A stretch of 64,000 bases of DNA from Ancylobacter defluvii (GTDB lineage Bacteria > Pseudomonadota > Alphaproteobacteria > Rhizobiales > Xanthobacteraceae). The translations under genes were made by a program, and so were the position numbers. Below the pieces are notes generated by a model. The model saw only the letters and a list, made by a program, of their open reading frames with translations, did no database searches and was not told the origin of the DNA. How positions within the stretch are numbered: the stretch's first letter is position 1; each line of letters begins with the position of its first letter. The stretch spans positions 197,031-261,030 of the forward strand of contig NZ_JAHBGD010000019.1 in the NCBI RefSeq assembly GCF_018390605.1, in the 5' to 3' direction. Below, piece after piece: positions 1 to 64,000 of the stretch.

Positions 1-904
1 GCGCATTGGCGTTCAACGTGCGGGAGCCGGTCGAGATTTCCTGGCGAAGCTTAAGCTGCTCGGCCTTGAGGGTGGCGATCAGCCCCTGGATGCCCTCGGC
101 GGCGGTCGTGGGGTCCAGCATGCCGACATCGTTGCGCCAGTCCTTCAGCGCCGAGCGCGCCTCGCGCAGCCGCTCCTCCGCCCGCGCGACCTCGTGCTCG
201 CTCGCAGAGATCAGATCGCGCCGGGCGCGTTCGCCCAGCTGGTTGACCAGCTGCTCGCTGAGATCGACCACCGCACGGGTGATGGTGACCGCGTCCTCCG
301 GCGAGAACGCGTTGACCCGCACGGTGATGATGCCCGACGGCATCTCGACCGACGTCGTCACCTGGCGGCGCCAATAGCTTACCGTCTCCTCGATCGGCGC
401 CCCGACCTGGAGCCGGCTGAACCAGTCCACATCCGATTTGTTGAACAGCGTGGAGAGCTGGATCTTCTGCTCGAGCGCTTCGACGATGGCCCGGCTCTTC
501 AGATATTCGACGACGATGGTCGAATCCTGGAACTGGGTGACGGAAGGCAGGCCGGTGAGCGCCGTCACCGTATCGAGGGAGGTGGTATCGCCCGCCCGCA
601 CGGCGAAACGTGCCTCCGAGTAGTACTGGCTCGAGGCGATGAAGAGATAATAGATGGTCAGCAGAATGGACGGCGCGACGACGCAGAGCAGAAAACTCGT
701 GCGCGTCACAATCTGCAGCGGCGCCGCGAGCCAGGGCATGCGACGCACGAACAGCGCCGCCTTGCGCTGCCCGGCCGCCATGTTGCGCACGCGGGACTGA
801 CGGGCAGCCCGCCGCAGATCGTCCGACAACCTAGAGCTGAAAGCCAGGAGTTCGTTACGACGAGTCGTGTCAGTCATGGGATGCGAGGCTGACTCGACAC
901 TCAT
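1..904 (-). CDS. KpsE/CtrB-type capsule export inner-membrane protein (partial, copy 1)
   Basis: The gene starts at an ATG at 904 and runs off the left edge, so only the N-terminal 301 codons are visible. The protein has a basic N-terminus, one transmembrane segment at about residues 65-85 (a run of Leu/Ile/Val/Tyr), then a periplasmic part with the SQYYSEARFAVR motif seen just after the first membrane span of KpsE/BexC/CtrB proteins, followed by a charged, coiled-coil-like stretch rich in Glu/Arg. In this family the protein links the KpsM-KpsT ABC exporter to the outer-membrane polyexport channel; it belongs to the polysaccharide co-polymerase group. It is divergent from the gene starting at 1159. 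It is the first of three such genes in the window (see 8955 and 20609). The C-terminal membrane span lies outside the window. Confidence 0.88.
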   Translation of the reverse strand, partial: MSVESASHPMTDTTRRNELLAFSSRLSDDLRRAARQSRVRNMAAGQRKAALFVRRMPWLAAPLQIVTRTSFLLCVVAPSILLTIYYLFIASSQYYSEARFAVRAGDTTSLDTVTALTGLPSVTQFQDSTIVVEYLKSRAIVEALEQKIQLSTLFNKSDVDWFSRLQVGAPIEETVSYWRRQVTTSVEMPSGIITVRVNAFSPEDAVTITRAVVDLSEQLVNQLGERARRDLISASEHEVARAEERLREARSALKDWRNDVGMLDPTTAAEGIQGLIATLKAEQLKLRQEISTGSRTLNANA

Positions 905-959
905 GTGAATTCAGGGCTTTCTGCCAGAGGGGGGTAAAAAGTGACCCACATAGATCTAA

Positions 960-969
960 ACAATATTGT
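960..969. promoter_or_regulatory. 10-bp AT-rich palindrome in divergent promoter region
   Basis: The 254-base gap between the divergent genes at 904 and 1159 is clearly AT-richer than its surroundings and must hold both promoters. It contains the perfect palindrome ACAATATTGT at 960-969, and 15 bases further on an imperfect dyad (ACAT, six bases, ATGT). The core CAATATTG recurs in two other intergenic regions of the window. Its protein partner is unknown; I cannot assign -35/-10 boxes with confidence. Confidence 0.35.
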
Positions 970-1158
970 CGAATACATCATAATATGTGACTAGCCGATG
1001 TGCCATTTACGAAAGGCGCGGCGGCGGAAGAACAGCTACCGATGCACTTTACTCCAAATTGGGCGCCAGATAAAAGCTGAACGCAAGGGCCCGTCGTCAA
1101 GGTGGGTCCCGCCGTTGATCGACAGGAGCATGGCGAGCAGGTGGGGAGCGGGTTCCGT

Positions 1159-2130
1159 ATGCTGTCTGGCCAATCCGCCGCTAAGGGGCCGCCCGTTGGT
1201 CAGGGCATAAAATCCCAACTCGCCATCGGCAATCTCGAGGCGTTCTCCGCCTTCGGGGTCGGCGGCTGGGTGATCGCCAAAAATCCGTCGATGGGCCCGC
1301 TGTCGGTGCATGTCGTCACCCCCCGGAGCTTCGACATCGGCACGCCGACGCTGCCGCGCCCCGATGTGGTGATGGGTGGCTATGATACGCTGCATTGCGG
1401 CTTCAACTTCCCGCTGACGAACTGGCTCGGTCTCGGCATTCAGCCGGACGATACTGACGAAACCGTGACGCTGCTGGTGATGCAGGGCGGCACGCCCTGC
1501 TACCGGGCCAACTTCAAGATGGCGCCTGCCAGCTTGCTGGTGCCGCAGTTCCGCTTCAACGTGGAAACCTTCGCCAGGACCCATATCTCCGGATGGATCG
1601 CCTCCTCGGATCCCAGCCCGCTGGCGGCGGTGCTGGTCAACGAACACGGCGAGGAGCACCGCTTCGTCCCGGCGATGGAGCGGGCCGATCTCGATGCCGG
1701 CGCGCGCGCCTTCTGGGAAGCGCTGCCGCTGCGCTTCCTGCTGCGCCAGAGCCGGCTGCAACTGTTCGCCGAGCAGAGGGGACGGCGCGTCCTCATCACC
1801 GAACTGCGCCCGCCAAACGTCGTGACCTTTCTCGAGGAGCTGGACGCCGAGCTATTGCGCGTCGGGCCCCGCCCCGACTTCCTCAGGGGCTGGGCGGTCA
1901 ATCTGCTGAACCCGGCGCGCCGGCCGAAAGTGGTGCTGAGCTCGGGCACGGCCGAGATCTGGTCCGCCCATGCGACGCTGTACCGCCGCGACCTCATGGC
2001 CCAGACCGGCATGGACGGCTTCTGCGCCTTCTCCGCGCCGCTCGGCATGATCCCCGCCGAGGCGCCCTGGAAGCTTTCCGTCCGGGATGCGGACGAGGTC
2101 CACATGCTCGCCAGCTCCGAGGAGGCCTGA
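1159..2130 (+). CDS. Protein of three tandem 'GW' domains, polysaccharide locus
   Basis: This 323-residue protein has no enzyme motif I recognise. It consists of three related units of about 75-80 residues, each opening with a Gly-Trp pair (residues 36-37, 145-146, 244-245), then a short Asn/Asp-Pro turn, a beta-rich stretch, an Arg-(Pro/Ala/Arg)-Asp-(Val/Leu) element and, in units 1 and 3, a Gly-Phe pair. The pattern suggests a small all-beta module repeated three times. The same module seems to occur once at the N-terminus of the protein at 21918. The ATG at 1159 was chosen because the alignable first unit begins after it and a GGAG lies about 11 bases upstream; a longer in-frame start at 1102 is possible. 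The stop overlaps the start of the glycosyltransferase at 2130, so the two are translationally coupled. A role in sugar binding or in assisting that glycosyltransferase is inference. Confidence 0.75.
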   Translation: MLSGQSAAKGPPVGQGIKSQLAIGNLEAFSAFGVGGWVIAKNPSMGPLSVHVVTPRSFDIGTPTLPRPDVVMGGYDTLHCGFNFPLTNWLGLGIQPDDTDETVTLLVMQGGTPCYRANFKMAPASLLVPQFRFNVETFARTHISGWIASSDPSPLAAVLVNEHGEEHRFVPAMERADLDAGARAFWEALPLRFLLRQSRLQLFAEQRGRRVLITELRPPNVVTFLEELDAELLRVGPRPDFLRGWAVNLLNPARRPKVVLSSGTAEIWSAHATLYRRDLMAQTGMDGFCAFSAPLGMIPAEAPWKLSVRDADEVHMLASSEEA

Positions 2131-4235
2131 TGTCCGCTTCGATCGCGATCGCCACCGCGGACTTCGCCGGGCCGGTCCGCAATGGCGGGGTCGGCACGGC
2201 GCTGCGCGGCCTGGCCGAAACCCTGGTCGATGCCGGCCACAAGGTGACGGTGATCTACGCCAACCCGAATTACGAGGTCGGCGACGGCGCCATGTGGCGT
2301 GAAGCGCTCGGGCGCGAGGGCATCGGGTTCCAGGAGCTGGACTCCTCGGTGCTGGAGAACGTCGCCGTGCCGGCCATGGCCGGGGGCGGCTCGGACCCGC
2401 TGCGTTCCTATGCGGTGTACCGCCATCTCCGCGAGACGCATTACGACATCGTCCATGTCGCCGACTATCTGGGGATCGGCTACTACCCGGCGCTGGCCAA
2501 GCGTGCCGGCCTCATCGATTGCGGGCCGATCGTGGCGCAGTTACACGGCCCGACCGCCTGGTCGATGCGCTGGAGCAACGCCCCGGTGATCAGCCCCAAT
2601 GTGCTGTTCCGCGAGGCGATGGAGCGCGGCTCGGTGCAGCATGCCGACGCCATTCTCTCGCCCAGCGACTACATGCTCTCCTTCCTGCGCGAGGACGGCT
2701 GGGCGATGCCGCCGACCGTGCGGGTGATCCAGAACGTGCTGCCCAAGGCGCACAGCCAGGCCGGCCACAATGCGCGCGCCGCGCAGGCTCCCGGCGCCCC
2801 CGGCGCGGTGCCGACCCTCGCCTTCTTCGGGCGCCTCGAGCACCGCAAGGGCCTCAACCTGTTCATTGATGCGCTGCAGATGCTGCAGCAGCGGGCGAGC
2901 CGCCCGTTCAAGGTGCTGCTGCTCGGCAAGATCAACGACCCGGCCTATTCGGCGGATATGTTCGGGCTGCGCATGTCGCGGCTCGACATCGAATGGGAGC
3001 TGCTGGACAATCTCAACGCCAACGAGGCGCTGGACCTGCTGCAATCCACCGGCGCGCTCGCCGTCATGCCCTCGCTCAGCGACAACATTCCCTGCACCAT
3101 CCAGGAATGCCTGGCGCGCGGCATCCCCTTCCTGTCGACGCAGGTGGGCGGCGGCGCCGAGCTGGTCGATCCGCAGGATCGCGCCAACTGCTTCGTGCCG
3201 CCGACCGCCTGGGACGTCGGCGCGGCGCTCATCCGCTTCGTCGAGGCCGGCGGCGCGGTGCAGCGTGGACACATCCCCGCCGCCGAGGCGGCGCGCCAGC
3301 ATGCCGACTTCACCCGCGAACTGCTGGAACAGGATGCGGACCGGCGCCGGACCGCGGTGGCAGCCGCGCCGGTCGCATCGGACATCTCGGTGTGCATCAC
3401 CCATCGCGACAATCCCGCCGGCCTCGCCCGCGCCATTGACGGCTTTGCCCGCCAGACGCTGAAGCCGCTGGAAGTGGTGGTGGGCGACGATCACTCGGCG
3501 ACGCCGGAGGCGCAGGCTTTCCTCGCCGCCTTGCCCGAGCGTCGCGACCTGCCCTTCCCGGTACGGGTGGTGCGCTCGGACGGCGCCCGCTTCCCGGCGG
3601 CGGCACGCAACGCCGCGGCGCGGGCGGCGCACGGCAAGTGGGTCAAGTTCCACGACGACGACAACGTCTCCAAGCCGCAGGAGCTGGAGGTGTTCTCCCG
3701 CGCCCTGACGGCGGGGGATTTCGACCTCGTCACCTGTGCGCTCGACTTCGTGGCCAGCGACGCCGACATGGCGGAGGAGCGCTCCTACCGGCGCTTCCTG
3801 TTCCTCGGCGAGGGCGGCGCCGCCTGCTTCATCTTCAACGTGATCGGCGACACCAACTTCATCGCCGACCGCGAGAAGTTCCTGGCCGCCGGCGGCTTCG
3901 TCGAGGACGGCTTCCTCTACCATGCGGAAGACTGGCGGGCGCTGGTGCAGGCCAAGCTGCACGGCCTGCGCATCGGCACGGTGCCGGAGGCGCTGGTCTG
4001 GTACAAGGCGGAGCCGTGGCGCAACCAGACCAACTGGCGCAAGGGCGACCTGTGGGGTGCCCGCACCCGCATCAGCGAGCTGGTGCGCCAGCATCACGGC
4101 AACGAGGTCGCCTCGCTGCTGCGCCTCACCCAGGGGCTGCTGTTCACCCCGACCGCGCGGCAGGCGCCGGCACCGGCAGAGACGCCGGCCGGAGTTCCAG
4201 CCCAGGCTCCGGCAACCTCGCCGATCCGGGGATAG
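2130..4235 (+). CDS. Bifunctional glycosyltransferase, GT4 (GT-B) fused to GT2 (GT-A)
   Basis: The 701-residue protein contains two complete glycosyltransferase modules. Residues 1 to about 395 have the GT-B organisation of GT4: a Gly-rich N-terminal loop (VRNGGVGTALRG), a Gly-Arg-Leu-Glu-x-Arg-Lys-Gly motif at the start of the C-terminal Rossmann domain, and an acceptor/donor region ending in an E-C-L-A-R-G-I-P element. Residues from about 415 resemble GT2: a CITHRDNP opening, VVVGDDHS, and a HDDDN cluster near residue 507 that fits the metal-binding DxD. The last 30 residues are Pro/Ala-rich and probably disordered. Two transferases on one chain suggest two successive sugar additions during repeat-unit synthesis. 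It is coupled by a one-base stop/start overlap to the GW-domain gene upstream. The substrate sugars cannot be read from sequence. Confidence 0.9.
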   Translation: MSASIAIATADFAGPVRNGGVGTALRGLAETLVDAGHKVTVIYANPNYEVGDGAMWREALGREGIGFQELDSSVLENVAVPAMAGGGSDPLRSYAVYRHLRETHYDIVHVADYLGIGYYPALAKRAGLIDCGPIVAQLHGPTAWSMRWSNAPVISPNVLFREAMERGSVQHADAILSPSDYMLSFLREDGWAMPPTVRVIQNVLPKAHSQAGHNARAAQAPGAPGAVPTLAFFGRLEHRKGLNLFIDALQMLQQRASRPFKVLLLGKINDPAYSADMFGLRMSRLDIEWELLDNLNANEALDLLQSTGALAVMPSLSDNIPCTIQECLARGIPFLSTQVGGGAELVDPQDRANCFVPPTAWDVGAALIRFVEAGGAVQRGHIPAAEAARQHADFTRELLEQDADRRRTAVAAAPVASDISVCITHRDNPAGLARAIDGFARQTLKPLEVVVGDDHSATPEAQAFLAALPERRDLPFPVRVVRSDGARFPAAARNAAARAAHGKWVKFHDDDNVSKPQELEVFSRALTAGDFDLVTCALDFVASDADMAEERSYRRFLFLGEGGAACFIFNVIGDTNFIADREKFLAAGGFVEDGFLYHAEDWRALVQAKLHGLRIGTVPEALVWYKAEPWRNQTNWRKGDLWGARTRISELVRQHHGNEVASLLRLTQGLLFTPTARQAPAPAETPAGVPAQAPATSPIRG

Positions 4236-4247
4236 GCGCGGCGACGA

Positions 4248-5156
4248 TCAGTCGTCGGGTCGGTGCGATCCGATCGCCCGGATCAACTGTTGCTGCCGCG
4301 CCCGCAGCAGCGGCGCGATCAGACTGTGGAAAAGGTTGACGAAGGCGGTCGGCAGGCCCGGCGCCACGGCGAAGCGGCCAGCGAGCGCGCCGGCGATGAT
4401 CTTGCGGGCCACCGCATCCGCCTCCCACTCCCCGCTTTCGCCAGCGAGGCGCCGCGCGACCTCCGGCTTGGTCCGCCGCTCGGCCTCGAGCTGTGGTGTG
4501 CGGGTATCCGGCGGATAGGCCACCGTCACGCCGATGCCGAGCGGCGCCAGCTCCACGCGCAGCACCTCGGCGAGGCCCCGCACCGCGAATTTCGACGGCG
4601 CATAGGCCGAATAGCCGTAAATGCCGAACAGGCCGGCGCCGGAGGAGACGAACACCAGCCGGCCCTCGCCGGCCGCGGCCATATGGCGCGCCGCGGCATG
4701 GGAGAGATACAGCGAACCGAGATAATTGGTGGCGAGTTGCGCCTCATGGGCGGCGAGCGGCTGGTCGAGAAACAGGCCGGGCTCGGCGATGCCGGCGCTG
4801 TTGATCAGCCAGGCCGGCGGGCCATGGCGCCCCACCAGCGTGTCCACCGCCTCGGCGCAGGCGCCGGCGTCGCGCACGTCGAGCGGCTGACAAACCACCT
4901 GCGCCGCGGGATGGCCGCGCCGGATCGCCGCCGCCGCCTCGGCGAGCCTCGCCGCGTCACGCGCGAGCAGCGCGACGCGACATCCCCTCGCCGCCAATTG
5001 CACGGCGCAGGCAAGGCCGATGCCGCTCGATCCGCCGGACACGATGGCAAGAGGATTGGCAATGGCATTGGCCAGGGTGTCGGCACCGCCATCGGCACGG
5101 GCTTTGCGAGAACCAGTTGCGCGTGCGGATTTGGCAGGTTCGCGGCCCGGCTGCAT
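4248..5156 (-). CDS. SDR oxidoreductase, 3-ketodihydrosphingosine reductase-like
   Basis: This is a classical short-chain dehydrogenase of 302 residues from the ATG at 5156. It shows the NAD(P)-binding GGSSGIG motif, an Asn-Ser-Ala-Gly motif, the catalytic Ser (VSSGAG) and Tyr-x-x-x-Lys (YAPSK). After the catalytic Lys comes YPPDTRTP, very close to the YPPDTDTP signature I associate with eukaryotic-type 3-ketodihydrosphingosine reductases, and a C-terminal hydrophobic stretch. That family reduces the 3-keto group of a long-chain base with NADPH. The first about 35 residues are low complexity and the true start could be later. It ends 12 bases from the convergent glycosyltransferase. Together with the P450 and acyltransferase at 12-14.6 kb it may serve a lipid part of the surface polymer; this is inference, and another ketone substrate is possible. 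Confidence 0.8.
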   Translation of the reverse strand: MQPGREPAKSARATGSRKARADGGADTLANAIANPLAIVSGGSSGIGLACAVQLAARGCRVALLARDAARLAEAAAAIRRGHPAAQVVCQPLDVRDAGACAEAVDTLVGRHGPPAWLINSAGIAEPGLFLDQPLAAHEAQLATNYLGSLYLSHAAARHMAAAGEGRLVFVSSGAGLFGIYGYSAYAPSKFAVRGLAEVLRVELAPLGIGVTVAYPPDTRTPQLEAERRTKPEVARRLAGESGEWEADAVARKIIAGALAGRFAVAPGLPTAFVNLFHSLIAPLLRARQQQLIRAIGSHRPDD

Positions 5157-5264
5157 TCTCGGCCCTGCTGGAGCGGACATGCAGGCTGGATTACACCATC
5201 GCTGCGGTGCGAAGGAAGAGCTTTCCGATCGGGTGACGCTGCTGCTAAACACGCGGAGGGCGGA

Positions 5265-6263
5265 GTGCGTGATGGCCGAGAGGCGTGGAGTATGGTCGAA
5301 GCAGAAGGGTCGCCGCGCCGGCGCGTGCTGGTGCTGGTGCGCGGGCCCAATCCCAGCTGCGACTATTATCTCCTGCCCCGGCTGGCGCGGATGGATGTGA
5401 GCGTCGAGATGATCGACACCCGCTCCTGCCGTCCCGACGCGCTCGCTCTCGACGGCGCTCTGGTGATCATCTGCCGCTATCTTCCCTGGCGCTGGCTGCG
5501 GGCGCTGCAGGCCGCCCGCCTGGGCGGCATCGCCGCCTTCGTCGATGACGACTATGCGGCGATGCTCCGCGACGGCAGGCTGCCGCTCGGCTATCGGGCG
5601 CTTGTCGCGTTGCAGGGATTGCTGCCGCTGCGCCTGTTGAAGTCCGGCACCTTCCGGCTCTGGGTTTCCACCCCCACACTCGCCCGCCGGCTGGCGTCCT
5701 GGCAGCCGACGGTGATCGAGCCGACGCCGGGGGCGGACGACCTCGCCGCCCCTCTGCCGCCGCCTTCCGACCTGTTGCGCTACCACGCCCAGCTCAGCCA
5801 TCTGGACGACCACCCGCTCGCCGCGGAGATCGTCCGGCGCGTGCTGGCGAAGCGGCCGCAGACGCGGGTCGAGGTCATCGGCCCGCCCGCCGCCAAGGCG
5901 CTCTGGCGCTTCTCGGACCGGGCGCAATTCCTGGGCGAAATGGACTGGCCGGCCTATCGGGCCCACACCACCGGCGCCGGCGGCATCCTGATCGCGCCGC
6001 TGCGCGACACCGCCGTCAACCGCTCGCGGGCGCCGACCAAGGCCATCGATGCCGCCCGGCTCGGCGCCGCCGGGCTTTTCGGCGCCGGCCCCGCCTCGGC
6101 GGCGCTGGCAGGCACCGTACCGCTGCTTGCCGACGATCCCGCGACCTGGGAGGCGGCGCTGCTGGCTCTGCTCGACGATCCCGCCGCATGTGCCGCCAAC
6201 GCCGCCGCCCTGCGCGCCACCGTCGCCGATTGGGGCCGGCGCGCCGCGCCGCTGGCGCTGTAA
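5265..6263 (+). CDS. Glycosyltransferase-like protein (GT-B type)
   Basis: The product is about 332 residues. It begins, after a short charged stretch, with a beta strand of the type RVLVLVRGPNPSCDYYLLPRL, carries an alpha/beta Rossmann-like first half, and in the second half has a LGEMDWPAYRA element plus GILIAPLRDTAVNRSRAPTKAID, which resembles the donor-binding region of GT4-like enzymes that recognise a nucleotide sugar through a conserved acidic/Lys pair. No complete family signature is visible, so the assignment is to fold level. A GTG at 5265 has a good GGAGG five bases upstream; the ATG at 5292 is the alternative. The gene is followed 11 bases later by the GT4 gene at 6275, and the two probably form one transcript. 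Confidence 0.7.
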   Translation: MRDGREAWSMVEAEGSPRRRVLVLVRGPNPSCDYYLLPRLARMDVSVEMIDTRSCRPDALALDGALVIICRYLPWRWLRALQAARLGGIAAFVDDDYAAMLRDGRLPLGYRALVALQGLLPLRLLKSGTFRLWVSTPTLARRLASWQPTVIEPTPGADDLAAPLPPPSDLLRYHAQLSHLDDHPLAAEIVRRVLAKRPQTRVEVIGPPAAKALWRFSDRAQFLGEMDWPAYRAHTTGAGGILIAPLRDTAVNRSRAPTKAIDAARLGAAGLFGAGPASAALAGTVPLLADDPATWEAALLALLDDPAACAANAAALRATVADWGRRAAPLAL

Positions 6264-6274
6264 GGGGCCGCGGC

Positions 6275-7639
6275 ATGTTGGAAAACGCCCCGGGCCTCTC
6301 CATTGCGCTGATCGTGCATGCCTTTATGCCCGACCAGAATTACGGCACCGAGATCTACACGCTCGAGCTCAGCCGGGCGCTGAAGCAGCTCGGCCATCGC
6401 CCCACCGTCATCGCCGCCCGCCGTCATGGCCCGGCGGAAATCCAGCGCGAGGAATGGGACGGCGTTCCGGTCATCCGCGTGCCCGCGCTCAAGACCGACA
6501 CCCGCGCGACATTCGACGATCCCTCGCGGGTGTCGGTCTATCGACAGCTGTTCGAGGAGCTGCAGCCGGACGTCGTCCATGTCTGCCACTTCCTCTACCA
6601 CACCACTGCGGTGCACACCGCGGCGCAGCAACTCGACATACCGCTCGTCGCCACCTTCACCGACTTCCACGGCTTCTGCCATACCGGGCTGCTCAGCACG
6701 CCCTCAGGCGCGCCCTGCGCCGGTCCTTCATATCTGCGCTTCGGCTGCCTCGCCTGCGGCGTGCACGAGAAGCAGCGCACCGCGCCCGCCGGCAGCTGGT
6801 GGAAGCTGCTCGGCCGGTGGCCGATGCCGCAGCTGGCGGCGCTGTCCGCCTTGATCTACCGCCCCGTGCTGCCGCGCGGCCTGCGCGAGGAAATCGACGC
6901 GGTACGGACCCGCCCGGACATATTGAAGCAGGCGCTGAACAGCTACCGTGCCGCCATCGTGCCGACGACCTTCACCACCGAGCGCTATCGCGACAATGGC
7001 ATCACGGTGCCGATGACGGTGTCGCGCTTCGGCGTCGACATCGACCGCACGCCGAAGCCGCCGCCGCCGCCGGGCCCGCTCCGCATCGGCTATATCGGCC
7101 AGATCGCGCCGCATAAGGGGCTGCACGTACTGATCGAGGCGGTGCGCGGGCTGACGCCGGCCGCCGGGCAGCCGGCGCCGGAGGTCGATGTCTGGGGATC
7201 GCTCGACCAGCACCCCGCCTATGGCGGCAAGATCGCGGCGATGGCGGCCGGCATGCAGGTGCGGTTTGCCGGCTCGTTCGAGCCCGCCGACATGGCTGGC
7301 ATCATGGCCGGCATCGACGTGCTGGTGATCCCGTCGATCTGGCACGAGAACAGCCCGCTGACGCTGCTGCAGGCGCTGGCGACCCACACGCCGGTGATCG
7401 TCTCCGACGTGCCCGGCATGCGCGACTTCGTCGAGCCGGGCGCCAACGGCGCCACCTTCCCGGCGGGAGACGCCGATGCGCTCAGAGAGCAGTTGCGCCC
7501 CTTCATCAAGGACCCGACGCTGGCGCCCCGCCTCAGTCGCCGCATCGACTATGCCCGCACCTCGCTGGACATGGCCCGCGACGTGCTCGCGATCTATCGA
7601 TCCTGCGGTATCTCCGCAGCCCGGATGATGGTATCATAG
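6275..7639 (+). CDS. GT4 glycosyltransferase with four-cysteine insert (paralogue 1)
   Basis: The 454-residue protein has the GT4 architecture: an N-terminal acceptor domain opening ALIVHAFMPDQNYGTEIYT, a linker, and a C-terminal donor domain beginning IGYIGQIAPHKGLH with the later ENSPLTLLQALATHTPVI segment, the usual nucleotide-sugar site with its conserved Glu. Between residues 130 and 165 lies an insert with Cys135, Cys148, Cys158 and Cys161, arranged as C-x12-C-x9-C-x2-C, which could bind a metal. The protein at 18395 has the same four cysteines at the same residue numbers, so the two are true paralogues. It belongs to the polysaccharide assembly set and probably acts at the cytoplasmic face of the membrane. 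The sugar transferred is unknown. Confidence 0.9.
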   Translation: MLENAPGLSIALIVHAFMPDQNYGTEIYTLELSRALKQLGHRPTVIAARRHGPAEIQREEWDGVPVIRVPALKTDTRATFDDPSRVSVYRQLFEELQPDVVHVCHFLYHTTAVHTAAQQLDIPLVATFTDFHGFCHTGLLSTPSGAPCAGPSYLRFGCLACGVHEKQRTAPAGSWWKLLGRWPMPQLAALSALIYRPVLPRGLREEIDAVRTRPDILKQALNSYRAAIVPTTFTTERYRDNGITVPMTVSRFGVDIDRTPKPPPPPGPLRIGYIGQIAPHKGLHVLIEAVRGLTPAAGQPAPEVDVWGSLDQHPAYGGKIAAMAAGMQVRFAGSFEPADMAGIMAGIDVLVIPSIWHENSPLTLLQALATHTPVIVSDVPGMRDFVEPGANGATFPAGDADALREQLRPFIKDPTLAPRLSRRIDYARTSLDMARDVLAIYRSCGISAARMMVS

Positions 7640-7772
7640 GATAGGTAATGCGGCTGTTGCGCATCTGACACAGATAACTTTTCAATAACCAAATTGTGTG
7701 CGCGTCGAGGTCTTCGCCTCGCCTCGGCTCCGCTGAGGGGCTATAACCCCCGCCGAATGTAAGGAAGCCAGT

Positions 7773-8954
7773 ATGGTTGTCTGGAAGAAATTCCCACGCG
7801 TAGGCGTCATTTCTACGCTTCTCTCGGCGATCATTCTGACCGGCTGCAGCATGATTCCAAGTGCCGGCCCCAATCGCCAGCAGATCAGCGACGCGGCAAA
7901 GTCGCAGGATCCCGAGACTGCCGACTTCCTGCTGCTCGATGTCAACAACGATGTCTTGCGCGCGCTTTCCCATTATGCGCCCCCCACGCTTGAAGGCAGC
8001 TTCGGCAACCGGAAGCGGCCGTCGAAATATGTCATCGGCGTCGGCGACTCGGTCACCGTGACGATATGGGAAGGCGCCGCCGGCGGCCTGTTCTCCCGGC
8101 CGGCCAGCGACGTGCTCGGCACCGGCTCCCAATCCGCGGCGATCCCGGAACAGCAGGTCTCCAAGGAAGGCGACATCTCGGTTCCGTTCGCCGGCCGCAT
8201 CATCGTCGCCGGCAAGACGACCGACCAGGTCGAGCAGGCCATTGTCGAGAAGCTGACCGGCAAGGCGATCGAGCCGCAGGTGCTCGTCGTGGTTTCCAAG
8301 AGCGTCAACAATGCCGCCACGGTGATCGGCGAGGTCAACGCCCCCGGACGCGTGCCGCTCTCCCCGCGCGGGGAACGCATTCTCGACGTCATCGCGCTCG
8401 CCGGCGGCAACAAGACGCCGGCACACGAGACCTTCGTGGTGCTGGATCGCAACGGCGCCTCAGCCGCGGTGCCGCTGCAGACCGTCATCGGCCGGCGGGG
8501 CGAGAACGTCTTCATCCTGCCGGACGACACGATCAGCCTCATTCGCGATCCGCAAACCTTTACCGCCTTCGGGGCGGCGACGCGAAACGCGCAAGTTCCG
8601 TTTGACGCTGTCGGCATCAGCCTGGCGGAAGCGCTGGCGAAGGCCGGGGGCCTGATCGACAACCGCGCCGATCCGCAGGGCGTGTATTTGATGCGCTTCG
8701 AGACCGAAAAGATAGCGCGCGTGCTCAAGCCGGATTATGCTGGCCCGACATACAACGGCTATGTCCGCGTGATCTACAAGCTCGACATGCGTGAGGCGAA
8801 CGGCATTCTGCTGGCGAGGGATTTCCTGATACGCAATAAGGACGCAATCTACATTTCCAATGCGCCGATATCGGATTTGAACAAGGTCCTGTCGATTTTC
8901 AGCGTCGTGGCTTCACCCGTATCTCAGGCCACCTCGATCGCGAATGGGTTCTGA
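7773..8954 (+). CDS. Outer-membrane polysaccharide export lipoprotein (OPX; KpsD/CtrA/Wza family)
   Basis: This 393-residue protein starts with a signal peptide ending in a lipobox (LTGC, Cys25), so it is expected to be lipidated and sent to the outer membrane. The polyexport domain follows (around residues 85-180, with VIGVGDSVTVTIWEG and the PFAGRIIVAGKT segment), then at least one SLBB domain (VIGEVNAPGRVPL followed by ILDVIALAGG) and a second one in the C-terminal part. In the family this protein forms the periplasm-spanning channel through which capsule polymer leaves the cell. The KpsE-type gene begins directly at its stop, the usual partner arrangement. The 133-base upstream leader is AT-rich near 7680 and contains a short hairpin (stems 7722-7728 and 7732-7738) just upstream of the start. 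Confidence 0.93.
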   Translation: MVVWKKFPRVGVISTLLSAIILTGCSMIPSAGPNRQQISDAAKSQDPETADFLLLDVNNDVLRALSHYAPPTLEGSFGNRKRPSKYVIGVGDSVTVTIWEGAAGGLFSRPASDVLGTGSQSAAIPEQQVSKEGDISVPFAGRIIVAGKTTDQVEQAIVEKLTGKAIEPQVLVVVSKSVNNAATVIGEVNAPGRVPLSPRGERILDVIALAGGNKTPAHETFVVLDRNGASAAVPLQTVIGRRGENVFILPDDTISLIRDPQTFTAFGAATRNAQVPFDAVGISLAEALAKAGGLIDNRADPQGVYLMRFETEKIARVLKPDYAGPTYNGYVRVIYKLDMREANGILLARDFLIRNKDAIYISNAPISDLNKVLSIFSVVASPVSQATSIANGF

Positions 8955-10454
8955 TTGGAGAAGCTGGACGAAGCCCGCGCACGTGAGGAGCGCAAGCGAA
9001 AGGCGATGAAGGCCAAGCGCCAGGCGGCGATGGCCAAGTCAGCCACGAAGACGGCTGCGCCCAGCAAACCGGTTTTCGTTGCAGCACCTCCTCTGGCAAG
9101 CCCGGAACCTCCGCCGGCACAGGCCCGGCCGGTGGCCAAGACCGGTCAGGGAACAGCGGGCTCGAAAACGTCGGGTTCCAAAGCTCCTGCCGCTAAGGCC
9201 CCGGCGGCAAAAGCTCCGGCAGCAAAAGCGCCGGAGCCTAAAGCCCCTCCCGCGGCGAAGGCCCCTTCTCCCGAGACGCAGCTTAAGTCGCGGCAGGAAG
9301 CCGAAGCCGAGATTTCCGCCCTGCTGGACGCTCGCGAACAGCGGGCACGGCGAAGGCTCGGCCTCAGCTTCCTTCTCGTCGTCATCGTCCCGACGCTGGT
9401 CGCCGCCTTCTACCTGGCGTTCCTGGCGACGCCGCGCTATCTGGCGGAAGCCAAGTTCATCGTTCGCGGAACCTTGGAAATGCTCGGCGGGGAATCGACG
9501 CGTTTCTCGCGCGACCTGTCGTCGCTTTCCAGCATCAGCAACAATCAGGAAGGCCACATCCTCGTCGACCATGTGGACAGCCATGCCGCGGTCGAGCGGC
9601 TGCTGGAGCGGATGGACCTCTACGCTATGTATCGAATTAGGCGCCAGACGCCGGAATCGGCGCCGGCGCAGGATCCCGCCTTCAATCGGCTGATGGCGGC
9701 ATGGAGATCGATGGTCCATATCGGGATGGACTCGGTCACCGGCATCCTGACACTCGATGTGCAGGCCTATACCGCCGAGGATGCGATGGCGATCGCCCAA
9801 GGCCTGTTGGACGAGTCCTCAAAGCTGGTGAACGAGCTCACCGCACGGGCTCGGCAGGACAGGCTGAAACGCGCCACCGAAGAGGTGGAACTCTCCCGCG
9901 CCGAGCTTGACGGCCTGCTGAAGCAGTTCGAGGCTTTCCGCAACCAGCAGGGCACGGTCGACGCCAATTACTCCGCGCTCGCGCTGGAAGGGCTCGCCGG
10001 CTTGTTGCGCGATCAGCGCAGCAAGCTCAATGCCGAGCTGACGACCGCCCGCGCCTCCATGGGCGATGATGCGTCGCCGACGCGGACCCTGAAGACCCGG
10101 CTCGAATCCCTGGATGGCGAAATCGCCAATCTCGAAGCGCAGATCGATGGAACCACCCGTCGTTCCAGCCTCGAGCGCGCGGCCGTGCCGCAATCCCTGG
10201 CGACGCAGGAAAAGCTGGAAACCAAGCGCAACCTCGTCATTGCCCGCGTCTCGCGTGCGGAAGGCGCGCAATCCACCGCGCTCTCCGACACCTTGCGCCA
10301 GCATGCCTTCCTGATGATCTTCGAGCCGCCATTCCTGCCGCATGTGGCGACATTTCCGCGGGTTCGCCTCGATACGCTCATCACCTTCCTGGTGATGTTC
10401 GGCTTCTGGTGCATCGGCGCCACCTTCACCAGGAATCTGCACGTCCATAGCTGA
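8955..10454 (+). CDS. KpsE/CtrB-type capsule export inner-membrane protein (copy 2)
   Basis: A 499-residue polysaccharide co-polymerase-like protein. The first 130 residues are cytoplasmic and charged, and include a Lys-Ala-Pro-Ala-Ala repeat tract (see 9180-9266). A transmembrane segment covers about residues 135-156, followed by the TPRYLAEAKFIVRG motif typical just after the first span. The periplasmic body is largely coiled coil (about residues 285-430), and a second span lies at about 472-490 before a short tail. It should connect the inner-membrane ABC exporter to the OPX lipoprotein encoded immediately upstream. The reading frame opens with a TTG directly after the upstream stop; the ATG at 9006 is an equally possible start, with neither preceded by a convincing ribosome site. 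Confidence 0.88.
   Translation: MEKLDEARAREERKRKAMKAKRQAAMAKSATKTAAPSKPVFVAAPPLASPEPPPAQARPVAKTGQGTAGSKTSGSKAPAAKAPAAKAPAAKAPEPKAPPAAKAPSPETQLKSRQEAEAEISALLDAREQRARRRLGLSFLLVVIVPTLVAAFYLAFLATPRYLAEAKFIVRGTLEMLGGESTRFSRDLSSLSSISNNQEGHILVDHVDSHAAVERLLERMDLYAMYRIRRQTPESAPAQDPAFNRLMAAWRSMVHIGMDSVTGILTLDVQAYTAEDAMAIAQGLLDESSKLVNELTARARQDRLKRATEEVELSRAELDGLLKQFEAFRNQQGTVDANYSALALEGLAGLLRDQRSKLNAELTTARASMGDDASPTRTLKTRLESLDGEIANLEAQIDGTTRRSSLERAAVPQSLATQEKLETKRNLVIARVSRAEGAQSTALSDTLRQHAFLMIFEPPFLPHVATFPRVRLDTLITFLVMFGFWCIGATFTRNLHVHS
9180..9266 (+). repeat. Tandem 15-bp repeat coding Lys-Ala-Pro-Ala-Ala
   Basis: Inside the KpsE-type gene, about six imperfect 15-base units encode a KAPAA-type pentapeptide array at residues 76-104. 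The repeated protein segment resembles the flexible Lys/Ala/Pro tails of histone H1-like and other linker proteins. It lies on the cytoplasmic side of the first membrane span. The copy number may vary between strains by slippage. Confidence 0.8.
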
Positions 10455-10476
10455 CGCGCCACGCCAACTTCGCGCG

Positions 10477-10509
10477 GGAGGGGCGCACGCTCACCCGGGC
10501 GCCCCCTCC
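10477..10509. terminator. Hairpin between convergent genes
   Basis: The 221-base gap between the convergent genes ending at 10454 and 10676 contains a GC-rich inverted repeat: GGAGGGGCGC at 10477-10486 pairs with GCGCCCCCTCC at 10499-10509 with one bulged C. It has no following T-run, so it is a weak or factor-dependent terminator candidate serving the capsule export operon. Nothing else was recognised in the gap. Confidence 0.4.
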
Positions 10510-10675
10510 GCGCCGGCCGCCCCCATGACGGTGGATCCACCGCCGAGGGACAAAGCCCCACCTGCCGGTGCATGGGCGTGAGTGTGCAGGCCTGTTCACG
10601 GATCGTGAGGCGGCCCAGTGGCGAGCCGCGCGACAAAAGCGGCCACTCCCCCTCCTCAATCCTCGATGGGATCGA

Positions 10676-12223
10676 TCAGCGGAAAATCCGCGCCGGCGGG
10701 AAGCCCGGCATGTCGAGAGCCGGAACGAGCCCTTCATAGAGCTCGGCATAGTGCTCCACCATCTGCTCGACACCGAACATCGCGCTGCGCGTACGGTTGC
10801 GCTCGCCGAGCGCGACCCGGCGTTCGGCGTCGTCCAGCAACGCCACCGCCTTCGCCACCGTGTCGGCCGGATCGCGCCCGAGCGTCTCGGTGCCGTCGAG
10901 TATCTCCGACAGCGCGCCGATATCATTGCCGCATACCGCGAGCCCCATATTCATCGCGAAGGGCACGACCTGGCCGAAGCTCTCGCGCACCACCGGGGCG
11001 ATGAAGGTGCCGGCGCGGCCGTAAAGTTCCGGCAAGGCCGCGAAGGGCACGCTGCCGGTGAACTCGAAATTCGCACGCACCCCGCTCTCGATGGTGCGCT
11101 GGACGAAAAGATCGAGCAAGGGTCCGTCGCCGACAACGAGAAAGCGCGTCGCCGGCCGTTGCCGGGCGATCTCGATCAGCACCTCGATGGAAGCGTCATC
11201 CAGCTTGTCGCGTTCGAGGCGGTACACCATGATCACGGTGTCCGCGGCATCCGCGTCCGAGGCACGGGCGATAGCGCCGGACTGGAACACCGCCCGGTCG
11301 ATGCCGGGATGGATCACATGCGCAAGCGCCGGATCGAGATCGGCGGCGAAATGGGTGCGTACATAGTCCGACACGAAGACATAGGCGTTCACCGCCGGGT
11401 CCCGCAGCGGCGGAACCGGCGTGTTGACGTTCTCCACCGTCGGCAGATTCCGTCCGCTCAAGGCCGAGAAGGCCTCCGCATACCACGGCTCGTCGGAGCC
11501 GCCCCAGTAATGCACATGGACGAGTTCCGGCGCGAAGGCGTCCAGCACATGGGCGAAGGCCGGCGCCCGGCTGCCGAGCGGCACCAGATGGGTGATCGCT
11601 CCGACCGGCGCCCCGCCGGCAGGGAGTTTCGCCGTCAGGATCTGCATCTCGTTCTCGAGGCCGAGATACTCGATGAGGTCGATCACCAGCTGGGTCGAGC
11701 CGCCGATATTGAGGTTCGGAATGACGTGCAGCACCTTGCGGCGACGACCGGCCAGCCGCCGCGATCCGCGATGGACGATGCGGTAGTGCGGAGCCGCCTT
11801 GCCGAACAGCAGCTCCCGCAGCGCGCCGGTGAGCCGGCGCAGATAGGTCGGGTAGGAGAATTCCAGCTGCCAGGGCGCCGCCGCTCCCGACCGGCGCGTC
11901 CGCCGGCTGAGTTCGCGCGCATGCCGCTCGAGCTCGGAAAGGAAAGCCAGCGCCTCCCCCGGCGAGCGCACCAGCTCGAAGAACCGGTAGAGCAGCAGGC
12001 CGGGTCCGGAGGTCGGCGGCCGGGACCAGCCGATCAGACGCTTGTCGCGCACCTGTTCCAGCACGCCGCCAATGACCAGCAGCTGCTCGCGAACCACCTT
12101 GATGTCTTCGAGAAGTTCGGCCTGCCGGGCTTCGAGCCGGTCGAGGCGATCATGGATATCTTCCCAGCGGCCGGAGATGTCCTTTTCCTCAGGAGGCTCG
12201 GCGCGGATCATTCGCAATTCCAT
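10676..12223 (-). CDS. GT4 glycosyltransferase with N-terminal coiled coil
   Basis: The 515-residue protein begins with a probable coiled coil at about residues 15-60 (Asp/Glu, Arg and Leu in heptad-like order). A helical region follows to about residue 160. The catalytic GT-B part then starts at KVLHVIPNLNIGGSTQLVIDLI, whose Gly-Gly loop is typical of the GT4 acceptor domain. The donor domain has MVYRLERDKLDD, FLVVGDGPL and a PVVRESFGQVVPFAMNMGLAV segment, the usual E-x7-E-like region with the glutamate after the Arg. It lies alone on the minus strand, convergent with the export operon and divergent from the P450 gene. The coiled coil may bring about oligomerisation or binding to other locus proteins; this is inference. 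Confidence 0.88.
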   Translation of the reverse strand: MELRMIRAEPPEEKDISGRWEDIHDRLDRLEARQAELLEDIKVVREQLLVIGGVLEQVRDKRLIGWSRPPTSGPGLLLYRFFELVRSPGEALAFLSELERHARELSRRTRRSGAAAPWQLEFSYPTYLRRLTGALRELLFGKAAPHYRIVHRGSRRLAGRRRKVLHVIPNLNIGGSTQLVIDLIEYLGLENEMQILTAKLPAGGAPVGAITHLVPLGSRAPAFAHVLDAFAPELVHVHYWGGSDEPWYAEAFSALSGRNLPTVENVNTPVPPLRDPAVNAYVFVSDYVRTHFAADLDPALAHVIHPGIDRAVFQSGAIARASDADAADTVIMVYRLERDKLDDASIEVLIEIARQRPATRFLVVGDGPLLDLFVQRTIESGVRANFEFTGSVPFAALPELYGRAGTFIAPVVRESFGQVVPFAMNMGLAVCGNDIGALSEILDGTETLGRDPADTVAKAVALLDDAERRVALGERNRTRSAMFGVEQMVEHYAELYEGLVPALDMPGFPPARIFR

Positions 12224-12355
12224 ACTCAGTCGCCATCAAGATATAAGTGCAAGATTGCACAAGGATTCCCTCAGAGGAAGACCGGCAGTGGATGCCTGGA
12301 CATCGGCCGGGCCCCCCGGTGGATGTCGGGCGTGGCGGCGGCGGAGAGCGTAGGC

Positions 12356-13759
12356 ATGGGTGGATGGGGTTATCAGCGACCGCGGATGATCGAGCGCCGC
12401 GGCGCCGACTTCTTTGAGCCGGCCCACCCCGAACCACGCACCCGCCGGGCAACCCTCGTCGAGACCGTGCTCGGCGCGCGCCACAGCCTGATCTCCAACT
12501 GGATGGAGAAGTCCTACGCCAGCGGCTGCGACAGTTTCCGCATCATGCGCCGGCAGATCGTGATCGCCAATCGCCCCGATGCCATCCGCCAGGTGCTGGT
12601 GACCGACAATGCGATCTTCGAGCGCAAGGGCCCGCCGGTGCGCCGGGCGCTGGAAGGCGTCATCGGCAAGGGCCTGTTCATCAGCGACGGTCCGCTCTGG
12701 GCGGAGCGGCGGCCGCTGGTCGCCGACGCCGTCCACAAGAACCGCCTTGCCGCCTTCGCCGCCCCGATGGAGAGTGTGACCGCCGAATTCGCCGAGCGCT
12801 GGGCCGCGCTGCCCGCCGGTGCGACGCGCGACGCACAGGCGGACATGGCCGCATTGACCGCCGAGATCATCACCCGCGCCGTGTTCGGCGCCCAGCTGCG
12901 CGCCGGGGCCGCACGGGCGGTGATCGAGGGCTTCACCCAGTTCCAGGACCGGGTCGATTCGTTCAACATCGGCTATTTCCTCGGCCTCGACGAGGGGTTG
13001 CGCGTGCGGCATGGCTGGCGCGTGCGCCGGGCCATCGCCGGCCTGCACCGGACGATCGAGCAGGTGGTGGAGGACCATCTCGCCTCGGATTCCGGCGAGG
13101 ATTCGCTGCTGTCCCGCCTCGTCAGCCATCGCGACGACGAACACCACCGCAAGCTCGGGGTGCAGGCGCTGCACGACGAGGCCGCCACGCTGTTTCTCGC
13201 CGGGCACGAGACCACCGCCACCACCCTCACCTGGGCGTGGTACCTGCTGGCCAACGCCCCCTGGGCGGAGGCGCGGCTGCATGAGGAGATCGACCGCGTC
13301 GCCGGAGATCGCCCGATCGGTTTCGCCGACGTGCCGAAACTCAGCTGGTGCCGGGCGGTGATCGACGAGACCATGCGGCTCTATCCGCCGATTCCGATCT
13401 ATTCCCGCCAGGCGAGCCGAGCGGCGAAGATCGGCGACATCGAGGTCGAGTCGCAGGCCATGGTACTGGTGATCCCCTGGCTGCTGCATCGCGCCCGCGA
13501 TCTTTGGCAAGAACCGAACCTGTTCCGCCCCGAGCGCTTCCTGGCCAACCGTCCCGCGCCCTTCAGCTACATCCCTTTCTCGGTCGGTCCGCGCGTCTGC
13601 GCCGGGGCGAGCTTCGGCATGACCGAGGCCGTGCTGTGCCTCGCCATGCTCGCCCAGCGCTTCGTCGTCCGCCCGACCGGCGCGCCGGTCGTGCCGATCT
13701 GCCGGCTGACGCTTCGCCCGGAGGGCGGGCTGCCCGTCACCCTGGAAAGGCGGCACTGA
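12356..13759 (+). CDS. Cytochrome P450
   Basis: A complete 467-residue P450. The I-helix oxygen-activation motif is AGHETT at residues 282-287, the K-helix ExxR is ETMR at 338-341 followed by LYPPIP, the PERF element is at 392-395, and the haem-binding loop is FSVGPRVCAG with the axial thiolate Cys415. There is no N-terminal membrane anchor, so it is a soluble monooxygenase needing ferredoxin or another electron donor not encoded nearby. The overall pattern is like CYP102/CYP4-type fatty-acid hydroxylases, but substrate is not readable. The ATG at 12356 has GGAG nine bases upstream; ATGs at 12323 and 12386 are alternatives. The acyltransferase gene follows after one base, which suggests that both act on the same lipid. 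Confidence 0.92.
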   Translation: MGGWGYQRPRMIERRGADFFEPAHPEPRTRRATLVETVLGARHSLISNWMEKSYASGCDSFRIMRRQIVIANRPDAIRQVLVTDNAIFERKGPPVRRALEGVIGKGLFISDGPLWAERRPLVADAVHKNRLAAFAAPMESVTAEFAERWAALPAGATRDAQADMAALTAEIITRAVFGAQLRAGAARAVIEGFTQFQDRVDSFNIGYFLGLDEGLRVRHGWRVRRAIAGLHRTIEQVVEDHLASDSGEDSLLSRLVSHRDDEHHRKLGVQALHDEAATLFLAGHETTATTLTWAWYLLANAPWAEARLHEEIDRVAGDRPIGFADVPKLSWCRAVIDETMRLYPPIPIYSRQASRAAKIGDIEVESQAMVLVIPWLLHRARDLWQEPNLFRPERFLANRPAPFSYIPFSVGPRVCAGASFGMTEAVLCLAMLAQRFVVRPTGAPVVPICRLTLRPEGGLPVTLERRH

Positions 13760-13760
13760 C

Positions 13761-14651
13761 ATGTCCGCAAACGACGTCATCCGCGAGGGCTTTCGCGAAC
13801 GCCTGGAAGACTACTGGCATCTCGGCCTGCACCAGATACTGCGCCGCGCGCCCATCGACGCGGCGTCCGACCTCGGCAGCCTGCTGGTGCGGCGCAACGT
13901 CAAGCGCAACCTGCCGCACATCATCACCGGCGCCCGGCACAATCTGCGCCGGCTGAAGCCGGAATGGTCCGATGACGAGGTGGAGGCCGGCGTCCATCGC
14001 TTCCTCGACAATGTCGGGCGCGTCTATGCCGAGTTCTCGCTGCTGCACCGCCTGATCGCCGAAGGACGCGTCAGCTTCGACGCCGACAAGTTCCGCACCG
14101 GCTGGTCGCCGCCCCGCCCCATGGTGATGGTGATGCTGCACACCGGCAATTGGGAGGTGTTCCCGGCGGCGCTGTCGCATCTCGGCCTGCCGATCAACAG
14201 CTTCTACCTGCCGCCGGAACCGGCGGTGCACAACGCGATCGTGCAGAAGGTGCGCGCCGAACTCGGTGTCACCCTGCTGCATCCCGGCCCGCGCGGCGTG
14301 CGCGAGGCGCTGCGGCTGCTGAGAAACGCCCGGCCGTTCGCGATCTTCGGCGACGACGCCCGCGGCGGCGAGACCATGGCCCCGCTGTTCGGCCGGCCGC
14401 CGCGCGAGGGCGGCAATCTCGGCCTGGTGTCCCGCTTTGCCCGCAGCTGCGACGCCGAGCTGGTGATCTGCCACTGCATCCGTCGCCACAAGAGCCGCTT
14501 CGAACTGCATGCCGGCGACATCTTCCGGCTGTCGGACACCGTAGGCGCCAACGGCACCGTGCTCGACGACATCGCCTATCTGAACACCCTGATCGAGCCG
14601 ATCATCCGCGAACATGCCGACCAGTGGTACTTCCTCGACGATCGCTTCTGA
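13761..14651 (+). CDS. LpxL/HtrB-type lysophospholipid or lipid A acyltransferase
   Basis: The 296-residue protein has the catalytic H-x4-E box of the LpxL/LpxM family as HTGNWE at residues 127-132, and later a GDDARGG segment and a FGRPPREGGNLGLVSRFA element that match the substrate-binding region of this family. These enzymes transfer an acyl chain from acyl-ACP to a lipid A or lysolipid acceptor at the inner membrane. The typical N-terminal membrane anchor is weak here. It is one base downstream of the P450 gene, so co-expression is expected. In a capsule locus such an enzyme could acylate the terminal lipid anchor of the polymer, but modification of lipid A is equally compatible. Confidence 0.87.
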   Translation: MSANDVIREGFRERLEDYWHLGLHQILRRAPIDAASDLGSLLVRRNVKRNLPHIITGARHNLRRLKPEWSDDEVEAGVHRFLDNVGRVYAEFSLLHRLIAEGRVSFDADKFRTGWSPPRPMVMVMLHTGNWEVFPAALSHLGLPINSFYLPPEPAVHNAIVQKVRAELGVTLLHPGPRGVREALRLLRNARPFAIFGDDARGGETMAPLFGRPPREGGNLGLVSRFARSCDAELVICHCIRRHKSRFELHAGDIFRLSDTVGANGTVLDDIAYLNTLIEPIIREHADQWYFLDDRF

Positions 14652-14782
14652 GCGCTGTCGATGCTGCCGGCGCCTGCATGGACGGATTCAATCTTCTTGG
14701 ATAGCTTGGGCCACAGACCTTGCGTGGCCGATGTCGGCCTCGATCGGTTCGATAACGTAACGTTGTTGCTTTGAAGAGACCA

Positions 14783-16411
14783 ATGTCGAAAACGATCACC
14801 GCCCCTTTCGCCAAGGATACCTCGTCCGAGGCGCTCTCCTATTCGCATTTCGACTTCGCCTTCGAGCTCGACGAACGCCGCACCTATCAGGTGACGTCGC
14901 AACCGCTCCCCTATGGCTTCCTGTTGTCGCCGAAAGGCCGGGGACTACCGCTGATCGTCATCAGCCCGCACGGCGCCGATCGCGGCAAGGACGGCCAGCG
15001 CGGCTTCCTGCGCGCCGACTGGGCCGCCAAGCTGCCCTACAACGTGCTCATCTGGCAGGACCCCACCATGGCGCTGAGCGAGACGGCGCAATCCGGGTTC
15101 GGGCTGGGCACGGCCGATCACTGGGTGCTGCCGCACATCGCGCAGGTGGTGAAGAAGCTGCGCGACCAGCTCGGCATCGCCAATGAGAACGTCGTTTTCG
15201 TCGGCTATGGCGGCGGCGGCTTCACCTCGCTGGTGCTGGCCTCGTTCCTTCCCGGCTCGAGCTGCCTCCTCAACAATCCCAACACGAACCTGCCGAAAGA
15301 GCGGAGCAACGCCCTCGGCAAGCTCCTTGCGCCCGGCTATGCGGGCCTGTCGCAGGCCGAGGCCGCCCAGAAATTTCCCGAGCGCTTCATTGCCAGCGAA
15401 GCGCTGAAAAACATGCCGGTCCCGCCGCGCATCTACTGTCTCCAGCATGCGCAGCGCGATGTCCGACACCTCAAGCATTTCCTGTCCTTCTGCCTGGGCC
15501 TCAAGGCACGCGGGGCCGATCCGGCGGGAAAGGACGACGAGGATCTGATCGTCGAATATTACTTCGATGGCCTGCCCGGCGAAAAACCGGCAAAAGTCGA
15601 AGTCTGGTCGCGGCGCCTCGAATCGATGCTGCGATGGTTCGCGACGCGCGGCATGGCCCGGCCGGCGGTGCAGATCGGCGCTGCAGCCGGAGCCTCCACC
15701 GCTTCCCAGGCCGTCGCCGCGGGCGAGCGGATTTCCCCCCGCCAGGCCTGGAGCGATCTTCTCCCCACCGAGATTGCCTATTGGGACGTGGTAATATCCG
15801 GCAAGCACCGCAAACCGGAGACGGTGAAGGCATTTCGCGAGCGGGCGGCGGGCAATTACCCGGTGCCCGGCCCGATCGTGAAGCTGCTGCAGCGGCTTGA
15901 TATCCTGCGGGCGAAGATTCTCGATGTCGGCTCAGGCCCGCACACCACCATCGGACCGGTGCTCTACGGCACCAAGCTCAACATCACCGCCGTGGACCCG
16001 CTGGCCGACGCCTATAACGGCCTGCTCGACCAATACGGCATCGAACCGGCGATCCGCACCCTGTCGGGACAGGGCGAGCGGCTGGTCGAGCAGTTCGGCA
16101 CCGACCGCTTTGACATCGTCCACTCGCGTAATGCCCTCGACCATACACGCGACCCCTGGATCGCCCTGCAGCAAATGATCGATGTCTGCGTGCCGGGAGG
16201 CGTGGTCTATGTCGAAGGCTCGATCAATGAGGGGCTGAAGCAGCGCTATGCCGGGCTGCATCAGTGGAACATCATGCCGGCCGACGGCGACCTGATCATC
16301 TGGAACGACGAGGGTTCCAACCTCGCCAGCCGGGTCCTCACCGGCATCGCGCAGATAAGGACGAGCGGCAAGGACTCGTGGTTCACCGCCACGCTGCTGA
16401 AGAACCTCTGA
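14783..16411 (+). CDS. Fusion of inactive-looking alpha/beta-hydrolase domain and SAM methyltransferase
   Basis: In this 542-residue protein residues about 40-240 look like an alpha/beta hydrolase: LPLIVISPHGADRG resembles the oxyanion strand and loop, and VVFVGYGGGG at 137-146 sits where the nucleophile elbow (G-x-S-x-G) should be, but the serine is replaced by glycine. From about residue 375 a class I methyltransferase follows, with motif I ILDVGSGPH (379-387), an acidic AVDPL at the end of strand 2, and FDIVHSRNALDHTRDP as the motif IV/post-I region. It may methylate a sugar or a polymer end, with the N-terminal part acting as a binding or structural module. The start at the ATG 14783 was preferred over an upstream TTG. 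It is convergent with kpsM. Confidence 0.8.
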   Translation: MSKTITAPFAKDTSSEALSYSHFDFAFELDERRTYQVTSQPLPYGFLLSPKGRGLPLIVISPHGADRGKDGQRGFLRADWAAKLPYNVLIWQDPTMALSETAQSGFGLGTADHWVLPHIAQVVKKLRDQLGIANENVVFVGYGGGGFTSLVLASFLPGSSCLLNNPNTNLPKERSNALGKLLAPGYAGLSQAEAAQKFPERFIASEALKNMPVPPRIYCLQHAQRDVRHLKHFLSFCLGLKARGADPAGKDDEDLIVEYYFDGLPGEKPAKVEVWSRRLESMLRWFATRGMARPAVQIGAAAGASTASQAVAAGERISPRQAWSDLLPTEIAYWDVVISGKHRKPETVKAFRERAAGNYPVPGPIVKLLQRLDILRAKILDVGSGPHTTIGPVLYGTKLNITAVDPLADAYNGLLDQYGIEPAIRTLSGQGERLVEQFGTDRFDIVHSRNALDHTRDPWIALQQMIDVCVPGGVVYVEGSINEGLKQRYAGLHQWNIMPADGDLIIWNDEGSNLASRVLTGIAQIRTSGKDSWFTATLLKNL

Positions 16412-16415
16412 GGCA

Positions 16416-17282
16416 CTACTCGCTGAGCTTGGTCCGGCAGACATACATCACGATGACGCCGATGGTGACGCAGCTCAGCATGAGGCCGGCAATGTAGTAG
16501 CCGTTGTAGAAATCGCTGAGGTAATGCCCGTAATAGGCGGTACGCGTCGCGTCGACGATCTGGGACATCGGCAGGAACCAGATCCAGTAGGCAATGTTTT
16601 CAGGCAGCATCGAGGGAATGAAGATCGTGCCGCTGGTGACCCAGAACAGCGGCACCATCAGGCTGCCGACGATCAGAAAGATAAAGAACATGCGCGAGAT
16701 GATGGCGAAGAAGATCCCCATGCACACGCCCAGCAGATAGGCCTGGAACAACGCGAAGAAGAATAGCGGGGAATCGAAGATGACGACGTCGAAGCCTATG
16801 AGCGCGAGGGCCGAGAGCGTGAAAATCGTCACACCCGCCGAGCTGAGAAGTTCGACGATTGAACGCGCGATCAGCACGTCGACCAGCGTCACGCCCGGAA
16901 AATCGGTCAGCCGCTTGTTGGTTTGCGGCGCCGTCTTGACCTGACGAAACCCATACAGCCACAAGACGAACGGCAACGCACCGGTGGCGATGAACATCGT
17001 GGTGTCGGTGCCGATCGGCGCGGTGCGGCCCAATATGTAATAGATCGTCAGCAGCAGGGCGATATGGGCGAGCGGCTGGAAGAGCGACAGCAGGAAGCCG
17101 AAACGGGTACCCGCCACGCGCGTCTGCACGTCGCGCAGATAGATCGCCCGCACCACGCGAAAATGCGCCTGCAGCCTCTGGTTGAAGCGCGGGCCGGTAG
17201 CGTCGAGTTCGGCGAGGGCGCGCCTTGTATCGGCGGAAGCCAGCGCCGAACTGGTGGGCATCGGCAGGGATTCGCTTTTCAT
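16416..17282 (-). CDS. kpsM: ABC-2 type polysaccharide export permease (KpsM family)
   Basis: A 288-residue integral membrane protein with about six predicted spans. The cytoplasmic N-terminus contains a basic stretch (AIYLRDVQTRVAGTRFGFLLSLFQPLAH), the typical amphipathic entry of KpsM/Wzm permeases, and the last span region contains the WFLPMSQIVDATR segment that is common in the family. With KpsT it forms the inner-membrane pump moving lipid-linked polysaccharide from cytoplasm to periplasm. The KpsT ATPase gene is not next to it nor anywhere in the window. The epimerase gene lies 18 bases upstream on the same strand, so both probably form one transcript. Confidence 0.92.
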   Translation of the reverse strand: MKSESLPMPTSSALASADTRRALAELDATGPRFNQRLQAHFRVVRAIYLRDVQTRVAGTRFGFLLSLFQPLAHIALLLTIYYILGRTAPIGTDTTMFIATGALPFVLWLYGFRQVKTAPQTNKRLTDFPGVTLVDVLIARSIVELLSSAGVTIFTLSALALIGFDVVIFDSPLFFFALFQAYLLGVCMGIFFAIISRMFFIFLIVGSLMVPLFWVTSGTIFIPSMLPENIAYWIWFLPMSQIVDATRTAYYGHYLSDFYNGYYIAGLMLSCVTIGVIVMYVCRTKLSE

Positions 17283-17300
17283 GACACGGATCGCTCGCGC

Positions 17301-18239
17301 TTACTGCGCCGCGCGCAACGGCAGCAAACTCTGGAAATAGCCGCACAGGAAATCGATACCGGACCGCAGGTCCACTTCCGGCTTCCAGCCCAGCCCATCG
17401 GCGGCCCGGCGAATGTCGAGCTGGGAGGCCGGCACGTCGAAGCGCCTCGCCTCGCGCATGATCACGTTGGGCCGCACCCTCAGATGGCGCTCCAGTTCGT
17501 CGATGATGCTGACAAGGGTGGAGCCGACGCCGGAGCCGACATTGATCGGCCCTGCCACATCCCGGCGCGCGCCAGCGGCGATGAGCGCACGAACGACGTC
17601 GTCGACCCAGACATAGTCACGCAGGATGGACCCGTCGCCATAGATGGTGATCGGACGTCCCTCGATGGCGGCGTAGGTGAAGGCGGTGACCGCCCCCAGT
17701 CCCTTGGCGATGTTCTGGCCGGTGCCATAGGCATTGCTGATCCGGAGACTGACGCTGTTGACCTCATATTGGGCCGCGTAGAACGCCAGATAATTTTCCG
17801 CCGCCAGTTTCGACGCGCCATAGGCGCTCACCGGGCTGGTCGGGTGTTCCTCGTCGATAGGCAGGTAGCGCGCCGGTCCATAGACAGCTCCCCCCGACGA
17901 GGCAAAGACGAGGCGGATGTCCGGTCGCTTGCGAACCGCTTCCAGCAGCTTGACAAGACCGACGACATTGTTGCGCAAATCAGAAAGAGGGTCGGCGGTG
18001 GCGGTTTGTGGTATCGACGACCAGGCGAGGTGGTAGACCGTGTCGACATCCTCAAGAAGCCGGCAAAATACTTTATGGGAAGTCTTGGCGAGATCGACAC
18101 GATGAATCGGAAAGGGCCCGTCCGTCAGGTTGGAATGCCCACGGAAAATAGTACCCTTCAACGGCACACCCTGCCGCACCAATTCGCGACAGAGTGCCGT
18201 CCCCAGAAATCCTCTCGCTCCGATGACCAAAGCCGTCAT
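17301..18239 (-). CDS. NAD-dependent sugar epimerase/dehydratase (extended SDR)
   Basis: The 312-residue protein has the N-terminal NAD-binding GARGFLG motif, an acidic region, FASSGGAVYGPARY with the catalytic Ser, and YGASK as the Tyr-x-x-x-Lys pair, followed by the RISNAYGTGQ and RDYVWVDDVVRA segments of UDP-glucose 4-epimerase-like enzymes. It most likely interconverts nucleotide sugars (for example UDP-Glc/UDP-Gal or their N-acetyl forms) for the polymer. Its stop is 18 bases from the start of kpsM and the two are probably co-transcribed. The exact substrate cannot be decided from sequence alone. Confidence 0.88.
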   Translation of the reverse strand: MTALVIGARGFLGTALCRELVRQGVPLKGTIFRGHSNLTDGPFPIHRVDLAKTSHKVFCRLLEDVDTVYHLAWSSIPQTATADPLSDLRNNVVGLVKLLEAVRKRPDIRLVFASSGGAVYGPARYLPIDEEHPTSPVSAYGASKLAAENYLAFYAAQYEVNSVSLRISNAYGTGQNIAKGLGAVTAFTYAAIEGRPITIYGDGSILRDYVWVDDVVRALIAAGARRDVAGPINVGSGVGSTLVSIIDELERHLRVRPNVIMREARRFDVPASQLDIRRAADGLGWKPEVDLRSGIDFLCGYFQSLLPLRAAQ

Positions 18240-18394
18240 GTGCCGACTGAGCTGATGTTCAAGATCACAATTTGCCCCGCCCGCATTAAAATGACCTCAT
18301 CGCCCATTCCGTTGCGGACCCTAAATTCGTACAGAAGAATGTGTGCAGCGCAAGATACATGCAATCCGCCGGCAAGGCGACCCAGGACTGCACG

Positions 18395-19717
18395 ATGAAA
18401 ATCGTCCTTTTCGTCCATTGCTACTTTCCGGACCATTTCTATGGTACCGAAAGCTATACACGAGTGGTGGCCAGAAACCTCCGAGAACAGGGGCACACCG
18501 TAAAGATCGTTACCGCAACATTCGCCGGAGAAACTGCGCAGACTGCCTTCATAGAGGAGTATGAGTGGGAAGGTATCGGGGTTCTCCGCTTCGACCGCAA
18601 CCTCATTCCTAACCGCGTGGTTCGCGACACCTACTACATGCCGGAATTACGCGCCGTGCTGGAACGCATCCTACGGCGCGAAAAGCCGGATGTCGTTCAT
18701 ATTTGTCACCTGATCAACCATACCACGGCGCTGCTCGAAGTCCTAGACAGCCTCTCGATACCTACCGTCGGCACGTTCACCGATTTTTATGGCATCTGTT
18801 TCAACAACAAGCTGCAGGCCCACGACGAATCCCTCTGCCTCGGCCCCGACAAGCACAGGACCAACTGCCTGAACTGCTTCCTTAAGGAAGTCGCCGGCCA
18901 GGCCCCTTCAGGCTTCACCAAATATGCCGGCCATCCGGCGCTGCGCCCGCTCTCGTCGCGTGTCGCCCGCTTTGCCACGCCCGCCCTCAAGGCGGCCTGG
19001 CGCGAGGACATCGAGGCGATCGTCGAGCGTCCCGGCGTGCTCGCCGATGCCTATGGCACCTTCGACGCCGCCGTCGCCCCGACCCAGTTCCTGCATGACG
19101 CTTATCGACGCAACGGCTTTGACGGGCGCCTGGACATCAGCCGCTTCGGCATCGACATCGACCGGGCGCCGAAGCCGGAGCGGCAGGACGGCAAGCTGCA
19201 TTTCGGCTTCATCGGGCAGCTGGCGCGGCACAAGGGCGTGCACCTGCTTGTCGAAGCCCTCGACGCCATCGCTCACGACAATGCCCGGCTGAGCATATGG
19301 GGCAACGAGCAGACCGACCCGGCCTATTCGCGGGAGCTGCGCCGCCGCGCCGCCTGGCTGCCGGTGCAGTTCCGCGGCACGTTCCCGGTCGAGGACATGG
19401 CCCGCCACCTGGCCGAGATCGACGTGCTGGTGATCCCCTCGCTCTGGTATGAGAACAGCCCGCTGATCCTGCTCCAGGCGTTGGCGACGCATACCCCCGT
19501 CATCATCGCCGACGTCGCCGGCATGACCGAATTCGTGCCGCCCTTCGAGTTTGGCGTATATTTTGCTCGCGGAAGCGCGAAATCCCTTGCCGACGCAATG
19601 GAGCATTTTGCGAAGGACTCGGCCTTGGCACGTGTCATGAGCCAGCGGATCGGCTACGAGAGGACCACGCGCCACATGGTCGATGACCTGCTGCGCATCT
19701 ATGAGGAAGTCGCATGA
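18395..19717 (+). CDS. GT4 glycosyltransferase with four-cysteine insert (paralogue 2)
   Basis: This 440-residue GT4 enzyme is a paralogue of the one at 6275. It shares the opening (FPDHFYGTESYT), the HICHLINHTTA block, TFTDFYGIC, the donor-domain start FGFIGQLARHKGVH and the ENSPLILLQALATHTPVI segment. Cys135, Cys148, Cys158 and Cys161 have exactly the same residue numbers as in the paralogue. The first about 500 bases of the gene are visibly less GC-rich and use rarer codons than the rest, which suggests a mosaic origin. Its stop overlaps the start of the methyltransferase at 19714 by four bases. The transferred sugar is unknown. Confidence 0.9.
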   Translation: MKIVLFVHCYFPDHFYGTESYTRVVARNLREQGHTVKIVTATFAGETAQTAFIEEYEWEGIGVLRFDRNLIPNRVVRDTYYMPELRAVLERILRREKPDVVHICHLINHTTALLEVLDSLSIPTVGTFTDFYGICFNNKLQAHDESLCLGPDKHRTNCLNCFLKEVAGQAPSGFTKYAGHPALRPLSSRVARFATPALKAAWREDIEAIVERPGVLADAYGTFDAAVAPTQFLHDAYRRNGFDGRLDISRFGIDIDRAPKPERQDGKLHFGFIGQLARHKGVHLLVEALDAIAHDNARLSIWGNEQTDPAYSRELRRRAAWLPVQFRGTFPVEDMARHLAEIDVLVIPSLWYENSPLILLQALATHTPVIIADVAGMTEFVPPFEFGVYFARGSAKSLADAMEHFAKDSALARVMSQRIGYERTTRHMVDDLLRIYEEVA

Positions 19718-20625
19718 AGGGTTTCAGCTTTCAGGGATTGAAAGCTGCGGTTCGGGCTCAGACACTCGGCCCGCTGCCGGCAGCGGACGATTCTCTGGCG
19801 CCCCTCGCATCCACCTCGGGGATCAACGGCGAGCTGGAGCAATGGCTGCAGGCGAATCTCGCCGCCAAGACGGCGGCCAATCGCGGTCTGGTCGCGCCGT
19901 TTCCGCCCACCGAGCTGATGCACAATACCAGCGGCCTGAAGAGCAGGGACGACTTCGCCCGTCACGGCATCGATCTCATCCGGGCGCTGGCACGCGTCAG
20001 CCCGCGCCCGCCGGCCCAGTTCGGCGACGTGCTGGATTTCGGGGTCGGCGTCGGGCGCCTAGCGCGGCTGTTCCACGGCTACCGCAATCGTTATGTCGGG
20101 GTCGACATCGACGGCCGGCACATCAACTGGATAAAATCCAGCCTCAACCATGTCGAGGCTCATCACACCCGGCCGGCGGAGCCGCTTCCGCTCGCCGGCC
20201 AAAGCTTTGACACAGTCATCAGCATTTCTGTGTTCAGCCATCTCTGCGAGGCCGACCAGTTGCTCCACCTTGCCGACCTGTCGCGGCTGGTCCGGCCCGG
20301 CGGTTATCTGTTTCTTTCCGTGCATGGTCAGCGGGCGTTGTCACGCGCTTTGACCGAGGCGAAGATCGCCGAGATGCTCAGCATTCCGACATGGGACATT
20401 GAACGTGCCCGGCGCGTCTTCGAATACGGCTCTGGCTACAGTTTCGTGGTTCAGGCGGGCCACTTGACGACCGACGAGCACCCATATGGGATCACCTTCA
20501 TCTCCGAGCGATATATCCGCAGCGTCTGGAGCCGCTGGTTCGAGGTCGTTAAAGTGGCATCGGGTGCAATTCACGATTTTCAGGATATTGTCGTGCTGAA
20601 GGCCGGCCATGACGCAAGCCGTTAA
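19714..20625 (+). CDS. Class I SAM-dependent methyltransferase
   Basis: The 303-residue protein carries a methyltransferase core at about residues 105-220: motif I VLDFGVGVGRLARLF, the acidic end of strand 2 in YVGVDIDGRHI, FDTVISISVFSHL as motif IV, and LVRPGGYLFLSVHG as the post-core strand. The N-terminal 90 residues are a lead-in with no recognised motif. Enzymes of this type in surface-polysaccharide loci methylate sugar hydroxyls or block chain ends, which is the most likely role here. The gene overlaps the upstream glycosyltransferase by four bases and the downstream KpsE-type gene by 17 bases, so the three are translationally coupled. Confidence 0.85.
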   Translation: MKGFSFQGLKAAVRAQTLGPLPAADDSLAPLASTSGINGELEQWLQANLAAKTAANRGLVAPFPPTELMHNTSGLKSRDDFARHGIDLIRALARVSPRPPAQFGDVLDFGVGVGRLARLFHGYRNRYVGVDIDGRHINWIKSSLNHVEAHHTRPAEPLPLAGQSFDTVISISVFSHLCEADQLLHLADLSRLVRPGGYLFLSVHGQRALSRALTEAKIAEMLSIPTWDIERARRVFEYGSGYSFVVQAGHLTTDEHPYGITFISERYIRSVWSRWFEVVKVASGAIHDFQDIVVLKAGHDASR

Positions 20626-21883
20626 CGTGAAAAAGGGCCAGTTCGCTCCGGTCCCGGTACCCAAGGGACCGAAGGCTGACGCGTTGGCCCCGCCGAGTCT
20701 CCAGGCCCGGCTTCGTGACTTCCTGCTGACGAACCGGCTGCCGGCGGCATCGATCATCTCGGCGATCATCGTGTCGATCTGCTACGCCATCTACATATTC
20801 GGCATCTCCTCCAATCTTTACACCTCGGAGACGCGCTTCGCGATCCGGCAGGTGCAGAACAACATGTCCTCGGACCTGCTGACCGATGCCATCAGCAGCA
20901 CCCCGGAACGCGCCGAGATCAAGGCGACGCAGCAGGCCGCCGCTCTGGCCAAGGGCGGCGCGGGCGGCGATGCCGATTTCGAGCAGAACCCGTTCGTCAT
21001 CGCCAATTTCCTGATGAGCCGCGCGTTCGTGCGGGAAATCTGGCAACAGGGCTGGCTGCAATCGCGCTTCGCGAACCATTCCGTGGACTTCCTGTCCCGC
21101 CTGTCCCCGAACGCCACCTTGGAGGAGGCGTGGCGGTTCTGGATGCGCCACGTGATGGCGGCGGTCGATCGAAGCTCCAACACCATCGTGCTGCAGGTCT
21201 GGGCGTTCACCCCCGAGGATGCCCAGGCGACCGTGGAGATGCTGATAAAGCGCGCTGAATCGATCATGAACGACATCGAGACGCGCGGGCGCCAGGACGC
21301 CCTCGACCGCGCCCGTGTCGAACTTCAGCGCGCGAGCGAGGAATATGACCGAAAGCTGAATCAGATCAGCGACATGCGCCAGCTGCTCGCCACCGTCGAC
21401 CCCAAGCAGGCCGCGAAGACGGCGCAAAGTTCGTTTTTCCGCTTCGAAGCCCAGCGCATCCTGATGGAGCGCGAGCTTCAGGTTCTTCAGACGGCCGAGA
21501 ACGCCAATTCGCCGTCGGCCAACACCCTGCGCCAGCGCTCGAAGTCGATGCTTGCCGAGGTGGACCAATTGCATGGCCGCATCACCGGCTCCGAGGCGGA
21601 TATGCGTGCCGCCGTGAACGCGCTCGCCTCCTATGAAGAGCTCGACATCAATCGTCGCTTTGCCCTCATGCGGGTGCAGATCGCCTCGCTGGCGGTGGAA
21701 AATGCCGAGATGCTGCTGCGCGAGCATTCCTATTTCATCTACACCTTCATCGCGCCGTCGCTGCCGACACAGGCTCTTCAGGCATGGCGGGTCCAGCAAT
21801 GGCTGCTCGTCACTTTTATCGCTTTCGTCAGCGCGCTGGCGGTGATCACGTTCGGCACATTGAGCCGCGACAGTCGTTATTGA
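20609..21883 (+). CDS. KpsE/CtrB-type capsule export inner-membrane protein (copy 3)
   Basis: The 424-residue protein has a short Pro/Lys-rich cytoplasmic N-terminus, a first membrane span at about residues 46-66, the NLYTSETRFAIRQ motif right after it, a long periplasmic coiled coil (about 210-370) and a second span at about 392-414 near the C-terminus. This is the full layout of the KpsE/BexC/CtrB family. It is the third member of this family in 22 kb, and the sequences are clearly different from each other. Its start lies 17 bases inside the upstream methyltransferase gene, which ties it to that operon and not to the OPX gene at 7773. Confidence 0.9.
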   Translation: MTQAVNVKKGQFAPVPVPKGPKADALAPPSLQARLRDFLLTNRLPAASIISAIIVSICYAIYIFGISSNLYTSETRFAIRQVQNNMSSDLLTDAISSTPERAEIKATQQAAALAKGGAGGDADFEQNPFVIANFLMSRAFVREIWQQGWLQSRFANHSVDFLSRLSPNATLEEAWRFWMRHVMAAVDRSSNTIVLQVWAFTPEDAQATVEMLIKRAESIMNDIETRGRQDALDRARVELQRASEEYDRKLNQISDMRQLLATVDPKQAAKTAQSSFFRFEAQRILMERELQVLQTAENANSPSANTLRQRSKSMLAEVDQLHGRITGSEADMRAAVNALASYEELDINRRFALMRVQIASLAVENAEMLLREHSYFIYTFIAPSLPTQALQAWRVQQWLLVTFIAFVSALAVITFGTLSRDSRY

Positions 21884-21917
21884 ACGTTTTGAAGAGCTCT
21901 TACCGGGAACGGACAGC

Positions 21918-23024
21918 ATGCTGTTCAGCATCGATGAAGACACCGGCACACGGATCGTGGGCTGGATCATGCCGGACAATCCGTCGCATACGCCCTGCGT
22001 TTCGGTGTTCGAAGGCAGCGAGAAGCTGGCCGAGGTCCAGGCGCGCATCGTCCGGCCGCTGCTGCGCGAACAGGGGCTGCACGACACCGGGCTGTGCGGC
22101 TTCGTCGTCGATGAGGCGGCCGTCTCCGGGCTGGCGCGACGCCACCAGATCGATGTGTTCGACGTGCATACCCAGACGCTCGTCTATCGGCGGCGCTACG
22201 GCACGCCGACGATCCAGCGCAAGCTGTTCCGGCTGGAAACCCAGATCCTGCCGAACGTGCGGGTCAACCGCCTGTTCGATTCCCTGTTCCAGATGAGCTA
22301 CCCGCGCATCGAGTCGCTGCCGCCCGATACGACCCGAAGCATCATCGACATCAATTTCAGCAATTCCATCTACCTGTCCGGCCGGGTCTACCTCGCCGAG
22401 TATGAAGTGTTCCTGCAAAAGAACGGCTTCGATTCCTGCACCTATGTCAGGGATCCGATGGAGGAGCTGGCGGAGCAGTTGCTGACGCTGGAATGGATCT
22501 CCCGCAACAGCGACGACACTGTGAAGCAGCTCGGCAATATCGGCCTGATGAGCCTGGTGGATGCGGTGAAAGGCAAGGAGCTCAAGGATGCCGACGATTT
22601 CGGCGCCTGGCTGCTGCACCTGCCGGCGGAAGATCGGCAGTTGCTGTCCAATCCGCTGACCCGCCTCCTCACCTGCCGCAGCGCCGATGAGCCGCTTTCC
22701 GTCATCGCCGTGCCGAGCGCGCTCGACGCGCTCTCCGGCATGAAGGCGGTGCAGCTCCGGTCGAACCTGGAGCATTTCCTGCAACTGGTCGGCGCCCAGC
22801 TCGAGCATGACCTCGGCACCTGGGAACTCCCCGCTCCCTCGCCGGGCGTCACCAAGCTGGCCGACGGCCTGCGCGACAAGGAAATGGCGCGCGAACTGCT
22901 GACGGCGGACCTCGAGCTGTTCCGCGAGGTTTCCGTCGCCGTCGACCGCACCACCCAAGCAATGCGCGACCGCGATTCGCAGATCGAGCCGCCGCCGGCC
23001 CAGGCCGCCATCGCCCAGGGCTAG
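21918..23024 (+). CDS. Protein with N-terminal GW domain, polysaccharide locus
   Basis: The 368-residue protein is not one I recognise by family. Residues about 1-70 match the GW module of the protein at 1159: IVGWIMPDNPS, a Val-x-Val strand, the Arg-Pro-Leu element and LHDTGLCGFVVD, which parallels TLHCGFNF there. The remaining 300 residues are largely helical with many Leu and acidic residues, no signal peptide and no membrane span, and a Pro/Ala tail. It is the last gene of the operon beginning at 18395, 34 bases after the KpsE-type gene. It ends ten bases from the convergent dehydrogenase gene. A role in sensing or binding the polymer is only a guess from the shared module and context. 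Confidence 0.72.
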   Translation: MLFSIDEDTGTRIVGWIMPDNPSHTPCVSVFEGSEKLAEVQARIVRPLLREQGLHDTGLCGFVVDEAAVSGLARRHQIDVFDVHTQTLVYRRRYGTPTIQRKLFRLETQILPNVRVNRLFDSLFQMSYPRIESLPPDTTRSIIDINFSNSIYLSGRVYLAEYEVFLQKNGFDSCTYVRDPMEELAEQLLTLEWISRNSDDTVKQLGNIGLMSLVDAVKGKELKDADDFGAWLLHLPAEDRQLLSNPLTRLLTCRSADEPLSVIAVPSALDALSGMKAVQLRSNLEHFLQLVGAQLEHDLGTWELPAPSPGVTKLADGLRDKEMARELLTADLELFREVSVAVDRTTQAMRDRDSQIEPPPAQAAIAQG

Positions 23025-23034
23025 GACGCCCGGC

Positions 23035-23964
23035 TCAGCGCTCCGCCTTCGCCTGCGCCTCCTCCGGGGCGACCGCAAGCATCGCCTCGCCGCCGAGCCG
23101 GCTGTTGCCGATCAGCCGGGCGATGGCGGTGATGTCTTCCTGCCCGCCCAGCCGGTCGCGGGCGGCGGACCAGAAGGCGAGCAGCGCCTCGAGCGTCGGC
23201 GTCTGCGCCTCGGCGCGCCGGGCGAGATCGGCGGCGATGGAAATGTCCTTGCAGAACAGCTCCAGCGTCTGGCCGAAATCATAGGTGCCGGTCAGCACGT
23301 GGTTGGGCAGCTTCACCTCGGTAGCGTGGCTCTTGCCGGAGCCGGCGCTCCACACTTTCAGCATCACCTCCGGATCGAGGCCCAGCCGCTCGCCGACGAT
23401 CAGTGCCTCGGTCGCGCTCCACAGCGTCGCCGCCGACAGATAATTGTTGAGCGCCTTGATCACATGGCCGGAGCCGACCGGGCCGACATGGATAACCTCA
23501 CTGCACATCCGATCGAACAGCGGACGCACTCGGGCAAAGGCATCGGGCGCGCCACCGACCATGGCGGTCAGCGTGCCGGCGCGGGCCCCCGCCATGCCGC
23601 CGCTCACCGGCGCATCGAGCACCGCCGTCCCCCGCCCTCCCAGGTTGGCAGCCAAGGCGAGGGTGCTGGCCGGTGCCGCCGTCGACATGTCGACCACGAC
23701 CTCCCGCGGCAGCCGCGTGCAAGCCCCGCCCTCGCCCAACAGCGCGGCACGGACGTGCCGGTCGGTCGGCAGCATGGTGATGACGATCGACCCCGGCAGC
23801 CCGGCCGCCTGCGCCGCGACCGGCAGGCCGCGCTCGCGGAAAGGTGCCAGAGCCTCCTCCGAGAGGTCGGCAACGGCGAGCGGCACCCCGCTATCGGCAA
23901 GGCGTGCCGCCATGAGGCCGCCCATCCGTCCGGCGCCGATGAAGAGCACACTGTCCATGGTCAC
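23035..23964 (-). CDS. 3-hydroxyisobutyrate dehydrogenase-family oxidoreductase
   Basis: A 309-residue beta-hydroxyacid dehydrogenase. The N-terminal Rossmann motif is GAGRMG at residues 10-15, followed by the VITMLPTD block, the DAPVSGG substrate loop and the GHVIKALNNYL helix containing the catalytic Lys. These enzymes oxidise 3-hydroxyacids with NAD(P) or reduce the matching semialdehydes. Its place at the edge of the ring-cleavage cluster would suit handling of a small hydroxyacid or semialdehyde product, but the substrate is not readable. A GTG at 23964 lies five bases after GAGGAGG; the ATG at 23958 is the alternative. It is preceded on the same strand by the enoyl-CoA hydratase-like gene. 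Confidence 0.87.
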   Translation of the reverse strand: MTMDSVLFIGAGRMGGLMAARLADSGVPLAVADLSEEALAPFRERGLPVAAQAAGLPGSIVITMLPTDRHVRAALLGEGGACTRLPREVVVDMSTAAPASTLALAANLGGRGTAVLDAPVSGGMAGARAGTLTAMVGGAPDAFARVRPLFDRMCSEVIHVGPVGSGHVIKALNNYLSAATLWSATEALIVGERLGLDPEVMLKVWSAGSGKSHATEVKLPNHVLTGTYDFGQTLELFCKDISIAADLARRAEAQTPTLEALLAFWSAARDRLGGQEDITAIARLIGNSRLGGEAMLAVAPEEAQAKAER

Positions 23965-24047
23965 GATGACCTCCTCGGTCCGCTCATGTTCGAAGCCTTT
24001 TCACCGCAGGGAGGCACCGCCCGGCCCTTTCGGAGAGTTGGTGCGGC

Positions 24048-24755
24048 TCAATGGGCGCGTGCCGCCAGCGCGATCGCCATGGTGGCAACGGCATTCCTCG
24101 CTTCGGTCTCATCCGAAAGACCGGCGACGCGACGCGAGAACGCGCGCAGCAGCGTCACCGATTCGGGGTCCAATGCGGCGATGGTGCGGGCAAACTCAAC
24201 CGCGCGCTGCAGCGCCGTGCCGTGCGGCACCACCTCGGTGATGATGCCGATCTCCTTCGCCTCGGCGGCGCCGAAGTGGCGGCTGGTCAGCGCCAGTTCG
24301 AACGCCTTCTTGAACGGGACGAACTTGGCGAAATAGGACAGCACGATCAGCGGCGGCAGCTTGTGCGACATTTCCGGCAGCGCGAATACCGCGTCCTCGG
24401 CGGCAATGGTAATGTCGCACTGGGTAGAGAAGCCGCAGCCGAAGCCAAGCGCCTTGCCTTCCACCGCCGCCACGAACGGCACCGGCGAATGGCGCAGCCG
24501 GTCGTTCACCTCAAGGATCAGGCTGAGGTCGTCGCGCACCCCGGCGGCAGAGGTCAGCCCCTTCGCCCCGACCCGGCCGGCGCAGAAATGCTCGCCCTCA
24601 CCGGACAGCACCACGGCGCGAAGGCCGGGCATCGCCAGCACCTCGTCGAGCGTCGTCGCGAATTCGGCGATCTGGGCCGATGAGAGGTGGTTGCCGTCGG
24701 CGCTGCGGGTGAACGCCACCGCATAGATCCCGTCGCCATGGGTTTCGATCTTCAT
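24048..24755 (-). CDS. Enoyl-CoA hydratase/isomerase family protein
   Basis: The 235-residue protein has the crotonase fold markers: GEHFCAGR near residue 55 and the oxyanion-hole segment VEGKALGFGCGF around 98-109, followed by ALPEMSHKLPP. Of the two catalytic glutamates of classical hydratases, the first (in the usual GGGCEL) is replaced by glycine, while the second is kept as Glu128. The protein may therefore be an isomerase, thioesterase or other crotonase and not a true hydratase. The start at 24755 has AAGGAG six bases upstream. It is divergent from the alpha/beta hydrolase at 24904 and the shared promoter region holds a GntR-type operator. Confidence 0.85.
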   Translation of the reverse strand: MKIETHGDGIYAVAFTRSADGNHLSSAQIAEFATTLDEVLAMPGLRAVVLSGEGEHFCAGRVGAKGLTSAAGVRDDLSLILEVNDRLRHSPVPFVAAVEGKALGFGCGFSTQCDITIAAEDAVFALPEMSHKLPPLIVLSYFAKFVPFKKAFELALTSRHFGAAEAKEIGIITEVVPHGTALQRAVEFARTIAALDPESVTLLRAFSRRVAGLSDETEARNAVATMAIALAARAH

Positions 24756-24827
24756 GTCACTCTCCTTGGACCTGCATGCCCCTCGCTCCCATCGGTGCAT
24801 CGCCGGGAGGAATGCTGCGTTTGACTT

Positions 24828-24844
24828 TTATTGTACGACAATAA
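24828..24844. promoter_or_regulatory. Predicted GntR/FCD operator, perfect dyad
   Basis: In the 148-base divergent region between the crotonase and hydrolase genes, TTATTGT and ACAATAA form a perfect inverted repeat of seven bases separated by ACG. Its core TTGT-N3-ACAA fits the T-N-G-T-N3-A-C-N-A pattern known for FadR-subfamily GntR regulators. A TTGACT at 24821-24826 directly precedes it, so the dyad would lie in the spacer of a rightward promoter. The obvious partner is the GntR/FCD protein encoded 850 bases downstream at 25693. Confidence 0.65.
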
Positions 24845-24903
24845 TACGTTATGATGTGAAGGGCACGATCGCGGCGTGCCGGGCATGACGAGGAGGATGA
24901 GCC

Positions 24904-25677
24904 ATGGCGTTTATCGACCTGAACGGGGAACGTCTCGGCTATGACCGCGCCGGAACCGGCGAGAAGCTGCTGCTCATCCATAGCCTCGGCACCGCCGCCT
25001 GGCTGTGGCGCGCGCAGACCCGCCGCTGGTCGGCGCATTTCGACGTCATCGCCGTAGATGTGCGCGGCCACGGGCGTTCCAGCCGCAACGGCGGCTTCAC
25101 GGTCCGCAACGTCGCCGCGGATCTTGCCGCGCTGCTCGACGCCTTTGGCGGCGAGCCGGCCCGTGTGGTGGCGATCTCCATGGGCGGCCCGATCGCCGCG
25201 CATCTGGTCGATATCGCCCCTCGGCTGGTGTCCCGCCTCGTCATAGCCGGCAGCTTCGCCACCCAGGGCGAAGCCGGCGCGACCCGCGCGGCGGCCATCG
25301 AGAAGACCATCCGCGAGGGATCGATGGAGGCCTATGCCCGCTTCTATGCCAGCGACACGCTGGCAGAGGACGGCGACCCCGCCCATGTCGACGAACTCGT
25401 CGACAGCATTGCCGGCATGTCCGCCGACGCCTATGTCGAGGCGGCGCGCTCGGTGTTCACCGCCGATGTGGTCGAGCTCTACAAGGCGGTGAAGGTGCCG
25501 ACCCGCGTGGTGGTCGGCTCGCGCGACAACCGCACGCCGCCCAAGCTGTCGCAGGAAATTGCCGCGCTCGTCCCCGGCGCCGATTATGTGGAGATCGAGG
25601 GCGCCCGCCACCTCTCCAATCTCGACCGGCCGGACGGCTTTCATGCCGCCGTCGACCCGTTCCTGCTGGCCCGCTGA
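24904..25677 (+). CDS. Alpha/beta hydrolase, enol-lactonase/deformylase-like
   Basis: A 257-residue alpha/beta hydrolase with a complete triad: Ser92 in the elbow AISMGG, Asp208 in VVVGSRDNRTPP and His236 in EGARHLSN. The VDVRGHGRSS segment follows the oxyanion loop HSLGTAAWLW. Overall it resembles 3-oxoadipate enol-lactonases (PcaD). In pyridine ring-cleavage pathways, alpha/beta hydrolases also act as N-formylmaleamate deformylase (NicD) or 2-(acetamidomethylene)succinate hydrolase, and in this neighbourhood such a C-N cleaving role is plausible. The start has GAGGAGGATGAG upstream. It is followed by the GntR gene after 15 bases and shares its promoter region with the crotonase gene. Confidence 0.85.
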   Translation: MAFIDLNGERLGYDRAGTGEKLLLIHSLGTAAWLWRAQTRRWSAHFDVIAVDVRGHGRSSRNGGFTVRNVAADLAALLDAFGGEPARVVAISMGGPIAAHLVDIAPRLVSRLVIAGSFATQGEAGATRAAAIEKTIREGSMEAYARFYASDTLAEDGDPAHVDELVDSIAGMSADAYVEAARSVFTADVVELYKAVKVPTRVVVGSRDNRTPPKLSQEIAALVPGADYVEIEGARHLSNLDRPDGFHAAVDPFLLAR

Positions 25678-25692
25678 CCGGGCCCGCCGCGA

Positions 25693-26409
25693 ATGAGCCT
25701 CCCTCCGACGGGCACTCCGCTTGGCATCGGCCCGATCGGCCAGGAAAGTGCGCCGCTGCGCCGCAAGCTGGTGGCGACGCTGCGCCGGCTGATCGAGACC
25801 GGCCGGCTCCCCGCCGGCCAGCGGCTGATCGAGAAGGACCTCTGTTCCGAGCTTGCCGTCAGTCGCACGGTTCTGCGCGAGGCGCTGCGCGAGCTGGAGG
25901 TTGACGGATTGCTCGTCGCCGGCGCGCGCGGCCTGTCGGTCGCGGTGCTCAGCCGCACGGAAGCGGAGAACATCTATGCCGTGCGCGCCTCCCTCGAAGC
26001 GCTGGTCGCCCGCCAGTTCTGCGCACGCGCCGATGCCGCCGCCGTAGCGGCGCTGGATGCGACACTCGATGCGCTTCACCGCGCCTATGAGGCCGACGCG
26101 CTCGGCACCATGCTGGACGCCAAGCTCGATTTCTACCGCACACTCTGCGCCGGCGCCGCCAACCCAGTAGCGCGCGACCTCCTCGACCGGTTGAACGCCC
26201 GGATCAGCCTGCTGCGCGCCCGGTCGCTGGCGGACCCCGCCCGCAAGCACGCCTCGCTCGCCGAGATCGAGGCCCTCGTGGATGCGCTGCGCCGAGGTGA
26301 CGGTGTCGGCGCTGCCGCGCTGGCCGAACGGCATGTCGCCGAGGCGGCACGCGCCGCCCTCACCATCCCGCCTTCTGACCCGCTCAACGCCCCGGAGACG
26401 CATCAATGA
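25693..26409 (+). CDS. GntR family regulator, FCD (FadR) subfamily
   Basis: The 238-residue protein has an N-terminal winged helix at about residues 15-80 (LPAGQRLIEKDLCSELAVSRTVLREALRELE split across recognition helix and wing) and a helical FCD effector domain at about 95-225 containing the RASLEALVARQF start, a DAKLDFYRTL segment and a KHASLAEIEALVDAL helix whose His residues would hold a metal. Such proteins usually repress catabolic operons and release DNA upon binding a carboxylic acid. It is in the same operon as the hydrolase upstream and the carboxymuconolactone-decarboxylase-family gene downstream (four-base overlap). The dyad at 24828-24844 is its likely operator. Confidence 0.9.
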   Translation: MSLPPTGTPLGIGPIGQESAPLRRKLVATLRRLIETGRLPAGQRLIEKDLCSELAVSRTVLREALRELEVDGLLVAGARGLSVAVLSRTEAENIYAVRASLEALVARQFCARADAAAVAALDATLDALHRAYEADALGTMLDAKLDFYRTLCAGAANPVARDLLDRLNARISLLRARSLADPARKHASLAEIEALVDALRRGDGVGAAALAERHVAEAARAALTIPPSDPLNAPETHQ

Positions 26410-26801
26410 CCGACGACCTTTTCGAAAAGGGACTTCAGATCCGCCGCGCCGTGGTGGGCGCCGCCTATGTCGACAAGTCGCTCGCCGAGGCCGACGATTT
26501 CACCCGGCCGCTGCAGGAGCTGGTGACCAAATATTGCTGGGGCGAGGTGTGGGGCCGCGAGGGCCTCGCCCGCCGCGACCGTTCGCTGCTCAATCTCGGC
26601 ATGATCGCAGCGCTGAACCGTCCCCACGAACTCAAGCTCCATGTGCGCGGCGCCCTCAATAACGGGCTGACCCGCGACGAAATCCGGGAGGTGTTCCTCC
26701 AGGTGGCGATCTATTGCGGCGTGCCGGCCTCGCTCGACAGCTTCCGCGTCGCCCGCGAGGTGTTCGCCGAGGAAGACGCCAAGGCGGCGGCAAAGACCTG
26801 A
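26406..26801 (+). CDS. Carboxymuconolactone decarboxylase family protein (PcaC-like)
   Basis: The 131-residue protein is of the usual size for PcaC-type members. It contains the core SLLNLGMIAALNRPHELKLH as residues 60-79, then GLTRDEIREVFLQVAIYCGVPA, the most conserved part of the family. The AhpD redox pair CxxC is absent, which speaks for the decarboxylase branch. True 4-carboxymuconolactone decarboxylase acts in protocatechuate degradation, but related proteins act on other ring-fission products, and no protocatechuate genes are seen here. It overlaps the GntR stop by four bases. Its own stop forms part of a strong hairpin shared with the convergent NicX-type gene. Confidence 0.88.
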   Translation: MTDDLFEKGLQIRRAVVGAAYVDKSLAEADDFTRPLQELVTKYCWGEVWGREGLARRDRSLLNLGMIAALNRPHELKLHVRGALNNGLTRDEIREVFLQVAIYCGVPASLDSFRVAREVFAEEDAKAAAKT

Positions 26802-26846
26802 GCGGCCGCGATCCGGCGGCGGGGCATCCGCCGCCGGAAACCGCTC
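26800..26846. terminator. Bidirectional hairpin terminator between convergent genes
   Basis: A very strong hairpin: CCGGCGGCGG at 26813-26822 pairs perfectly with CCGCCGCCGG at 26828-26837, with an outer stem GAGCGG/CCGCTC that includes the stop codons of both flanking convergent genes. No long T-run follows on either side. Confidence 0.6.
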
Positions 26847-27888
26847 AGTTCTGGTCTTCCGGGATCACCTTGCCGTCGAGGGTCATCGGCTCGCCGTCGA
26901 GCGAGAGCGAATGGCCGCGCAGCGGGATGTCCATGTGGCAGGGCGTGTCGCGGGTGCCGCCTGCCTCGGTGTTCGGGCCGCTCGACCAAAGGAAATTGCC
27001 GTAGAACGAGCGCGCGTCCATGGAGAGCCCGGCCTCGCGGTCATAGAGGCCGAGCGTCGTCCAATGGGCCTTTTTGTGCAGCCCCCAGCCGACATGCGCC
27101 ATCGCATAGGCGTCGGGGTCGTTGAAGCTGTCCATGTAGCTGCGCAGGTATTCCGCCTCGAAGCCGCCCTCGATCTTGCGGATCCAGCCGCCCTCGATGG
27201 AAATGTGGATCGGCTCGCGGGCATAGCGCTTGAACGGCAGCAGTATGTCGCCGGTGTCGATGACGATCACCCCCTCGCAGGAGCCCTCGTCCGGCCAGGT
27301 GGCGACGAAGCAGCTCGGCCAGTGATCCCAGCCGCCCGGCTTGTCGACGAAGCCCTGCTGCTTCAGCACCGGATATTGCCCGATGGCGCAGCGGAAATCG
27401 GTGCCGGCCTTCGAGGTGACGGTGAGCGTCTTGGCCTTCGCCAGCCGGTTGGCGGCATTGGTCGCCCGGCGCGCATCGTCCAGCGTCGGCTTCATCCGCA
27501 GCATCACCTCCGGCGGCTCGCAGGCCAGCAGCATGCGGGCGCCGGTCTTCAGGATCTCCTCCTGCTCGGGCGAGAACAGCAGCATCATGGTGTCGATGAC
27601 GAGGTCCGAATGCTTCATCGCCTCCAGAGCCGGGCGATTGCCCTTCAGCGCCGTGTGGCCGACATAGCCCGACTTGTCGCGCGACAGCGCCACATCGCCA
27701 TTGAGTGGCGGCAGCTGGAGGATCGTCAGCACGCCGCCGAGCTGGCCGACCGCGGTGCGAGCGGTGGAGACGAGCTGCGGATTGCTGTCGTCGCTGACGA
27801 GCAGCGACACCTGCTCGCCGGGCGTGAGCTTGGAAAGCGTCAGCACGTCCTTCCAGGCTTCGATAAGCGCCAGGTCACTGATTGCCAT
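26845..27888 (-). CDS. NicX-family dioxygenase (2,5-dihydroxypyridine 5,6-dioxygenase-like)
   Basis: The 347-residue protein aligns along its full length with Pseudomonas putida NicX as I remember it, without gaps through most of the chain: DTMMLL-x-SPEQE, LAxEPPEV, SKAG, WDHWPS, GGFEAEYLR, YGNFL, GPNTE. The iron ligands I recall for NicX, His265, His318 and Asp320, fall at exactly the same residue numbers here (in MAHVGWGLH and CHMDIPL), so an Fe(II) extradiol-like dioxygenase is expected. NicX opens the ring of 2,5-dihydroxypyridine to N-formylmaleamate. Position 177 is Gln here whereas I recall Glu in NicX, so the ring substrate may differ. The gene heads a minus-strand group downstream of two amidases and the half flavin reductase. 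Confidence 0.88.
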   Translation of the reverse strand: MAISDLALIEAWKDVLTLSKLTPGEQVSLLVSDDSNPQLVSTARTAVGQLGGVLTILQLPPLNGDVALSRDKSGYVGHTALKGNRPALEAMKHSDLVIDTMMLLFSPEQEEILKTGARMLLACEPPEVMLRMKPTLDDARRATNAANRLAKAKTLTVTSKAGTDFRCAIGQYPVLKQQGFVDKPGGWDHWPSCFVATWPDEGSCEGVIVIDTGDILLPFKRYAREPIHISIEGGWIRKIEGGFEAEYLRSYMDSFNDPDAYAMAHVGWGLHKKAHWTTLGLYDREAGLSMDARSFYGNFLWSSGPNTEAGGTRDTPCHMDIPLRGHSLSLDGEPMTLDGKVIPEDQN

Positions 27889-27939
27889 GATTGCCTTCCC
27901 TTGTCGGGGATCCTGCAGAGTTTCGATGTCAGCACCGGC

Positions 27940-28203
27940 TCAGGCCAGCGAGCGATAGCCACGGTCGAAATGGATCAGCGGCGGCGCTGCCGGGCCGAGC
28001 CGCACCGCCCGCACGGTTCCGAAGAAAACCGTGTAGGCGTCGACGCTTTCGGCGAGCGTGCAGTCGATGCTGACCACCGCATCGCGAAGCGCCGGACGGC
28101 CCACGGCGTGGTTGAAGGCATCTGTAAGCTCGGGATCGGCAGCATACGACAAGGCCGGTGCCATGGCGCCCTGCCAATGGCCTTGTGCGGCATGGGTGGT
28201 CAT
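27940..28203 (-). pseudogene. Half-length flavin reductase (C-terminal part only)
   Basis: This 87-residue reading frame starts with an ATG that overlaps the amidase stop by four bases. Its second half (SIDCTLAESVDAYTVFFGTV, then PPLIHFDRGYRSLA) matches the end of HpaC-like flavin reductases, where the conserved pattern is a Cys strand, a 'G(D)H-lflG-V' strand and a final 'PLly-g-Y-L'. The N-terminal FMN-binding half (the usual about 80 residues with the AVTTxxxxGxxxG-type segment) is missing and the first 30 residues do not resemble it. It is either a deletion remnant of the reductase partner of the HpaB-type monooxygenase at 31496, or a shortened protein with a new role. The intact coupling to the amidase argues that it may still be translated. 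Confidence 0.6.
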
Positions 28204-29495
28204 GACCGCAGCGCCTTCAGCGCGTCCTCGACAAAGGCAGCGGCAGCGAGGGTCCGCGCATCGTCGCCGATGCGGCCGACCACCTGCACGCCGACCGGCA
28301 GACCGCCCGGCCCGACACCTGCCGGCACCGACAGCGCCGGGACATGCAGCAATGTCCACACCTTGTTGAACACCGGGTCGCCAGTGGCACCGAGCCCGGC
28401 CGGTGCCTCGCCCGGCGCGGCGGGGGTGATCAGCACGTCGCAGCCGTCGAGCAGTTCCTCGACGATGGCATCCCGGTGCTTCAGCACGGCGAGCGCGGCG
28501 TCGTATTGGTCGCGCGTCGCCTTCGCCAGCGTCTCGATGAAGCCGAGGGTGATCGGCGAGATGCGCTCGCCCAGCCCCCGGCGCTCATAGGCCAGCGTAT
28601 GCGGCGTCTCCCAGCCCATCACCGCATCGAACAACGCGAAAAAACCCTCGAAGCTGTCCGGCACCGGCAGTTCGCGTACCGTGCCGCCGGCCGCCTCGAT
28701 GGCCGTGGCGGTACGGTCCAGCGCGGCGCGGGTCGCCGGCTCGGACGAAGCCCAGCGGGAGGTGCGGAACAGCCCCACCCGGAGCGGACCGTTGATCGTG
28801 CCTTCCGCCACCGCCGGCCTTTCCGCTAGCGCCGCGGTGACGAAGGTGGCGTCGCGCACGTCACGGGTTATGACGCCGAGATGGTCGAGGCTGTCGGACA
28901 GCGGCTTGATGCCGGCGCGGTTGAGGGTGCCGAAGCTCGGCTTGTAGCCGACCACGCCGCAATAGCTCGCCGGCCGCAGGATCGAGCCGGCGGTCTGGGT
29001 GCCGAAGGCGACATGCACCATGCCGGCCGCCACGGCGGCGCAGGAGCCACTGGAGGATCCTCCCGGCGTATGGTCGGGGTTGTGCGGATTGCGGGTCTTG
29101 CCCGGGCTCGACATGGCGAACTCGGTCGATACGGTCTTGCCGAGCACCACGCCACCGAGCTGGCGGGTCAGCGCCACGATGGGCGCGTCCCAGGCCGGCT
29201 GGTATCCCTCGTAGACCGCCGAGCCGTAGCCGGTCGGCATGTCAGCGGTGTCGATCACGTCCTTGACGCCGAAGGTGACGCCGGCAAGCGGACCCGCCGG
29301 GCTGGCGAGCGCCTCGGCCAGCGCGCGGTCGCGGTCGAAATACGCGAAAGCCTGGACCGCCGGCTCGACGGCGGCGATGCGCTCGGCGAAGGCGGCGGCG
29401 ACCGCTTCCGCCGCAAGGGCATTGCCGGCGACCCGTGCGGCCGTCTCGCGCGCCGACAATTCGGTCAGGGAAGAAGGCATCGTCTCGCTCATCAT
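28200..29495 (-). CDS. Amidase signature family enzyme (1)
   Basis: A 431-residue amidase-signature hydrolase with the Ser-cisSer-Lys triad: Lys78 in GVKDVIDT, the Gly/Ser-rich loop GGSSSGS at 145-151, and the nucleophile Ser171 in TAGSILRPASYCG. Members hydrolyse carboxamides to acid and ammonia; substrate range is broad and not predictable. In a ring-cleavage cluster it could remove the amide left after opening of an N-heterocycle, as maleamate amidase (a different family) does in nicotinate degradation. Tandem ATG codons occur at 29495 and 29492, the second better spaced from GAGG. It follows the second amidase by five bases on the same strand and overlaps the flavin-reductase remnant. Confidence 0.9.
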   Translation of the reverse strand: MMSETMPSSLTELSARETAARVAGNALAAEAVAAAFAERIAAVEPAVQAFAYFDRDRALAEALASPAGPLAGVTFGVKDVIDTADMPTGYGSAVYEGYQPAWDAPIVALTRQLGGVVLGKTVSTEFAMSSPGKTRNPHNPDHTPGGSSSGSCAAVAAGMVHVAFGTQTAGSILRPASYCGVVGYKPSFGTLNRAGIKPLSDSLDHLGVITRDVRDATFVTAALAERPAVAEGTINGPLRVGLFRTSRWASSEPATRAALDRTATAIEAAGGTVRELPVPDSFEGFFALFDAVMGWETPHTLAYERRGLGERISPITLGFIETLAKATRDQYDAALAVLKHRDAIVEELLDGCDVLITPAAPGEAPAGLGATGDPVFNKVWTLLHVPALSVPAGVGPGGLPVGVQVVGRIGDDARTLAAAAFVEDALKALRS

Positions 29496-29500
29496 TGACC

Positions 29501-30979
29501 TCAGCGGCTGACCACGGACGGACGCCGGCCGAACCACGGCCGCGCCCGCTCCAGCTGACCGGCAAGCCGGAACAGCAATCCGTCCTTGCCGAACCCCGCG
29601 CCGAAATGCGCGCCGATCGGCAGGCCTGCGGGAGAACCGCCGCCGGACGACATGCCGAGCGGCACGCTCATGGCCGGGCAGCCGGAAGCGTTGAAGGCGC
29701 AGGTGAAGGGCGCATGCGTCCAGAATGCATCGTAGAAAGCGTCGAGGCTCTTGCCCGCCCCGGCGAGCTTGCCGAGCGGCGGCGGCAACTCGGCGGCGGT
29801 CGGCGAGAGCAGCACGTCGTAGCTCTGGAAGAAGCGGCCGAGCGAGCGGGCGGTCTGGTGCAGCATGTTCACCGCGCCGAGATAGGCAGCCGCCGGCAGG
29901 GTCCGCGCCTCGCGCACCCATTCGGCATTGACGGGCTCGATATGGCCGAGCGGATCGGCGAGGCCGAGCGCCCGGCCGCGCATTTCCACCGCCGGCGTGA
30001 TGTTGACGCCGACGACGATGCGCCAGGCCGCCTTGAGCGCATGGGCGTCATAGCCCGCTTCGCAGATCTCGACGTGATGGCCGAGTTCCGCGCAGAGACG
30101 CGCCGCCTCCTCCGCCACCCGGCGGCATTCAGGATCGACCGGGGTGCCGAGCGGCGAATCCGGCGCGAAGCCGATGCGCAGCGGCGGCGGATCGCGTTCG
30201 ACCTGCGAGAGATAGCTCTCGGCACCGACCGGCGACAGATAGGGGTCGCCAATATCCGGCCCGCCGCTGGCATCGAGCAGCGTGGCGTTGTCGCGCACGC
30301 TCCAGCTGGCGGCATGCGGGGTCGACATGCCGGCGATCGCCTCCACCACCACCGGACCGAGCGGATTGACCATGCGGCTCGGCTTGAAGCCGAACAGGCC
30401 GCAATGCGAGGCCGGCACGCGGGTCGAGCCGGCGCCATCGGAGGTGTTCGCCATCGGCACATAGCCGGCGGCGATGGCGGAGGTGGAGCCGCCCGAGGAG
30501 CCTCCGGGGCTCAGCTCCGGATTCCACGGGTTGCGCGTGGGACCGAAGGCGTCCGGCTCGGTAGTGAAGCTGAGCGCGAATTCCGGGGTGTTCGTCTTGG
30601 CGATGATGACGAGGCCGGCCGCCTTGTAGCGCGCCACCAGCGTCGAATCGCGGTTCGACACCGCGTCCTTGAACAGGTTCGAGCCGGTGGACAGGATCGT
30701 CCCCTCCATCTCGAAGCCGGTGTTCTTCAACAGGAACGGCACGCCGGTGAAGGGGCCTTTCGGCAATCCTTCCGCGACCGCCTGCCGCCCGCGCTCCTCG
30801 AAGCGATGCACCAGGGCATGCAGTCCCGGCTCATGCGCCGCGATGCGCGAGAGCGCGGCATCGAGCAGTTCGTCCGCCGTCACCTCGCCGGCCCGCACCA
30901 ATGCCGCAAGCCCGGTCGCGTCATAAGCCTCGTAATCGGCAAAGCCGGCGTGGCACGGCGTATCGGAGGCGGTGGTCAT
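29501..30979 (-). CDS. Amidase signature family enzyme (2)
   Basis: The 492-residue enzyme carries Lys85 in PFLLKNTG, the Ser/Gly-rich PGGSSGGS at 158-165 and the nucleophile Ser185 in DGAGSTRVPA, followed by GLFGFKPS, so the amidase triad is complete. It differs considerably from the amidase encoded next to it and has a longer C-terminal region, which suggests a different amide substrate and sequential action. The ATG at 30979 overlaps the stop of the SnoaL-like gene by four bases. Aryl-acylamidase, indoleacetamide hydrolase and similar activities occur in this family; none can be singled out. Confidence 0.9.
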   Translation of the reverse strand: MTTASDTPCHAGFADYEAYDATGLAALVRAGEVTADELLDAALSRIAAHEPGLHALVHRFEERGRQAVAEGLPKGPFTGVPFLLKNTGFEMEGTILSTGSNLFKDAVSNRDSTLVARYKAAGLVIIAKTNTPEFALSFTTEPDAFGPTRNPWNPELSPGGSSGGSTSAIAAGYVPMANTSDGAGSTRVPASHCGLFGFKPSRMVNPLGPVVVEAIAGMSTPHAASWSVRDNATLLDASGGPDIGDPYLSPVGAESYLSQVERDPPPLRIGFAPDSPLGTPVDPECRRVAEEAARLCAELGHHVEICEAGYDAHALKAAWRIVVGVNITPAVEMRGRALGLADPLGHIEPVNAEWVREARTLPAAAYLGAVNMLHQTARSLGRFFQSYDVLLSPTAAELPPPLGKLAGAGKSLDAFYDAFWTHAPFTCAFNASGCPAMSVPLGMSSGGGSPAGLPIGAHFGAGFGKDGLLFRLAGQLERARPWFGRRPSVVSR

Positions 30980-31413
30980 GCCGGCACCTTGTCGATCTGC
31001 CGCTGGAAGGCGGCCGGGTCCCAATAGTCGCGGGTGCCGAGGAGAAGGCCGTCGGCGATCTCAAAGACATGCGCGCCCTTGAGCTCGATGGAAAGCCCGC
31101 GGGTCGGCCGGCCCTTGATGTCGACGCCAAGCCGGCCGGTCAGCGTGTAGACGACGGCCACAGTCGAGCCGGCGTCGATCCGCTCGCGCACTTGCCAATG
31201 CGCTTCAGGGATGAAGCCGAAGAAGCGGTCGAGGCCCAGCTTCAGCGCCTCGCGTCCCTCGCGGCGGGATCGATTATGCGCTTCCTCATGCCAGCCATCC
31301 TCGGCGTAGAGCGCCGCGGCGGCCCCTGCGTCATGGCGATTATACGCGGCATAGAAAGCCTCGACCGGATCGGCCGGACTGCGGAGCGAAGGGTCGGCTG
31401 GGTGCTGGGCCAT
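30976..31413 (-). CDS. SnoaL-like / NTF2-like protein
   Basis: A 145-residue protein with the cone-shaped NTF2-like fold pattern: an N-terminal helix (VEAFYAAYNRHDAGAAAALYAEDG) that includes the invariant Asp/Trp region, then EAHNRSRREGREALKLGL and four C-terminal strands. Such proteins are small isomerases, hydrolases, or non-catalytic binding partners. The ATG at 31413 has GGAGG six bases upstream and is preferred over the in-frame codon at 31437. It lies between the HpaB-type monooxygenase and the amidases, coupled to the second amidase by a four-base overlap. Its role in the cluster is unknown. Confidence 0.82.
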   Translation of the reverse strand: MAQHPADPSLRSPADPVEAFYAAYNRHDAGAAAALYAEDGWHEEAHNRSRREGREALKLGLDRFFGFIPEAHWQVRERIDAGSTVAVVYTLTGRLGVDIKGRPTRGLSIELKGAHVFEIADGLLLGTRDYWDPAAFQRQIDKVPA

Positions 31414-31453
31414 ACCGGGCCTCCGGTCATACGTCACACGCGGAAGAAGTGCC

Positions 31454-31475
31454 GGACCGCCCCGGCGGGCGGTCC
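31454..31475 (-). terminator. Hairpin after the HpaB-type gene
   Basis: GGACCGCCC and GGGCGGTCC form a perfect nine-base stem with a four-base loop, 20 bases downstream of the monooxygenase stop on the minus strand. Only a few T residues follow. It may terminate part of the transcripts, giving more monooxygenase than downstream amidase message. Confidence 0.5.
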
Positions 31476-31495
31476 AGAAGGCCGTTCACAAAGGC

Positions 31496-32992
31496 TCAGG
31501 GCATGCCGGCGAGGGTCTTCACCTGCTCGATGAAGCGCTCGCGCTTTACTTCATTGTAGAGACGCTCGCGCAGGCGCGGTGCCGGGCTGGCATTGACGTT
31601 CTCGAACAAGGCGACCCGGCCCGCGAGGGAGGACGACGTCATGTCCCAGATGAAGTTCATCAGCAGTTCCTTCACCTCGGCGCTGACGCCCTTGCCCGGT
31701 AGCAGATCGTGCAGGTGATGGCCGATCTCCGGATTGTCGAAGGCGGCCTTGCCGAAGCGCATGACGAGACCCTGGCCGCACAGCTCCTGAAGAATGTGGA
31801 TGATGCGCGGATAGTGCTCGATGGAATAGAGACGACCGGCGGTCAGCATGCCGGCATCCGGCGCCATCACGTCGCCCTCGGTGGGCTTGGCCATCGCCTC
31901 GGCGGCGGTGACGAAGGCGCGCAGCGTCTGGGCGTACTGGATGATCTCGCCCAGCATGCCCTGCACGGCCGGGATGTTGGAGGTGCCGAGCACGTCCAGC
32001 ACCAGTTGCCCGGCGCCGACGAACAGCTCCGCCTTCACCGCGAGCCGGGTCAGCACGTGCCAGTGGGCGAATACGCAGACCGGTCCATAATAGGACATCG
32101 CGGTCGGGTCGCCGAGATTGAAGATGCGGTCGGTCGGCACGAAAACATTGTCGAAGATGATCAGCTGGTCGGCTTCCTCGCCGAGGCGGGCCACCGGGTG
32201 GTCGAAGGGATCGGCGCCGGGATGCGACACCATCTCACGCGAGATCAGCTTGATGCCTTCGGCATTGATCGGCACCGAGGCCCAGATGCAGGCTTCCGCC
32301 GGGGTCTCGCGGATGCCGCCCAGATTGGTGAAGAAGATCTCGTTGGCCTGCGCCGAGATCGAGCCCACCGTCTTGGCGCCGGAGACGCGGATGCCACCCT
32401 TCTCGACGCTCTTCACCTTGAGCAGCGAGGCTTCCGCGCCCTTCGGCGACGAGCGGTCGTTCTGCGGGCCGGTGAGGCTCTCCGAGGCGGTGAGGTTGTT
32501 GTCGCGACCATAGGCGACATAGGCCTCGATGTTCTCGGCGAAATCGGGCGAACACCCCTCGATCAGCGACTTCTTGGCCTTGAAGGTCGGCAGATAGGCG
32601 AGCAGGCCGACGGCGATGGCCGGGGCAAGATCCGGCGGGCGGCCGAAGGTGCCGGCGGTCTTCAGGCTGGTGTACTCGATCATCTTGCGACGATCGGCGA
32701 GATCTTCCTTGGTGCGCGGCACCTGCCAGGAGCGGCTGGCCACCGTGCCGCTCTCGTCGACATAGGTGGTGGCCTCAGCGAATTCCGGCTTGAACTGGTC
32801 GTCGAACATCGAGGCGATGAGATCGACACCAGCCGACAGCGCCGGGTCGTCGAACACCTTGGCAATGCGCTTGCCGCCGACCCACAGCGCGCGGCCGTCG
32901 TCGAGCGAGGCCTTGAACTCCTCACCGGTCTTGAGCTTGTGGCCCGCCGGAAGCTCTCCCTGGAGTGCCTGCTTCGCCGTCTGCGCGTTCAT
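31496..32992 (-). CDS. HpaB-family FADH2-dependent monooxygenase
   Basis: The 498-residue protein belongs to the 4-hydroxyphenylacetate 3-monooxygenase large-component family: an N-terminal helical domain with RSWQVPRTKEDLADRR, a middle beta domain (GAKTVGSISAQANEIFFTN, CIWASVPINAEGIKLISRE) and a C-terminal four-helix bundle with HILQELCGQGLVMRF. Such enzymes hydroxylate aromatic rings with reduced FAD delivered by a separate reductase. The only reductase-like gene nearby is the half-length remnant at 27940-28203. Next to a NicX-type ring-cleavage enzyme, hydroxylation of a hydroxypyridine-type ring is the likely job, but phenolic substrates are not excluded. The ATG at 32992 has GGAG upstream; the frame is open to 33031. 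Confidence 0.88.
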   Translation of the reverse strand: MNAQTAKQALQGELPAGHKLKTGEEFKASLDDGRALWVGGKRIAKVFDDPALSAGVDLIASMFDDQFKPEFAEATTYVDESGTVASRSWQVPRTKEDLADRRKMIEYTSLKTAGTFGRPPDLAPAIAVGLLAYLPTFKAKKSLIEGCSPDFAENIEAYVAYGRDNNLTASESLTGPQNDRSSPKGAEASLLKVKSVEKGGIRVSGAKTVGSISAQANEIFFTNLGGIRETPAEACIWASVPINAEGIKLISREMVSHPGADPFDHPVARLGEEADQLIIFDNVFVPTDRIFNLGDPTAMSYYGPVCVFAHWHVLTRLAVKAELFVGAGQLVLDVLGTSNIPAVQGMLGEIIQYAQTLRAFVTAAEAMAKPTEGDVMAPDAGMLTAGRLYSIEHYPRIIHILQELCGQGLVMRFGKAAFDNPEIGHHLHDLLPGKGVSAEVKELLMNFIWDMTSSSLAGRVALFENVNASPAPRLRERLYNEVKRERFIEQVKTLAGMP

Positions 32993-33476
32993 CGTCCGCT
33001 CTCCTCTGAAGAACCCGCTTCCCGGACGCATTCTTCAGCATCCTGGCCGCGCCTATTGGCGAGGCGGCATGCCACGGACAAACCGCTTGCATGGGCTCCA
33101 CTGCCGGGCTCGGGCTGACCTGATCCAACCATTGAATGACAGAAATGGTCAAGCCCCTTCGAAGCAGCACTTCACTGCATAAAATTTGATCATTTATATC
33201 AAGTATGAAACAATATTACACATTACGAGCATGCAAACGATGAAAATTGTGAATTTCCATCCTTGGGCAATGCCAATATTCTGCCTAGAAAATAATCGCC
33301 ATAAAACAATCCACCCATTTCAACCAATTCAAGCCGACCATATCCGGCACCGATTCGCTTGACCAAAATCCTTGGTTCTGGCTTTTTGGTTGAGTTGAAT
33401 GGACATTTCGGCGCGGCGCGCCATCGCGGGAGAAGTCGGCATGCCGAGCCCCGGACCAGGAGCACAACCCGACCGG
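32993..33476. promoter_or_regulatory. 484-base AT-rich intergenic region with dyad
   Basis: This region between two minus-strand genes is markedly AT-rich from about 33170 to 33400. It must contain the promoter of the monooxygenase operon. A dyad TTGAT-N7-ATCAA lies at 33186-33202. An 80-codon minus frame at 33223-33465 has no family signal and I do not call it. No RNA gene was recognised. Confidence 0.45.
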
Positions 33477-33926
33477 TCAGTCGCTCCCGCGCCGACGGCA
33501 GTCCAGCGGCTGGGCCACCCCTGTCGACAGGCAGATGAGGTCAAGGGCCGGCTCGGCGGATCCGGCGCGACGGACGAGGCCGATCTCGCTGCGTGTCGAG
33601 ACGTCGGCCCCGGCATAGCCGCACCACAGGCGCTGGACCGGCATGCGCTCCTGCTTGTCGTTGAGCAGGAACACCTCGCCGGTCGCGGATTTCGACCACA
33701 GCCCAGCCTCGACCCGGCCGCCCGGCTCCGCCACGCCGATTTCGGCCGAATACCAATGCGCGATGGCGGCGGAGCAGGAAATGGAACGGTCAGTACGGTT
33801 CGCGACCTGAAACGGCACCGCAACCAACCCCTCCACGCCCCGCTCGACGACCATCGCCTCCTCCGCGAACACCGGCACCGCGGAGAAAGCAACTAAAAAC
33901 CAATAAGAAATAAAATTCTTACCCAT
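33477..33926 (-). CDS. Small exported protein, unknown family
   Basis: A 149-residue protein with a clear signal peptide: Lys3, a hydrophobic core (residues 5-18) and a cleavage site after VFA at about residue 21. The mature part is beta-rich and contains four cysteines (51, 102, 132, 143), enough for two disulfides in the periplasm. I recognise no family. It is divergent from the BMP-type ABC importer genes, and the shared upstream stretch (33927-34021) is AT-rich. It could be a minor accessory of that importer or unrelated. A GAGG is about ten bases ahead of the start. Confidence 0.65.
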   Translation of the reverse strand: MGKNFISYWFLVAFSAVPVFAEEAMVVERGVEGLVAVPFQVANRTDRSISCSAAIAHWYSAEIGVAEPGGRVEAGLWSKSATGEVFLLNDKQERMPVQRLWCGYAGADVSTRSEIGLVRRAGSAEPALDLICLSTGVAQPLDCRRRGSD

Positions 33927-34021
33927 TTCTACAAAACCTCGACCTTCAGCTTTGTTCTGATAGTATAAATTGTCCGATCATGGAACATAAATTTCCATAC
34001 GGACTACAAAGAGGACCTTCC

Positions 34022-35047
34022 ATGAGAAAAAATATTCTCCAGAGCATGGCCCTTGCCCTGCTTCTTGGCACGACTTCCATGGCGCAGGCGGCGGAGATCA
34101 AGTCGATCGCCATCCTGACCCCGGAACCCGGCACCGATTATGGCTGGAACCAGCAGGGCATCGACGCCGCCAAGGCGGCCGGCAAGGCGGCCGGCGTCGA
34201 GGTGCTGGTCGCCGACAATCTCGGCTATGGCGACGTGCGCCCGACGCTGCGCGAGATGGCGCAGGACGGCGCCGGCCTGATCATCGCCCATGCCAGCGGC
34301 TACAACACCGCCGCGCCCGAGATCGGCGCCGAGATGAAGGTGCCGGTCGCCATCGTCGACCTGCCGGACGCCAAGAAGGCCGGCGCGGTGGCCGATTACA
34401 CCGCGAGCGGCCATGAGGGCGCCTATCTCGCCGGCCGCCTCGCCGCCAAGATGAGCAAGACCGGCACGCTCGGCATCGTGGTCTCGGGCGAGCCGCCGTC
34501 GTGGAATTCGCAGTCCGCCGCGTTCGCGGAAGGCGCGAAAGCCGAGAAGCCCGGGATCAATGTGCGCTATGCGGTGATCGGCCCGGCGGCCTATTCCGAC
34601 GCCGCCGGCGGCAAGCGCGTCACCGAGGCGCTGATCGCCGCCGGTGCCGACATCATCTTCGGCCAGGGCAACGGCTCCAGCTTCGGCATGCTGCAGGCGG
34701 TGGAAACCAACAAGGCCACCAATGGCGGCAAGGTCTATTTCATCGACGTGATCGGCGACAAGACCGCCATCGACAAGGGCAACCTGCTCTCCTCGGTGGT
34801 GTGGAACCTGGAGCCGGTCTATGCCGCGATGATCGCCGACATCAAGGCCGACAAATACGGCACCCGCAACTACGACATCAACCTCAAGGACGGCTCGGTG
34901 GAGCTGCTCAAGAGCAAGCATGTCCCCGACGATGTCTGGGCGCAGATCGAGGCGCTGAAGAAGGATATCATCGCCGGCAAGATCAAGGTGACGGCGAAGT
35001 ACGACGCCGACAGCGTGCACAAGCTGGTCACCCAGCTGCCGCAGTGA
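34022..35047 (+). CDS. BMP-family ABC importer, substrate-binding protein
   Basis: A 341-residue periplasmic binding protein of the basic membrane protein (BMP/Med) type. It has a signal peptide ending AQA at about residue 23, then the DYGWNQQG segment characteristic of the family, a hinge-spanning two-lobe layout, and a FGQGNGSS loop. BMP proteins usually bind nucleosides or other N-heterocyclic rings by stacking between aromatic residues. Downstream genes encode the ATPase and both permeases. Directly beyond them lie the vitamin B6 genes, so pyridoxine or pyridoxamine is a reasonable ligand; this is an inference from context. AGAGGA precedes the ATG at 34022. Confidence 0.9.
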   Translation: MRKNILQSMALALLLGTTSMAQAAEIKSIAILTPEPGTDYGWNQQGIDAAKAAGKAAGVEVLVADNLGYGDVRPTLREMAQDGAGLIIAHASGYNTAAPEIGAEMKVPVAIVDLPDAKKAGAVADYTASGHEGAYLAGRLAAKMSKTGTLGIVVSGEPPSWNSQSAAFAEGAKAEKPGINVRYAVIGPAAYSDAAGGKRVTEALIAAGADIIFGQGNGSSFGMLQAVETNKATNGGKVYFIDVIGDKTAIDKGNLLSSVVWNLEPVYAAMIADIKADKYGTRNYDINLKDGSVELLKSKHVPDDVWAQIEALKKDIIAGKIKVTAKYDADSVHKLVTQLPQ

Positions 35048-35061
35048 CGCGGAACCGCCGC

Positions 35062-35093
35062 GAGAGTGCCGGCCTGATCGGGTCGGCACTCTC
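35062..35093 (+). terminator. Intra-operon hairpin after binding-protein gene
   Basis: GAGAGTGCCG at 35062-35071 pairs perfectly with CGGCACTCTC at 35084-35093. It lies 15 bases after the binding-protein stop, within a 215-base gap before the ATPase gene. Such hairpins often cause partial termination or protect the upstream message, so that binding protein is made in excess over the membrane components. Confidence 0.55.
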
Positions 35094-35262
35094 CGGTGGA
35101 ACGTCCTCTCGCGCACCCCTCCTTTCGGGAGACGGGTCTTGATGCCGCCCCTCTCTCGCCGGCGAATCCGGCCGTCGCCGCATTCGCCCGTCGGCACGGC
35201 CGGGATCGGATGACGCCGATTTTGGTGGGAGAGGTCGGGATGAGGGGAAACCGGAACGGACC

Positions 35263-36831
35263 ATGACCCAGATTCACACATCGTCCCCGCCGCAGGCCGA
35301 GCCACGGCCGATCGTCTCGCTCGATCACGTCACCAAGCGCTTTCCCGGCGTGGTGGCGAACGAACGCGTGTCCTTCGACCTCTGGCCCGGCGAAGTGCAT
35401 GTGCTGCTCGGCGAGAACGGCGCCGGCAAGTCGACGCTGGTCGGCATGCTCTCCGGCCTGCAACTGCCCGATGAAGGCGGCGTGCTGATCGACGGGCGGG
35501 AAGTGCGCATCGCCTCGCCGGCGCGCGCGCTGGAGCTCGGCATCGGCACGGTGTTCCAGCATTCGATGCTGGTTCCCTCGCTCAGCGTCGTCGACAACAT
35601 GGCGCTCGGCGGCAAGTGGTGGTCGCGGCCGGACCGCGACGGTGTCGCCCGCAGGATGGCGGCGGTCTGCGCCGATATCGGCGTCACCATCGATCCGCAT
35701 GCCAAGGTCGGCTCGCTCTCGCTTGGCGAACAGCAGCAGGTGGAGATCGTGCGGGCACTGATGCGCGGCAGCCGGGTACTGATCCTCGACGAGGCCACCG
35801 CCATGCTGACGCCCAAGGGGGCAGAAGACCTCGGCGCGCTGATGGGCCGGCTGACCAAGCTCGGCATCGCCGTGGTTTTCATCACACACAAGCTCAACGA
35901 GGCGCTCGCCTTCGGCCACCGCATCACGGTGCTGCGCCTCGGCCGCAAGGTCGGCGAGATCGCGCCGGAGCGGCTCGCCGCGCTCGGCCCCGCCGCTGCG
36001 ACCGCCGAAATCGTGCGCCTGATGTTCGGCGCCGGCGTCGCCACGGACGAGACGGCGCCTGCCCCGCGGCGCGGGCGGCGCGCGGGCGCTCCCTTGCTGG
36101 AGATCGAGGCGCTGGCCGTCGACGATCCGTCGGTGCCGGTCGCCGGCATCAACCTCTCGGTCTCCCCGGGCGAGATCGTCGGCCTCGCCGGCATCGACGG
36201 CAACGGCCAGAAGCAGTTCGCCGAAGCGCTGGCCGGCCAGAGGCGCCTCGCCGCCGGCCACATCCGCCTCGGCGGCGAGGCGATCGAACGCCTCGATGTC
36301 GGCGGGCGCCGGCAGCGCGGCCTGCGCTATGTCACCGACGACCGGCTCGGCGAGGGCACGGTCGGCAGCTTTCCCATCTCGCTCAACCTATTGCTCAAGC
36401 AGGTCGGCGAGGCACCGTTCTGGCGCCACGGCCTCGAGCAATCCGACGCCATCGCCACGCATGCAAGGCGGCTGGTCAGTGAATTCGACGTGCGCACGCC
36501 CGGCATCGAGACCGCCATCGGCAAGCTCTCCGGCGGCAACATCCAGAAGGCACTGCTGGCGCGCGAACTCTCCGGCGCGGCACGGGCGGTGATCTTCGCC
36601 AAACCGACCTATGGCCTCGACGTGCAGAACATCCGCGCCACCCGCCAGCGCATCCGCGAGGCCGCCGAGCAGGGCCTGGCGGTGATCCTGATCTCCACCG
36701 ATCTCGAAGAGGTGCTCGAGCTGTCCGACCGCGTCGCGGTCATGTCGCGCGGGCACATCGTCGGCGTGGTCGACAACGATGCCGATGCCCGCAGCCGGGT
36801 CGGCGAACTGATGAGCGGCGTGACGGCATGA
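35263..36831 (+). CDS. BMP-type ABC importer, double ATP-binding protein
   Basis: A 522-residue protein with two ABC modules, as in NupO/YufO-type nucleoside importers. The first has Walker A GENGAGKST, signature LSLGEQQQ and Walker B VLILDEATA. The second has a degenerate Walker A (GIDGNGQKQF), signature LSGGNIQKALLARELS and a Walker B-like VIFAKPTYGLD in which the usual Asp-Glu pair is not present. One functional and one degenerate site is normal for this family. The stop overlaps the first permease start by four bases. Confidence 0.93.
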   Translation: MTQIHTSSPPQAEPRPIVSLDHVTKRFPGVVANERVSFDLWPGEVHVLLGENGAGKSTLVGMLSGLQLPDEGGVLIDGREVRIASPARALELGIGTVFQHSMLVPSLSVVDNMALGGKWWSRPDRDGVARRMAAVCADIGVTIDPHAKVGSLSLGEQQQVEIVRALMRGSRVLILDEATAMLTPKGAEDLGALMGRLTKLGIAVVFITHKLNEALAFGHRITVLRLGRKVGEIAPERLAALGPAAATAEIVRLMFGAGVATDETAPAPRRGRRAGAPLLEIEALAVDDPSVPVAGINLSVSPGEIVGLAGIDGNGQKQFAEALAGQRRLAAGHIRLGGEAIERLDVGGRRQRGLRYVTDDRLGEGTVGSFPISLNLLLKQVGEAPFWRHGLEQSDAIATHARRLVSEFDVRTPGIETAIGKLSGGNIQKALLARELSGAARAVIFAKPTYGLDVQNIRATRQRIREAAEQGLAVILISTDLEEVLELSDRVAVMSRGHIVGVVDNDADARSRVGELMSGVTA

Positions 36832-37913
36832 GCGAAACCACCCAGATCGGCAGCGATGCCCTCCTCGCCCGGCGCAGCGGCGCCCGGCGCGAGCGCGTCC
36901 GCCTCGTCGCCATGGCGCTCGGCCCGGTGTTCGGCGCCATCGTGATGTCCGGCCTCGTGCTGCTCGCGCTCGGCGTCGATCCCATCGCCTATTACGGTTA
37001 CGTGGTCGATCGCGGGCTGATCAATCCCTATGGCCTGCAGGCGACGCTCACCCGCATGGGGCCGCTGCTGCTGATCGCCGCCGGGCTGATCGTCGCCTTC
37101 CGGGCCGGCATCTGGAATCTCGGCGGCGACGGCCAGTTCCTGCTCAGCGCGGTGGTCGTCGCTGCGCTCGGCCCGCTGATGGTGCCGTATTTCCCCGTCT
37201 GGATGGTGCTGCTCATCGGGCTTCTGGTCGGGGCGATGGTCGGGGCGGTGTGGTCGCTGCTGCCGGCGCTGCTGAAGGCCTATCAGGGCGTCAACGAGAT
37301 CATCACCACGCTGATGATGACCTTTCTCGGCGTGTCCTTCGCCAATGTGCTGGTGAAGCTGTTCTTCCGCGATCCGGCAACCACCGTGCCGCAGACGCGC
37401 ACCCTCGTCGTCGCCGACCGGCTGCCCCGCCTGTTCGACACCACGGTATCGAGCGGATTGCTCATCGGCCTCGTCGCCATCATGGCGGTGCATCTGCTGA
37501 TGACCCGCACCGCCTTCGGACTGAAGCTGCGCATCGTCGGCGCCAATCCGCGCGCGGCCATCCATGCCGGCCTCAACGTGCCGCTGCTCACCATGGCGAC
37601 CTTCGCCATCTCGGCGGCGCTGGCCGGGCTGGCGGGAGCGGTCGAGATCATGGGCGTGCAGGGCAATGTGCGCGCCGACTGGAACCCCGCCTACAGCCTC
37701 ACCGTGGTGCCGCTGGTGTTCCTGGCCCGGTTCAACGGCTTCGCCTCCATCGCCTTCGTGTTCCTGTTCTCGGTGCTCTCCATCGGCGGCGAGAGCGCGG
37801 CCCGGCGCACCGGCGTGCCGAATTTCTTCACGCTGGTGGTGGTGGCGATCCTGCTGATCATGCTGGGCATCACCGAATATCTCGACCAGCGCCGCCGCGC
37901 GGCCGGCAAGTAA
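36828..37913 (+). CDS. BMP-type ABC importer, permease 1
   Basis: A 361-residue membrane protein of the branched-chain amino acid/sugar/nucleoside permease superfamily. It has about eight to ten hydrophobic segments, the family segment IWNLGGDGQFLLSAV after the second span, NEIITTLMMTF, and GANPRAAIHAGLNVPLLTM in the cytoplasmic coupling loop. It pairs with the permease encoded ten bases downstream to form the heteromeric channel. The start overlaps the ATPase stop by four bases. Confidence 0.92.
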   Translation: MSETTQIGSDALLARRSGARRERVRLVAMALGPVFGAIVMSGLVLLALGVDPIAYYGYVVDRGLINPYGLQATLTRMGPLLLIAAGLIVAFRAGIWNLGGDGQFLLSAVVVAALGPLMVPYFPVWMVLLIGLLVGAMVGAVWSLLPALLKAYQGVNEIITTLMMTFLGVSFANVLVKLFFRDPATTVPQTRTLVVADRLPRLFDTTVSSGLLIGLVAIMAVHLLMTRTAFGLKLRIVGANPRAAIHAGLNVPLLTMATFAISAALAGLAGAVEIMGVQGNVRADWNPAYSLTVVPLVFLARFNGFASIAFVFLFSVLSIGGESAARRTGVPNFFTLVVVAILLIMLGITEYLDQRRRAAGK

Positions 37914-37923
37914 GGAGGCCACC

Positions 37924-38859
37924 ATGTCCGCTCTGTTCACGCAAGCCTTCCTCACCTCGCTGGTGCTCGGTGCGCTGACCGCCGGCATCCCGCTGATGCT
38001 CGCCGGCCTCGGCGAGCAGATCTCGGAGAAGGCCGGCGTGCTCAATATCGGCATCGAAGGCATGATGCTGTTCGGCGCCTATCTCGGCTTCCTCGTCGCC
38101 TACCACACCGGGTCGGTGTGGCTCGGCTTCCTCGGCGGCGGGGTGGGCGGCTTGATGGTGGCGGCGCCGATGGCGCTGTTCTGCATCCGCATGGGCCTGA
38201 GCCAGATCGTCATCGGCATCGCCCTGACGCTGGGCGCGGAAGGGCTCACCGCTCTGCTGCACCATTTCCAGTTCGCCCAGAGCTATCCACGCCTGCCGGC
38301 GGTGGAGACGCTCGCCATCCCCGGCCTGTCCTCGATCCCGGTGATCGGGCCGGCGCTGTTCGACCGACCGCCCATCGTCTATCTCGCGGTGCTGGCGGTG
38401 GCGGTGACGGCCTATGTGTTCCGCCGCACCCAGTTCGGCCTCGCCTTGCAGGCGGCCGGCGACAAGCCGGCGGCTTTGGATGCGGCTGGCGTCGACGTGG
38501 TGCGGGTGCGGACCGTGGCGGTCCTCACCACCGGCTTCCTCGCCGGAATCGGCGGCGCGTTCATCTCGCAGATCGGCGCCGGCATCTTCGTGCCGTTCAT
38601 GACCAACGGCGCCGGCTTCATCGGCATCGTGCTCGCCATGCAGGCGCGCGGGCGACCATTCTGGGTGCTGTGCGGCGCGCTGCTGTTCGGCGCCTGCCTG
38701 TCCGCCACCACCGCGCTGCAGGTTGCCGGGGTGAGCATCCCGACCGACATCATCCAGATGCTTCCCTTCGCGGCGGTGCTTACGGTGCTGGTGCTGTTCG
38801 GCCGCCGCGCCAGCCTGCCGCCGGCGCTCGGTACCCATTACGTGCGGGGCGCACGATGA
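37924..38859 (+). CDS. BMP-type ABC importer, permease 2
   Basis: The 311-residue second permease has around eight hydrophobic segments, the VLNIGIEGMMLFGA segment that is typical of the smaller subunit in nucleoside-type importers, QIVIGIALTLGAEGL, and a coupling loop GDKPAALDAAGVDVVRVR. It is the last gene of the importer operon; the convergent pyridoxamine-pyruvate aminotransferase gene ends 20 bases further on. A GGAGG lies directly ahead of the ATG. Confidence 0.92.
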   Translation: MSALFTQAFLTSLVLGALTAGIPLMLAGLGEQISEKAGVLNIGIEGMMLFGAYLGFLVAYHTGSVWLGFLGGGVGGLMVAAPMALFCIRMGLSQIVIGIALTLGAEGLTALLHHFQFAQSYPRLPAVETLAIPGLSSIPVIGPALFDRPPIVYLAVLAVAVTAYVFRRTQFGLALQAAGDKPAALDAAGVDVVRVRTVAVLTTGFLAGIGGAFISQIGAGIFVPFMTNGAGFIGIVLAMQARGRPFWVLCGALLFGACLSATTALQVAGVSIPTDIIQMLPFAAVLTVLVLFGRRASLPPALGTHYVRGAR

Positions 38860-38879
38860 CGGCGCCCCGCCCCCTTGCC

Positions 38880-40055
38880 TCAGCCTGCTTCGATGACGGC
38901 CAGCGCCGCGGCGACACCGGCGCCGATATCGACGCGATGGCCGAGAGCGGACAGCCCGCCGCCGAGCGCGGACAGCGCCACGATCGCGTGGAGCGGCTGG
39001 GCGGTCGGTCCCATATGGCCGATGCGGGTGAGCTTGCCGAGCGTCTCGCCGCGGCCGGAGGACAGCACCACGCCATAGCGCGCGCGGATCTCCGCCCGGA
39101 GTTGTGCCTCGTCGATCCCCTGCGGGGTGCGCACGGCGGTGCAGGTGGGCGAGGCGAATGCCTCCTCCGCCGGCCAGATGGCCAGCCCCATCGCCTTGAG
39201 CCCGGCGCGGCAGGCCGCAGCGGTGAGCGCGTGGCGCGCCCAGACCTTCGACGGCCCCTCAGCGAGATAAAGGTCGATGGCGGCCTCCAGGCCGTTGATC
39301 TCCGAAATCGAGGGCGTGAAGGGGAACGGCCGGTCGGCGCGCCAGGCTTCCTGCCAGTCGAGGATCGACAGGATCGAGGCGCGCGGCGCGGCCGGGTTGG
39401 CCTTCATCTTCGCCCAGGCGCGATTCGACACCCCGAGGATGGACAGGCCGGGCGGGCAGCCGAGGCACTTATTGGGGCCGGTGACGAGCAGATCGATGGC
39501 GGCCGATTCGGCATCGACCGGCATGCCGCCGAAGGACGACACCGCATCGACCAGGAACAGCGCCCCGTGCCGTTTCACCACCGCGCCGATCTCGGCGACC
39601 GGATTGACGGTGCCGGACGGCGTGTCGTGATGACAGGCCGCGACGACGGTGATGTCCGGCCGTTCGGCCAGCACGCGGGCGACCTCGGCGGGATCGATCA
39701 CCTGGTCATACGGCACCGCCAGCTCGACGATCTCGGCGCCCGAGCGTGCCGCCCAGCCCTCGAAGCCCTTGGAATAGACGCCGGAAACGAGATTGAGCAT
39801 CACGTCCCCAGGCCCCAGCAGCGAGGCGGCCGCCGCCTCCAGACCGAGCACCGGCTCGCCATGCAGGATGACCGGCATGGTCTCGGCCTTCACCACGGTC
39901 GCGAGTTTCTCGGCGACCCGCTGATAGGTCGCCTGGAAGACGGGATCGTAATCATAGAGCACCGTCGCGGCGAGGCTGCGCAGCACGGCGGGATAGGCGT
40001 CGACGGGACCGGTGGTCAGAGTGAAGACCGGCAGATCGGACGGGGCGTAACGCAT
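38880..40055 (-). CDS. ppaT: Pyridoxamine--pyruvate aminotransferase
   Basis: The 391-residue fold-type I PLP enzyme matches Mesorhizobium loti PPAT (EC 2.6.1.30) as I remember it: TAGPVNAYP-like opening, TVLYDYDP, ILHGEPVLGLEAAAASL, CHHDTPSGT, VDAVSSFGGM, VTGPNKCLG, SSGRGETLGKLTRIGHMGPTAQP. The catalytic Lys is residue 196 (197 in M. loti, one residue longer), and the substrate-determining Glu67, Arg335 and Arg344 correspond to Glu68, Arg336 and Arg345 there. The enzyme converts pyridoxamine and pyruvate to pyridoxal and alanine, the entry of pyridoxamine into B6 catabolism. It is divergent from the GntR gene at 40412 and convergent with the ABC importer. The ATG at 40055 matches the family start. 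Confidence 0.93.
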   Translation of the reverse strand: MRYAPSDLPVFTLTTGPVDAYPAVLRSLAATVLYDYDPVFQATYQRVAEKLATVVKAETMPVILHGEPVLGLEAAAASLLGPGDVMLNLVSGVYSKGFEGWAARSGAEIVELAVPYDQVIDPAEVARVLAERPDITVVAACHHDTPSGTVNPVAEIGAVVKRHGALFLVDAVSSFGGMPVDAESAAIDLLVTGPNKCLGCPPGLSILGVSNRAWAKMKANPAAPRASILSILDWQEAWRADRPFPFTPSISEINGLEAAIDLYLAEGPSKVWARHALTAAACRAGLKAMGLAIWPAEEAFASPTCTAVRTPQGIDEAQLRAEIRARYGVVLSSGRGETLGKLTRIGHMGPTAQPLHAIVALSALGGGLSALGHRVDIGAGVAAALAVIEAG

Positions 40056-40411
40056 GATTTCGCTCTGGATCGTTGGCGGAACCGCAGGAGATCCGGCCGA
40101 ACGGCAGATGCGAGATCCAACCAAAAATCGACCGAATTTGCCTTAATGGTTCAACATTGGCACCATGCGGTGTCCGGAGCAACCATGTTCGCAGGTGCAC
40201 GAGCACCATGCGGCATCGGCCATTTCTCCAAGGTTTATCGGTACTCCGAAGGGTATCGGGACATCCTCCATGGGTGTTCACCACGAGGGAAAGATACCGA
40301 AAGAGTTCCATTTGGCCTCGACCAGATGGCAACCAATATTGTAACTGGGCGACCCCGCTCCTACAATTGGCGGCGGAAGCTGCAACCGCCGCGCGATAAA
40401 AGGACCACTGC
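40056..40411. promoter_or_regulatory. 356-base divergent control region of the B6 genes
   Basis: This region separates the PPAT gene and the GntR gene and must contain both promoters. It includes the palindrome CAATATTG at 40335-40342 extended on one side to ATTGTA, a TATCGG element occurring twice around 40236-40260, and AAAGGA seven bases before the GTG at 40412. A 108-codon frame across it has no family signal and is not called. Confidence 0.45.
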
Positions 40412-41191
40412 GTGGCCGGCGTCCCAAACGCGAGAACGGATGTAACCTCGATGGACGCGATAGCGGACAAGACCGGGCGCAAGGTGCGCAGGACATCATC
40501 CGAGACCGAGAACCGTTCCGACGCTGACGGGCGCGAGCCAGGCGGAATCGGCGAGCTGGTGGAAGCGATTCGCGGCATCGTCGCCCGCACCGGCAGCATG
40601 CCGCCGGAACGGGCCGTCGCCGAGGAGCTGAATGTCAAGCGCCATACGCTGCGGCGGGCGCTCGGGGTGCTGCGCGCCCGCGGCGAGTTGGAACCCGCCC
40701 GCGCCGGCCGGCGCGCCTCCACGTCCTCCGGCCTCGACAGCAGCCGCAGCCTGATCAACTCCACCAATCCGCTGGAGGTGATGGAACTGCGCCTGATGCT
40801 GGAGCCAGCGCTGGCACGGCTCGCGGCGCTGCGGGCCAGCCCGGTGGAAATCGATCGCATCCTGCGCGCGGCGACGACGGATCCCGACGCCGATCCGATC
40901 GCCGCCGACATGGTGTTCCACAAGGCCATTGCGGCGGGGGCGCGCAATGCGCTCGCCTCCGAGCTCTATGTGCTGCTGCACCGGGTCGCCAGCGACGGGC
41001 GGCTGCGCTTCACCGACAGCGACGCCACCTTGCTGCCCGAGCGCGTGAAGCTGCGCGATGCCGAGCATCGGCAGATCGCCGAAGCGATCGCCGCCCGCGA
41101 TCCGGAAGCCGCCGAGCGCAACATGTGGCAACACCTCGCCACCCTGCAGCAGAAGATCACCGTCCGGCTCGCCCCCGGCGGGTCGCCCTAG
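40412..41191 (+). CDS. GntR family regulator, FCD subfamily, of B6 catabolism
   Basis: The 259-residue protein has about 45 charged N-terminal residues, then a winged helix at about 47-105 (GSMPPERAVAEELNVKRHTLRRALGVLRARGELEP in pieces) and an FCD domain at about 120-245 with a MELRLMLEPALARLAALR helix and HRQIAEAIAARDPEAAERNMWQHL, whose His residues would bind a metal. Its location between the aminotransferase and the oxidase of B6 catabolism suggests control of both by a pathway intermediate. GTG at 40412 has a good AAGGA seven bases upstream; an ATG at 40451 is the alternative. Confidence 0.88.
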   Translation: MAGVPNARTDVTSMDAIADKTGRKVRRTSSETENRSDADGREPGGIGELVEAIRGIVARTGSMPPERAVAEELNVKRHTLRRALGVLRARGELEPARAGRRASTSSGLDSSRSLINSTNPLEVMELRLMLEPALARLAALRASPVEIDRILRAATTDPDADPIAADMVFHKAIAAGARNALASELYVLLHRVASDGRLRFTDSDATLLPERVKLRDAEHRQIAEAIAARDPEAAERNMWQHLATLQQKITVRLAPGGSP

Positions 41192-41296
41192 GCGCCGCTT
41201 TCCGATCCCTGCCGACCCAACACCGGCCGACATCCGCGGGCGCATCGCCCGCGGTGCCGCTCTTCCTTTGCCCGATGCCTCGCGGAGACGCCTGCG

Positions 41297-42844
41297 ATGA
41301 AATCCTTCGATGTACTGATCATCGGCGCCGGCTCGGCCGGCTGCGTTCTAGCCGCCCGCCTGTCGGAGGATCCCGACCTCAAGGTGGGACTGGTAGAGGC
41401 CGGCGATCACCCGCGCGATCCCGACATCGCCATTCCGCAGAAGTGGCCGAGCCTGCAGGATCGCCCTTATGACTGGGCCTATCGCACAGTGCCGCAGCCG
41501 GGAACGGCGGGTCGCGTGCATCCCTGGCCGCGCGGGCGAATCGTCGGCGGATCCAGCTGCCTGCACGCCATGGCGCATGTGCGCGGCCACGCTGCCGATT
41601 TCGCGACCTGGGCCGAGGCAACCGGAGATACACGCTGGTCCTATGAGGGATTACTGCCAGGCTTCCGCCGCAGCGAGAGCTTCTCGAAAGGGGCCAGCGC
41701 CCTGCATGGCGACGACGGACCGCTGCCCGTCTATCTGCCGGACCAAGAGCTGAGCCCGGTGGTGTGCGCCTATATGGCGGCAGGCGTCGAACGCGGCGTG
41801 CCCGCCATCGGCGACCACAATTCCGGCCCGCTCAACGGCGTGGCGCCGAACTCGCTCACCATCCGCGACGGCAGACGGGTCAGCGCCGCCGACGCCTATC
41901 TGGTGCCGGCCCTCGCCCGTCCCAATCTGGACCTGCTCACCGGGGTGCGGGTGCACCGGCTGATCATCGTCGGCGACCGGGTGACCGGCGTGCTGGCGGA
42001 GATCGACGGGCAGCCGCAGACTCTCGCCGCCGAACGCATCTGCCTCTGTGCCGGCGCGGTGGCCTCGCCGCTGCTGCTGATGCGCTCGGGCATCGGACCG
42101 GCAGAGCAGCTCAAGGCTGCCGGCATCTCCTGCCTTGCCGACCGGGCCGAGGTCGGCGGCAATCTGCACGATCACCTGCTTACCGCCGGCAATGTCTATC
42201 GCGCCCGCCGCGAGGTGCCGCCGTCGCGGCTGCAACATTCCGAATCACTGATGTATCTCGATGTCGAGGATCCTACGCGGCCGGACGGCCCGCCGGACGT
42301 GGTGCTGGGCTGCGTGGCGGCACCTACTGTCTCGGAGTGCTTCGCACCGCCGCCTTATGGCTCGGCCTACACCATCCTGTCCGGCGTCACCCGCCCGACC
42401 AGCCGCGGCCGCCTCACCGTCACCGGGCCGGACCTCGATGCGCCGCCGCGCATCGACCCGGCCTATCTCTCGACCGAGCACGATCGCCGCCTCGCCCGGC
42501 GGGCGCTGGAACTCGCGCGCGAGATCGGCCACGGCGCCGCGCTCGATGAGTGGCGGGCGGAGGAAATTCTTCCCGGCATCGATGTTCGCGGCAACGCGGC
42601 AATCGACGACTTCCTCGCCCGCGCGGTCATCACCCACCACCATCCGGTCGGCACCTGCCGCATGGGGGCGGACGAGGACAGCGTACTCGATGCCGACCTG
42701 AAGCTGCGGGGTTTCGAGGGACTGCATGTCGTCGACGCCTCGGTGATCCCCACCATCACCTCTGGCCCGGTGCATGCGGCAATCCTCGCTATCGCCGAGA
42801 CCTTTGCCGTCGGCTTCGCGGAAACAAGCCGAAAGACAACATAG
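41297..42844 (+). CDS. pno: Pyridoxine 4-oxidase (GMC oxidoreductase)
   Basis: The 515-residue FAD enzyme has the dinucleotide motif GAGSAGCVLAARLSEDP near residue 10, the GMC signature GGSSCLHAM, a second signature around GAVASPLLLMRSGIG, and the catalytic ITHHHPVGTCRMG followed by VVDASVIPTITSGPVHAAILAIAE. It matches pyridoxine 4-oxidase (EC 1.1.3.12) of Microbacterium and M. loti as I recall them along the whole length, including YDWAYRTVPQPGTAGRVHPW and PPSRLQHSESLMYL. It oxidises pyridoxine to pyridoxal with O2, producing H2O2. The neighbouring PPAT makes pyridoxal from pyridoxamine, so both feed the same intermediate. The ATG at 41297 gives the typical N-terminus. Confidence 0.93.
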   Translation: MKSFDVLIIGAGSAGCVLAARLSEDPDLKVGLVEAGDHPRDPDIAIPQKWPSLQDRPYDWAYRTVPQPGTAGRVHPWPRGRIVGGSSCLHAMAHVRGHAADFATWAEATGDTRWSYEGLLPGFRRSESFSKGASALHGDDGPLPVYLPDQELSPVVCAYMAAGVERGVPAIGDHNSGPLNGVAPNSLTIRDGRRVSAADAYLVPALARPNLDLLTGVRVHRLIIVGDRVTGVLAEIDGQPQTLAAERICLCAGAVASPLLLMRSGIGPAEQLKAAGISCLADRAEVGGNLHDHLLTAGNVYRARREVPPSRLQHSESLMYLDVEDPTRPDGPPDVVLGCVAAPTVSECFAPPPYGSAYTILSGVTRPTSRGRLTVTGPDLDAPPRIDPAYLSTEHDRRLARRALELAREIGHGAALDEWRAEEILPGIDVRGNAAIDDFLARAVITHHHPVGTCRMGADEDSVLDADLKLRGFEGLHVVDASVIPTITSGPVHAAILAIAETFAVGFAETSRKTT

Positions 42845-42849
42845 AAACA

Positions 42850-42867
42850 TACAATATTGACATTGTA
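42850..42867. promoter_or_regulatory. Dyad TACAAT-N6-ATTGTA downstream of pno
   Basis: A perfect six-base inverted repeat that overlaps a CAATATTG octamer, located six bases after the pyridoxine oxidase stop and 45 bases ahead of the DUF983 gene. The same half-site ATTGTA occurs at 40338-40343 in the control region of the B6 genes. It may be an operator for one of the local regulators. Confidence 0.4.
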
Positions 42868-42911
42868 GGCATACAGTCCTATCTGATGGCCATCGTCGGA
42901 GGGAGAGCGTC

Positions 42912-43310
42912 ATGTCCAACGAACAGTGGCCGCCTTTGTCGCCGTTCAGGACCGGGGTGCACGGGCTCTGTCCGCGTTGCGGGCAAGGCCACCTGTTCGA
43001 GGGCTTCCTGACGCTGAAGCCGCGCTGCGAGGTCTGCGGCCTCGATTATTCCTATGCCGATCCCGCGGATGGGCCGGCCTTCTTCGTGATGATGTTCCTC
43101 TGCGTGCCGGCGGTGATCTTCGGCTTGTGGCTCGAGATCGCCTATGCGCCGGCCTGGTGGATACATCTCGCCACCAGCCTGCCGCTGATATTGCTCACCT
43201 GCATCCCGCCATTGCGCCCGCTCAAGGGCTGGCTGGTCGCCGCGCAGTATTTCTACAAGGCGGAAGAAGGTCGTCTCGTCCCGCCGCAGGAAACCAAGCC
43301 GGCCGCCTGA
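42912..43310 (+). CDS. DUF983 membrane protein with zinc ribbon
   Basis: The 132-residue protein has an N-terminal zinc-ribbon-like element, CPRCG at residues 20-24 and CEVCG at about 40-44, followed by DYSYADPADGPAFF and two transmembrane segments (about 55-77 and 80-100), the standard layout of DUF983. The function of this family is unknown; some members have been linked to cytochrome oxidase assembly in alphaproteobacteria. GGAGG lies about eight bases before the start. It ends 12 bases from the convergent MocR-type gene. Confidence 0.88.
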   Translation: MSNEQWPPLSPFRTGVHGLCPRCGQGHLFEGFLTLKPRCEVCGLDYSYADPADGPAFFVMMFLCVPAVIFGLWLEIAYAPAWWIHLATSLPLILLTCIPPLRPLKGWLVAAQYFYKAEEGRLVPPQETKPAA

Positions 43311-43321
43311 TCCGCCGCACG

Positions 43322-44704
43322 CTACACCACCGCGGCATCGCTAACGTGCCGGTCGGCAAGGATGTCGGCGAGCTTGCGCAGCGCGGCCACCAGCCGGGCA
43401 CGATCGGGAATGCCGCCGAGCGACAGGCGCACCGCGTCCGGCGCCCTCCCTTCGATGCAGAAGGCGTCCGACGGCGTAACGCCCAGTCCCTCCTGCCGCG
43501 CCGCCTCGATGAGGCGGTGGCGGTCCCAGTGGGGCGGCAGCGGCAGCCAGACATGCAGTCCATGAGGATGGGCGTGCCCCGTGGCCGGCAGGATCTCCGC
43601 CGCCGCACGCTGGCGGTCGGTCGCCTCGCGGCGGACGCCGTCGAGCAGTTCTTCCGCGACGCCGAGGCGGATCCAGTGCACGGCCAAGGCCGTCATCAGC
43701 GGCGACGGCATCAGGATCAGCCCGCGCAGCGCCGCCACCAGCGCCTCGCTTTGCGGCATAGACGGCGCAACCACAAAGGCCGTGCGCAGGCCGGGCGTCA
43801 ACGTCTTCGACAACGTCGCGATGTAGAAGGTCCGTTCCGGCGCCAGAGCGGCGACCGGCGCCGGTGCATCCCCCGCAAGACGCGCATAGGGATCGTCCTC
43901 GATGATCTGGATGTCCCGCTGCCGCGCGATCCGCACGATGGCCTCTCGCCGGGCGGCGGAGAGAGTGACCGCGGTCGGGTTGTGGATGGTCGGCGTGAGA
44001 TAGAGCAGCCGGGCGCCGCTGGCGGCGAGCGCCACCTCCAGCGCCTCCGGCAGCATGCCTTCCGCGTCGCCCTCCACCGCTTGCAGCCGCAGCCCTTGCT
44101 GCCGGGCGGCGGCACGCAGACCGGGATAGGTGAGCCTGTCCGCCGCCACCGCCTCGCCGGGCCCAGCGAGCAGGCCGAGCAGCGCGGCAAGCGCCGGTTG
44201 CGCGCCCAGCGTCACGATCAGGCGCTGCGGATCGACGGCACCGAGCAGCGGCTCCAGCCACAGGCAGCCGGCCGAACGGTCGGCGAGTGAACCGGCACCG
44301 ATGTGATAGCTCATCAGCAGATCGACATCGGAGCGCCGCAGCACCTCGGCGAGCCCCTCCTGCAGCTTGTCGGCAAGCCGCACTCCCTTGGGCGGCGGCG
44401 GAATGTTCATCGACAGATCGAGCAGGAAGGCGGAGGTCTCCGGCCGCGCGGCGATGAAGGAGCCGCGCCCGGTCATCGCGTCGATAAGGCCGCGGTGGCG
44501 CGCCTCGGTATAGGCGCGCGTCACCGTGGTAAGGTCGACGCCCAGCCGCCCGGCCAGATCGCGCTGGGGCGGCAGCCGTGCCCCGGGCCGCAGCCCGCCG
44601 GCGCGCACCGCCTCCTCGATCATCGCGACGATCTGAAGGTAGCGCGGCCCGGCGCCCTCCAGGAACCCTCGCAGCCATGGCAGGCTCGGCTGGCTCTTCG
44701 CCAT
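43322..44704 (-). CDS. MocR-type regulator (GntR winged helix fused to aminotransferase domain), 1
   Basis: A 460-residue protein with an N-terminal GntR winged helix (PRYLQIVAMIEEAVRAGGL, LPPQRDLAGRLGVDLTTVTRAYTEA) and a fold-type I aminotransferase domain from about residue 90. The PLP region is recognisable: IIEDDPYARL and, for the Schiff-base Lys, TLSKTLTPGLR. MocR proteins such as PdxR, GabR and TauR sense PLP or amino compounds through this domain. Its position next to vitamin B6 catabolic genes makes PLP sensing an attractive idea. The ATG at 44704 has GGAG six bases upstream. A 14-base palindrome lies just ahead of it. Confidence 0.9.
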   Translation of the reverse strand: MAKSQPSLPWLRGFLEGAGPRYLQIVAMIEEAVRAGGLRPGARLPPQRDLAGRLGVDLTTVTRAYTEARHRGLIDAMTGRGSFIAARPETSAFLLDLSMNIPPPPKGVRLADKLQEGLAEVLRRSDVDLLMSYHIGAGSLADRSAGCLWLEPLLGAVDPQRLIVTLGAQPALAALLGLLAGPGEAVAADRLTYPGLRAAARQQGLRLQAVEGDAEGMLPEALEVALAASGARLLYLTPTIHNPTAVTLSAARREAIVRIARQRDIQIIEDDPYARLAGDAPAPVAALAPERTFYIATLSKTLTPGLRTAFVVAPSMPQSEALVAALRGLILMPSPLMTALAVHWIRLGVAEELLDGVRREATDRQRAAAEILPATGHAHPHGLHVWLPLPPHWDRHRLIEAARQEGLGVTPSDAFCIEGRAPDAVRLSLGGIPDRARLVAALRKLADILADRHVSDAAVV

Positions 44705-44725
44705 GTCTCGCTCCGAAGACCCATG

Positions 44726-44739
44726 CATTTTTAAAAATG
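44726..44739. promoter_or_regulatory. 14-bp palindrome ahead of MocR gene
   Basis: CATTTTTAAAAATG is a perfect AT-rich palindrome 22 bases upstream of the MocR-type start, in otherwise GC-rich sequence. It is a candidate operator, probably autoregulatory, or overlaps the -10 region. No other copy was noticed in the window. Confidence 0.4.
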
Positions 44740-44847
44740 TCTGCGCGACATTACCGCCGAACCGGAGGCGGCGCCAGCCGGCCCCCCGGCGGTGGCCTCG
44801 TTCCTCGCGAAGCGGCCAACGACAAAAGGGGGAAGTGGCTTTACGGG

Positions 44848-46242
44848 CTAACGGTGCATCACCGCCCACAGCACGTCGAACAGCCGGTCGTCCAGCGATT
44901 GTGCGGCGTTGAAGCGCATGAAGCCGCGCGCCGACTGCGACAGGCTGAACACATTGCCGGGCGCGAGTACGATGTTCTGGCCCAACGCCTCGCGCGCAAT
45001 GTCGGCGGCATCGAGATCGTCGGGCAGGCGACACCATAGGAACATGCCGGCCTGCGGCTCTACCCAAGGGACGATGCCAAGCTGCTTCAGCCGCGCGCCG
45101 ACTTCCGTCCTGGCGCGCGCCAACCGCTGGCGCAGGCCATCCATGTGCTTTCGATAGCCGCCGTCGCGCAACACGCCGTAGACGAGTTCAGCCCCCAGCC
45201 GACCACCGCCGAAGCTGGTGGCGATCTTCAGATCGACCAGCGCCTCGATCCATTCCCCCCGCGCGGCGATGAAGCCGCAGCGCGCCGAGGCCGACAGGGT
45301 CTTGGAGAAGCTGCCAATGTGCACGACCCGCTCCAGCCCGTCGAAAGCGGCAAGCCGTGGTGCCGGCGTGTGCTCGAAATCGGCAAAGATGTCGTCCTCG
45401 ATGATGGTGAGCGCCGCCTGGTCCGCGAGTTTGAGGATGCGATGGGCCACCACCGGCGACAGCACCGCGCCGGTAGGATTCTGCAATGCGGAATTGGTGA
45501 TGTAGAGGCGCGGCCGGTGCTCGGCCAATGCGGCACCGAAGCGCTCGACATCCGGTCCGTGCGGCGTATAGGGCACCCCGACGATCCGCGCCCGGTGCGC
45601 CCGCAGCAGGGCGTGAAAATTGAAATAGCAGGGGTCGTCGACCAGTACGGTGTCGCCCGGCTCGATCAGCAACCGGCACAGCAGATCGATCGCCTGGGTA
45701 CCGGATTCGGTGAGCAATATGCGCTCCGGCGCGGCATCGATGCCGCGCTCGGCCATGCGACGGGCGAGCAACTGGCGCAGCGGCGGCAGGCCAAGCGGCG
45801 TGCCGTAATCGGCAAGATCGGCATCGTCGGCCCGCGCGAGATGGCGGAGCGCCCGCCGCAGTCCAGACTGCGGCATCCAGTCCGCCGGCAGCCAGCCGCA
45901 ACCCGGCTTGAGAACCGCCCCCTCCGCTGCCAGCGACTGGCGCGAGACCCAGAACGGATCGACGGCACGGTCGAGTCGCGGCCCGATCTCGGCCATGGAC
46001 AGCGGTGCCAGCGGGCCGGCGACATAAAAGCCGGACCCGGGGCGCGAGACGATCACCCCCTCCGCCACCAGCCGCTCATAAGCTTCGACGATGGTGGAGG
46101 CCGACAATTGCAGGCTTCCCGCCAGCGATCTGATGGAGGGCAGCCGATCGCCCGAAGTCAGGCTCCGGCCGGCGATCCGGCCGCGGATCAGCTCCATCAC
46201 CTGGCCAAGACGTGTGCCTGATGGTTCGGCGGCGTGTTTCAT
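44848..46242 (-). CDS. MocR-type regulator (GntR winged helix fused to aminotransferase domain), 2
   Basis: The 464-residue protein has a GntR winged helix at about residues 10-75 (LPSIRSLAGSLQLSASTIVEAYERL) and an aminotransferase domain from about 105 with TESGTQAIDLL, VDDPCYFNFHAL, NPTGAVLSP, IIEDDIFADFEH and the Schiff-base Lys in HIGSFSKTLSASARCGFI. It is only distantly similar to the MocR protein encoded beside it. The divergent EamA transporter gene is the classic MocR target arrangement. The start at 46242 is preferred over 46260, because the latter would place the start codon in the predicted operator. Confidence 0.9.
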   Translation of the reverse strand: MKHAAEPSGTRLGQVMELIRGRIAGRSLTSGDRLPSIRSLAGSLQLSASTIVEAYERLVAEGVIVSRPGSGFYVAGPLAPLSMAEIGPRLDRAVDPFWVSRQSLAAEGAVLKPGCGWLPADWMPQSGLRRALRHLARADDADLADYGTPLGLPPLRQLLARRMAERGIDAAPERILLTESGTQAIDLLCRLLIEPGDTVLVDDPCYFNFHALLRAHRARIVGVPYTPHGPDVERFGAALAEHRPRLYITNSALQNPTGAVLSPVVAHRILKLADQAALTIIEDDIFADFEHTPAPRLAAFDGLERVVHIGSFSKTLSASARCGFIAARGEWIEALVDLKIATSFGGGRLGAELVYGVLRDGGYRKHMDGLRQRLARARTEVGARLKQLGIVPWVEPQAGMFLWCRLPDDLDAADIAREALGQNIVLAPGNVFSLSQSARGFMRFNAAQSLDDRLFDVLWAVMHR

Positions 46243-46252
46243 GACCCATCCG

Positions 46253-46295
46253 TATGGCAATTACATCCATAACAGTTTGACTAAGCTGTATGGCA
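46253..46295. promoter_or_regulatory. Predicted MocR operator with three TATGG half-sites
   Basis: The 114-base divergent region between the MocR gene and the EamA gene contains TATGG (46253-46257), CCATA (46267-46271) and TATGG again (46289-46293). The first two form a dyad and the outer pair is a direct repeat GTATGGCA 36 bases apart. MocR regulators typically bind such combinations of direct and inverted half-sites, so this is the likely binding place. Confidence 0.5.
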
Positions 46296-46356
46296 CCGTG
46301 TCTGGCGACACCAGCGACGCCACGCCATAAGGCTACCCATTGCGGAGGAGCGGAAG

Positions 46357-47253
46357 ATGGGCCGGACGACGACGGGGTGGATCAACGGACTGGTCGGCGT
46401 GCTGATCTTCAGCGGCTCGCTGCCGGCGACGCGCGTGGCGGTGGCCGATTTCGATCCGGTATTCCTGACCGTCGCCCGCGCCGCCATTGCCGGCGTGCTC
46501 GGGCTGGCCATGCTGATGGCTTTCCGGCAGGCGTGGCCGCGACGGGGCGACCTCGTGTCGCTCGCCATCGTCTCGCTGGGCGTCGTCATCGGCTTCCCGC
46601 TGCTCACCGCGCTGGCGCTGCGCCACGTCACCTCGGCGCATTCGATGGTGTTCATCGGCCTGCTGCCGATGGCGACGGCACTGTTCGGCGTGCTCAGGGG
46701 CGGTGAACGGCCGCGGCCAGCCTTCTGGCTGTTTTCCGGGCTCGGCAGCGTGCTGGTGGTGGGCTTCGCGCTCAGCCAGGGCCTTGCCGCGGCGCCGATC
46801 GGCGATGCGCTGATGCTCGCCGCCATCGTCGCCTGCGGTCTGGGCTATGCGGAGGGCGCACGGCTCTCGCGTCGCCTCGGCGGCTGGCAAGTCATCTCAT
46901 GGGCGCTGGTATTGTCGCTACCGGCGACGGCGGTGGCGGCACTCCTGCTTATGCCGTCATCCTTTGCCGCAGTGGAGGCCCCGGCCTGGGCCGGCCTCGC
47001 TTATGTCTCGCTGTTCAGCATGCTGATCGGTTTCGTCTTCTGGTATCGCGGGCTCGCCCAGGGCGGCATTGCCGCCGTCGGCCAATTGCAGCTGCTGCAA
47101 CCGTTTTTCGGCCTCGCTCTCGCCGCCACCCTGCTCGGCGAAGCGGTAACCCCGCAGATGCTCGCCTCGACCCTCGCGGTGATCCTGTGCGTCGTCGGCG
47201 CCCGCCGATTCGCCGCGCCTCCGCCGCTCACGCAAGTAGAGAATGCACGATGA
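46357..47253 (+). CDS. EamA/DMT family transporter
   Basis: The 298-residue protein has ten predicted transmembrane segments in two repeats of five, as usual for EamA (drug/metabolite transporter superfamily) proteins. The first repeat contains FSGSLPATRVAVADFDPVFLTVARAA and the second ends with GLAQGGIAAVGQLQLLQPFFGLALAATLLGE. Members export amino acids, purines or other small metabolites. Regulation by the divergent MocR protein is suggested by the intervening half-sites. The 3' end overlaps the convergent TetR gene by 26 bases. Confidence 0.9.
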   Translation: MGRTTTGWINGLVGVLIFSGSLPATRVAVADFDPVFLTVARAAIAGVLGLAMLMAFRQAWPRRGDLVSLAIVSLGVVIGFPLLTALALRHVTSAHSMVFIGLLPMATALFGVLRGGERPRPAFWLFSGLGSVLVVGFALSQGLAAAPIGDALMLAAIVACGLGYAEGARLSRRLGGWQVISWALVLSLPATAVAALLLMPSSFAAVEAPAWAGLAYVSLFSMLIGFVFWYRGLAQGGIAAVGQLQLLQPFFGLALAATLLGEAVTPQMLASTLAVILCVVGARRFAAPPPLTQVENAR

Positions 47254-47905
47254 GGTCCGCGACATGGGTGCGGCGCTCGTCGAGCTCGGCCTTGCTCTGG
47301 AGATTGCGGTCGAGAATCACCGACAGGGTGAACTGGTTGGAGAAGTAGAAATAGGACAGGCCGGCGATGGAGATCCACAGCTGAGCCGGATCGACGCCGG
47401 TGCGGAACACGCCGGCGGCGATGCCGCGATTGAGAATGTCCTGCAACAGGCCAATCAGCGGCGAGTGCAGCCCCTTCACCCGCGCGGATTCCTTCAGGTG
47501 CCGCGCCTGGTGCAGGTTCTCGCTGTTCAGGAGGTTGATGAAGGTGCGGTCGCCGATGAAGGAATCGAAGGTGAACGTCACCAGCGCCCGCATCGCCTCT
47601 ACTGGCGCCAGTTCGTCGAGATGCAGCGCCACCTCGGACATGCGGGCGCGCTCATAAGCGGCTTCCAGCACCGCCAGCCACAGGCCGCGCTTGGAGCCGA
47701 AATAATGATAGATCATCCGCCGGTTGGCGCCGGAGCGCGAGGCAATGGCATCGATGCCGGCGCCGGCAAAGCCGCGGGCGGAGAATTCCACGGTGGCGGC
47801 GGCGAGAATGCTGGCGCGGGTGCGCTCGGGATCGCGCGCGCGCACCTCGCGCGGTGGCGTTTCCGCCATCCCGTCGCCGACGGGACGAAGCTTGCTTCCG
47901 GCCAT
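47228..47905 (-). CDS. TetR family regulator
   Basis: The 225-residue protein has an N-terminal helix-turn-helix at about residues 27-75 (ERTRASILAAATVEFSARGF, IASRSGANRRMIYHYFGSKRGL) and a helical effector domain with a TetR_C-like region. It is the last gene of the long minus-strand operon that starts at 55759, 53 bases after the sugar-isomerase-like gene. A dyad at 55803-55830 ahead of the operon is its likely operator. The ATG at 47905 has AAGGA nine bases upstream; an internal ATG at 47869 is the alternative. Confidence 0.9.
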   Translation of the reverse strand: MAGSKLRPVGDGMAETPPREVRARDPERTRASILAAATVEFSARGFAGAGIDAIASRSGANRRMIYHYFGSKRGLWLAVLEAAYERARMSEVALHLDELAPVEAMRALVTFTFDSFIGDRTFINLLNSENLHQARHLKESARVKGLHSPLIGLLQDILNRGIAAGVFRTGVDPAQLWISIAGLSYFYFSNQFTLSVILDRNLQSKAELDERRTHVADLIVHSLLA

Positions 47906-47958
47906 TTCGTTCACGTCCTTGCCCTCCCATTCCCACACGGCAAGGTCCCTCGGCCTTC

Positions 47959-48861
47959 CTATACGACGGCGCGGTGACGGGCGATACAGGTGGAGAGCAC
48001 CTCCTCCATCGGCAGGCTCCACCAGCGCTCGGAGAAGATCTCCACCTCGCTGAAGCCGCGATAGCCGACCGCCTCCACCTGGGCACGGATGCCCTTCAGG
48101 TCGATGACGCCGTCGCCCATCATGCCGCGGTCGTTCAGCATGTCGGCCATCGGCACCAGCCAGTCGCAGACGTGATAGGCGAGCAGCCGGTCCGGCCCAC
48201 AGCGCGCGATCTGCGCGTAAAGCTCGGGGTCCCACCAGACATGGAACAGGTCGAGCGCGACGCCGAGCCGGCCGGTGCGGCCGGGATCGAGCCGGTCGCA
48301 AATATCGAGCGCCTGGCCGGTAGTGTTCACGCAGGCACGGTCGGCGGCGTACATCGGGTGCAGCGGCTCGATGGCGAGCGGCATGCCAGCCTTCGCCGCA
48401 TGGTCGAGCAGCGCGCCGATGCCATCCTCCACCATGGCGCGGGCGCCGCCGATATCCTTGGATGGCGCCGAGCCGGGGCGGGAGAACTGCGGCAGGCCGC
48501 CCACCACCAGCACCAGGCAGGGCGCGCCGAGCGCGGCGGCCTCGTCGACCGCGCGGCGGTTGTCGTCCTGCACCTCGACAAGGCGGGCGGGATCGGCGGG
48601 GAACATACCGCCCCGGCAATAGCCGGAAAGCTTCAGCCCGGTCTCGCGCACCGCCTTCACCGCGCGGTCAAGACCCACCGTCGCCACCTGGTCGCGCCAG
48701 GGCGAGATGGCCGGGATTTCGGCGCGGGCGCAGGCCTCGATGATGGCGAGAAGGTCGCCCTGCCGCCGCACCGTCGCGGTGTTGATCGAGAGCTGGCGGT
48801 GATCGGCGGAGAAGTCGCGCAGAACGGCGCCGGCAGCCGCGGGACAAGCGTGGTGGCCCAT
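47959..48861 (-). CDS. Sugar phosphate isomerase/epimerase-like TIM barrel
   Basis: The 300-residue protein is of the xylose isomerase-like (AP endonuclease 2) superfamily. Visible elements are the ISPWRDQVA strand, AIEPLHPMY with a metal-binding Glu, GVALDLFHVWWDP with the Asp and His ligands, AYHVCDWL with another His, and a final GFSEVEIFSERWW with Glu. These residues would bind one divalent metal in the barrel. Members isomerise or epimerise keto-sugars or break down their oxidised forms. The ATG at 48861 has AAAGGAG six bases upstream. It is separated from the next gene upstream by a 267-base gap with a palindromic repeat. Confidence 0.88.
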   Translation of the reverse strand: MGHHACPAAAGAVLRDFSADHRQLSINTATVRRQGDLLAIIEACARAEIPAISPWRDQVATVGLDRAVKAVRETGLKLSGYCRGGMFPADPARLVEVQDDNRRAVDEAAALGAPCLVLVVGGLPQFSRPGSAPSKDIGGARAMVEDGIGALLDHAAKAGMPLAIEPLHPMYAADRACVNTTGQALDICDRLDPGRTGRLGVALDLFHVWWDPELYAQIARCGPDRLLAYHVCDWLVPMADMLNDRGMMGDGVIDLKGIRAQVEAVGYRGFSEVEIFSERWWSLPMEEVLSTCIARHRAVV

Positions 48862-48937
48862 GTGGGGCTCCTTTAGAATTGGAGGGCTATGAAGCCCCTC
48901 ACGGACGACGATGGCTGGGAGACACCCTCTTTTTTGT

Positions 48938-49044
48938 CCTCTCCCCGCGGGGAGAGGTGGCCCGCGAAGCGGGTCGGTGAGGGGGGACGACATCGGGAAG
49001 CGTCGAGCCCCCTCACCCCACCCCTCTCCCCCACGGGGAGAGGG
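48938..49044. repeat. REP/BIME-like intergenic palindromic repeat
   Basis: The element begins with a 20-base near-perfect palindrome CCTCTCCCCGCGGGGAGAGG (48938-48957), followed by a small hairpin CCCGC/GCGGG, GGTGAGGGG, a short spacer, then CCCCTCACCCC and an ending CTCTCCCCCACGGGGAGAG palindrome. The two outer halves are inverted copies, so the whole can form a long folded structure. Similar elements are scattered in many alphaproteobacterial genomes. It fills most of the 267-base gap in the operon between the DUF993 and isomerase genes. Confidence 0.8.
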
Positions 49045-49128
49045 AGCATCCGAACTTGGCCATGTCGGATGCTGAATTCGGCAACAGCCGAACGCATCAG
49101 CCCTGAGAAAGAGCCGATGCCTCCGCCC

Positions 49129-50325
49129 TCACGCCTCCACGCCGCGCACCGCCAGCACGGCGCGCATCCGTGCCGCGGCAAAGTCCGGATCGGCAAGCAG
49201 GCCGGCGCGGTCGGCGAGGCGGAACAGCTCGGCGAGGTGCAGCGTCGAGCGGGTGCTCTCCTGCCCGCCGACCATCACGAAATGATCCTGATGGCCGTTG
49301 AGATAGGCCATGAACACCACCCCGGTCTTGTAGAAGCGGGTCGGCGCCCGGAAGATGTGCCGCGAGAGCGGCACGGTGGGCTCCAATATGTCATCGAACG
49401 TCGCCCGGTCGCCGGCCGCCAGCGCCACCAATGCCGCCGAAGCCGCCGGGGCGATGGCGTCGAAAATGCCGAGCAGCGCGTCGGAATGGCCGTGATCGTC
49501 GCCGGCGATCAGCTCGGCATAGTTGAAGTCGTCGCCGGTATACATGCGCACGCCGGGCGCGAGGCGCCGGCGCATGGCGATCTCCTTGTCCTTGTCGAGC
49601 AGCGAGATCTTCACGCCGTCGACCTTGGCGGCATGGGCATTGATCACGGCGACCGCCGTGTCCATGGCGCGGTCCGGGTCGGCGTCGCCCCAGTAGCCGG
49701 CCAGCGCCGGGTCGAACATGTCGCCCAGCCAGTGGATGATCACTGGCTCGGACACCTGCGACAGGATGCGGTCATAGACGCGGACATAGTCCTCCGGCGA
49801 GGTCGCCACCTTGGCCAATGCACGCGAGGCCATGAGGATGATGCGCCCGCCGACGCCCTCGACGGCGGCGACCTGCTCCTCATAGGCGCGGATCACGTCG
49901 TCGAGGCTTTTGGCGTCCTGCGGCGCCAGATGGTCGGTGCCGGCGCCGGAGGAGACGAGGCCGGGCTCCGAGCGGGCCTTCGAGGCCTCGACCGAGCGGC
50001 GGATCAGCTCCAGCGAGGTCGGCCAGTCCAGTCCCATGCCGCGCTGGGCGGTGTCCATCGCCTCGGCCACGCCGAGGCCGAGGTCCCACAAATGCTCTCG
50101 AAAGGCGATGGTGCGGTCCCAGTCCACCGCCGCGGTCAACCACGGGTCGACGTCGGCGAGCGCATCGGCCACCACATGGCCGGCCGAGAAGGCGATGCGG
50201 TTCATCGGGCCGGCCGGGCGATCCGGGAAATCGCGCGGCGCCGAGAGGCGGAACGTCTCCAACCCGCCGCCCGCCAAGGGCAGGCGGAGCGAAAGCGCGG
50301 TGAGCGTCTTGTCGATGGAGTTCAT
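49129..50325 (-). CDS. DUF993 / dihydrodipicolinate synthase-like protein
   Basis: The 398-residue protein has the pattern of the DUF993 family, which is related to dihydrodipicolinate synthase/N-acetylneuraminate lyase TIM barrels: RIILMASRALA, PVIIHWLGDMFDP, VDGVKISLLD with the expected Schiff-base Lys, and MYTGDDFNYAELI. The reaction is not established; an aldolase or retro-aldol activity on a sugar-derived keto acid is plausible. It lies 13 bases after the Gfo/Idh/MocA gene in the same operon. The ATG at 50325 was chosen because the family similarity starts there. Confidence 0.88.
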   Translation of the reverse strand: MNSIDKTLTALSLRLPLAGGGLETFRLSAPRDFPDRPAGPMNRIAFSAGHVVADALADVDPWLTAAVDWDRTIAFREHLWDLGLGVAEAMDTAQRGMGLDWPTSLELIRRSVEASKARSEPGLVSSGAGTDHLAPQDAKSLDDVIRAYEEQVAAVEGVGGRIILMASRALAKVATSPEDYVRVYDRILSQVSEPVIIHWLGDMFDPALAGYWGDADPDRAMDTAVAVINAHAAKVDGVKISLLDKDKEIAMRRRLAPGVRMYTGDDFNYAELIAGDDHGHSDALLGIFDAIAPAASAALVALAAGDRATFDDILEPTVPLSRHIFRAPTRFYKTGVVFMAYLNGHQDHFVMVGGQESTRSTLHLAELFRLADRAGLLADPDFAAARMRAVLAVRGVEA

Positions 50326-50338
50326 GAGACTGCCCCGC

Positions 50339-51541
50339 TCACTCGGCGGCCCGGAGCACGGCGTGCTCGGACTCTTCCAGGCTTGGCACGTCGATCCAGC
50401 GGCGCTCGCGCCAGCTTTGCAACGCACATTCGACCAGTTGCACGCCCTTGGCGCCCTCGCGCAGCGTGTACTTGTAAGGCGCGTCCTCCACGACGTGGCG
50501 GACGAACATCTCCCACTGCACCTTGAAGCCATTGTCGTAGACGAGGTTGTCCGGCACCTTCTGCCAGTCGGAATAGAAGTCCATGGTCTGCTTCTGGTCC
50601 GGGTTCCACACCGGGCGCGGGGTGGCGGTGCGCGGCTGCATCACGCAGTCCGAGAGGCCGGCCACCGCCGAGCCATGGGTGCCGTCGACCTGGAAGGTGA
50701 CGAGGTCGTCGCGGTAGACGCGGGTGGCCCAGGACATGTTGATGTGGGCGATGGCGCCGCCTTCCAGCTCGAAGGTGGCATAGGCGGCGTCGTCGGCGGT
50801 GGCCTCGTAGGCCTTGCCCGTCTCGTCGACGCGGCTCGGGATGTGGGTGGTGCCAAGGCAGGACACCGCCTTCACCTCGCCGAAGCAATTGTCCAGCACG
50901 TAGCGCCAGTGGCAGACCATGTCGAGGATCATGCCGCCGCCGTCCTGCGTGCGGTAGTTCCACGAGGGGCGCTGCGCCGGCTGGCCCCAGTCGCCCTCGA
51001 ACACCCAGTAGCCGAATTCGCCGCGCACCGAGAGGATGCGGCCGAAGAAGCCCGAGTCGCGCAAGAATTGCAGCTTTTGCAGGCCGGGCAGGAACAGCTT
51101 GTCCTGCACCGCGCCGTTCTTCACCCCCGCCTCCTCGGCAAGGCGGCAGATGCGCACCGCCTCGGGCAGGTTAGTGGCGATCGGCTTCTCGCAATAGACG
51201 TGCTTGCCGGCACGGATCGCCTTTTCCAAAAGCGCCGGGCGCATCTGGGTGGTGGCGGCGTCGAAAAATATCTCGTTCTGCGGGTCGGCCAGCGCGGCGT
51301 CGAGATCGGTGGTCCAGCGCTCGATGCCGTACTGCTTCGCCAGCCCGGCGATCTTCTCTTCGTTGCGGCCGACGAGGATCGGGTCCAACTGCACCTTCGA
51401 GCCGTCGGAGAGCGTGACGCCGCCCTGTGCGCGGATCGCCACCACCGAGCGGATGAGGTGCTGGTTCATGCCCATGCGGCCGGTGATGCCGTTCATGACG
51501 ATGCCCAGCTTTTGGCCGAGTCGTTTGGCGTGCGCGCTCAT
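50339..51541 (-). CDS. Gfo/Idh/MocA family oxidoreductase
   Basis: The 400-residue enzyme has an N-terminal Rossmann region with the relaxed GITGRMGMNQHL motif, DAATTQMRP, and the family hallmark EKPIATNLPEA (Glu-Lys-Pro). The C-terminal domain contains GGGMILDMVCHWRYVLD, in which the Asp-x3-His pair corresponds to the catalytic His region. Such enzymes oxidise or reduce sugar or inositol hydroxyls with NAD(P). Its ATG overlaps the stop of the enolase-superfamily gene by four bases, and the DUF993 gene follows closely, which suggests sequential steps on one sugar-like substrate. Confidence 0.9.
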   Translation of the reverse strand: MSAHAKRLGQKLGIVMNGITGRMGMNQHLIRSVVAIRAQGGVTLSDGSKVQLDPILVGRNEEKIAGLAKQYGIERWTTDLDAALADPQNEIFFDAATTQMRPALLEKAIRAGKHVYCEKPIATNLPEAVRICRLAEEAGVKNGAVQDKLFLPGLQKLQFLRDSGFFGRILSVRGEFGYWVFEGDWGQPAQRPSWNYRTQDGGGMILDMVCHWRYVLDNCFGEVKAVSCLGTTHIPSRVDETGKAYEATADDAAYATFELEGGAIAHINMSWATRVYRDDLVTFQVDGTHGSAVAGLSDCVMQPRTATPRPVWNPDQKQTMDFYSDWQKVPDNLVYDNGFKVQWEMFVRHVVEDAPYKYTLREGAKGVQLVECALQSWRERRWIDVPSLEESEHAVLRAAE

Positions 51542-52941
51542 GCGAAAATCTCCTGTGAGGCGAATGTCGTGGTAAGGGGCGTCAGCGCGGCCCAGTCGGG
51601 CGCGGCGCCGCTGGCGAAGCCCGGGCCGGCGAGAAGCCGGGCGGCGGGCAGGGTTGCGGTGCTTGTGTCGAGCCGGACATGGCCGGCCTCGACGCGGTAG
51701 AACTCGGGCAAGGCGCGGGCGAAGGCTTGCGCCTCATGGTCCGGCGCCGGGCCGAAGCCGGCGACATAGTGATGGCCGTTGCGCTCGACATGGGTCAGGC
51801 CGAGCGCGGCGACCAGCGCGGTGTCCTGCTGCACGCCGAGGCCGGGCTGGCAGGTGAGGTCCTCGCCGGTGAGGAGGTAGCCGCCATTATGGCGGCGGTT
51901 GAGCCGCGCAACGCGGGCGGCGTTCAGCACCGCCTTGTAGAGGCCCTTGCAGGACTTCGACGACACGCCGCGATAGCCGAGTGCCACCGCGCGTGGGAAG
52001 GCGTCGTAGCTGTCGTCGGCCTCGTCGATGATCACCGGCACGCGCAGCGCCGCCGCGTCGAGCGAGGTCTCGAAGGTGGCACGCCGGTCATAGGGCTGCT
52101 CGATATGGATCAGCCGGTTGAAGAACCGTGACAGCGCCGGGTCGTCCTCCAACGTCGCCGCCAGCAAGGCAAGGCGCGGCGGATCATATTGCTCGTTGGC
52201 ATCGAGGCTCGCCGCATAGCCCGGCACCCGCGCGTCGAACAGCGCGGCGATCGCGCGCAGCCGCTTCAGATCGCCGGCAACGTCGCCGCCGATCTTGATC
52301 TTGAAGAAGCCCAGCCGCGCATTGGCGATTTCCTCCGCGAGGCTTCCCGGTCCCTCGATGGCGTCGGCGAGCCCCACCGTGTGGCGCAGCGCCACCTCGT
52401 GGGACGGGACGAGTGCGGCGAGAAAGTCCTCGATTTCGGCGAGGCCGAGATCCGGCGTCAGCCGGGCGTCCAGGCCTGGCACATTGGTGCGCAGCGCTTC
52501 GGCCAGGCCGATACCGAGCCCCGTGAGCAACGCGTCCAGCACCGCCTTATCGATCAGCGCCACGCCAAAATTGCCGGCCAGCCGGGCGATGCCCTCCCCC
52601 TCGGCCCATGCCGTCTGGCGCTCCAGCGCGGCGGCATGGTGGCCGAAGGCAGTATCCGCCTCGCCACGCTCTATGAAGACCCGTGCCGCCGCCGCGAGGC
52701 TGGCGCGCAGGTCGTCGATGGTGCGGCCGGGAGACTTCGCCGGGTCCTTGTCGAACCATTTCGGCATCATCATCTCGGCCGAGGCGCCCTCGATCCGCCC
52801 GATCCCCGGCAGGTCGATCGCCACCCGGACAAAGGCCTGCGGCGCTGCCTCCACCGCCACCGCGCCGAAGCGGAACGGGTGGGCGAAGGGCATCATCCGC
52901 TCATAGGCGTCGATGCGGGCTATGGTGAAGCGCGGGGCCAT
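51538..52941 (-). CDS. Enolase-superfamily (mandelate racemase-like) enzyme
   Basis: The 467-residue protein fits the enolase superfamily: an N-terminal capping region (IDAYERMMPFAHPFRFG), a KxK motif in FFKIKIGGD, and metal ligands in ASLDANEQY (Asp), IHIEQPY (Glu) and IIDEAD (Asp/Glu), with a further Lys in SSKSCKGLYKAV. It is longer than usual members (about 370-400 residues), the extra length lying in the N-terminal half. These enzymes abstract a proton next to a carboxylate, in dehydration or racemisation of acid sugars. It lies between the ABC importer ATPase gene (4 bases) and the oxidoreductase gene (four-base overlap). Confidence 0.82.
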   Translation of the reverse strand: MAPRFTIARIDAYERMMPFAHPFRFGAVAVEAAPQAFVRVAIDLPGIGRIEGASAEMMMPKWFDKDPAKSPGRTIDDLRASLAAAARVFIERGEADTAFGHHAAALERQTAWAEGEGIARLAGNFGVALIDKAVLDALLTGLGIGLAEALRTNVPGLDARLTPDLGLAEIEDFLAALVPSHEVALRHTVGLADAIEGPGSLAEEIANARLGFFKIKIGGDVAGDLKRLRAIAALFDARVPGYAASLDANEQYDPPRLALLAATLEDDPALSRFFNRLIHIEQPYDRRATFETSLDAAALRVPVIIDEADDSYDAFPRAVALGYRGVSSKSCKGLYKAVLNAARVARLNRRHNGGYLLTGEDLTCQPGLGVQQDTALVAALGLTHVERNGHHYVAGFGPAPDHEAQAFARALPEFYRVEAGHVRLDTSTATLPAARLLAGPGFASGAAPDWAALTPLTTTFASQEIFA

Positions 52942-52945
52942 CGGC

Positions 52946-53779
52946 TCAGTCCAGATGTCCCTGGGCGTAGAAATGGCTGCGCACCTGCCGGGCCAGCGCG
53001 GCGAAGGCCGGCTCGCCCATCATGTCCAGCCGGCGCGGGCGCGGCAGATCGACGTCGTATATGGCGGCGACCGAACCCGGCCGCTCGCTCATCACCACCA
53101 CCCGGTCGGCGAGGAACACCGCCTCGGGGATGGAGTGGGTGATGAGCAGGATGGTCTTGCCGGTCTCGAAATGGATGCGTTGCAGTTCGAGGTTCATGCG
53201 CTCGCGGGTCATGGCGTCGAGCGCGCCGAACGGCTCGTCCATCAGCACGATCTTGGGGTCGTGGACGAGGGCCCGGCAGATCGAGGCACGCTGCTGCATG
53301 CCGCCTGAGAGCTGCCAGGGATATTTGTTCTCGAAGCCGGCGAGGCCGGCCGTGGCGATCAGCTTCTTCGCCCGTTCGAGATGGCTGGCGCGGTCGAGCC
53401 GACGCACCTCGACAGGCAGCATGATGTTGCGCAGAACCGTGCGCCAGGCGAGCAGCACCGGGCTCTGGAACACGATGCCGACATCGTCCGGCGGCTCGAC
53501 GACCTTCTTGCCATCGATGACGATCTCACCCTGCGAGGGCGGGATGAGCCCGGCCACCAGCTTCAGCAGCGTGGACTTGCCGCAGCCGGAGGGGCCCACG
53601 ACGGCGACGAACTCGCCGTCGTGGATATCGAGGTCGATCGGCCGCAGGGAGGGCACGTCGCCGTCGCGGGTCCGATAGGTCTTGGTGAGGCCACGGATTT
53701 CGATGAGGCGTTGGCGCACCGCCGGAGCCTCTTCGCGGGCTTCTTCGCGGGCGACGACGCGCAGGGGCAACGACGACAT
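52946..53779 (-). CDS. ABC importer ATP-binding protein (SsuB/TauB type)
   Basis: The 277-residue ATPase has Walker A GPSGCGKST, Q-loop IVFQSPVLLAW, signature LSGGMQQRASICRAL, Walker B IVLMDEPFGALD and H-loop LLITHSIPEAVFLAD, all complete. These features, with the EPFGALDAMTRE segment, are typical for nitrate/sulfonate/taurine-type importers. GAGGAGG is six bases ahead of the ATG at 53779. The binding-protein and permease genes precede it in the same operon. Confidence 0.94.
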   Translation of the reverse strand: MSSLPLRVVAREEAREEAPAVRQRLIEIRGLTKTYRTRDGDVPSLRPIDLDIHDGEFVAVVGPSGCGKSTLLKLVAGLIPPSQGEIVIDGKKVVEPPDDVGIVFQSPVLLAWRTVLRNIMLPVEVRRLDRASHLERAKKLIATAGLAGFENKYPWQLSGGMQQRASICRALVHDPKIVLMDEPFGALDAMTRERMNLELQRIHFETGKTILLITHSIPEAVFLADRVVVMSERPGSVAAIYDVDLPRPRRLDMMGEPAFAALARQVRSHFYAQGHLD

Positions 53780-53789
53780 GCCGTCCTCC

Positions 53790-54836
53790 TCAATTGCTCG
53801 GATCGGCGGGGAGATAGTCGCGGGTGTAGAAGGCCTTGGGGTTGTCCTTGGCCGAAGCGGCGACGCCGCCATATTCGACCAGCAGCTCCACCGAATCCTT
53901 CATATTGGCGTCGGTGACCTGGAACGGCCGGCGGGTCTTGGTCTCGGCGGTGCGGTAGAGCGGGATGGTCCGCTGGAAGCCCTCGAGCAGGGTCGCGCGC
54001 TGCCCGGCCTTGGGCAACGCCGCCAGTACGGCGTCGGTGGCGCCTTCAGGGTTCTTCTCGGCCTCCTCGAAGCTCTTCGTCGTCGCCGCCATGAAGCGGC
54101 GGACGAGATCCGGGTTCTTCGCCAGGAACTCCTTGTTGACGATGACGCCCGAGGAGATGAGATGGATACCGTAATCGGCGAACATGATCGGATGCACGTC
54201 CTTGCCGGTGGCGTCCTTGATCTTCATGGACTGATCCATGGAATAGCCGAGCAGCAGGTCTGCCTGGCCGTTGATCACCGCGTTCAGCTTGGTCTGCCCG
54301 TCGCCCGAAACGGTCTGGAAATCGCGTTCGCTGAGCCCGGTCTGCTTCAGGAACAGCGGCCAGATCTGCGACATGGAATCGCCGGGCGTGGTGGCGACGA
54401 TCTTGCCCTTGATGTCTTCCGGCTTCTTGATGTTCTTGTCAGTGAAACCCATCACCGACATCGGGCTGGTCTGCAGCGCCACGCCGACGGCGGTCACCGG
54501 CGCGCCCTTCACGGCGGCACGGATCATGGTCGGCACGTCGGCATAGGCGAAGTCCACCGTGCCGGCCGCCACCGCCTGGATCGTCACCGCCGAGCCGCGG
54601 CCCTCCTGGATGTCAAGATCGATGCCCTCGGCCGCATAGAAGCCCTTGGCCTTGCCGTAGAAGAACGGTGCGTGCTCGCCATACACGTACCAGTTCAGCA
54701 TCAGCGTCACCTTGTCGGCGGCCTGCGCCGGGGCGAGCGGTAGCGCCAGCGGCACAAGGGCCGCAGCGGCGATGAGTGCGGCCTTCAGGCCGCCTCGCAG
54801 CGTGGAGCGTCGAGATGTCGGGTAGCTAAACACCAT
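53790..54836 (-). CDS. ABC importer binding protein (NMT1/SsuA type)
   Basis: The 348-residue periplasmic protein has an N-terminal signal peptide with Arg/Lys and a hydrophobic stretch ending APAQAA at about residue 40. It continues with the NMT1/THI5-like domain: LNWYVYGEHAPFFYGKAKGFY, EGRGSAVTIQAVAAGTVDFAYAD, VATTPGDSMSQIWPLFL. Family members bind pyrimidine precursors of thiamine, sulfonates, nitrate or aromatic acids. The catabolic genes in the same operon would fit a sugar-acid-like ligand, but this is open. ATG at 54836 is eight bases after GGAGG; an upstream GTG at 54842 is too close to it. Confidence 0.92.
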   Translation of the reverse strand: MVFSYPTSRRSTLRGGLKAALIAAAALVPLALPLAPAQAADKVTLMLNWYVYGEHAPFFYGKAKGFYAAEGIDLDIQEGRGSAVTIQAVAAGTVDFAYADVPTMIRAAVKGAPVTAVGVALQTSPMSVMGFTDKNIKKPEDIKGKIVATTPGDSMSQIWPLFLKQTGLSERDFQTVSGDGQTKLNAVINGQADLLLGYSMDQSMKIKDATGKDVHPIMFADYGIHLISSGVIVNKEFLAKNPDLVRRFMAATTKSFEEAEKNPEGATDAVLAALPKAGQRATLLEGFQRTIPLYRTAETKTRRPFQVTDANMKDSVELLVEYGGVAASAKDNPKAFYTRDYLPADPSN

Positions 54837-54934
54837 GTGCACGTCCTCCCTTGGATGTGTCGTGAGACGGGGAGCCCTTCTGCGAGGGCTTTGTCCCCAT
54901 AGGCTTTCAGATCGTTCGCTTCAGGACGCCGTTG

Positions 54935-55759
54935 TCAGGTCGTCACGAGGATCTCGTGCCGCTGGCTCGCATGCCAGGGCACCATGAAGCGCTCCACCAG
55001 ATCGACGATCCAGAACAGGATGACGCCGATCAGGGCGAGAATGATGAGCGCCGCGAACATGGTCGGGAGCTCGAAATTGCCGATGGAACGCTGCAGCACA
55101 TAGCCAATGCCGGAATTGGAGCCGACGAATTCGCCGACCACCGCCCCGACCACCGCGAGCGTCACCGATACTTTGAGGCCGGCGAAGATGGCGGGCATGG
55201 CGTGCGGCAGGCCGATCATCGCGAAGGTCTGCAGGCGTGTCGCCTTCATGGCGCGGGCAAGGTCATGCATGTCGCCATCGACCGACTTGAAGCCCTGCAC
55301 CCCGGCGACGATGACCGGGAACACCCCGAGCAGGAAGGCGGAGATCACCTTCGGCATCATGCCGAAGCCGAACCACACCACGAAGAGCGGTGCGATGGCG
55401 ACCTTGGGGATCGACTGCGAGAACACCAGCAGCGGGTAGAGATAGGATTCCACCGTCTTGGAGCCGGCGATCAGCATGGCGAGCGGGATGCCGATCGCCG
55501 CCGAGAGCAGGAAGCCCGCCACGGTGGCGATGGTGGTCGGCACCGCCTCCATCAGGAGCTTGTCGCCTTCGGTGCGGAAGGCCTGGATCACGTCCCACGG
55601 GGTCGGGATCAGATAGGCCGGAATCTGGAACAGCCGGACGGCAAGGTCCCAACCGACGATGATCATCACCAGCAAAGCGAGCGGCCGGACCCAGGGGGAA
55701 TTGACGAACCTGGAATTGACGAGCGCGCGCGCAAAACCCTCACGTCGCGAGGACGGCAT
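54935..55759 (-). CDS. ABC importer permease (SsuC type)
   Basis: The 274-residue membrane protein has six predicted spans and the coupling segment of binding-protein-dependent permeases around residues 170-190 (MKATRLQTFAMIGLPHAMPAIFAGLKVSVTLA), which is the EAA-like loop meeting the ATPase. It is the first gene of the long minus-strand operon that runs to the TetR gene at 47228. The 98-base gap to the binding-protein gene holds no clear signal. The upstream region carries the TetR-type dyad at 55803. Confidence 0.93.
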   Translation of the reverse strand: MPSSRREGFARALVNSRFVNSPWVRPLALLVMIIVGWDLAVRLFQIPAYLIPTPWDVIQAFRTEGDKLLMEAVPTTIATVAGFLLSAAIGIPLAMLIAGSKTVESYLYPLLVFSQSIPKVAIAPLFVVWFGFGMMPKVISAFLLGVFPVIVAGVQGFKSVDGDMHDLARAMKATRLQTFAMIGLPHAMPAIFAGLKVSVTLAVVGAVVGEFVGSNSGIGYVLQRSIGNFELPTMFAALIILALIGVILFWIVDLVERFMVPWHASQRHEILVTT

Positions 55760-55802
55760 GGCGTATCTCCCTGATCGTTATCTCACGGCGCTCTGCGTCG
55801 CC

Positions 55803-55830
55803 TTAAGTAACCAACCGTTGAATTACATAA
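55803..55830. promoter_or_regulatory. Predicted TetR operator, long imperfect dyad
   Basis: TTAAGTAACCAAC and GTTGAATTACATAA are arranged around a central C. Their outer parts TTA-x-GTAA and inner CAAC match in inverted orientation, giving a 28-base dyad typical of TetR-family operators. It lies 44 bases upstream of the permease start in the 220-base divergent region. The TetR protein encoded at the end of the operon is the expected ligand-controlled repressor. Confidence 0.55.
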
Positions 55831-55979
55831 TCGATCACGGCGGATGTCAACCACCTTCCTGCGATGGTTCCGTCACGATCCCGGGCGGCTCCGGTCTCGG
55901 TGGCAAAAGTCGACGTCATTGACGTCCCCCGACCCTGCCGGTCATATCGCCGCTCATTGTGCCGACCATAGGATCCGCG

Positions 55980-57479
55980 ATGTTCTCGCTGCCCCAGCCC
56001 GCGCTTGCGCCCAATACCTATGCCTATGAGACGCAGCCGCTGGTGAAGCCGACCGGCTTTCGCGAATATGATGCGCGCTGGCTGTTCGGCAGCGAAATCA
56101 ACCTTATGGGCGTGCAGGCGCTCGGCCTCGGCCTCGGCACGCTGATCCACGAACTCGGCGTGCGACCAGACATCGTCGTCGGTCATGATTTCCGCGCCTA
56201 TTCCGCTTCGATCAAGCACGCGCTCGCCAACGGGCTGATGGCCGCCGGCGTCAGGGTGTACGACATCGGCCTTGCCCTGTCTCCCATGGCCTATTTCGCG
56301 CAATTCGCGCTCGATGTGCCCTGCGTGGCCATGGTCACCGCCTCGCATAACGACAATGGCTGGACCGGGGTAAAGATGGGCGTGAATCGCCCGCTCACCT
56401 TCGGGCCGGACGAGATGAGCCGGCTGAAGCAGATCGTGCTCTCCGGCGCCGACGTCGCGCGGGATGGCGGTGGCTACCGCTACGTGCCGGATTTCCCGGA
56501 GGTCTACATCAGGGATCTCACCGACCGGCCGAAACTGAACACCCGCATCAAAGCGGTGGTGGCCTGCGGCAACGGCACCGCCGGTGCCTTCGCCCCGCGC
56601 ATCCTGGAAGCGCTCGGCGTCGAGGTGGTGCCGCTCGACTGCGATCTCGATTTCACCTTCCCGAAATACAATCCAAACCCGGAAGACCTCGAAATGCTGC
56701 ACGCCATGCGCGATGCGGTGCTCGCCTCCGGCGCCGATGTCGGTCTCGGCTTCGACGGCGACGGCGACCGCTGCGGCGTGGTCGACAATCACGGCGAGGA
56801 GATCTTCGCCGACAAGGTCGGCGTGATGCTGGCGCGCGACCTGTCGGTGCTGCACCCCGGCGCCACCTTCGTCGTCGATGTAAAGTCCACCGGCCTGTTC
56901 ATGACCGACCCGGTGCTGATCGCCAATGGCGCCAAGGCCGATTACTGGAAGACCGGCCATTCCTACATGAAGCGGCGGGTGAACGAGAGCGGCGCCCTGG
57001 TCGGCTTCGAAAAATCCGGCCATTATTTCTTCAACGCGCCAATCGGCCGCGGCTATGATGACGGCCTCGTCTCGGCCATCGCCATCCTGGACATGCTCGA
57101 CCGCAATCCCGGCCGCTCGCTTGCCGAACTAAACGACGCGCTGCCGAAGACCTGGTCCTCGCCGACCATGTCACCGCACTGTGCCGATGAGAAAAAATAC
57201 GGCGTCGTCGATGCGGTAGTGCGGCATTTCGAGACGATGGCAGCGAGCGGTGCGACGATCGACGGCCAGAAGATCCGCGATCTCGTCACCGTGAACGGCG
57301 TGCGCGTCACTGTGGAGGACGGCTCCTGGGGGCTGGTGCGCGCCTCCTCCAACAAGCCGGAACTGGTGGTGGTGGTTGAGAGCCCGATATCGGAAGCCCG
57401 CATGCGCGACATGTTCCGCCTCGTCGATGGCGTGCTGCGCGCCCATCCGGAAGTCGGCGCCTACAACCAGTCGCTTTGA
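55980..57479 (+). CDS. Phosphomannomutase/phosphoglucomutase
   Basis: The 499-residue alpha-D-phosphohexomutase has all four family elements: an N-terminal substrate domain with TGFREYDARW, the phosphoserine loop TASHNDNGWTG, the metal-binding GFDGDGDRCG and the sugar-binding GFEKSGHYFF (Glu-x-Ser-Gly-His), with a C-terminal phosphate-binding domain. It interconverts hexose 6- and 1-phosphates and so supplies Glc-1-P or Man-1-P to nucleotide sugar synthesis. It opens the plus-strand nucleotide-sugar group that continues with rfbC, rfbD and rfbA. ATG at 55980 was preferred over an in-frame GTG at 55959. Confidence 0.9.
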   Translation: MFSLPQPALAPNTYAYETQPLVKPTGFREYDARWLFGSEINLMGVQALGLGLGTLIHELGVRPDIVVGHDFRAYSASIKHALANGLMAAGVRVYDIGLALSPMAYFAQFALDVPCVAMVTASHNDNGWTGVKMGVNRPLTFGPDEMSRLKQIVLSGADVARDGGGYRYVPDFPEVYIRDLTDRPKLNTRIKAVVACGNGTAGAFAPRILEALGVEVVPLDCDLDFTFPKYNPNPEDLEMLHAMRDAVLASGADVGLGFDGDGDRCGVVDNHGEEIFADKVGVMLARDLSVLHPGATFVVDVKSTGLFMTDPVLIANGAKADYWKTGHSYMKRRVNESGALVGFEKSGHYFFNAPIGRGYDDGLVSAIAILDMLDRNPGRSLAELNDALPKTWSSPTMSPHCADEKKYGVVDAVVRHFETMAASGATIDGQKIRDLVTVNGVRVTVEDGSWGLVRASSNKPELVVVVESPISEARMRDMFRLVDGVLRAHPEVGAYNQSL

Positions 57480-57590
57480 TCGATGTTATGCTTAAAAAGG
57501 TTGTAAAGTCTGATAATGTTCGGCTCCCCTCACGGTCGCTTAAATGCTAAGAGTGGCGATTGGGGAGCCTTCTAGACGGACTACGAAAGC

Positions 57591-58196
57591 ATGTCAGCGG
57601 AATCGGTGGCCAGACGCCCGCCGCCACAACCTACCAATATCGTCAGCTTGCTGAAGCCGCGTCGTTTCGGGGATGCCCGCGGCTGGTTCTGCGAGACCTT
57701 TTCCGAGGCCGCCGCCGCCGCCGCGGGAATAACCACGCGCTTCGTACAGGACAACCAGTCCTATTCGAGCCTGGCCGGGACGATACGTGGCCTTCATTTC
57801 CAGCGCCCGCCGCATGCGCAGGCAAAGCTGGTGCGTTGCCTGCGCGGCTCGGTGATGGACTACGCCGTCGATGTGCGGCGCGGTTCGCCGACCTATGGCC
57901 GGTTCATCGCCACCAAATTGACGGCCGCCGGTGGCGAGCAGCTCTTCATTCCGGAGGGGTTCGCGCACGGTTTCCTCACGCTGGAGCCGGACGTCGAGGT
58001 CGCCTACAAGGTATCGGACATCTATGCGCCTCATTGCGATGGCGGCATCGCCTGGAACGACCCCGATATCGGCATCGACTGGCCGCTGCCGCCAGGGACC
58101 GAAGCGATCCTGTCGGACAAGGACCAGGCCTTGCCGACGCTGCGCGCATTCGACAGCCCCTTTGCCTATGACGGCCAGCCGCTCCAGCCGCTCTGA
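57591..58196 (+). CDS. rfbC: dTDP-4-dehydrorhamnose 3,5-epimerase
   Basis: The 201-residue cupin-fold epimerase has the expected elements: GDARGWFCETF, the catalytic His in GTIRGLHFQ, KLVRCLRGSVMDYAVDVRRGSPTYG, IPEGFAHGFLTL and YKVSDIY with the catalytic Tyr region. It is the third step of dTDP-L-rhamnose synthesis. Its length is typical. rfbD follows after 138 bases and rfbA after that. Confidence 0.94.
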   Translation: MSAESVARRPPPQPTNIVSLLKPRRFGDARGWFCETFSEAAAAAAGITTRFVQDNQSYSSLAGTIRGLHFQRPPHAQAKLVRCLRGSVMDYAVDVRRGSPTYGRFIATKLTAAGGEQLFIPEGFAHGFLTLEPDVEVAYKVSDIYAPHCDGGIAWNDPDIGIDWPLPPGTEAILSDKDQALPTLRAFDSPFAYDGQPLQPL

Positions 58197-58334
58197 ACCG
58201 CCATCATGTCGCGACGGCGTGCCACGCCGCATCGCCGCGACACAGGTCTCGACACGGCTCTCATCCTGTAGCAGGCAAGGCAGCCGAGCCGGCGAACGGA
58301 TTCGTCTGCCGTGGCCGGCCGCAGGATACGCACG

Positions 58335-59228
58335 ATGACAGACCCGATCCTTGTTCTGGGCGCCGGCGGCCAGGTCGGACGCGAACTGCTCGCCCTGGCC
58401 GCGACACGCGGCCTGGCGGCACGCGGTTTCGACCGTTCCGCCGTTGACATCGCCGATGCGGCAGCGGTGCGGCGCCTGCTCGCGGGAAGCCCGTCGTCGT
58501 TGCTGGTCAATGCCGCCGCCTACACCAAGGTAGACAAGGCGGAATCCGAGCCCGAGGCCGCGCGGCGCGACAATGTCGAGGGGCCGGCCGTGCTTGCCGC
58601 GGCGGCGGCGCAAGCCGGCATCCCGCTTCTGCACATCTCCACCGACTATGTGTTCGACGGCTCGAAGGCCGGCCCCTATCTCGAAAGCGACCCGGTGGCG
58701 CCGCTCGGCGTTTATGGCCGGACCAAGCTGGAGGGCGAGGACGCCGTGCGCCGGGCGACGGACCGCCACGTCATCCTGCGCACCGCCTGGGTGTATGGCC
58801 GCTACGGCAACAACTTCCTCAAGACCATGCTGCGGCTCGCCGCCGAGCGCGATGAACTGCGCGTGGTCGCCGACCAGATCGGCAATCCGACGGCGACGCC
58901 GGACCTCGCCGAAGCGATCCTCGCCGTTGCCATCCGTGCCGCCACGAACACCGCGCCGTGGGGCACCTATCATTTCGCCGGCAGCGGCGCGACCAGCTGG
59001 CATGGCTTTGCCGATGCCATCGTGGCCGCCGCAGCGCCATTGACCGGCCGGCGGCCGCGCGTGGTGGCCATCGGCACCGCCGACTATCCGACGCCGGCGC
59101 GACGTCCGGCCAATTCGCAGCTCGATTCCAGCGCTTTCGCGCACGACTTCGGCTATCACGCACAGGACTGGCGGACACGGGTCGCGGAGATCGTGCCGGC
59201 TCTTGTCGGGGAAACGGCGACCGGCTGA
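58335..59228 (+). CDS. rfbD: dTDP-4-dehydrorhamnose reductase
   Basis: The 297-residue extended SDR has the Rossmann motif [10 protein letters not shown] near the N-terminus, [24 protein letters not shown] with the catalytic Ser/Thr, and YGRTKLEGE as the Tyr-x-x-x-Lys pair, all characteristic of RfbD/RmlD. It reduces dTDP-4-keto-L-rhamnose with NADPH to dTDP-L-rhamnose. The ATG at 58335 has AGGA eight bases upstream; a GTG at 58311 is in frame. It is followed by rfbA after 83 bases. Confidence 0.94.
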
Positions 59229-59311
59229 ACGGCAGGACGGGTTACGGGGCGGATCGCAGGCGTCGGTGGCCAAGCCGCCGCGCGACGATGGTGCGGGAAG
59301 AAGAGGAAAGC

Positions 59312-60190
59312 ATGAAGGGCATCATCCTGGCCGGAGGCTCCGGCACGCGGCTGCATCCGATGACGCGGGTCGTCAGCAAGCAGCTGATGCCGGTCTACGA
59401 CAAGCCGATGATCTATTATCCGCTGTCGACGCTGCTGCTGGCGGGCTGCCGCGACATCCTCGTCATCTCGACCCCCACCGACACGCCCCTGTTCCAGCGC
59501 CTGCTCGGCGACGGCTCGCAATGGGGCATCGAGATCAGCTACGCCGTGCAGCCCTCGCCGGACGGCCTTGCGCAAGCCTATGTGATCGGTGCCGACTTCA
59601 TCGATGGGCAGCCTTCATGGCTGATCCTCGGCGACAACATCTTCTACGGCCACGCCCTGCCGCGGCTGCTGACATCGGCTTCCGAGTTTACCCACGGCGC
59701 CACCGTGTTCGCCTATCACGTGGTCGATCCCGAACGCTACGGCGTGGTGGAATTCGACAAAAGCTTCAACGCCCTCTCCATCGAGGAGAAGCCGGAGGTG
59801 CCGAAGTCGAACTGGGCGGTGACCGGGCTGTATTATTACGACGCCTCGGTGGTGGAGATCGCCGCCGGCCTCACGCCCTCGGCACGCGGAGAGCTGGAGA
59901 TCACCGATGTGAACCGCGCCTATCTCGCGCGCGGCGACCTGCGCGTCTCGAAGATGGGGCGCGGCTATGCCTGGCTCGACACCGGCACGCCGGACAGCCT
60001 GCTCGAAGCCGGTGAATTCGTGCGCACGCTGGAAAAGCGGCAGGGCTTCAAGATCGCCTCGCCGGAGGAAATCGCCTTCCGCCGCGGCCTGATCGACGTG
60101 CGCCAGCTGGAGGATCTCGCGGTCAAGCTCGGCAAGAGTTCCTATGGAGGCTATCTGCGCCGGGTGCTGCAGGAGGCCGCGCGCGGCTGA
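59312..60190 (+). CDS. rfbA: Glucose-1-phosphate thymidylyltransferase
   Basis: The 292-residue nucleotidyltransferase has [42 protein letters not shown] with the metal-binding Asp, GVVEFD, SIEEKPE and [13 protein letters not shown], the full RmlA/RfbA signature set. It makes dTDP-glucose from Glc-1-P and dTTP, the first step towards dTDP-rhamnose. No dTDP-glucose 4,6-dehydratase gene (rfbB) is present in the window although rfbC, rfbD and rfbA are clustered. Confidence 0.95.
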
Positions 60191-60218
60191 GGCGCCGCCG
60201 GCAACGTCATCGCCAGCC

Positions 60219-61241
60219 CTACTCGACGGTCGCCTCGGTGTAATAGGTGCGGAACCAGCTCACGAAGGCGGAAATGCCCTCGTCGAGCGGCGTCGATGGT
60301 CGATAGCCGGTAATCGCCTGCAGGAGGCGATGATCGGCAAAGGTCTCGGTCACGTCGCCGGGCTGCATCGGCAGGAACAGCTTGCGCGCCGGCTTGCCGA
60401 CCGCGCGCTCGACTTCCTCGACAAATTCGAGCAGTTCCACCGGAGCGCCACCGGCAATGTTCACCACCCGCCACGGCGCCACCGTCGACAGCGTATCCAC
60501 GGCATCGGGCACCTGGACCGGCTCGCCCACCACCGGCGGGCGATCCATCAGCCGCATCACCGCCTCGACCAGATCGTCGATATAGGTGAAGTCGCGGCGC
60601 ATCGCACCGCGGCCGTAGATCTCGATCGGCTCGCCGCGCTCGATCGCCCGGACGAACTTGAACAGCGCCATGTCCGGGCGCCCCCACGGACCGTAGCCGG
60701 TGAAGAAGCGGAAGCAGGTGGTGGGCAGGTTCCACAGATGCGCATAGGAATGCGACATCACCTCCATACCCTTCTTGGTGGCGGCATAGAGGCTCAGCGG
60801 CGCGTCGGTGGACGCCACCTCGGGAAACGGCACGTCGAGATTGTCGCCGTAGACCGAGCTGGTCGAAGCAAGCAGGAAATGCACGGGCCGCGTCCGGCGG
60901 GCGATTTCCAGCACGTTGAACGAGCCGATGAGATTGGATTCGACATAGGCGCGCGGCGCCTCGATCGAGTAGCGCACGCCAGCCTGGGCGGCGAGATGCA
61001 CGATGATGTCGGGCGCCGCCAGATCGGCCGCCCGCTCGAGGGCCTTCATGTCCTCAAGCCGGGCGACGATCGGCGTGAAGCGGTTCGACTTCTGCAGGAT
61101 GGCATGACGGGCGTCCTTCAGACGCCTGTCATAGTAGTCGGTCATGGCATCGAAACCGATGACGGTATGACCTTCGTCGATCAGCCGCCGGGCGAGGTGA
61201 AACCCCACGAACCCGGCGGACCCCGTCATCAGTATGCGCAT
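60219..61241 (-). CDS. lpsL: UDP-glucuronate 4-epimerase
   Basis: The 340-residue extended SDR has GSAGFVGFHLARRL at the N-terminus, DYYDRRLKDAR, HLAAQAGVRYS, ASTSSVYGDN with the catalytic Ser, YAATKKGMEVM with the Tyr-x-x-x-Lys, and FTGYGPWGRPDMALFKF, the last being typical of UDP-glucuronate (and not UDP-glucose) 4-epimerases. It would convert UDP-GlcA into UDP-GalA. It lies three bases downstream of the UDP-glucose dehydrogenase gene that makes its substrate. Confidence 0.92.
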   Translation of the reverse strand: MRILMTGSAGFVGFHLARRLIDEGHTVIGFDAMTDYYDRRLKDARHAILQKSNRFTPIVARLEDMKALERAADLAAPDIIVHLAAQAGVRYSIEAPRAYVESNLIGSFNVLEIARRTRPVHFLLASTSSVYGDNLDVPFPEVASTDAPLSLYAATKKGMEVMSHSYAHLWNLPTTCFRFFTGYGPWGRPDMALFKFVRAIERGEPIEIYGRGAMRRDFTYIDDLVEAVMRLMDRPPVVGEPVQVPDAVDTLSTVAPWRVVNIAGGAPVELLEFVEEVERAVGKPARKLFLPMQPGDVTETFADHRLLQAITGYRPSTPLDEGISAFVSWFRTYYTEATVE

Positions 61242-61244
61242 GTA

Positions 61245-62567
61245 TCAGAGGGCTTCCGCGCCCGGCCGGCCAATGGAGCTGTACTGGAAGCCGTGCCGGG
61301 CGATCTCTTCCGGATTGTAGACGTTGCGCAGGTCCACCAGGACCGGCTCGGCGACAATACCCTTGAGCCGGCCGAAATCAAGCGCCCGGAACTGGTCCCA
61401 CTCCGTCACGATGACGATGCTGGACGCGCCCTCGGCGGCCTCATAAGGGTCGGCGCAATAGGTGATGCCGGACGGCATGACCAGCTTGGCCTGCTCGGTG
61501 CCGACCGGATCATAGGCCTTGACCACCGCGCCGGCGTCGAGCAGCGCCTGCACGATGGAGATGGCGGGCGCCTCGCGCATGTCGTCGGTGTTGGGCTTGA
61601 AAGTGAGGCCGAGCACCGCCACCGACTTGCCGCGCAGATTGCCGCCGACCGCCTTCTCGACCTTGCGCGCCATGGACCGCTTGCGCTGGTCGTTGACGGC
61701 GACGGTGGTCTCGATCAGCCGGATCGGGCTGTCATTGTCCTGCGCGATCTTGACGAGGGCGAGCGTATCCTTCGGGAAGCACGAGCCGCCATAGCCGGGA
61801 CCCGCATGCAGGAACTTCGCGCCGATGCGCCCGTCCATGCCGATGCCGCGCGACACCTGCTGCACGTCGGCGCCGACCTTCTCGCAGAGATCCGCGACCT
61901 CGTTGATGAAGGTGATCTTCATCGCGAGGAAGGCGTTGGCGGCGTATTTGATCAGCTCGGCGGTGCGGGTGTCGGTGAACAGCAGCGGCGAGGCGTTGAG
62001 GTAGAGCGGACGGTAGACCTCGGTCATCACCGCGCGGGCGCGCTCGTCGTTGATGCCGACCACGATGCGGTCCGGCTTCTTGAAATCGGTGATGGCGGCG
62101 CCTTCGCGCAGGAACTCCGGGTTCGAGGCGACGGCGACGTCGGCATCGGGATTGGTCTCGCGGATGATGCGCGCCACCTCGTCGGCGGTGCCGACGGGAA
62201 CGGTCGACTTGTCGACCACCACCGCGAAGCCCTTCACCGCCGTCGCGATCTCGCGGGCGACGGCATAGACATATTGCAGATCGGCATGGCCGTCGCCGCG
62301 GCGGGACGGAGTACCAACCGCGATGAAGATGGCCTCGGCACCCTCGATGCCCTCAGGCAGCGACGTGGTGAAGGACAAGCGGTTCTGCTTCACATTGGTG
62401 GAGACGAGATCATCGAGCCCGGGCTCGTAGATCGGAATGATATTCTGCTTCAGCGCCTCGATGCGCTTGGGGTCCTTGTCGATACAGACGACCTGATGCC
62501 CGAAATCGGCAAAACAAGCGCCGGAGACCAATCCAACATAACCCGATCCGACTACTGCAATCTTCAT
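61245..62567 (-). CDS. ugd: UDP-glucose 6-dehydrogenase
   Basis: The 440-residue enzyme has the N-terminal NAD motif GSGYVGLVSGACFADFG, VGTPSRRGDGHADL, STVPVGTAD, NPEFLREG, the hinge ELIKYAANAFLAMKI and the active-site Cys in GYGGSCFPKD, followed by the UDP-binding C-terminal domain starting VAVLGLTFKPNTDDMR. It oxidises UDP-glucose to UDP-glucuronate in two NAD-dependent steps. The ATG at 62567 was chosen because the family N-terminus MKIAVVGSGY begins there. It is co-transcribed with the epimerase downstream. Confidence 0.95.
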   Translation of the reverse strand: MKIAVVGSGYVGLVSGACFADFGHQVVCIDKDPKRIEALKQNIIPIYEPGLDDLVSTNVKQNRLSFTTSLPEGIEGAEAIFIAVGTPSRRGDGHADLQYVYAVAREIATAVKGFAVVVDKSTVPVGTADEVARIIRETNPDADVAVASNPEFLREGAAITDFKKPDRIVVGINDERARAVMTEVYRPLYLNASPLLFTDTRTAELIKYAANAFLAMKITFINEVADLCEKVGADVQQVSRGIGMDGRIGAKFLHAGPGYGGSCFPKDTLALVKIAQDNDSPIRLIETTVAVNDQRKRSMARKVEKAVGGNLRGKSVAVLGLTFKPNTDDMREAPAISIVQALLDAGAVVKAYDPVGTEQAKLVMPSGITYCADPYEAAEGASSIVIVTEWDQFRALDFGRLKGIVAEPVLVDLRNVYNPEEIARHGFQYSSIGRPGAEAL

Positions 62568-62998
62568 AAATCCAGTTCCTGTGGGCTGTTTATGGCAACC
62601 AAATCTCTGCAAATTCCGAACAAATGTTTCGGCCCGGAATACAATGGATCAACCACAAATTCCGCATCCTCGACGTATCTGGAATACCGTAACAGTCCTA
62701 CGCCCGTCAAACACCTCGCACCGGCCTCCCCTACCGACACGGATGGACGGCTGAGCCGCATCGGGATCAGCTATCCCATTAAAATTACAGGACAATGACC
62801 CGCCCTTCCCCATGTGGGAGGCGCAGACCCGCCGGTGGATCGCCGCCTCGATGCATGGGTTGGCGGGCACCGTGGCACCCGGGAGGCACGCGACCAAGCC
62901 AGGCACGCACCTCCGGCCACCCGCCGCCCGAATGACGCCCGCTGAAATTTCGTGCGTTCGGGGTGGAATAGAGGCCCCATCGGCTCCGTATATTGGAC
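62568..62998. promoter_or_regulatory. 431-base divergent intergenic region
   Basis: The half next to ugd (62568-62790) is AT-richer and likely carries its promoter. The half next to the sigma factor gene is GC-rich and contains the ECF-like promoter noted at 62965. A 65-codon minus frame at 62564-62761 has no family signal. No RNA gene was recognised. Confidence 0.4.
62965..62990 (+). promoter_or_regulatory. Possible ECF-sigma promoter
   Basis: GGAAT (62965-62969), 17 bases, CGTA (62987-62990) resembles the GGAAC-N16/17-CGTT pattern used by several ECF sigma factors. The -10 element ends eight bases from the first ATG at 62999, which would give a nearly leaderless message. It may be an autoregulatory promoter of the sigma factor gene. 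Confidence 0.3.
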
Positions 62999-63559
62999 AT
63001 GATGCAGAAAAGTTCGACCTTCGACGTGCTCGGCCAGCTCGCAGCGCTCCGACGCTATGCGCGAGCGCTGACGCGCGACGAGGCGGACGCCGAGGATCTC
63101 GTGCAGGACGCGCTCCTGCGCGCTTATGAGAAGCGCTCCGGCTTCGATCCCGAGCGCGGCGCATCCGTGCAGGGGCTGCGCGGCTGGCTGTTCTCCATCC
63201 TGCACAACGTCTTCGTCGACCGCCGGCGTGCCCGCCGCGCCGAGGTCGAGCGCGAGAGCGATCTCGCCGAGAACGGTCCGATGGCCGGGGAGCCAGCACA
63301 GGAGCACCATGTCCGCCTCGCACAGATCCGCGACGCCTTCATGGTATTGCCCGAGGAGCAGCGTTCGGCGCTGCATCTCGTGGCCATCGAAGGCCTGGGC
63401 TATGCGGAGGCCGCCGCGGCACTGGGCATCCCCCAGGGCACGCTGATGTCCCGCCTGTCCCGCGCCCGCGCCGCCTTGCGCGCGGTCGAGGACGGCACGG
63501 CGGCGGGCGGCCGCCCGCGCTTGAAACTGGTAGGAGGCCCGGATGAATCATCCCGTTGA
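62999..63559 (+). CDS. ECF-type RNA polymerase sigma factor
   Basis: The 186-residue protein has sigma region 2 at about residues 12-85 (ALTRDEADAEDLVQDALLRAYEKR, GWLFSILHNVFVDRRRARRA) and region 4 at about 110-160 (LPEEQRSALHLVAIEGLGYAEAAAALGIPQGTLMSRLSRARAAL split between helix and turn-helix). There is no region 1 or 3, as expected of ECF factors. Two ATGs (62999, 63002) and a TTG (62993) are possible starts. The end overlaps the next gene by 17 bases, the usual tie between an ECF factor and its anti-sigma factor. Confidence 0.92.
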   Translation: MMQKSSTFDVLGQLAALRRYARALTRDEADAEDLVQDALLRAYEKRSGFDPERGASVQGLRGWLFSILHNVFVDRRRARRAEVERESDLAENGPMAGEPAQEHHVRLAQIRDAFMVLPEEQRSALHLVAIEGLGYAEAAAALGIPQGTLMSRLSRARAALRAVEDGTAAGGRPRLKLVGGPDESSR

Positions 63560-64000
63560 CCCCGTCGCCGACGATGATCTCTCCGCCTATGTTGATGACC
63601 AGCTCGATGTCGCCCGGCGCATTGATGTCGAGGCCTATCTCAGCCAGCGGCCGGAAGCGGCCTCACGGGTAATGGCCGATCTGCGCATCCGCGACGAACT
63701 GCGCCTCGCCCTCGCCGATGCCCCCCGCTCGGTGATGAACGCGCCGGCGCGGGTCGCCACCGTCGAGGCGGCGCGGCGGCTGGAGCGGGCGCTCGGCCGG
63801 GTGCGGGTGTGGCGGCAGTTGCGCGCTGCGGCGGCGGTGGCGCTGCTGCTCGGCGCCGGCTGGTTCGCCCATGCCCAGATCGGGCCGTTCGGCGTCAGCG
63901 AGGTGGTAGCCTCCGATCTAGCCCCCGCCTATGTCGATGCGGCGGTGATGGCGCATCGCACCGCGCATCTGCGTGCCGCCATGCCCTCGCAGGCCGGCTC
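63543..64000 (+). CDS. Membrane anti-sigma factor (partial)
   Basis: The frame opens at the ATG 63543 inside the sigma factor gene and is still open at the window end, giving at least 152 residues. The first 45 residues resemble the N-terminal helical anti-sigma domain (DDDLSAYVDDQLDVARRIDVEAYLSQRPEAA in parts), without the His-x3-Cys-x2-Cys zinc motif. A transmembrane segment follows at about residues 99-112 (AVALLLGAGWFAHA), then a periplasmic part. It should hold the sigma factor inactive at the membrane until a signal is received. Confidence 0.82.
   Translation, partial: MNHPVDPVADDDLSAYVDDQLDVARRIDVEAYLSQRPEAASRVMADLRIRDELRLALADAPRSVMNAPARVATVEAARRLERALGRVRVWRQLRAAAAVALLLGAGWFAHAQIGPFGVSEVVASDLAPAYVDAAVMAHRTAHLRAAMPSQAG

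Follow-up and report, generated by a model that had tools for sequence, protein, structure and literature searches.

Vitamin B6 degradation pathway I continues from pyridoxal via pyridoxolactone and MHPCO. On the uptake side, the transporters of B6 vitamers are unidentified in most bacteria, including E. coli and B. subtilis (PMC9997740), and bacterial B6 uptake has been ascribed to the PLP importer P5PA of Actinobacillus and to the ECF-type PdxU/PdxU2 (HmpT) (PMC8427247, PMC9997740). P5PA belongs to COG1840/PF13531 and PdxU to PF07155 (PMC9997740), whereas the importer analyzed here is of the BMP type. It is a member of the NCBIfam system ABC_BMP_B6 (NF047927-NF047930), a family whose own function is labeled putative and for which we found no underlying experiment in the open-access literature. 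The dioxygenase NicX, which belongs to the bacterial nicotinate (nic) pathway, holds its Fe(II) through the ligands H265, S302, H318 and D320 (PMC7910607). In the window, by which we mean the whole 64,000-nucleotide stretch of Ancylobacter defluvii DNA under study, we describe a locus that probably serves the uptake and catabolism of vitamin B6, with the ring opened by an adjoining module (Table 1). Our observations concern the genes present, the families of their products, the iron ligands, conservation and a mutually exclusive distribution, and from these we infer the transported substrate, the intermediates and the order of the reactions.

Table 1. Features of the putative B6 uptake and catabolism locus, in positions of the window
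Feature	Position	Strand	Basis or remark
NicX-like 2,5-dihydroxypyridine-type ring-cleaving Fe(II) dioxygenase	26845..27888	-	7cn3 NicX E=2.4e-120, 52% identity
Flavin reductase with internal in-frame deletion	27940..28203	-	87 aa versus ~172 aa in relatives
Amidase-signature enzyme 2	28200..29504	-	PF01425 E=6e-73; conserved in module
Amidase-signature enzyme 1	29501..31024	-	Generic amidase models, none above cut-off; conserved in module
SnoaL-like protein	30976..31437	-	PF12680; conserved in module
HpaB-type flavin-dependent monooxygenase	31496..33031, probable start ~32935	-	PF11794/PF03241
Secreted 149-aa all-beta protein, divergent from the binding-protein gene	33477..33926	-	No Pfam or NCBIfam match
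BMP/PnrA-family periplasmic binding protein (putative B6 importer)	34022..35047	+	NF047927 ABC_BMP_B6 485 bits, cut-off 400; PF02608
Double ABC ATPase	35263..36831	+	NF047930 765 bits, cut-off 670; two ABC_tran domains
Permease subunit 2	36828..37913	+	NF047929 541 bits, cut-off 400
Permease subunit 1	37924..38859	+	NF047928 533 bits, cut-off 465
Pyridoxamine-pyruvate aminotransferase (PPAT, EC 2.6.1.30)	38880..40052	-	NF046070 633 bits, cut-off 600; 2z9u E=7e-171
GntR/FCD regulator	40412..41191	+	PF07729 FCD, PF00392
Pyridoxine 4-oxidase, PNO (GMC flavoprotein)	41297..42844	+	Full-length best solved match 4ha6, E=6e-180

The importer consists of four adjoining plus-strand genes (34022-38859) that make up a complete BMP-type ABC set, and the binding protein, double ATPase and two permeases reported in the first-pass annotation all lie where they had been placed. 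All four proteins score above the cut-offs of the NCBIfam equivalog models named "putative B6 ABC transporter". Because these models already name a putative B6 transporter, the idea of a B6 importer is less new than that annotation had assumed, and the importer of this locus is a new member of a known but unproven kind. The binding-protein gene starts with the ATG at 34022, preceded by AGAGGA, and its product reaches 114 bits against PF02608 (gathering score 24.1).

Two B6 enzymes had been proposed beside the importer on the basis of sequence features, and both assignments held. The predicted PPAT, which had been recognized by its defining residues, passes the equivalog model, is 65% identical to the M. 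loti enzyme (2z9u) and keeps the active-site residues E68, Y95, D171, K197, R336 and R345, in what we take to be the M. loti numbering; its ORF is open to 40124. For the candidate pyridoxine 4-oxidase, the best solved match over the full length is pyridoxine 4-oxidase itself. The 20-base gap between the importer and PPAT was correct and runs from the end of the second permease gene to the end of the PPAT gene, with the genes convergent. Given that they lie tail to tail on opposite strands, the importer and PPAT do not form one operon or transcript, and a search for a palindrome shared by the importer, PPAT and HpaB promoters found none. The regulator gene placed between PPAT and the oxidase was confirmed there; it is found at this site in the Ancylobacter, Chthonobacter and Siculibacillus loci and in several of Rhizobium, and this position suggests that its product probably controls the B6 genes. 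Two adjacent MocR-type regulator genes follow at 43322-46260 on the minus strand, one nearest to EhuR and the other to PdxR, both below cut-off. We rejected this pair as the B6 regulator, since neither of the two passes a PdxR cut-off and the pair adjoins the importer only in the closest relative. Farther on, positions 47959-55759 (minus strand) hold a probable sugar/inositol-type cluster with a TIM-barrel isomerase, DUF993, an IolG-like dehydrogenase and an SsuA/TauA-type ABC importer.

The association of the B6-type BMP protein with PPAT extends well beyond this genome. We scored both proteins in 297 genomes of the host family, where the BMP match was bimodal (11 genomes, all from a single genus, at 483-490 bits, and the next best at 114 bits) and PPAT exceeded its cut-off in 11 genomes; 10 of these were shared with the BMP protein, each with PPAT about 5 kb from it (Fisher p ~1e-16). 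Among 385 genomes drawn across Alphaproteobacteria, the BMP protein was present in 10 and PPAT in 8, all 8 of which belonged to those 10 (Fisher p ~4e-15), and the two genes lay on one contig within 25 kb in 7 of the 8. We also collected 80 importer loci in named genomes by the BMP protein alone, a set rich in Mesorhizobium and hence not 80 independent cases, in which PPAT was found within 74 loci and 4 of the 6 exceptions were cut by contig ends. The ATPase and permease genes adjoin the binding-protein gene nearly everywhere that the contig permits. The position of PPAT relative to the importer varies by lineage (downstream, convergent or upstream), and its occurrence in several gene orders therefore argues for an association under selection rather than one frozen block. 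The Mesorhizobium/Jiella loci hold 4-pyridoxolactonase, pyridoxal 4-dehydrogenase and FHMPC dehydrogenase, which match the solved M. loti enzymes, and part of them also hold MHPCO (matching 3alj). Whether the importer stays beside B6 genes elsewhere or lies with purine genes had been posed as a check, and the conserved neighbors proved to be B6 genes, with no purine or nucleoside genes seen among them. A few genomes carry the importer without PPAT (G484, G652, G228/L008), which counts against a B6 function. In three loci (L084, L085, L086), a B6-type importer has neither PPAT nor catabolic genes nearby; these are possibly scavenging importers or decayed loci. One locus (L081), from a record titled Mycobacterium sp. 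KBS0706, is almost identical to that of Inquilinus and probably reflects a misnamed genome or a very recent transfer.

Read from this context and from the family models, the importer is very likely a B6 uptake system, as had been proposed: related importers sit with B6 genes, and NCBIfam names the family a putative B6 importer. Against this stands the fact that the solved relatives of the binding protein hold nucleosides, AtzT ligands or riboflavin, and none of them B6. In a Foldseek search, the AF model of the binding protein matched PnrA, AtzT, BmpD and RfuA, a PnrA-like fold; the predicted fold thus fits the BMP family, including the riboflavin-binding RfuA, yet gives nothing decisive on B6. 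The kinship in fold and sequence to the nucleoside-binding PnrA, BmpD and Lbp, and to AtzT, would suit an importer that takes up some other N-heterocycle, such as a purine or nucleoside, in line with most characterized BMP proteins, and that lies near B6 genes by accident. We consider this very improbable, given that it is contradicted by the co-occurrence and synteny with PPAT, by the dedicated NCBIfam B6 models and by the lack of purine genes among the conserved neighbors, and a purine importer was rejected on gene context. The transported compound could also be a derivative of B6 in place of the free vitamin; examples are a pyridoxine glycoside, a phosphorylated vitamer and 4-pyridoxic acid. 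Sugar adducts of B6 have been raised as possible transported forms (PMC9997740), and the importer is paired with either of two downstream pathways. However, the substrates of PPAT and PNO are free unphosphorylated vitamers, and neither a glycosidase nor a phosphatase is among the conserved neighbors, such that we regard a derivative as quite unlikely.

Upstream of the importer, a group of minus-strand genes (26845-33031) probably forms the matching catabolic module, which the first-pass annotation had missed. Its monooxygenase has both the HpaB_N and HpaB domains, with 4-nitrophenol and chlorophenol 4-monooxygenases as the nearest solved proteins, and its gene is conserved with the importer. 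The adjacent flavin reductase is intact in relatives (e.g., Ancylobacter tetraedralis) and internally deleted in this strain. With about half its length lost, its task must fall to a different reductase, or else the route does not work fully in this strain. The NicX-like protein has no match in Pfam or NCBIfam but keeps all four iron ligands. Of the substrate contacts of NicX, H189 is kept, and the other two are changed (H105F, E177Q). We dropped H105F as a mark of the B6 copies, since F105 also occurs in other NicX-like paralogs and is thus common to both groups, and only E177Q was retained as a pointer: it is present in all 25 of the B6-locus copies checked, whereas E177 is kept in 7 of 10 other paralogs. 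In one or the other of two gene orders, the module accompanies both importer and PPAT in Ancylobacter, Chthonobacter, Siculibacillus, Roseibium, Rhizobium, Neorhizobium and Celeribacter. Next to it, at 24904-26801 on the plus strand, lie genes for a PcaD-like hydrolase, a GntR/FCD regulator and a PcaC-like decarboxylase; a PcaC-like gene is also found near HpaB in Paracoccaceae/Brucella-type loci.

We rejected pathway I for this genome, given that pyridoxal 4-dehydrogenase, 4-pyridoxolactonase, FHMPC dehydrogenase and MHPCO are absent from it at the cut-offs used; the best MHPCO match is only 35% identical. When 30 importer genomes were searched for pathway-I enzymes and the NicX relative, a NicX-like copy (at least 63% identity) was present in 18, the window's own included. 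Pyridoxal dehydrogenase, pyridoxolactonase and FHMPC dehydrogenase occurred together in 11 of the 30, none of which has a NicX relative of this clade, and the 18 NicX-like genomes lack these three markers except for one lactonase match (G308). One importer genome (L008/G325) has neither set, and MHPCO is confined to 4 of the 30. A Fisher test of this split is descriptive only, because the genomes are related. The importer phylogeny divides into the same two groups (support 98/90), and the switch may therefore be a single old event, the genomes not being independent. A gentisate-dioxygenase-like cupin (e.g., L044:2267-3418) is encoded in many other pathway-I loci, namely importer loci of Mesorhizobium that in many cases lack MHPCO, and is possibly a third ring-opening variant for B6.

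This distribution bears on whether the module acts on B6 at all. The importer could carry B6 while PNO and PPAT serve cofactor salvage, forming pyridoxal for phosphorylation, and the HpaB/NicX/amidase block could degrade a different pyridine, for instance nicotinate or a hydroxypyridine. NicX is the dioxygenase of the nicotinate pathway and has been reported active only on 2,5-dihydroxypyridine (PMC7910607), which counts against cleavage of a B6 ring; moreover, this genome yielded no aldehyde-oxidizing step, and its flavin reductase is damaged. However, across Hyphomicrobiales and Rhodobacterales the block stays linked to the importer and PPAT, with two gene orders, and it replaces the pathway-I set almost exactly. 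In addition, some of these genomes hold separate NicX copies (43-46% identical) at other sites, which is what a distinct pyridine pathway would lead one to expect. We therefore consider a split between salvage and unrelated pyridine degradation unlikely and return to the reading in which the module opens the B6 ring.

In the proposed route, the BMP-type ABC importer would move free B6 vitamers (one or more of pyridoxine, pyridoxamine and pyridoxal) through the inner membrane with high affinity. Pyridoxine 4-oxidase would convert pyridoxine to pyridoxal, and PPAT would convert pyridoxamine, with pyruvate, to the same product. The aldehyde would be oxidized first. No enzyme that would convert pyridoxal into the HpaB substrate was identified here; in Paracoccaceae/Brucella-type loci, a divergent SDR and a divergent lactonase beside PPAT may carry out this conversion. 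The HpaB-type enzyme, with FADH2, would then hydroxylate C6, the position para to the hydroxyl group of the ring, which is plausible because its solved relatives include the 4-nitrophenol and chlorophenol 4-monooxygenases. Hydroxylation of a B6-derived 3-hydroxy-2-methylpyridine at C6 would give the 2,5-dihydroxypyridine pattern that NicX cleaves. The NicX-like enzyme could split the bond that joins the hydroxyl-bearing and methyl-bearing ring carbons, yielding a product of the N-acetyl-maleamate type, N-acetyl rather than N-formyl because the adjacent ring carbon bears the methyl group of B6. Such a product would explain the presence of two amidases, which would release acetate and ammonia.

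The 149-aa protein may add a further component to uptake. Its gene (33477-33926, minus strand) lies inside the range covered by the first-pass annotation, yet was left undescribed there. In 79 of the 80 importer loci it is the divergent neighbor of the binding-protein gene, loci with either catabolic module being among them, and the two orphan importers of the class-wide sample lack it. The protein has four invariant Cys and is confidently predicted to be a small beta-rich domain. A fold search suggested kinship to the VHL beta-domain, which we do not believe given the weak match and low TM-score. We would guess that the protein is an accessory in periplasmic B6 capture.

Collectively, our findings favor, somewhat beyond an even chance, an undescribed B6 degradation pathway shared by Ancylobacter, Rhizobium/Neorhizobium, Brucella relatives and Rhodobacterales. 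In this pathway, ring opening would be the work of an HpaB-type hydroxylase together with a NicX-type dioxygenase, an amidase would free acetate, and a dedicated BMP-type importer, aided by a secreted protein from a new family, would supply the B6. We did not find an HpaB/NicX route for B6 in the open-access literature. If the pathway exists, the module would provide B6 breakdown with a second genetic route and would give a function to a conserved gene set now annotated with generic names.

Compared with known systems, the locus shares the importer, PPAT and PNO with pathway I of Mesorhizobium loti but has HpaB, NicX-like and amidase genes in place of the tested later enzymes. Its binding protein has the same fold as those of the RfuABCD riboflavin and PnrA nucleoside importers, and RfuA (4iil) is a precedent for a BMP protein that holds a vitamin; however, the window's protein is only ~18-25% identical to these, and its gene context is different. 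With the nic pathway, the module shares a NicX dioxygenase in kind, 52% identical and with the iron ligands kept, but it differs in having an HpaB-type hydroxylase rather than NicC, in its amidases and in E177Q at a substrate-contact position.
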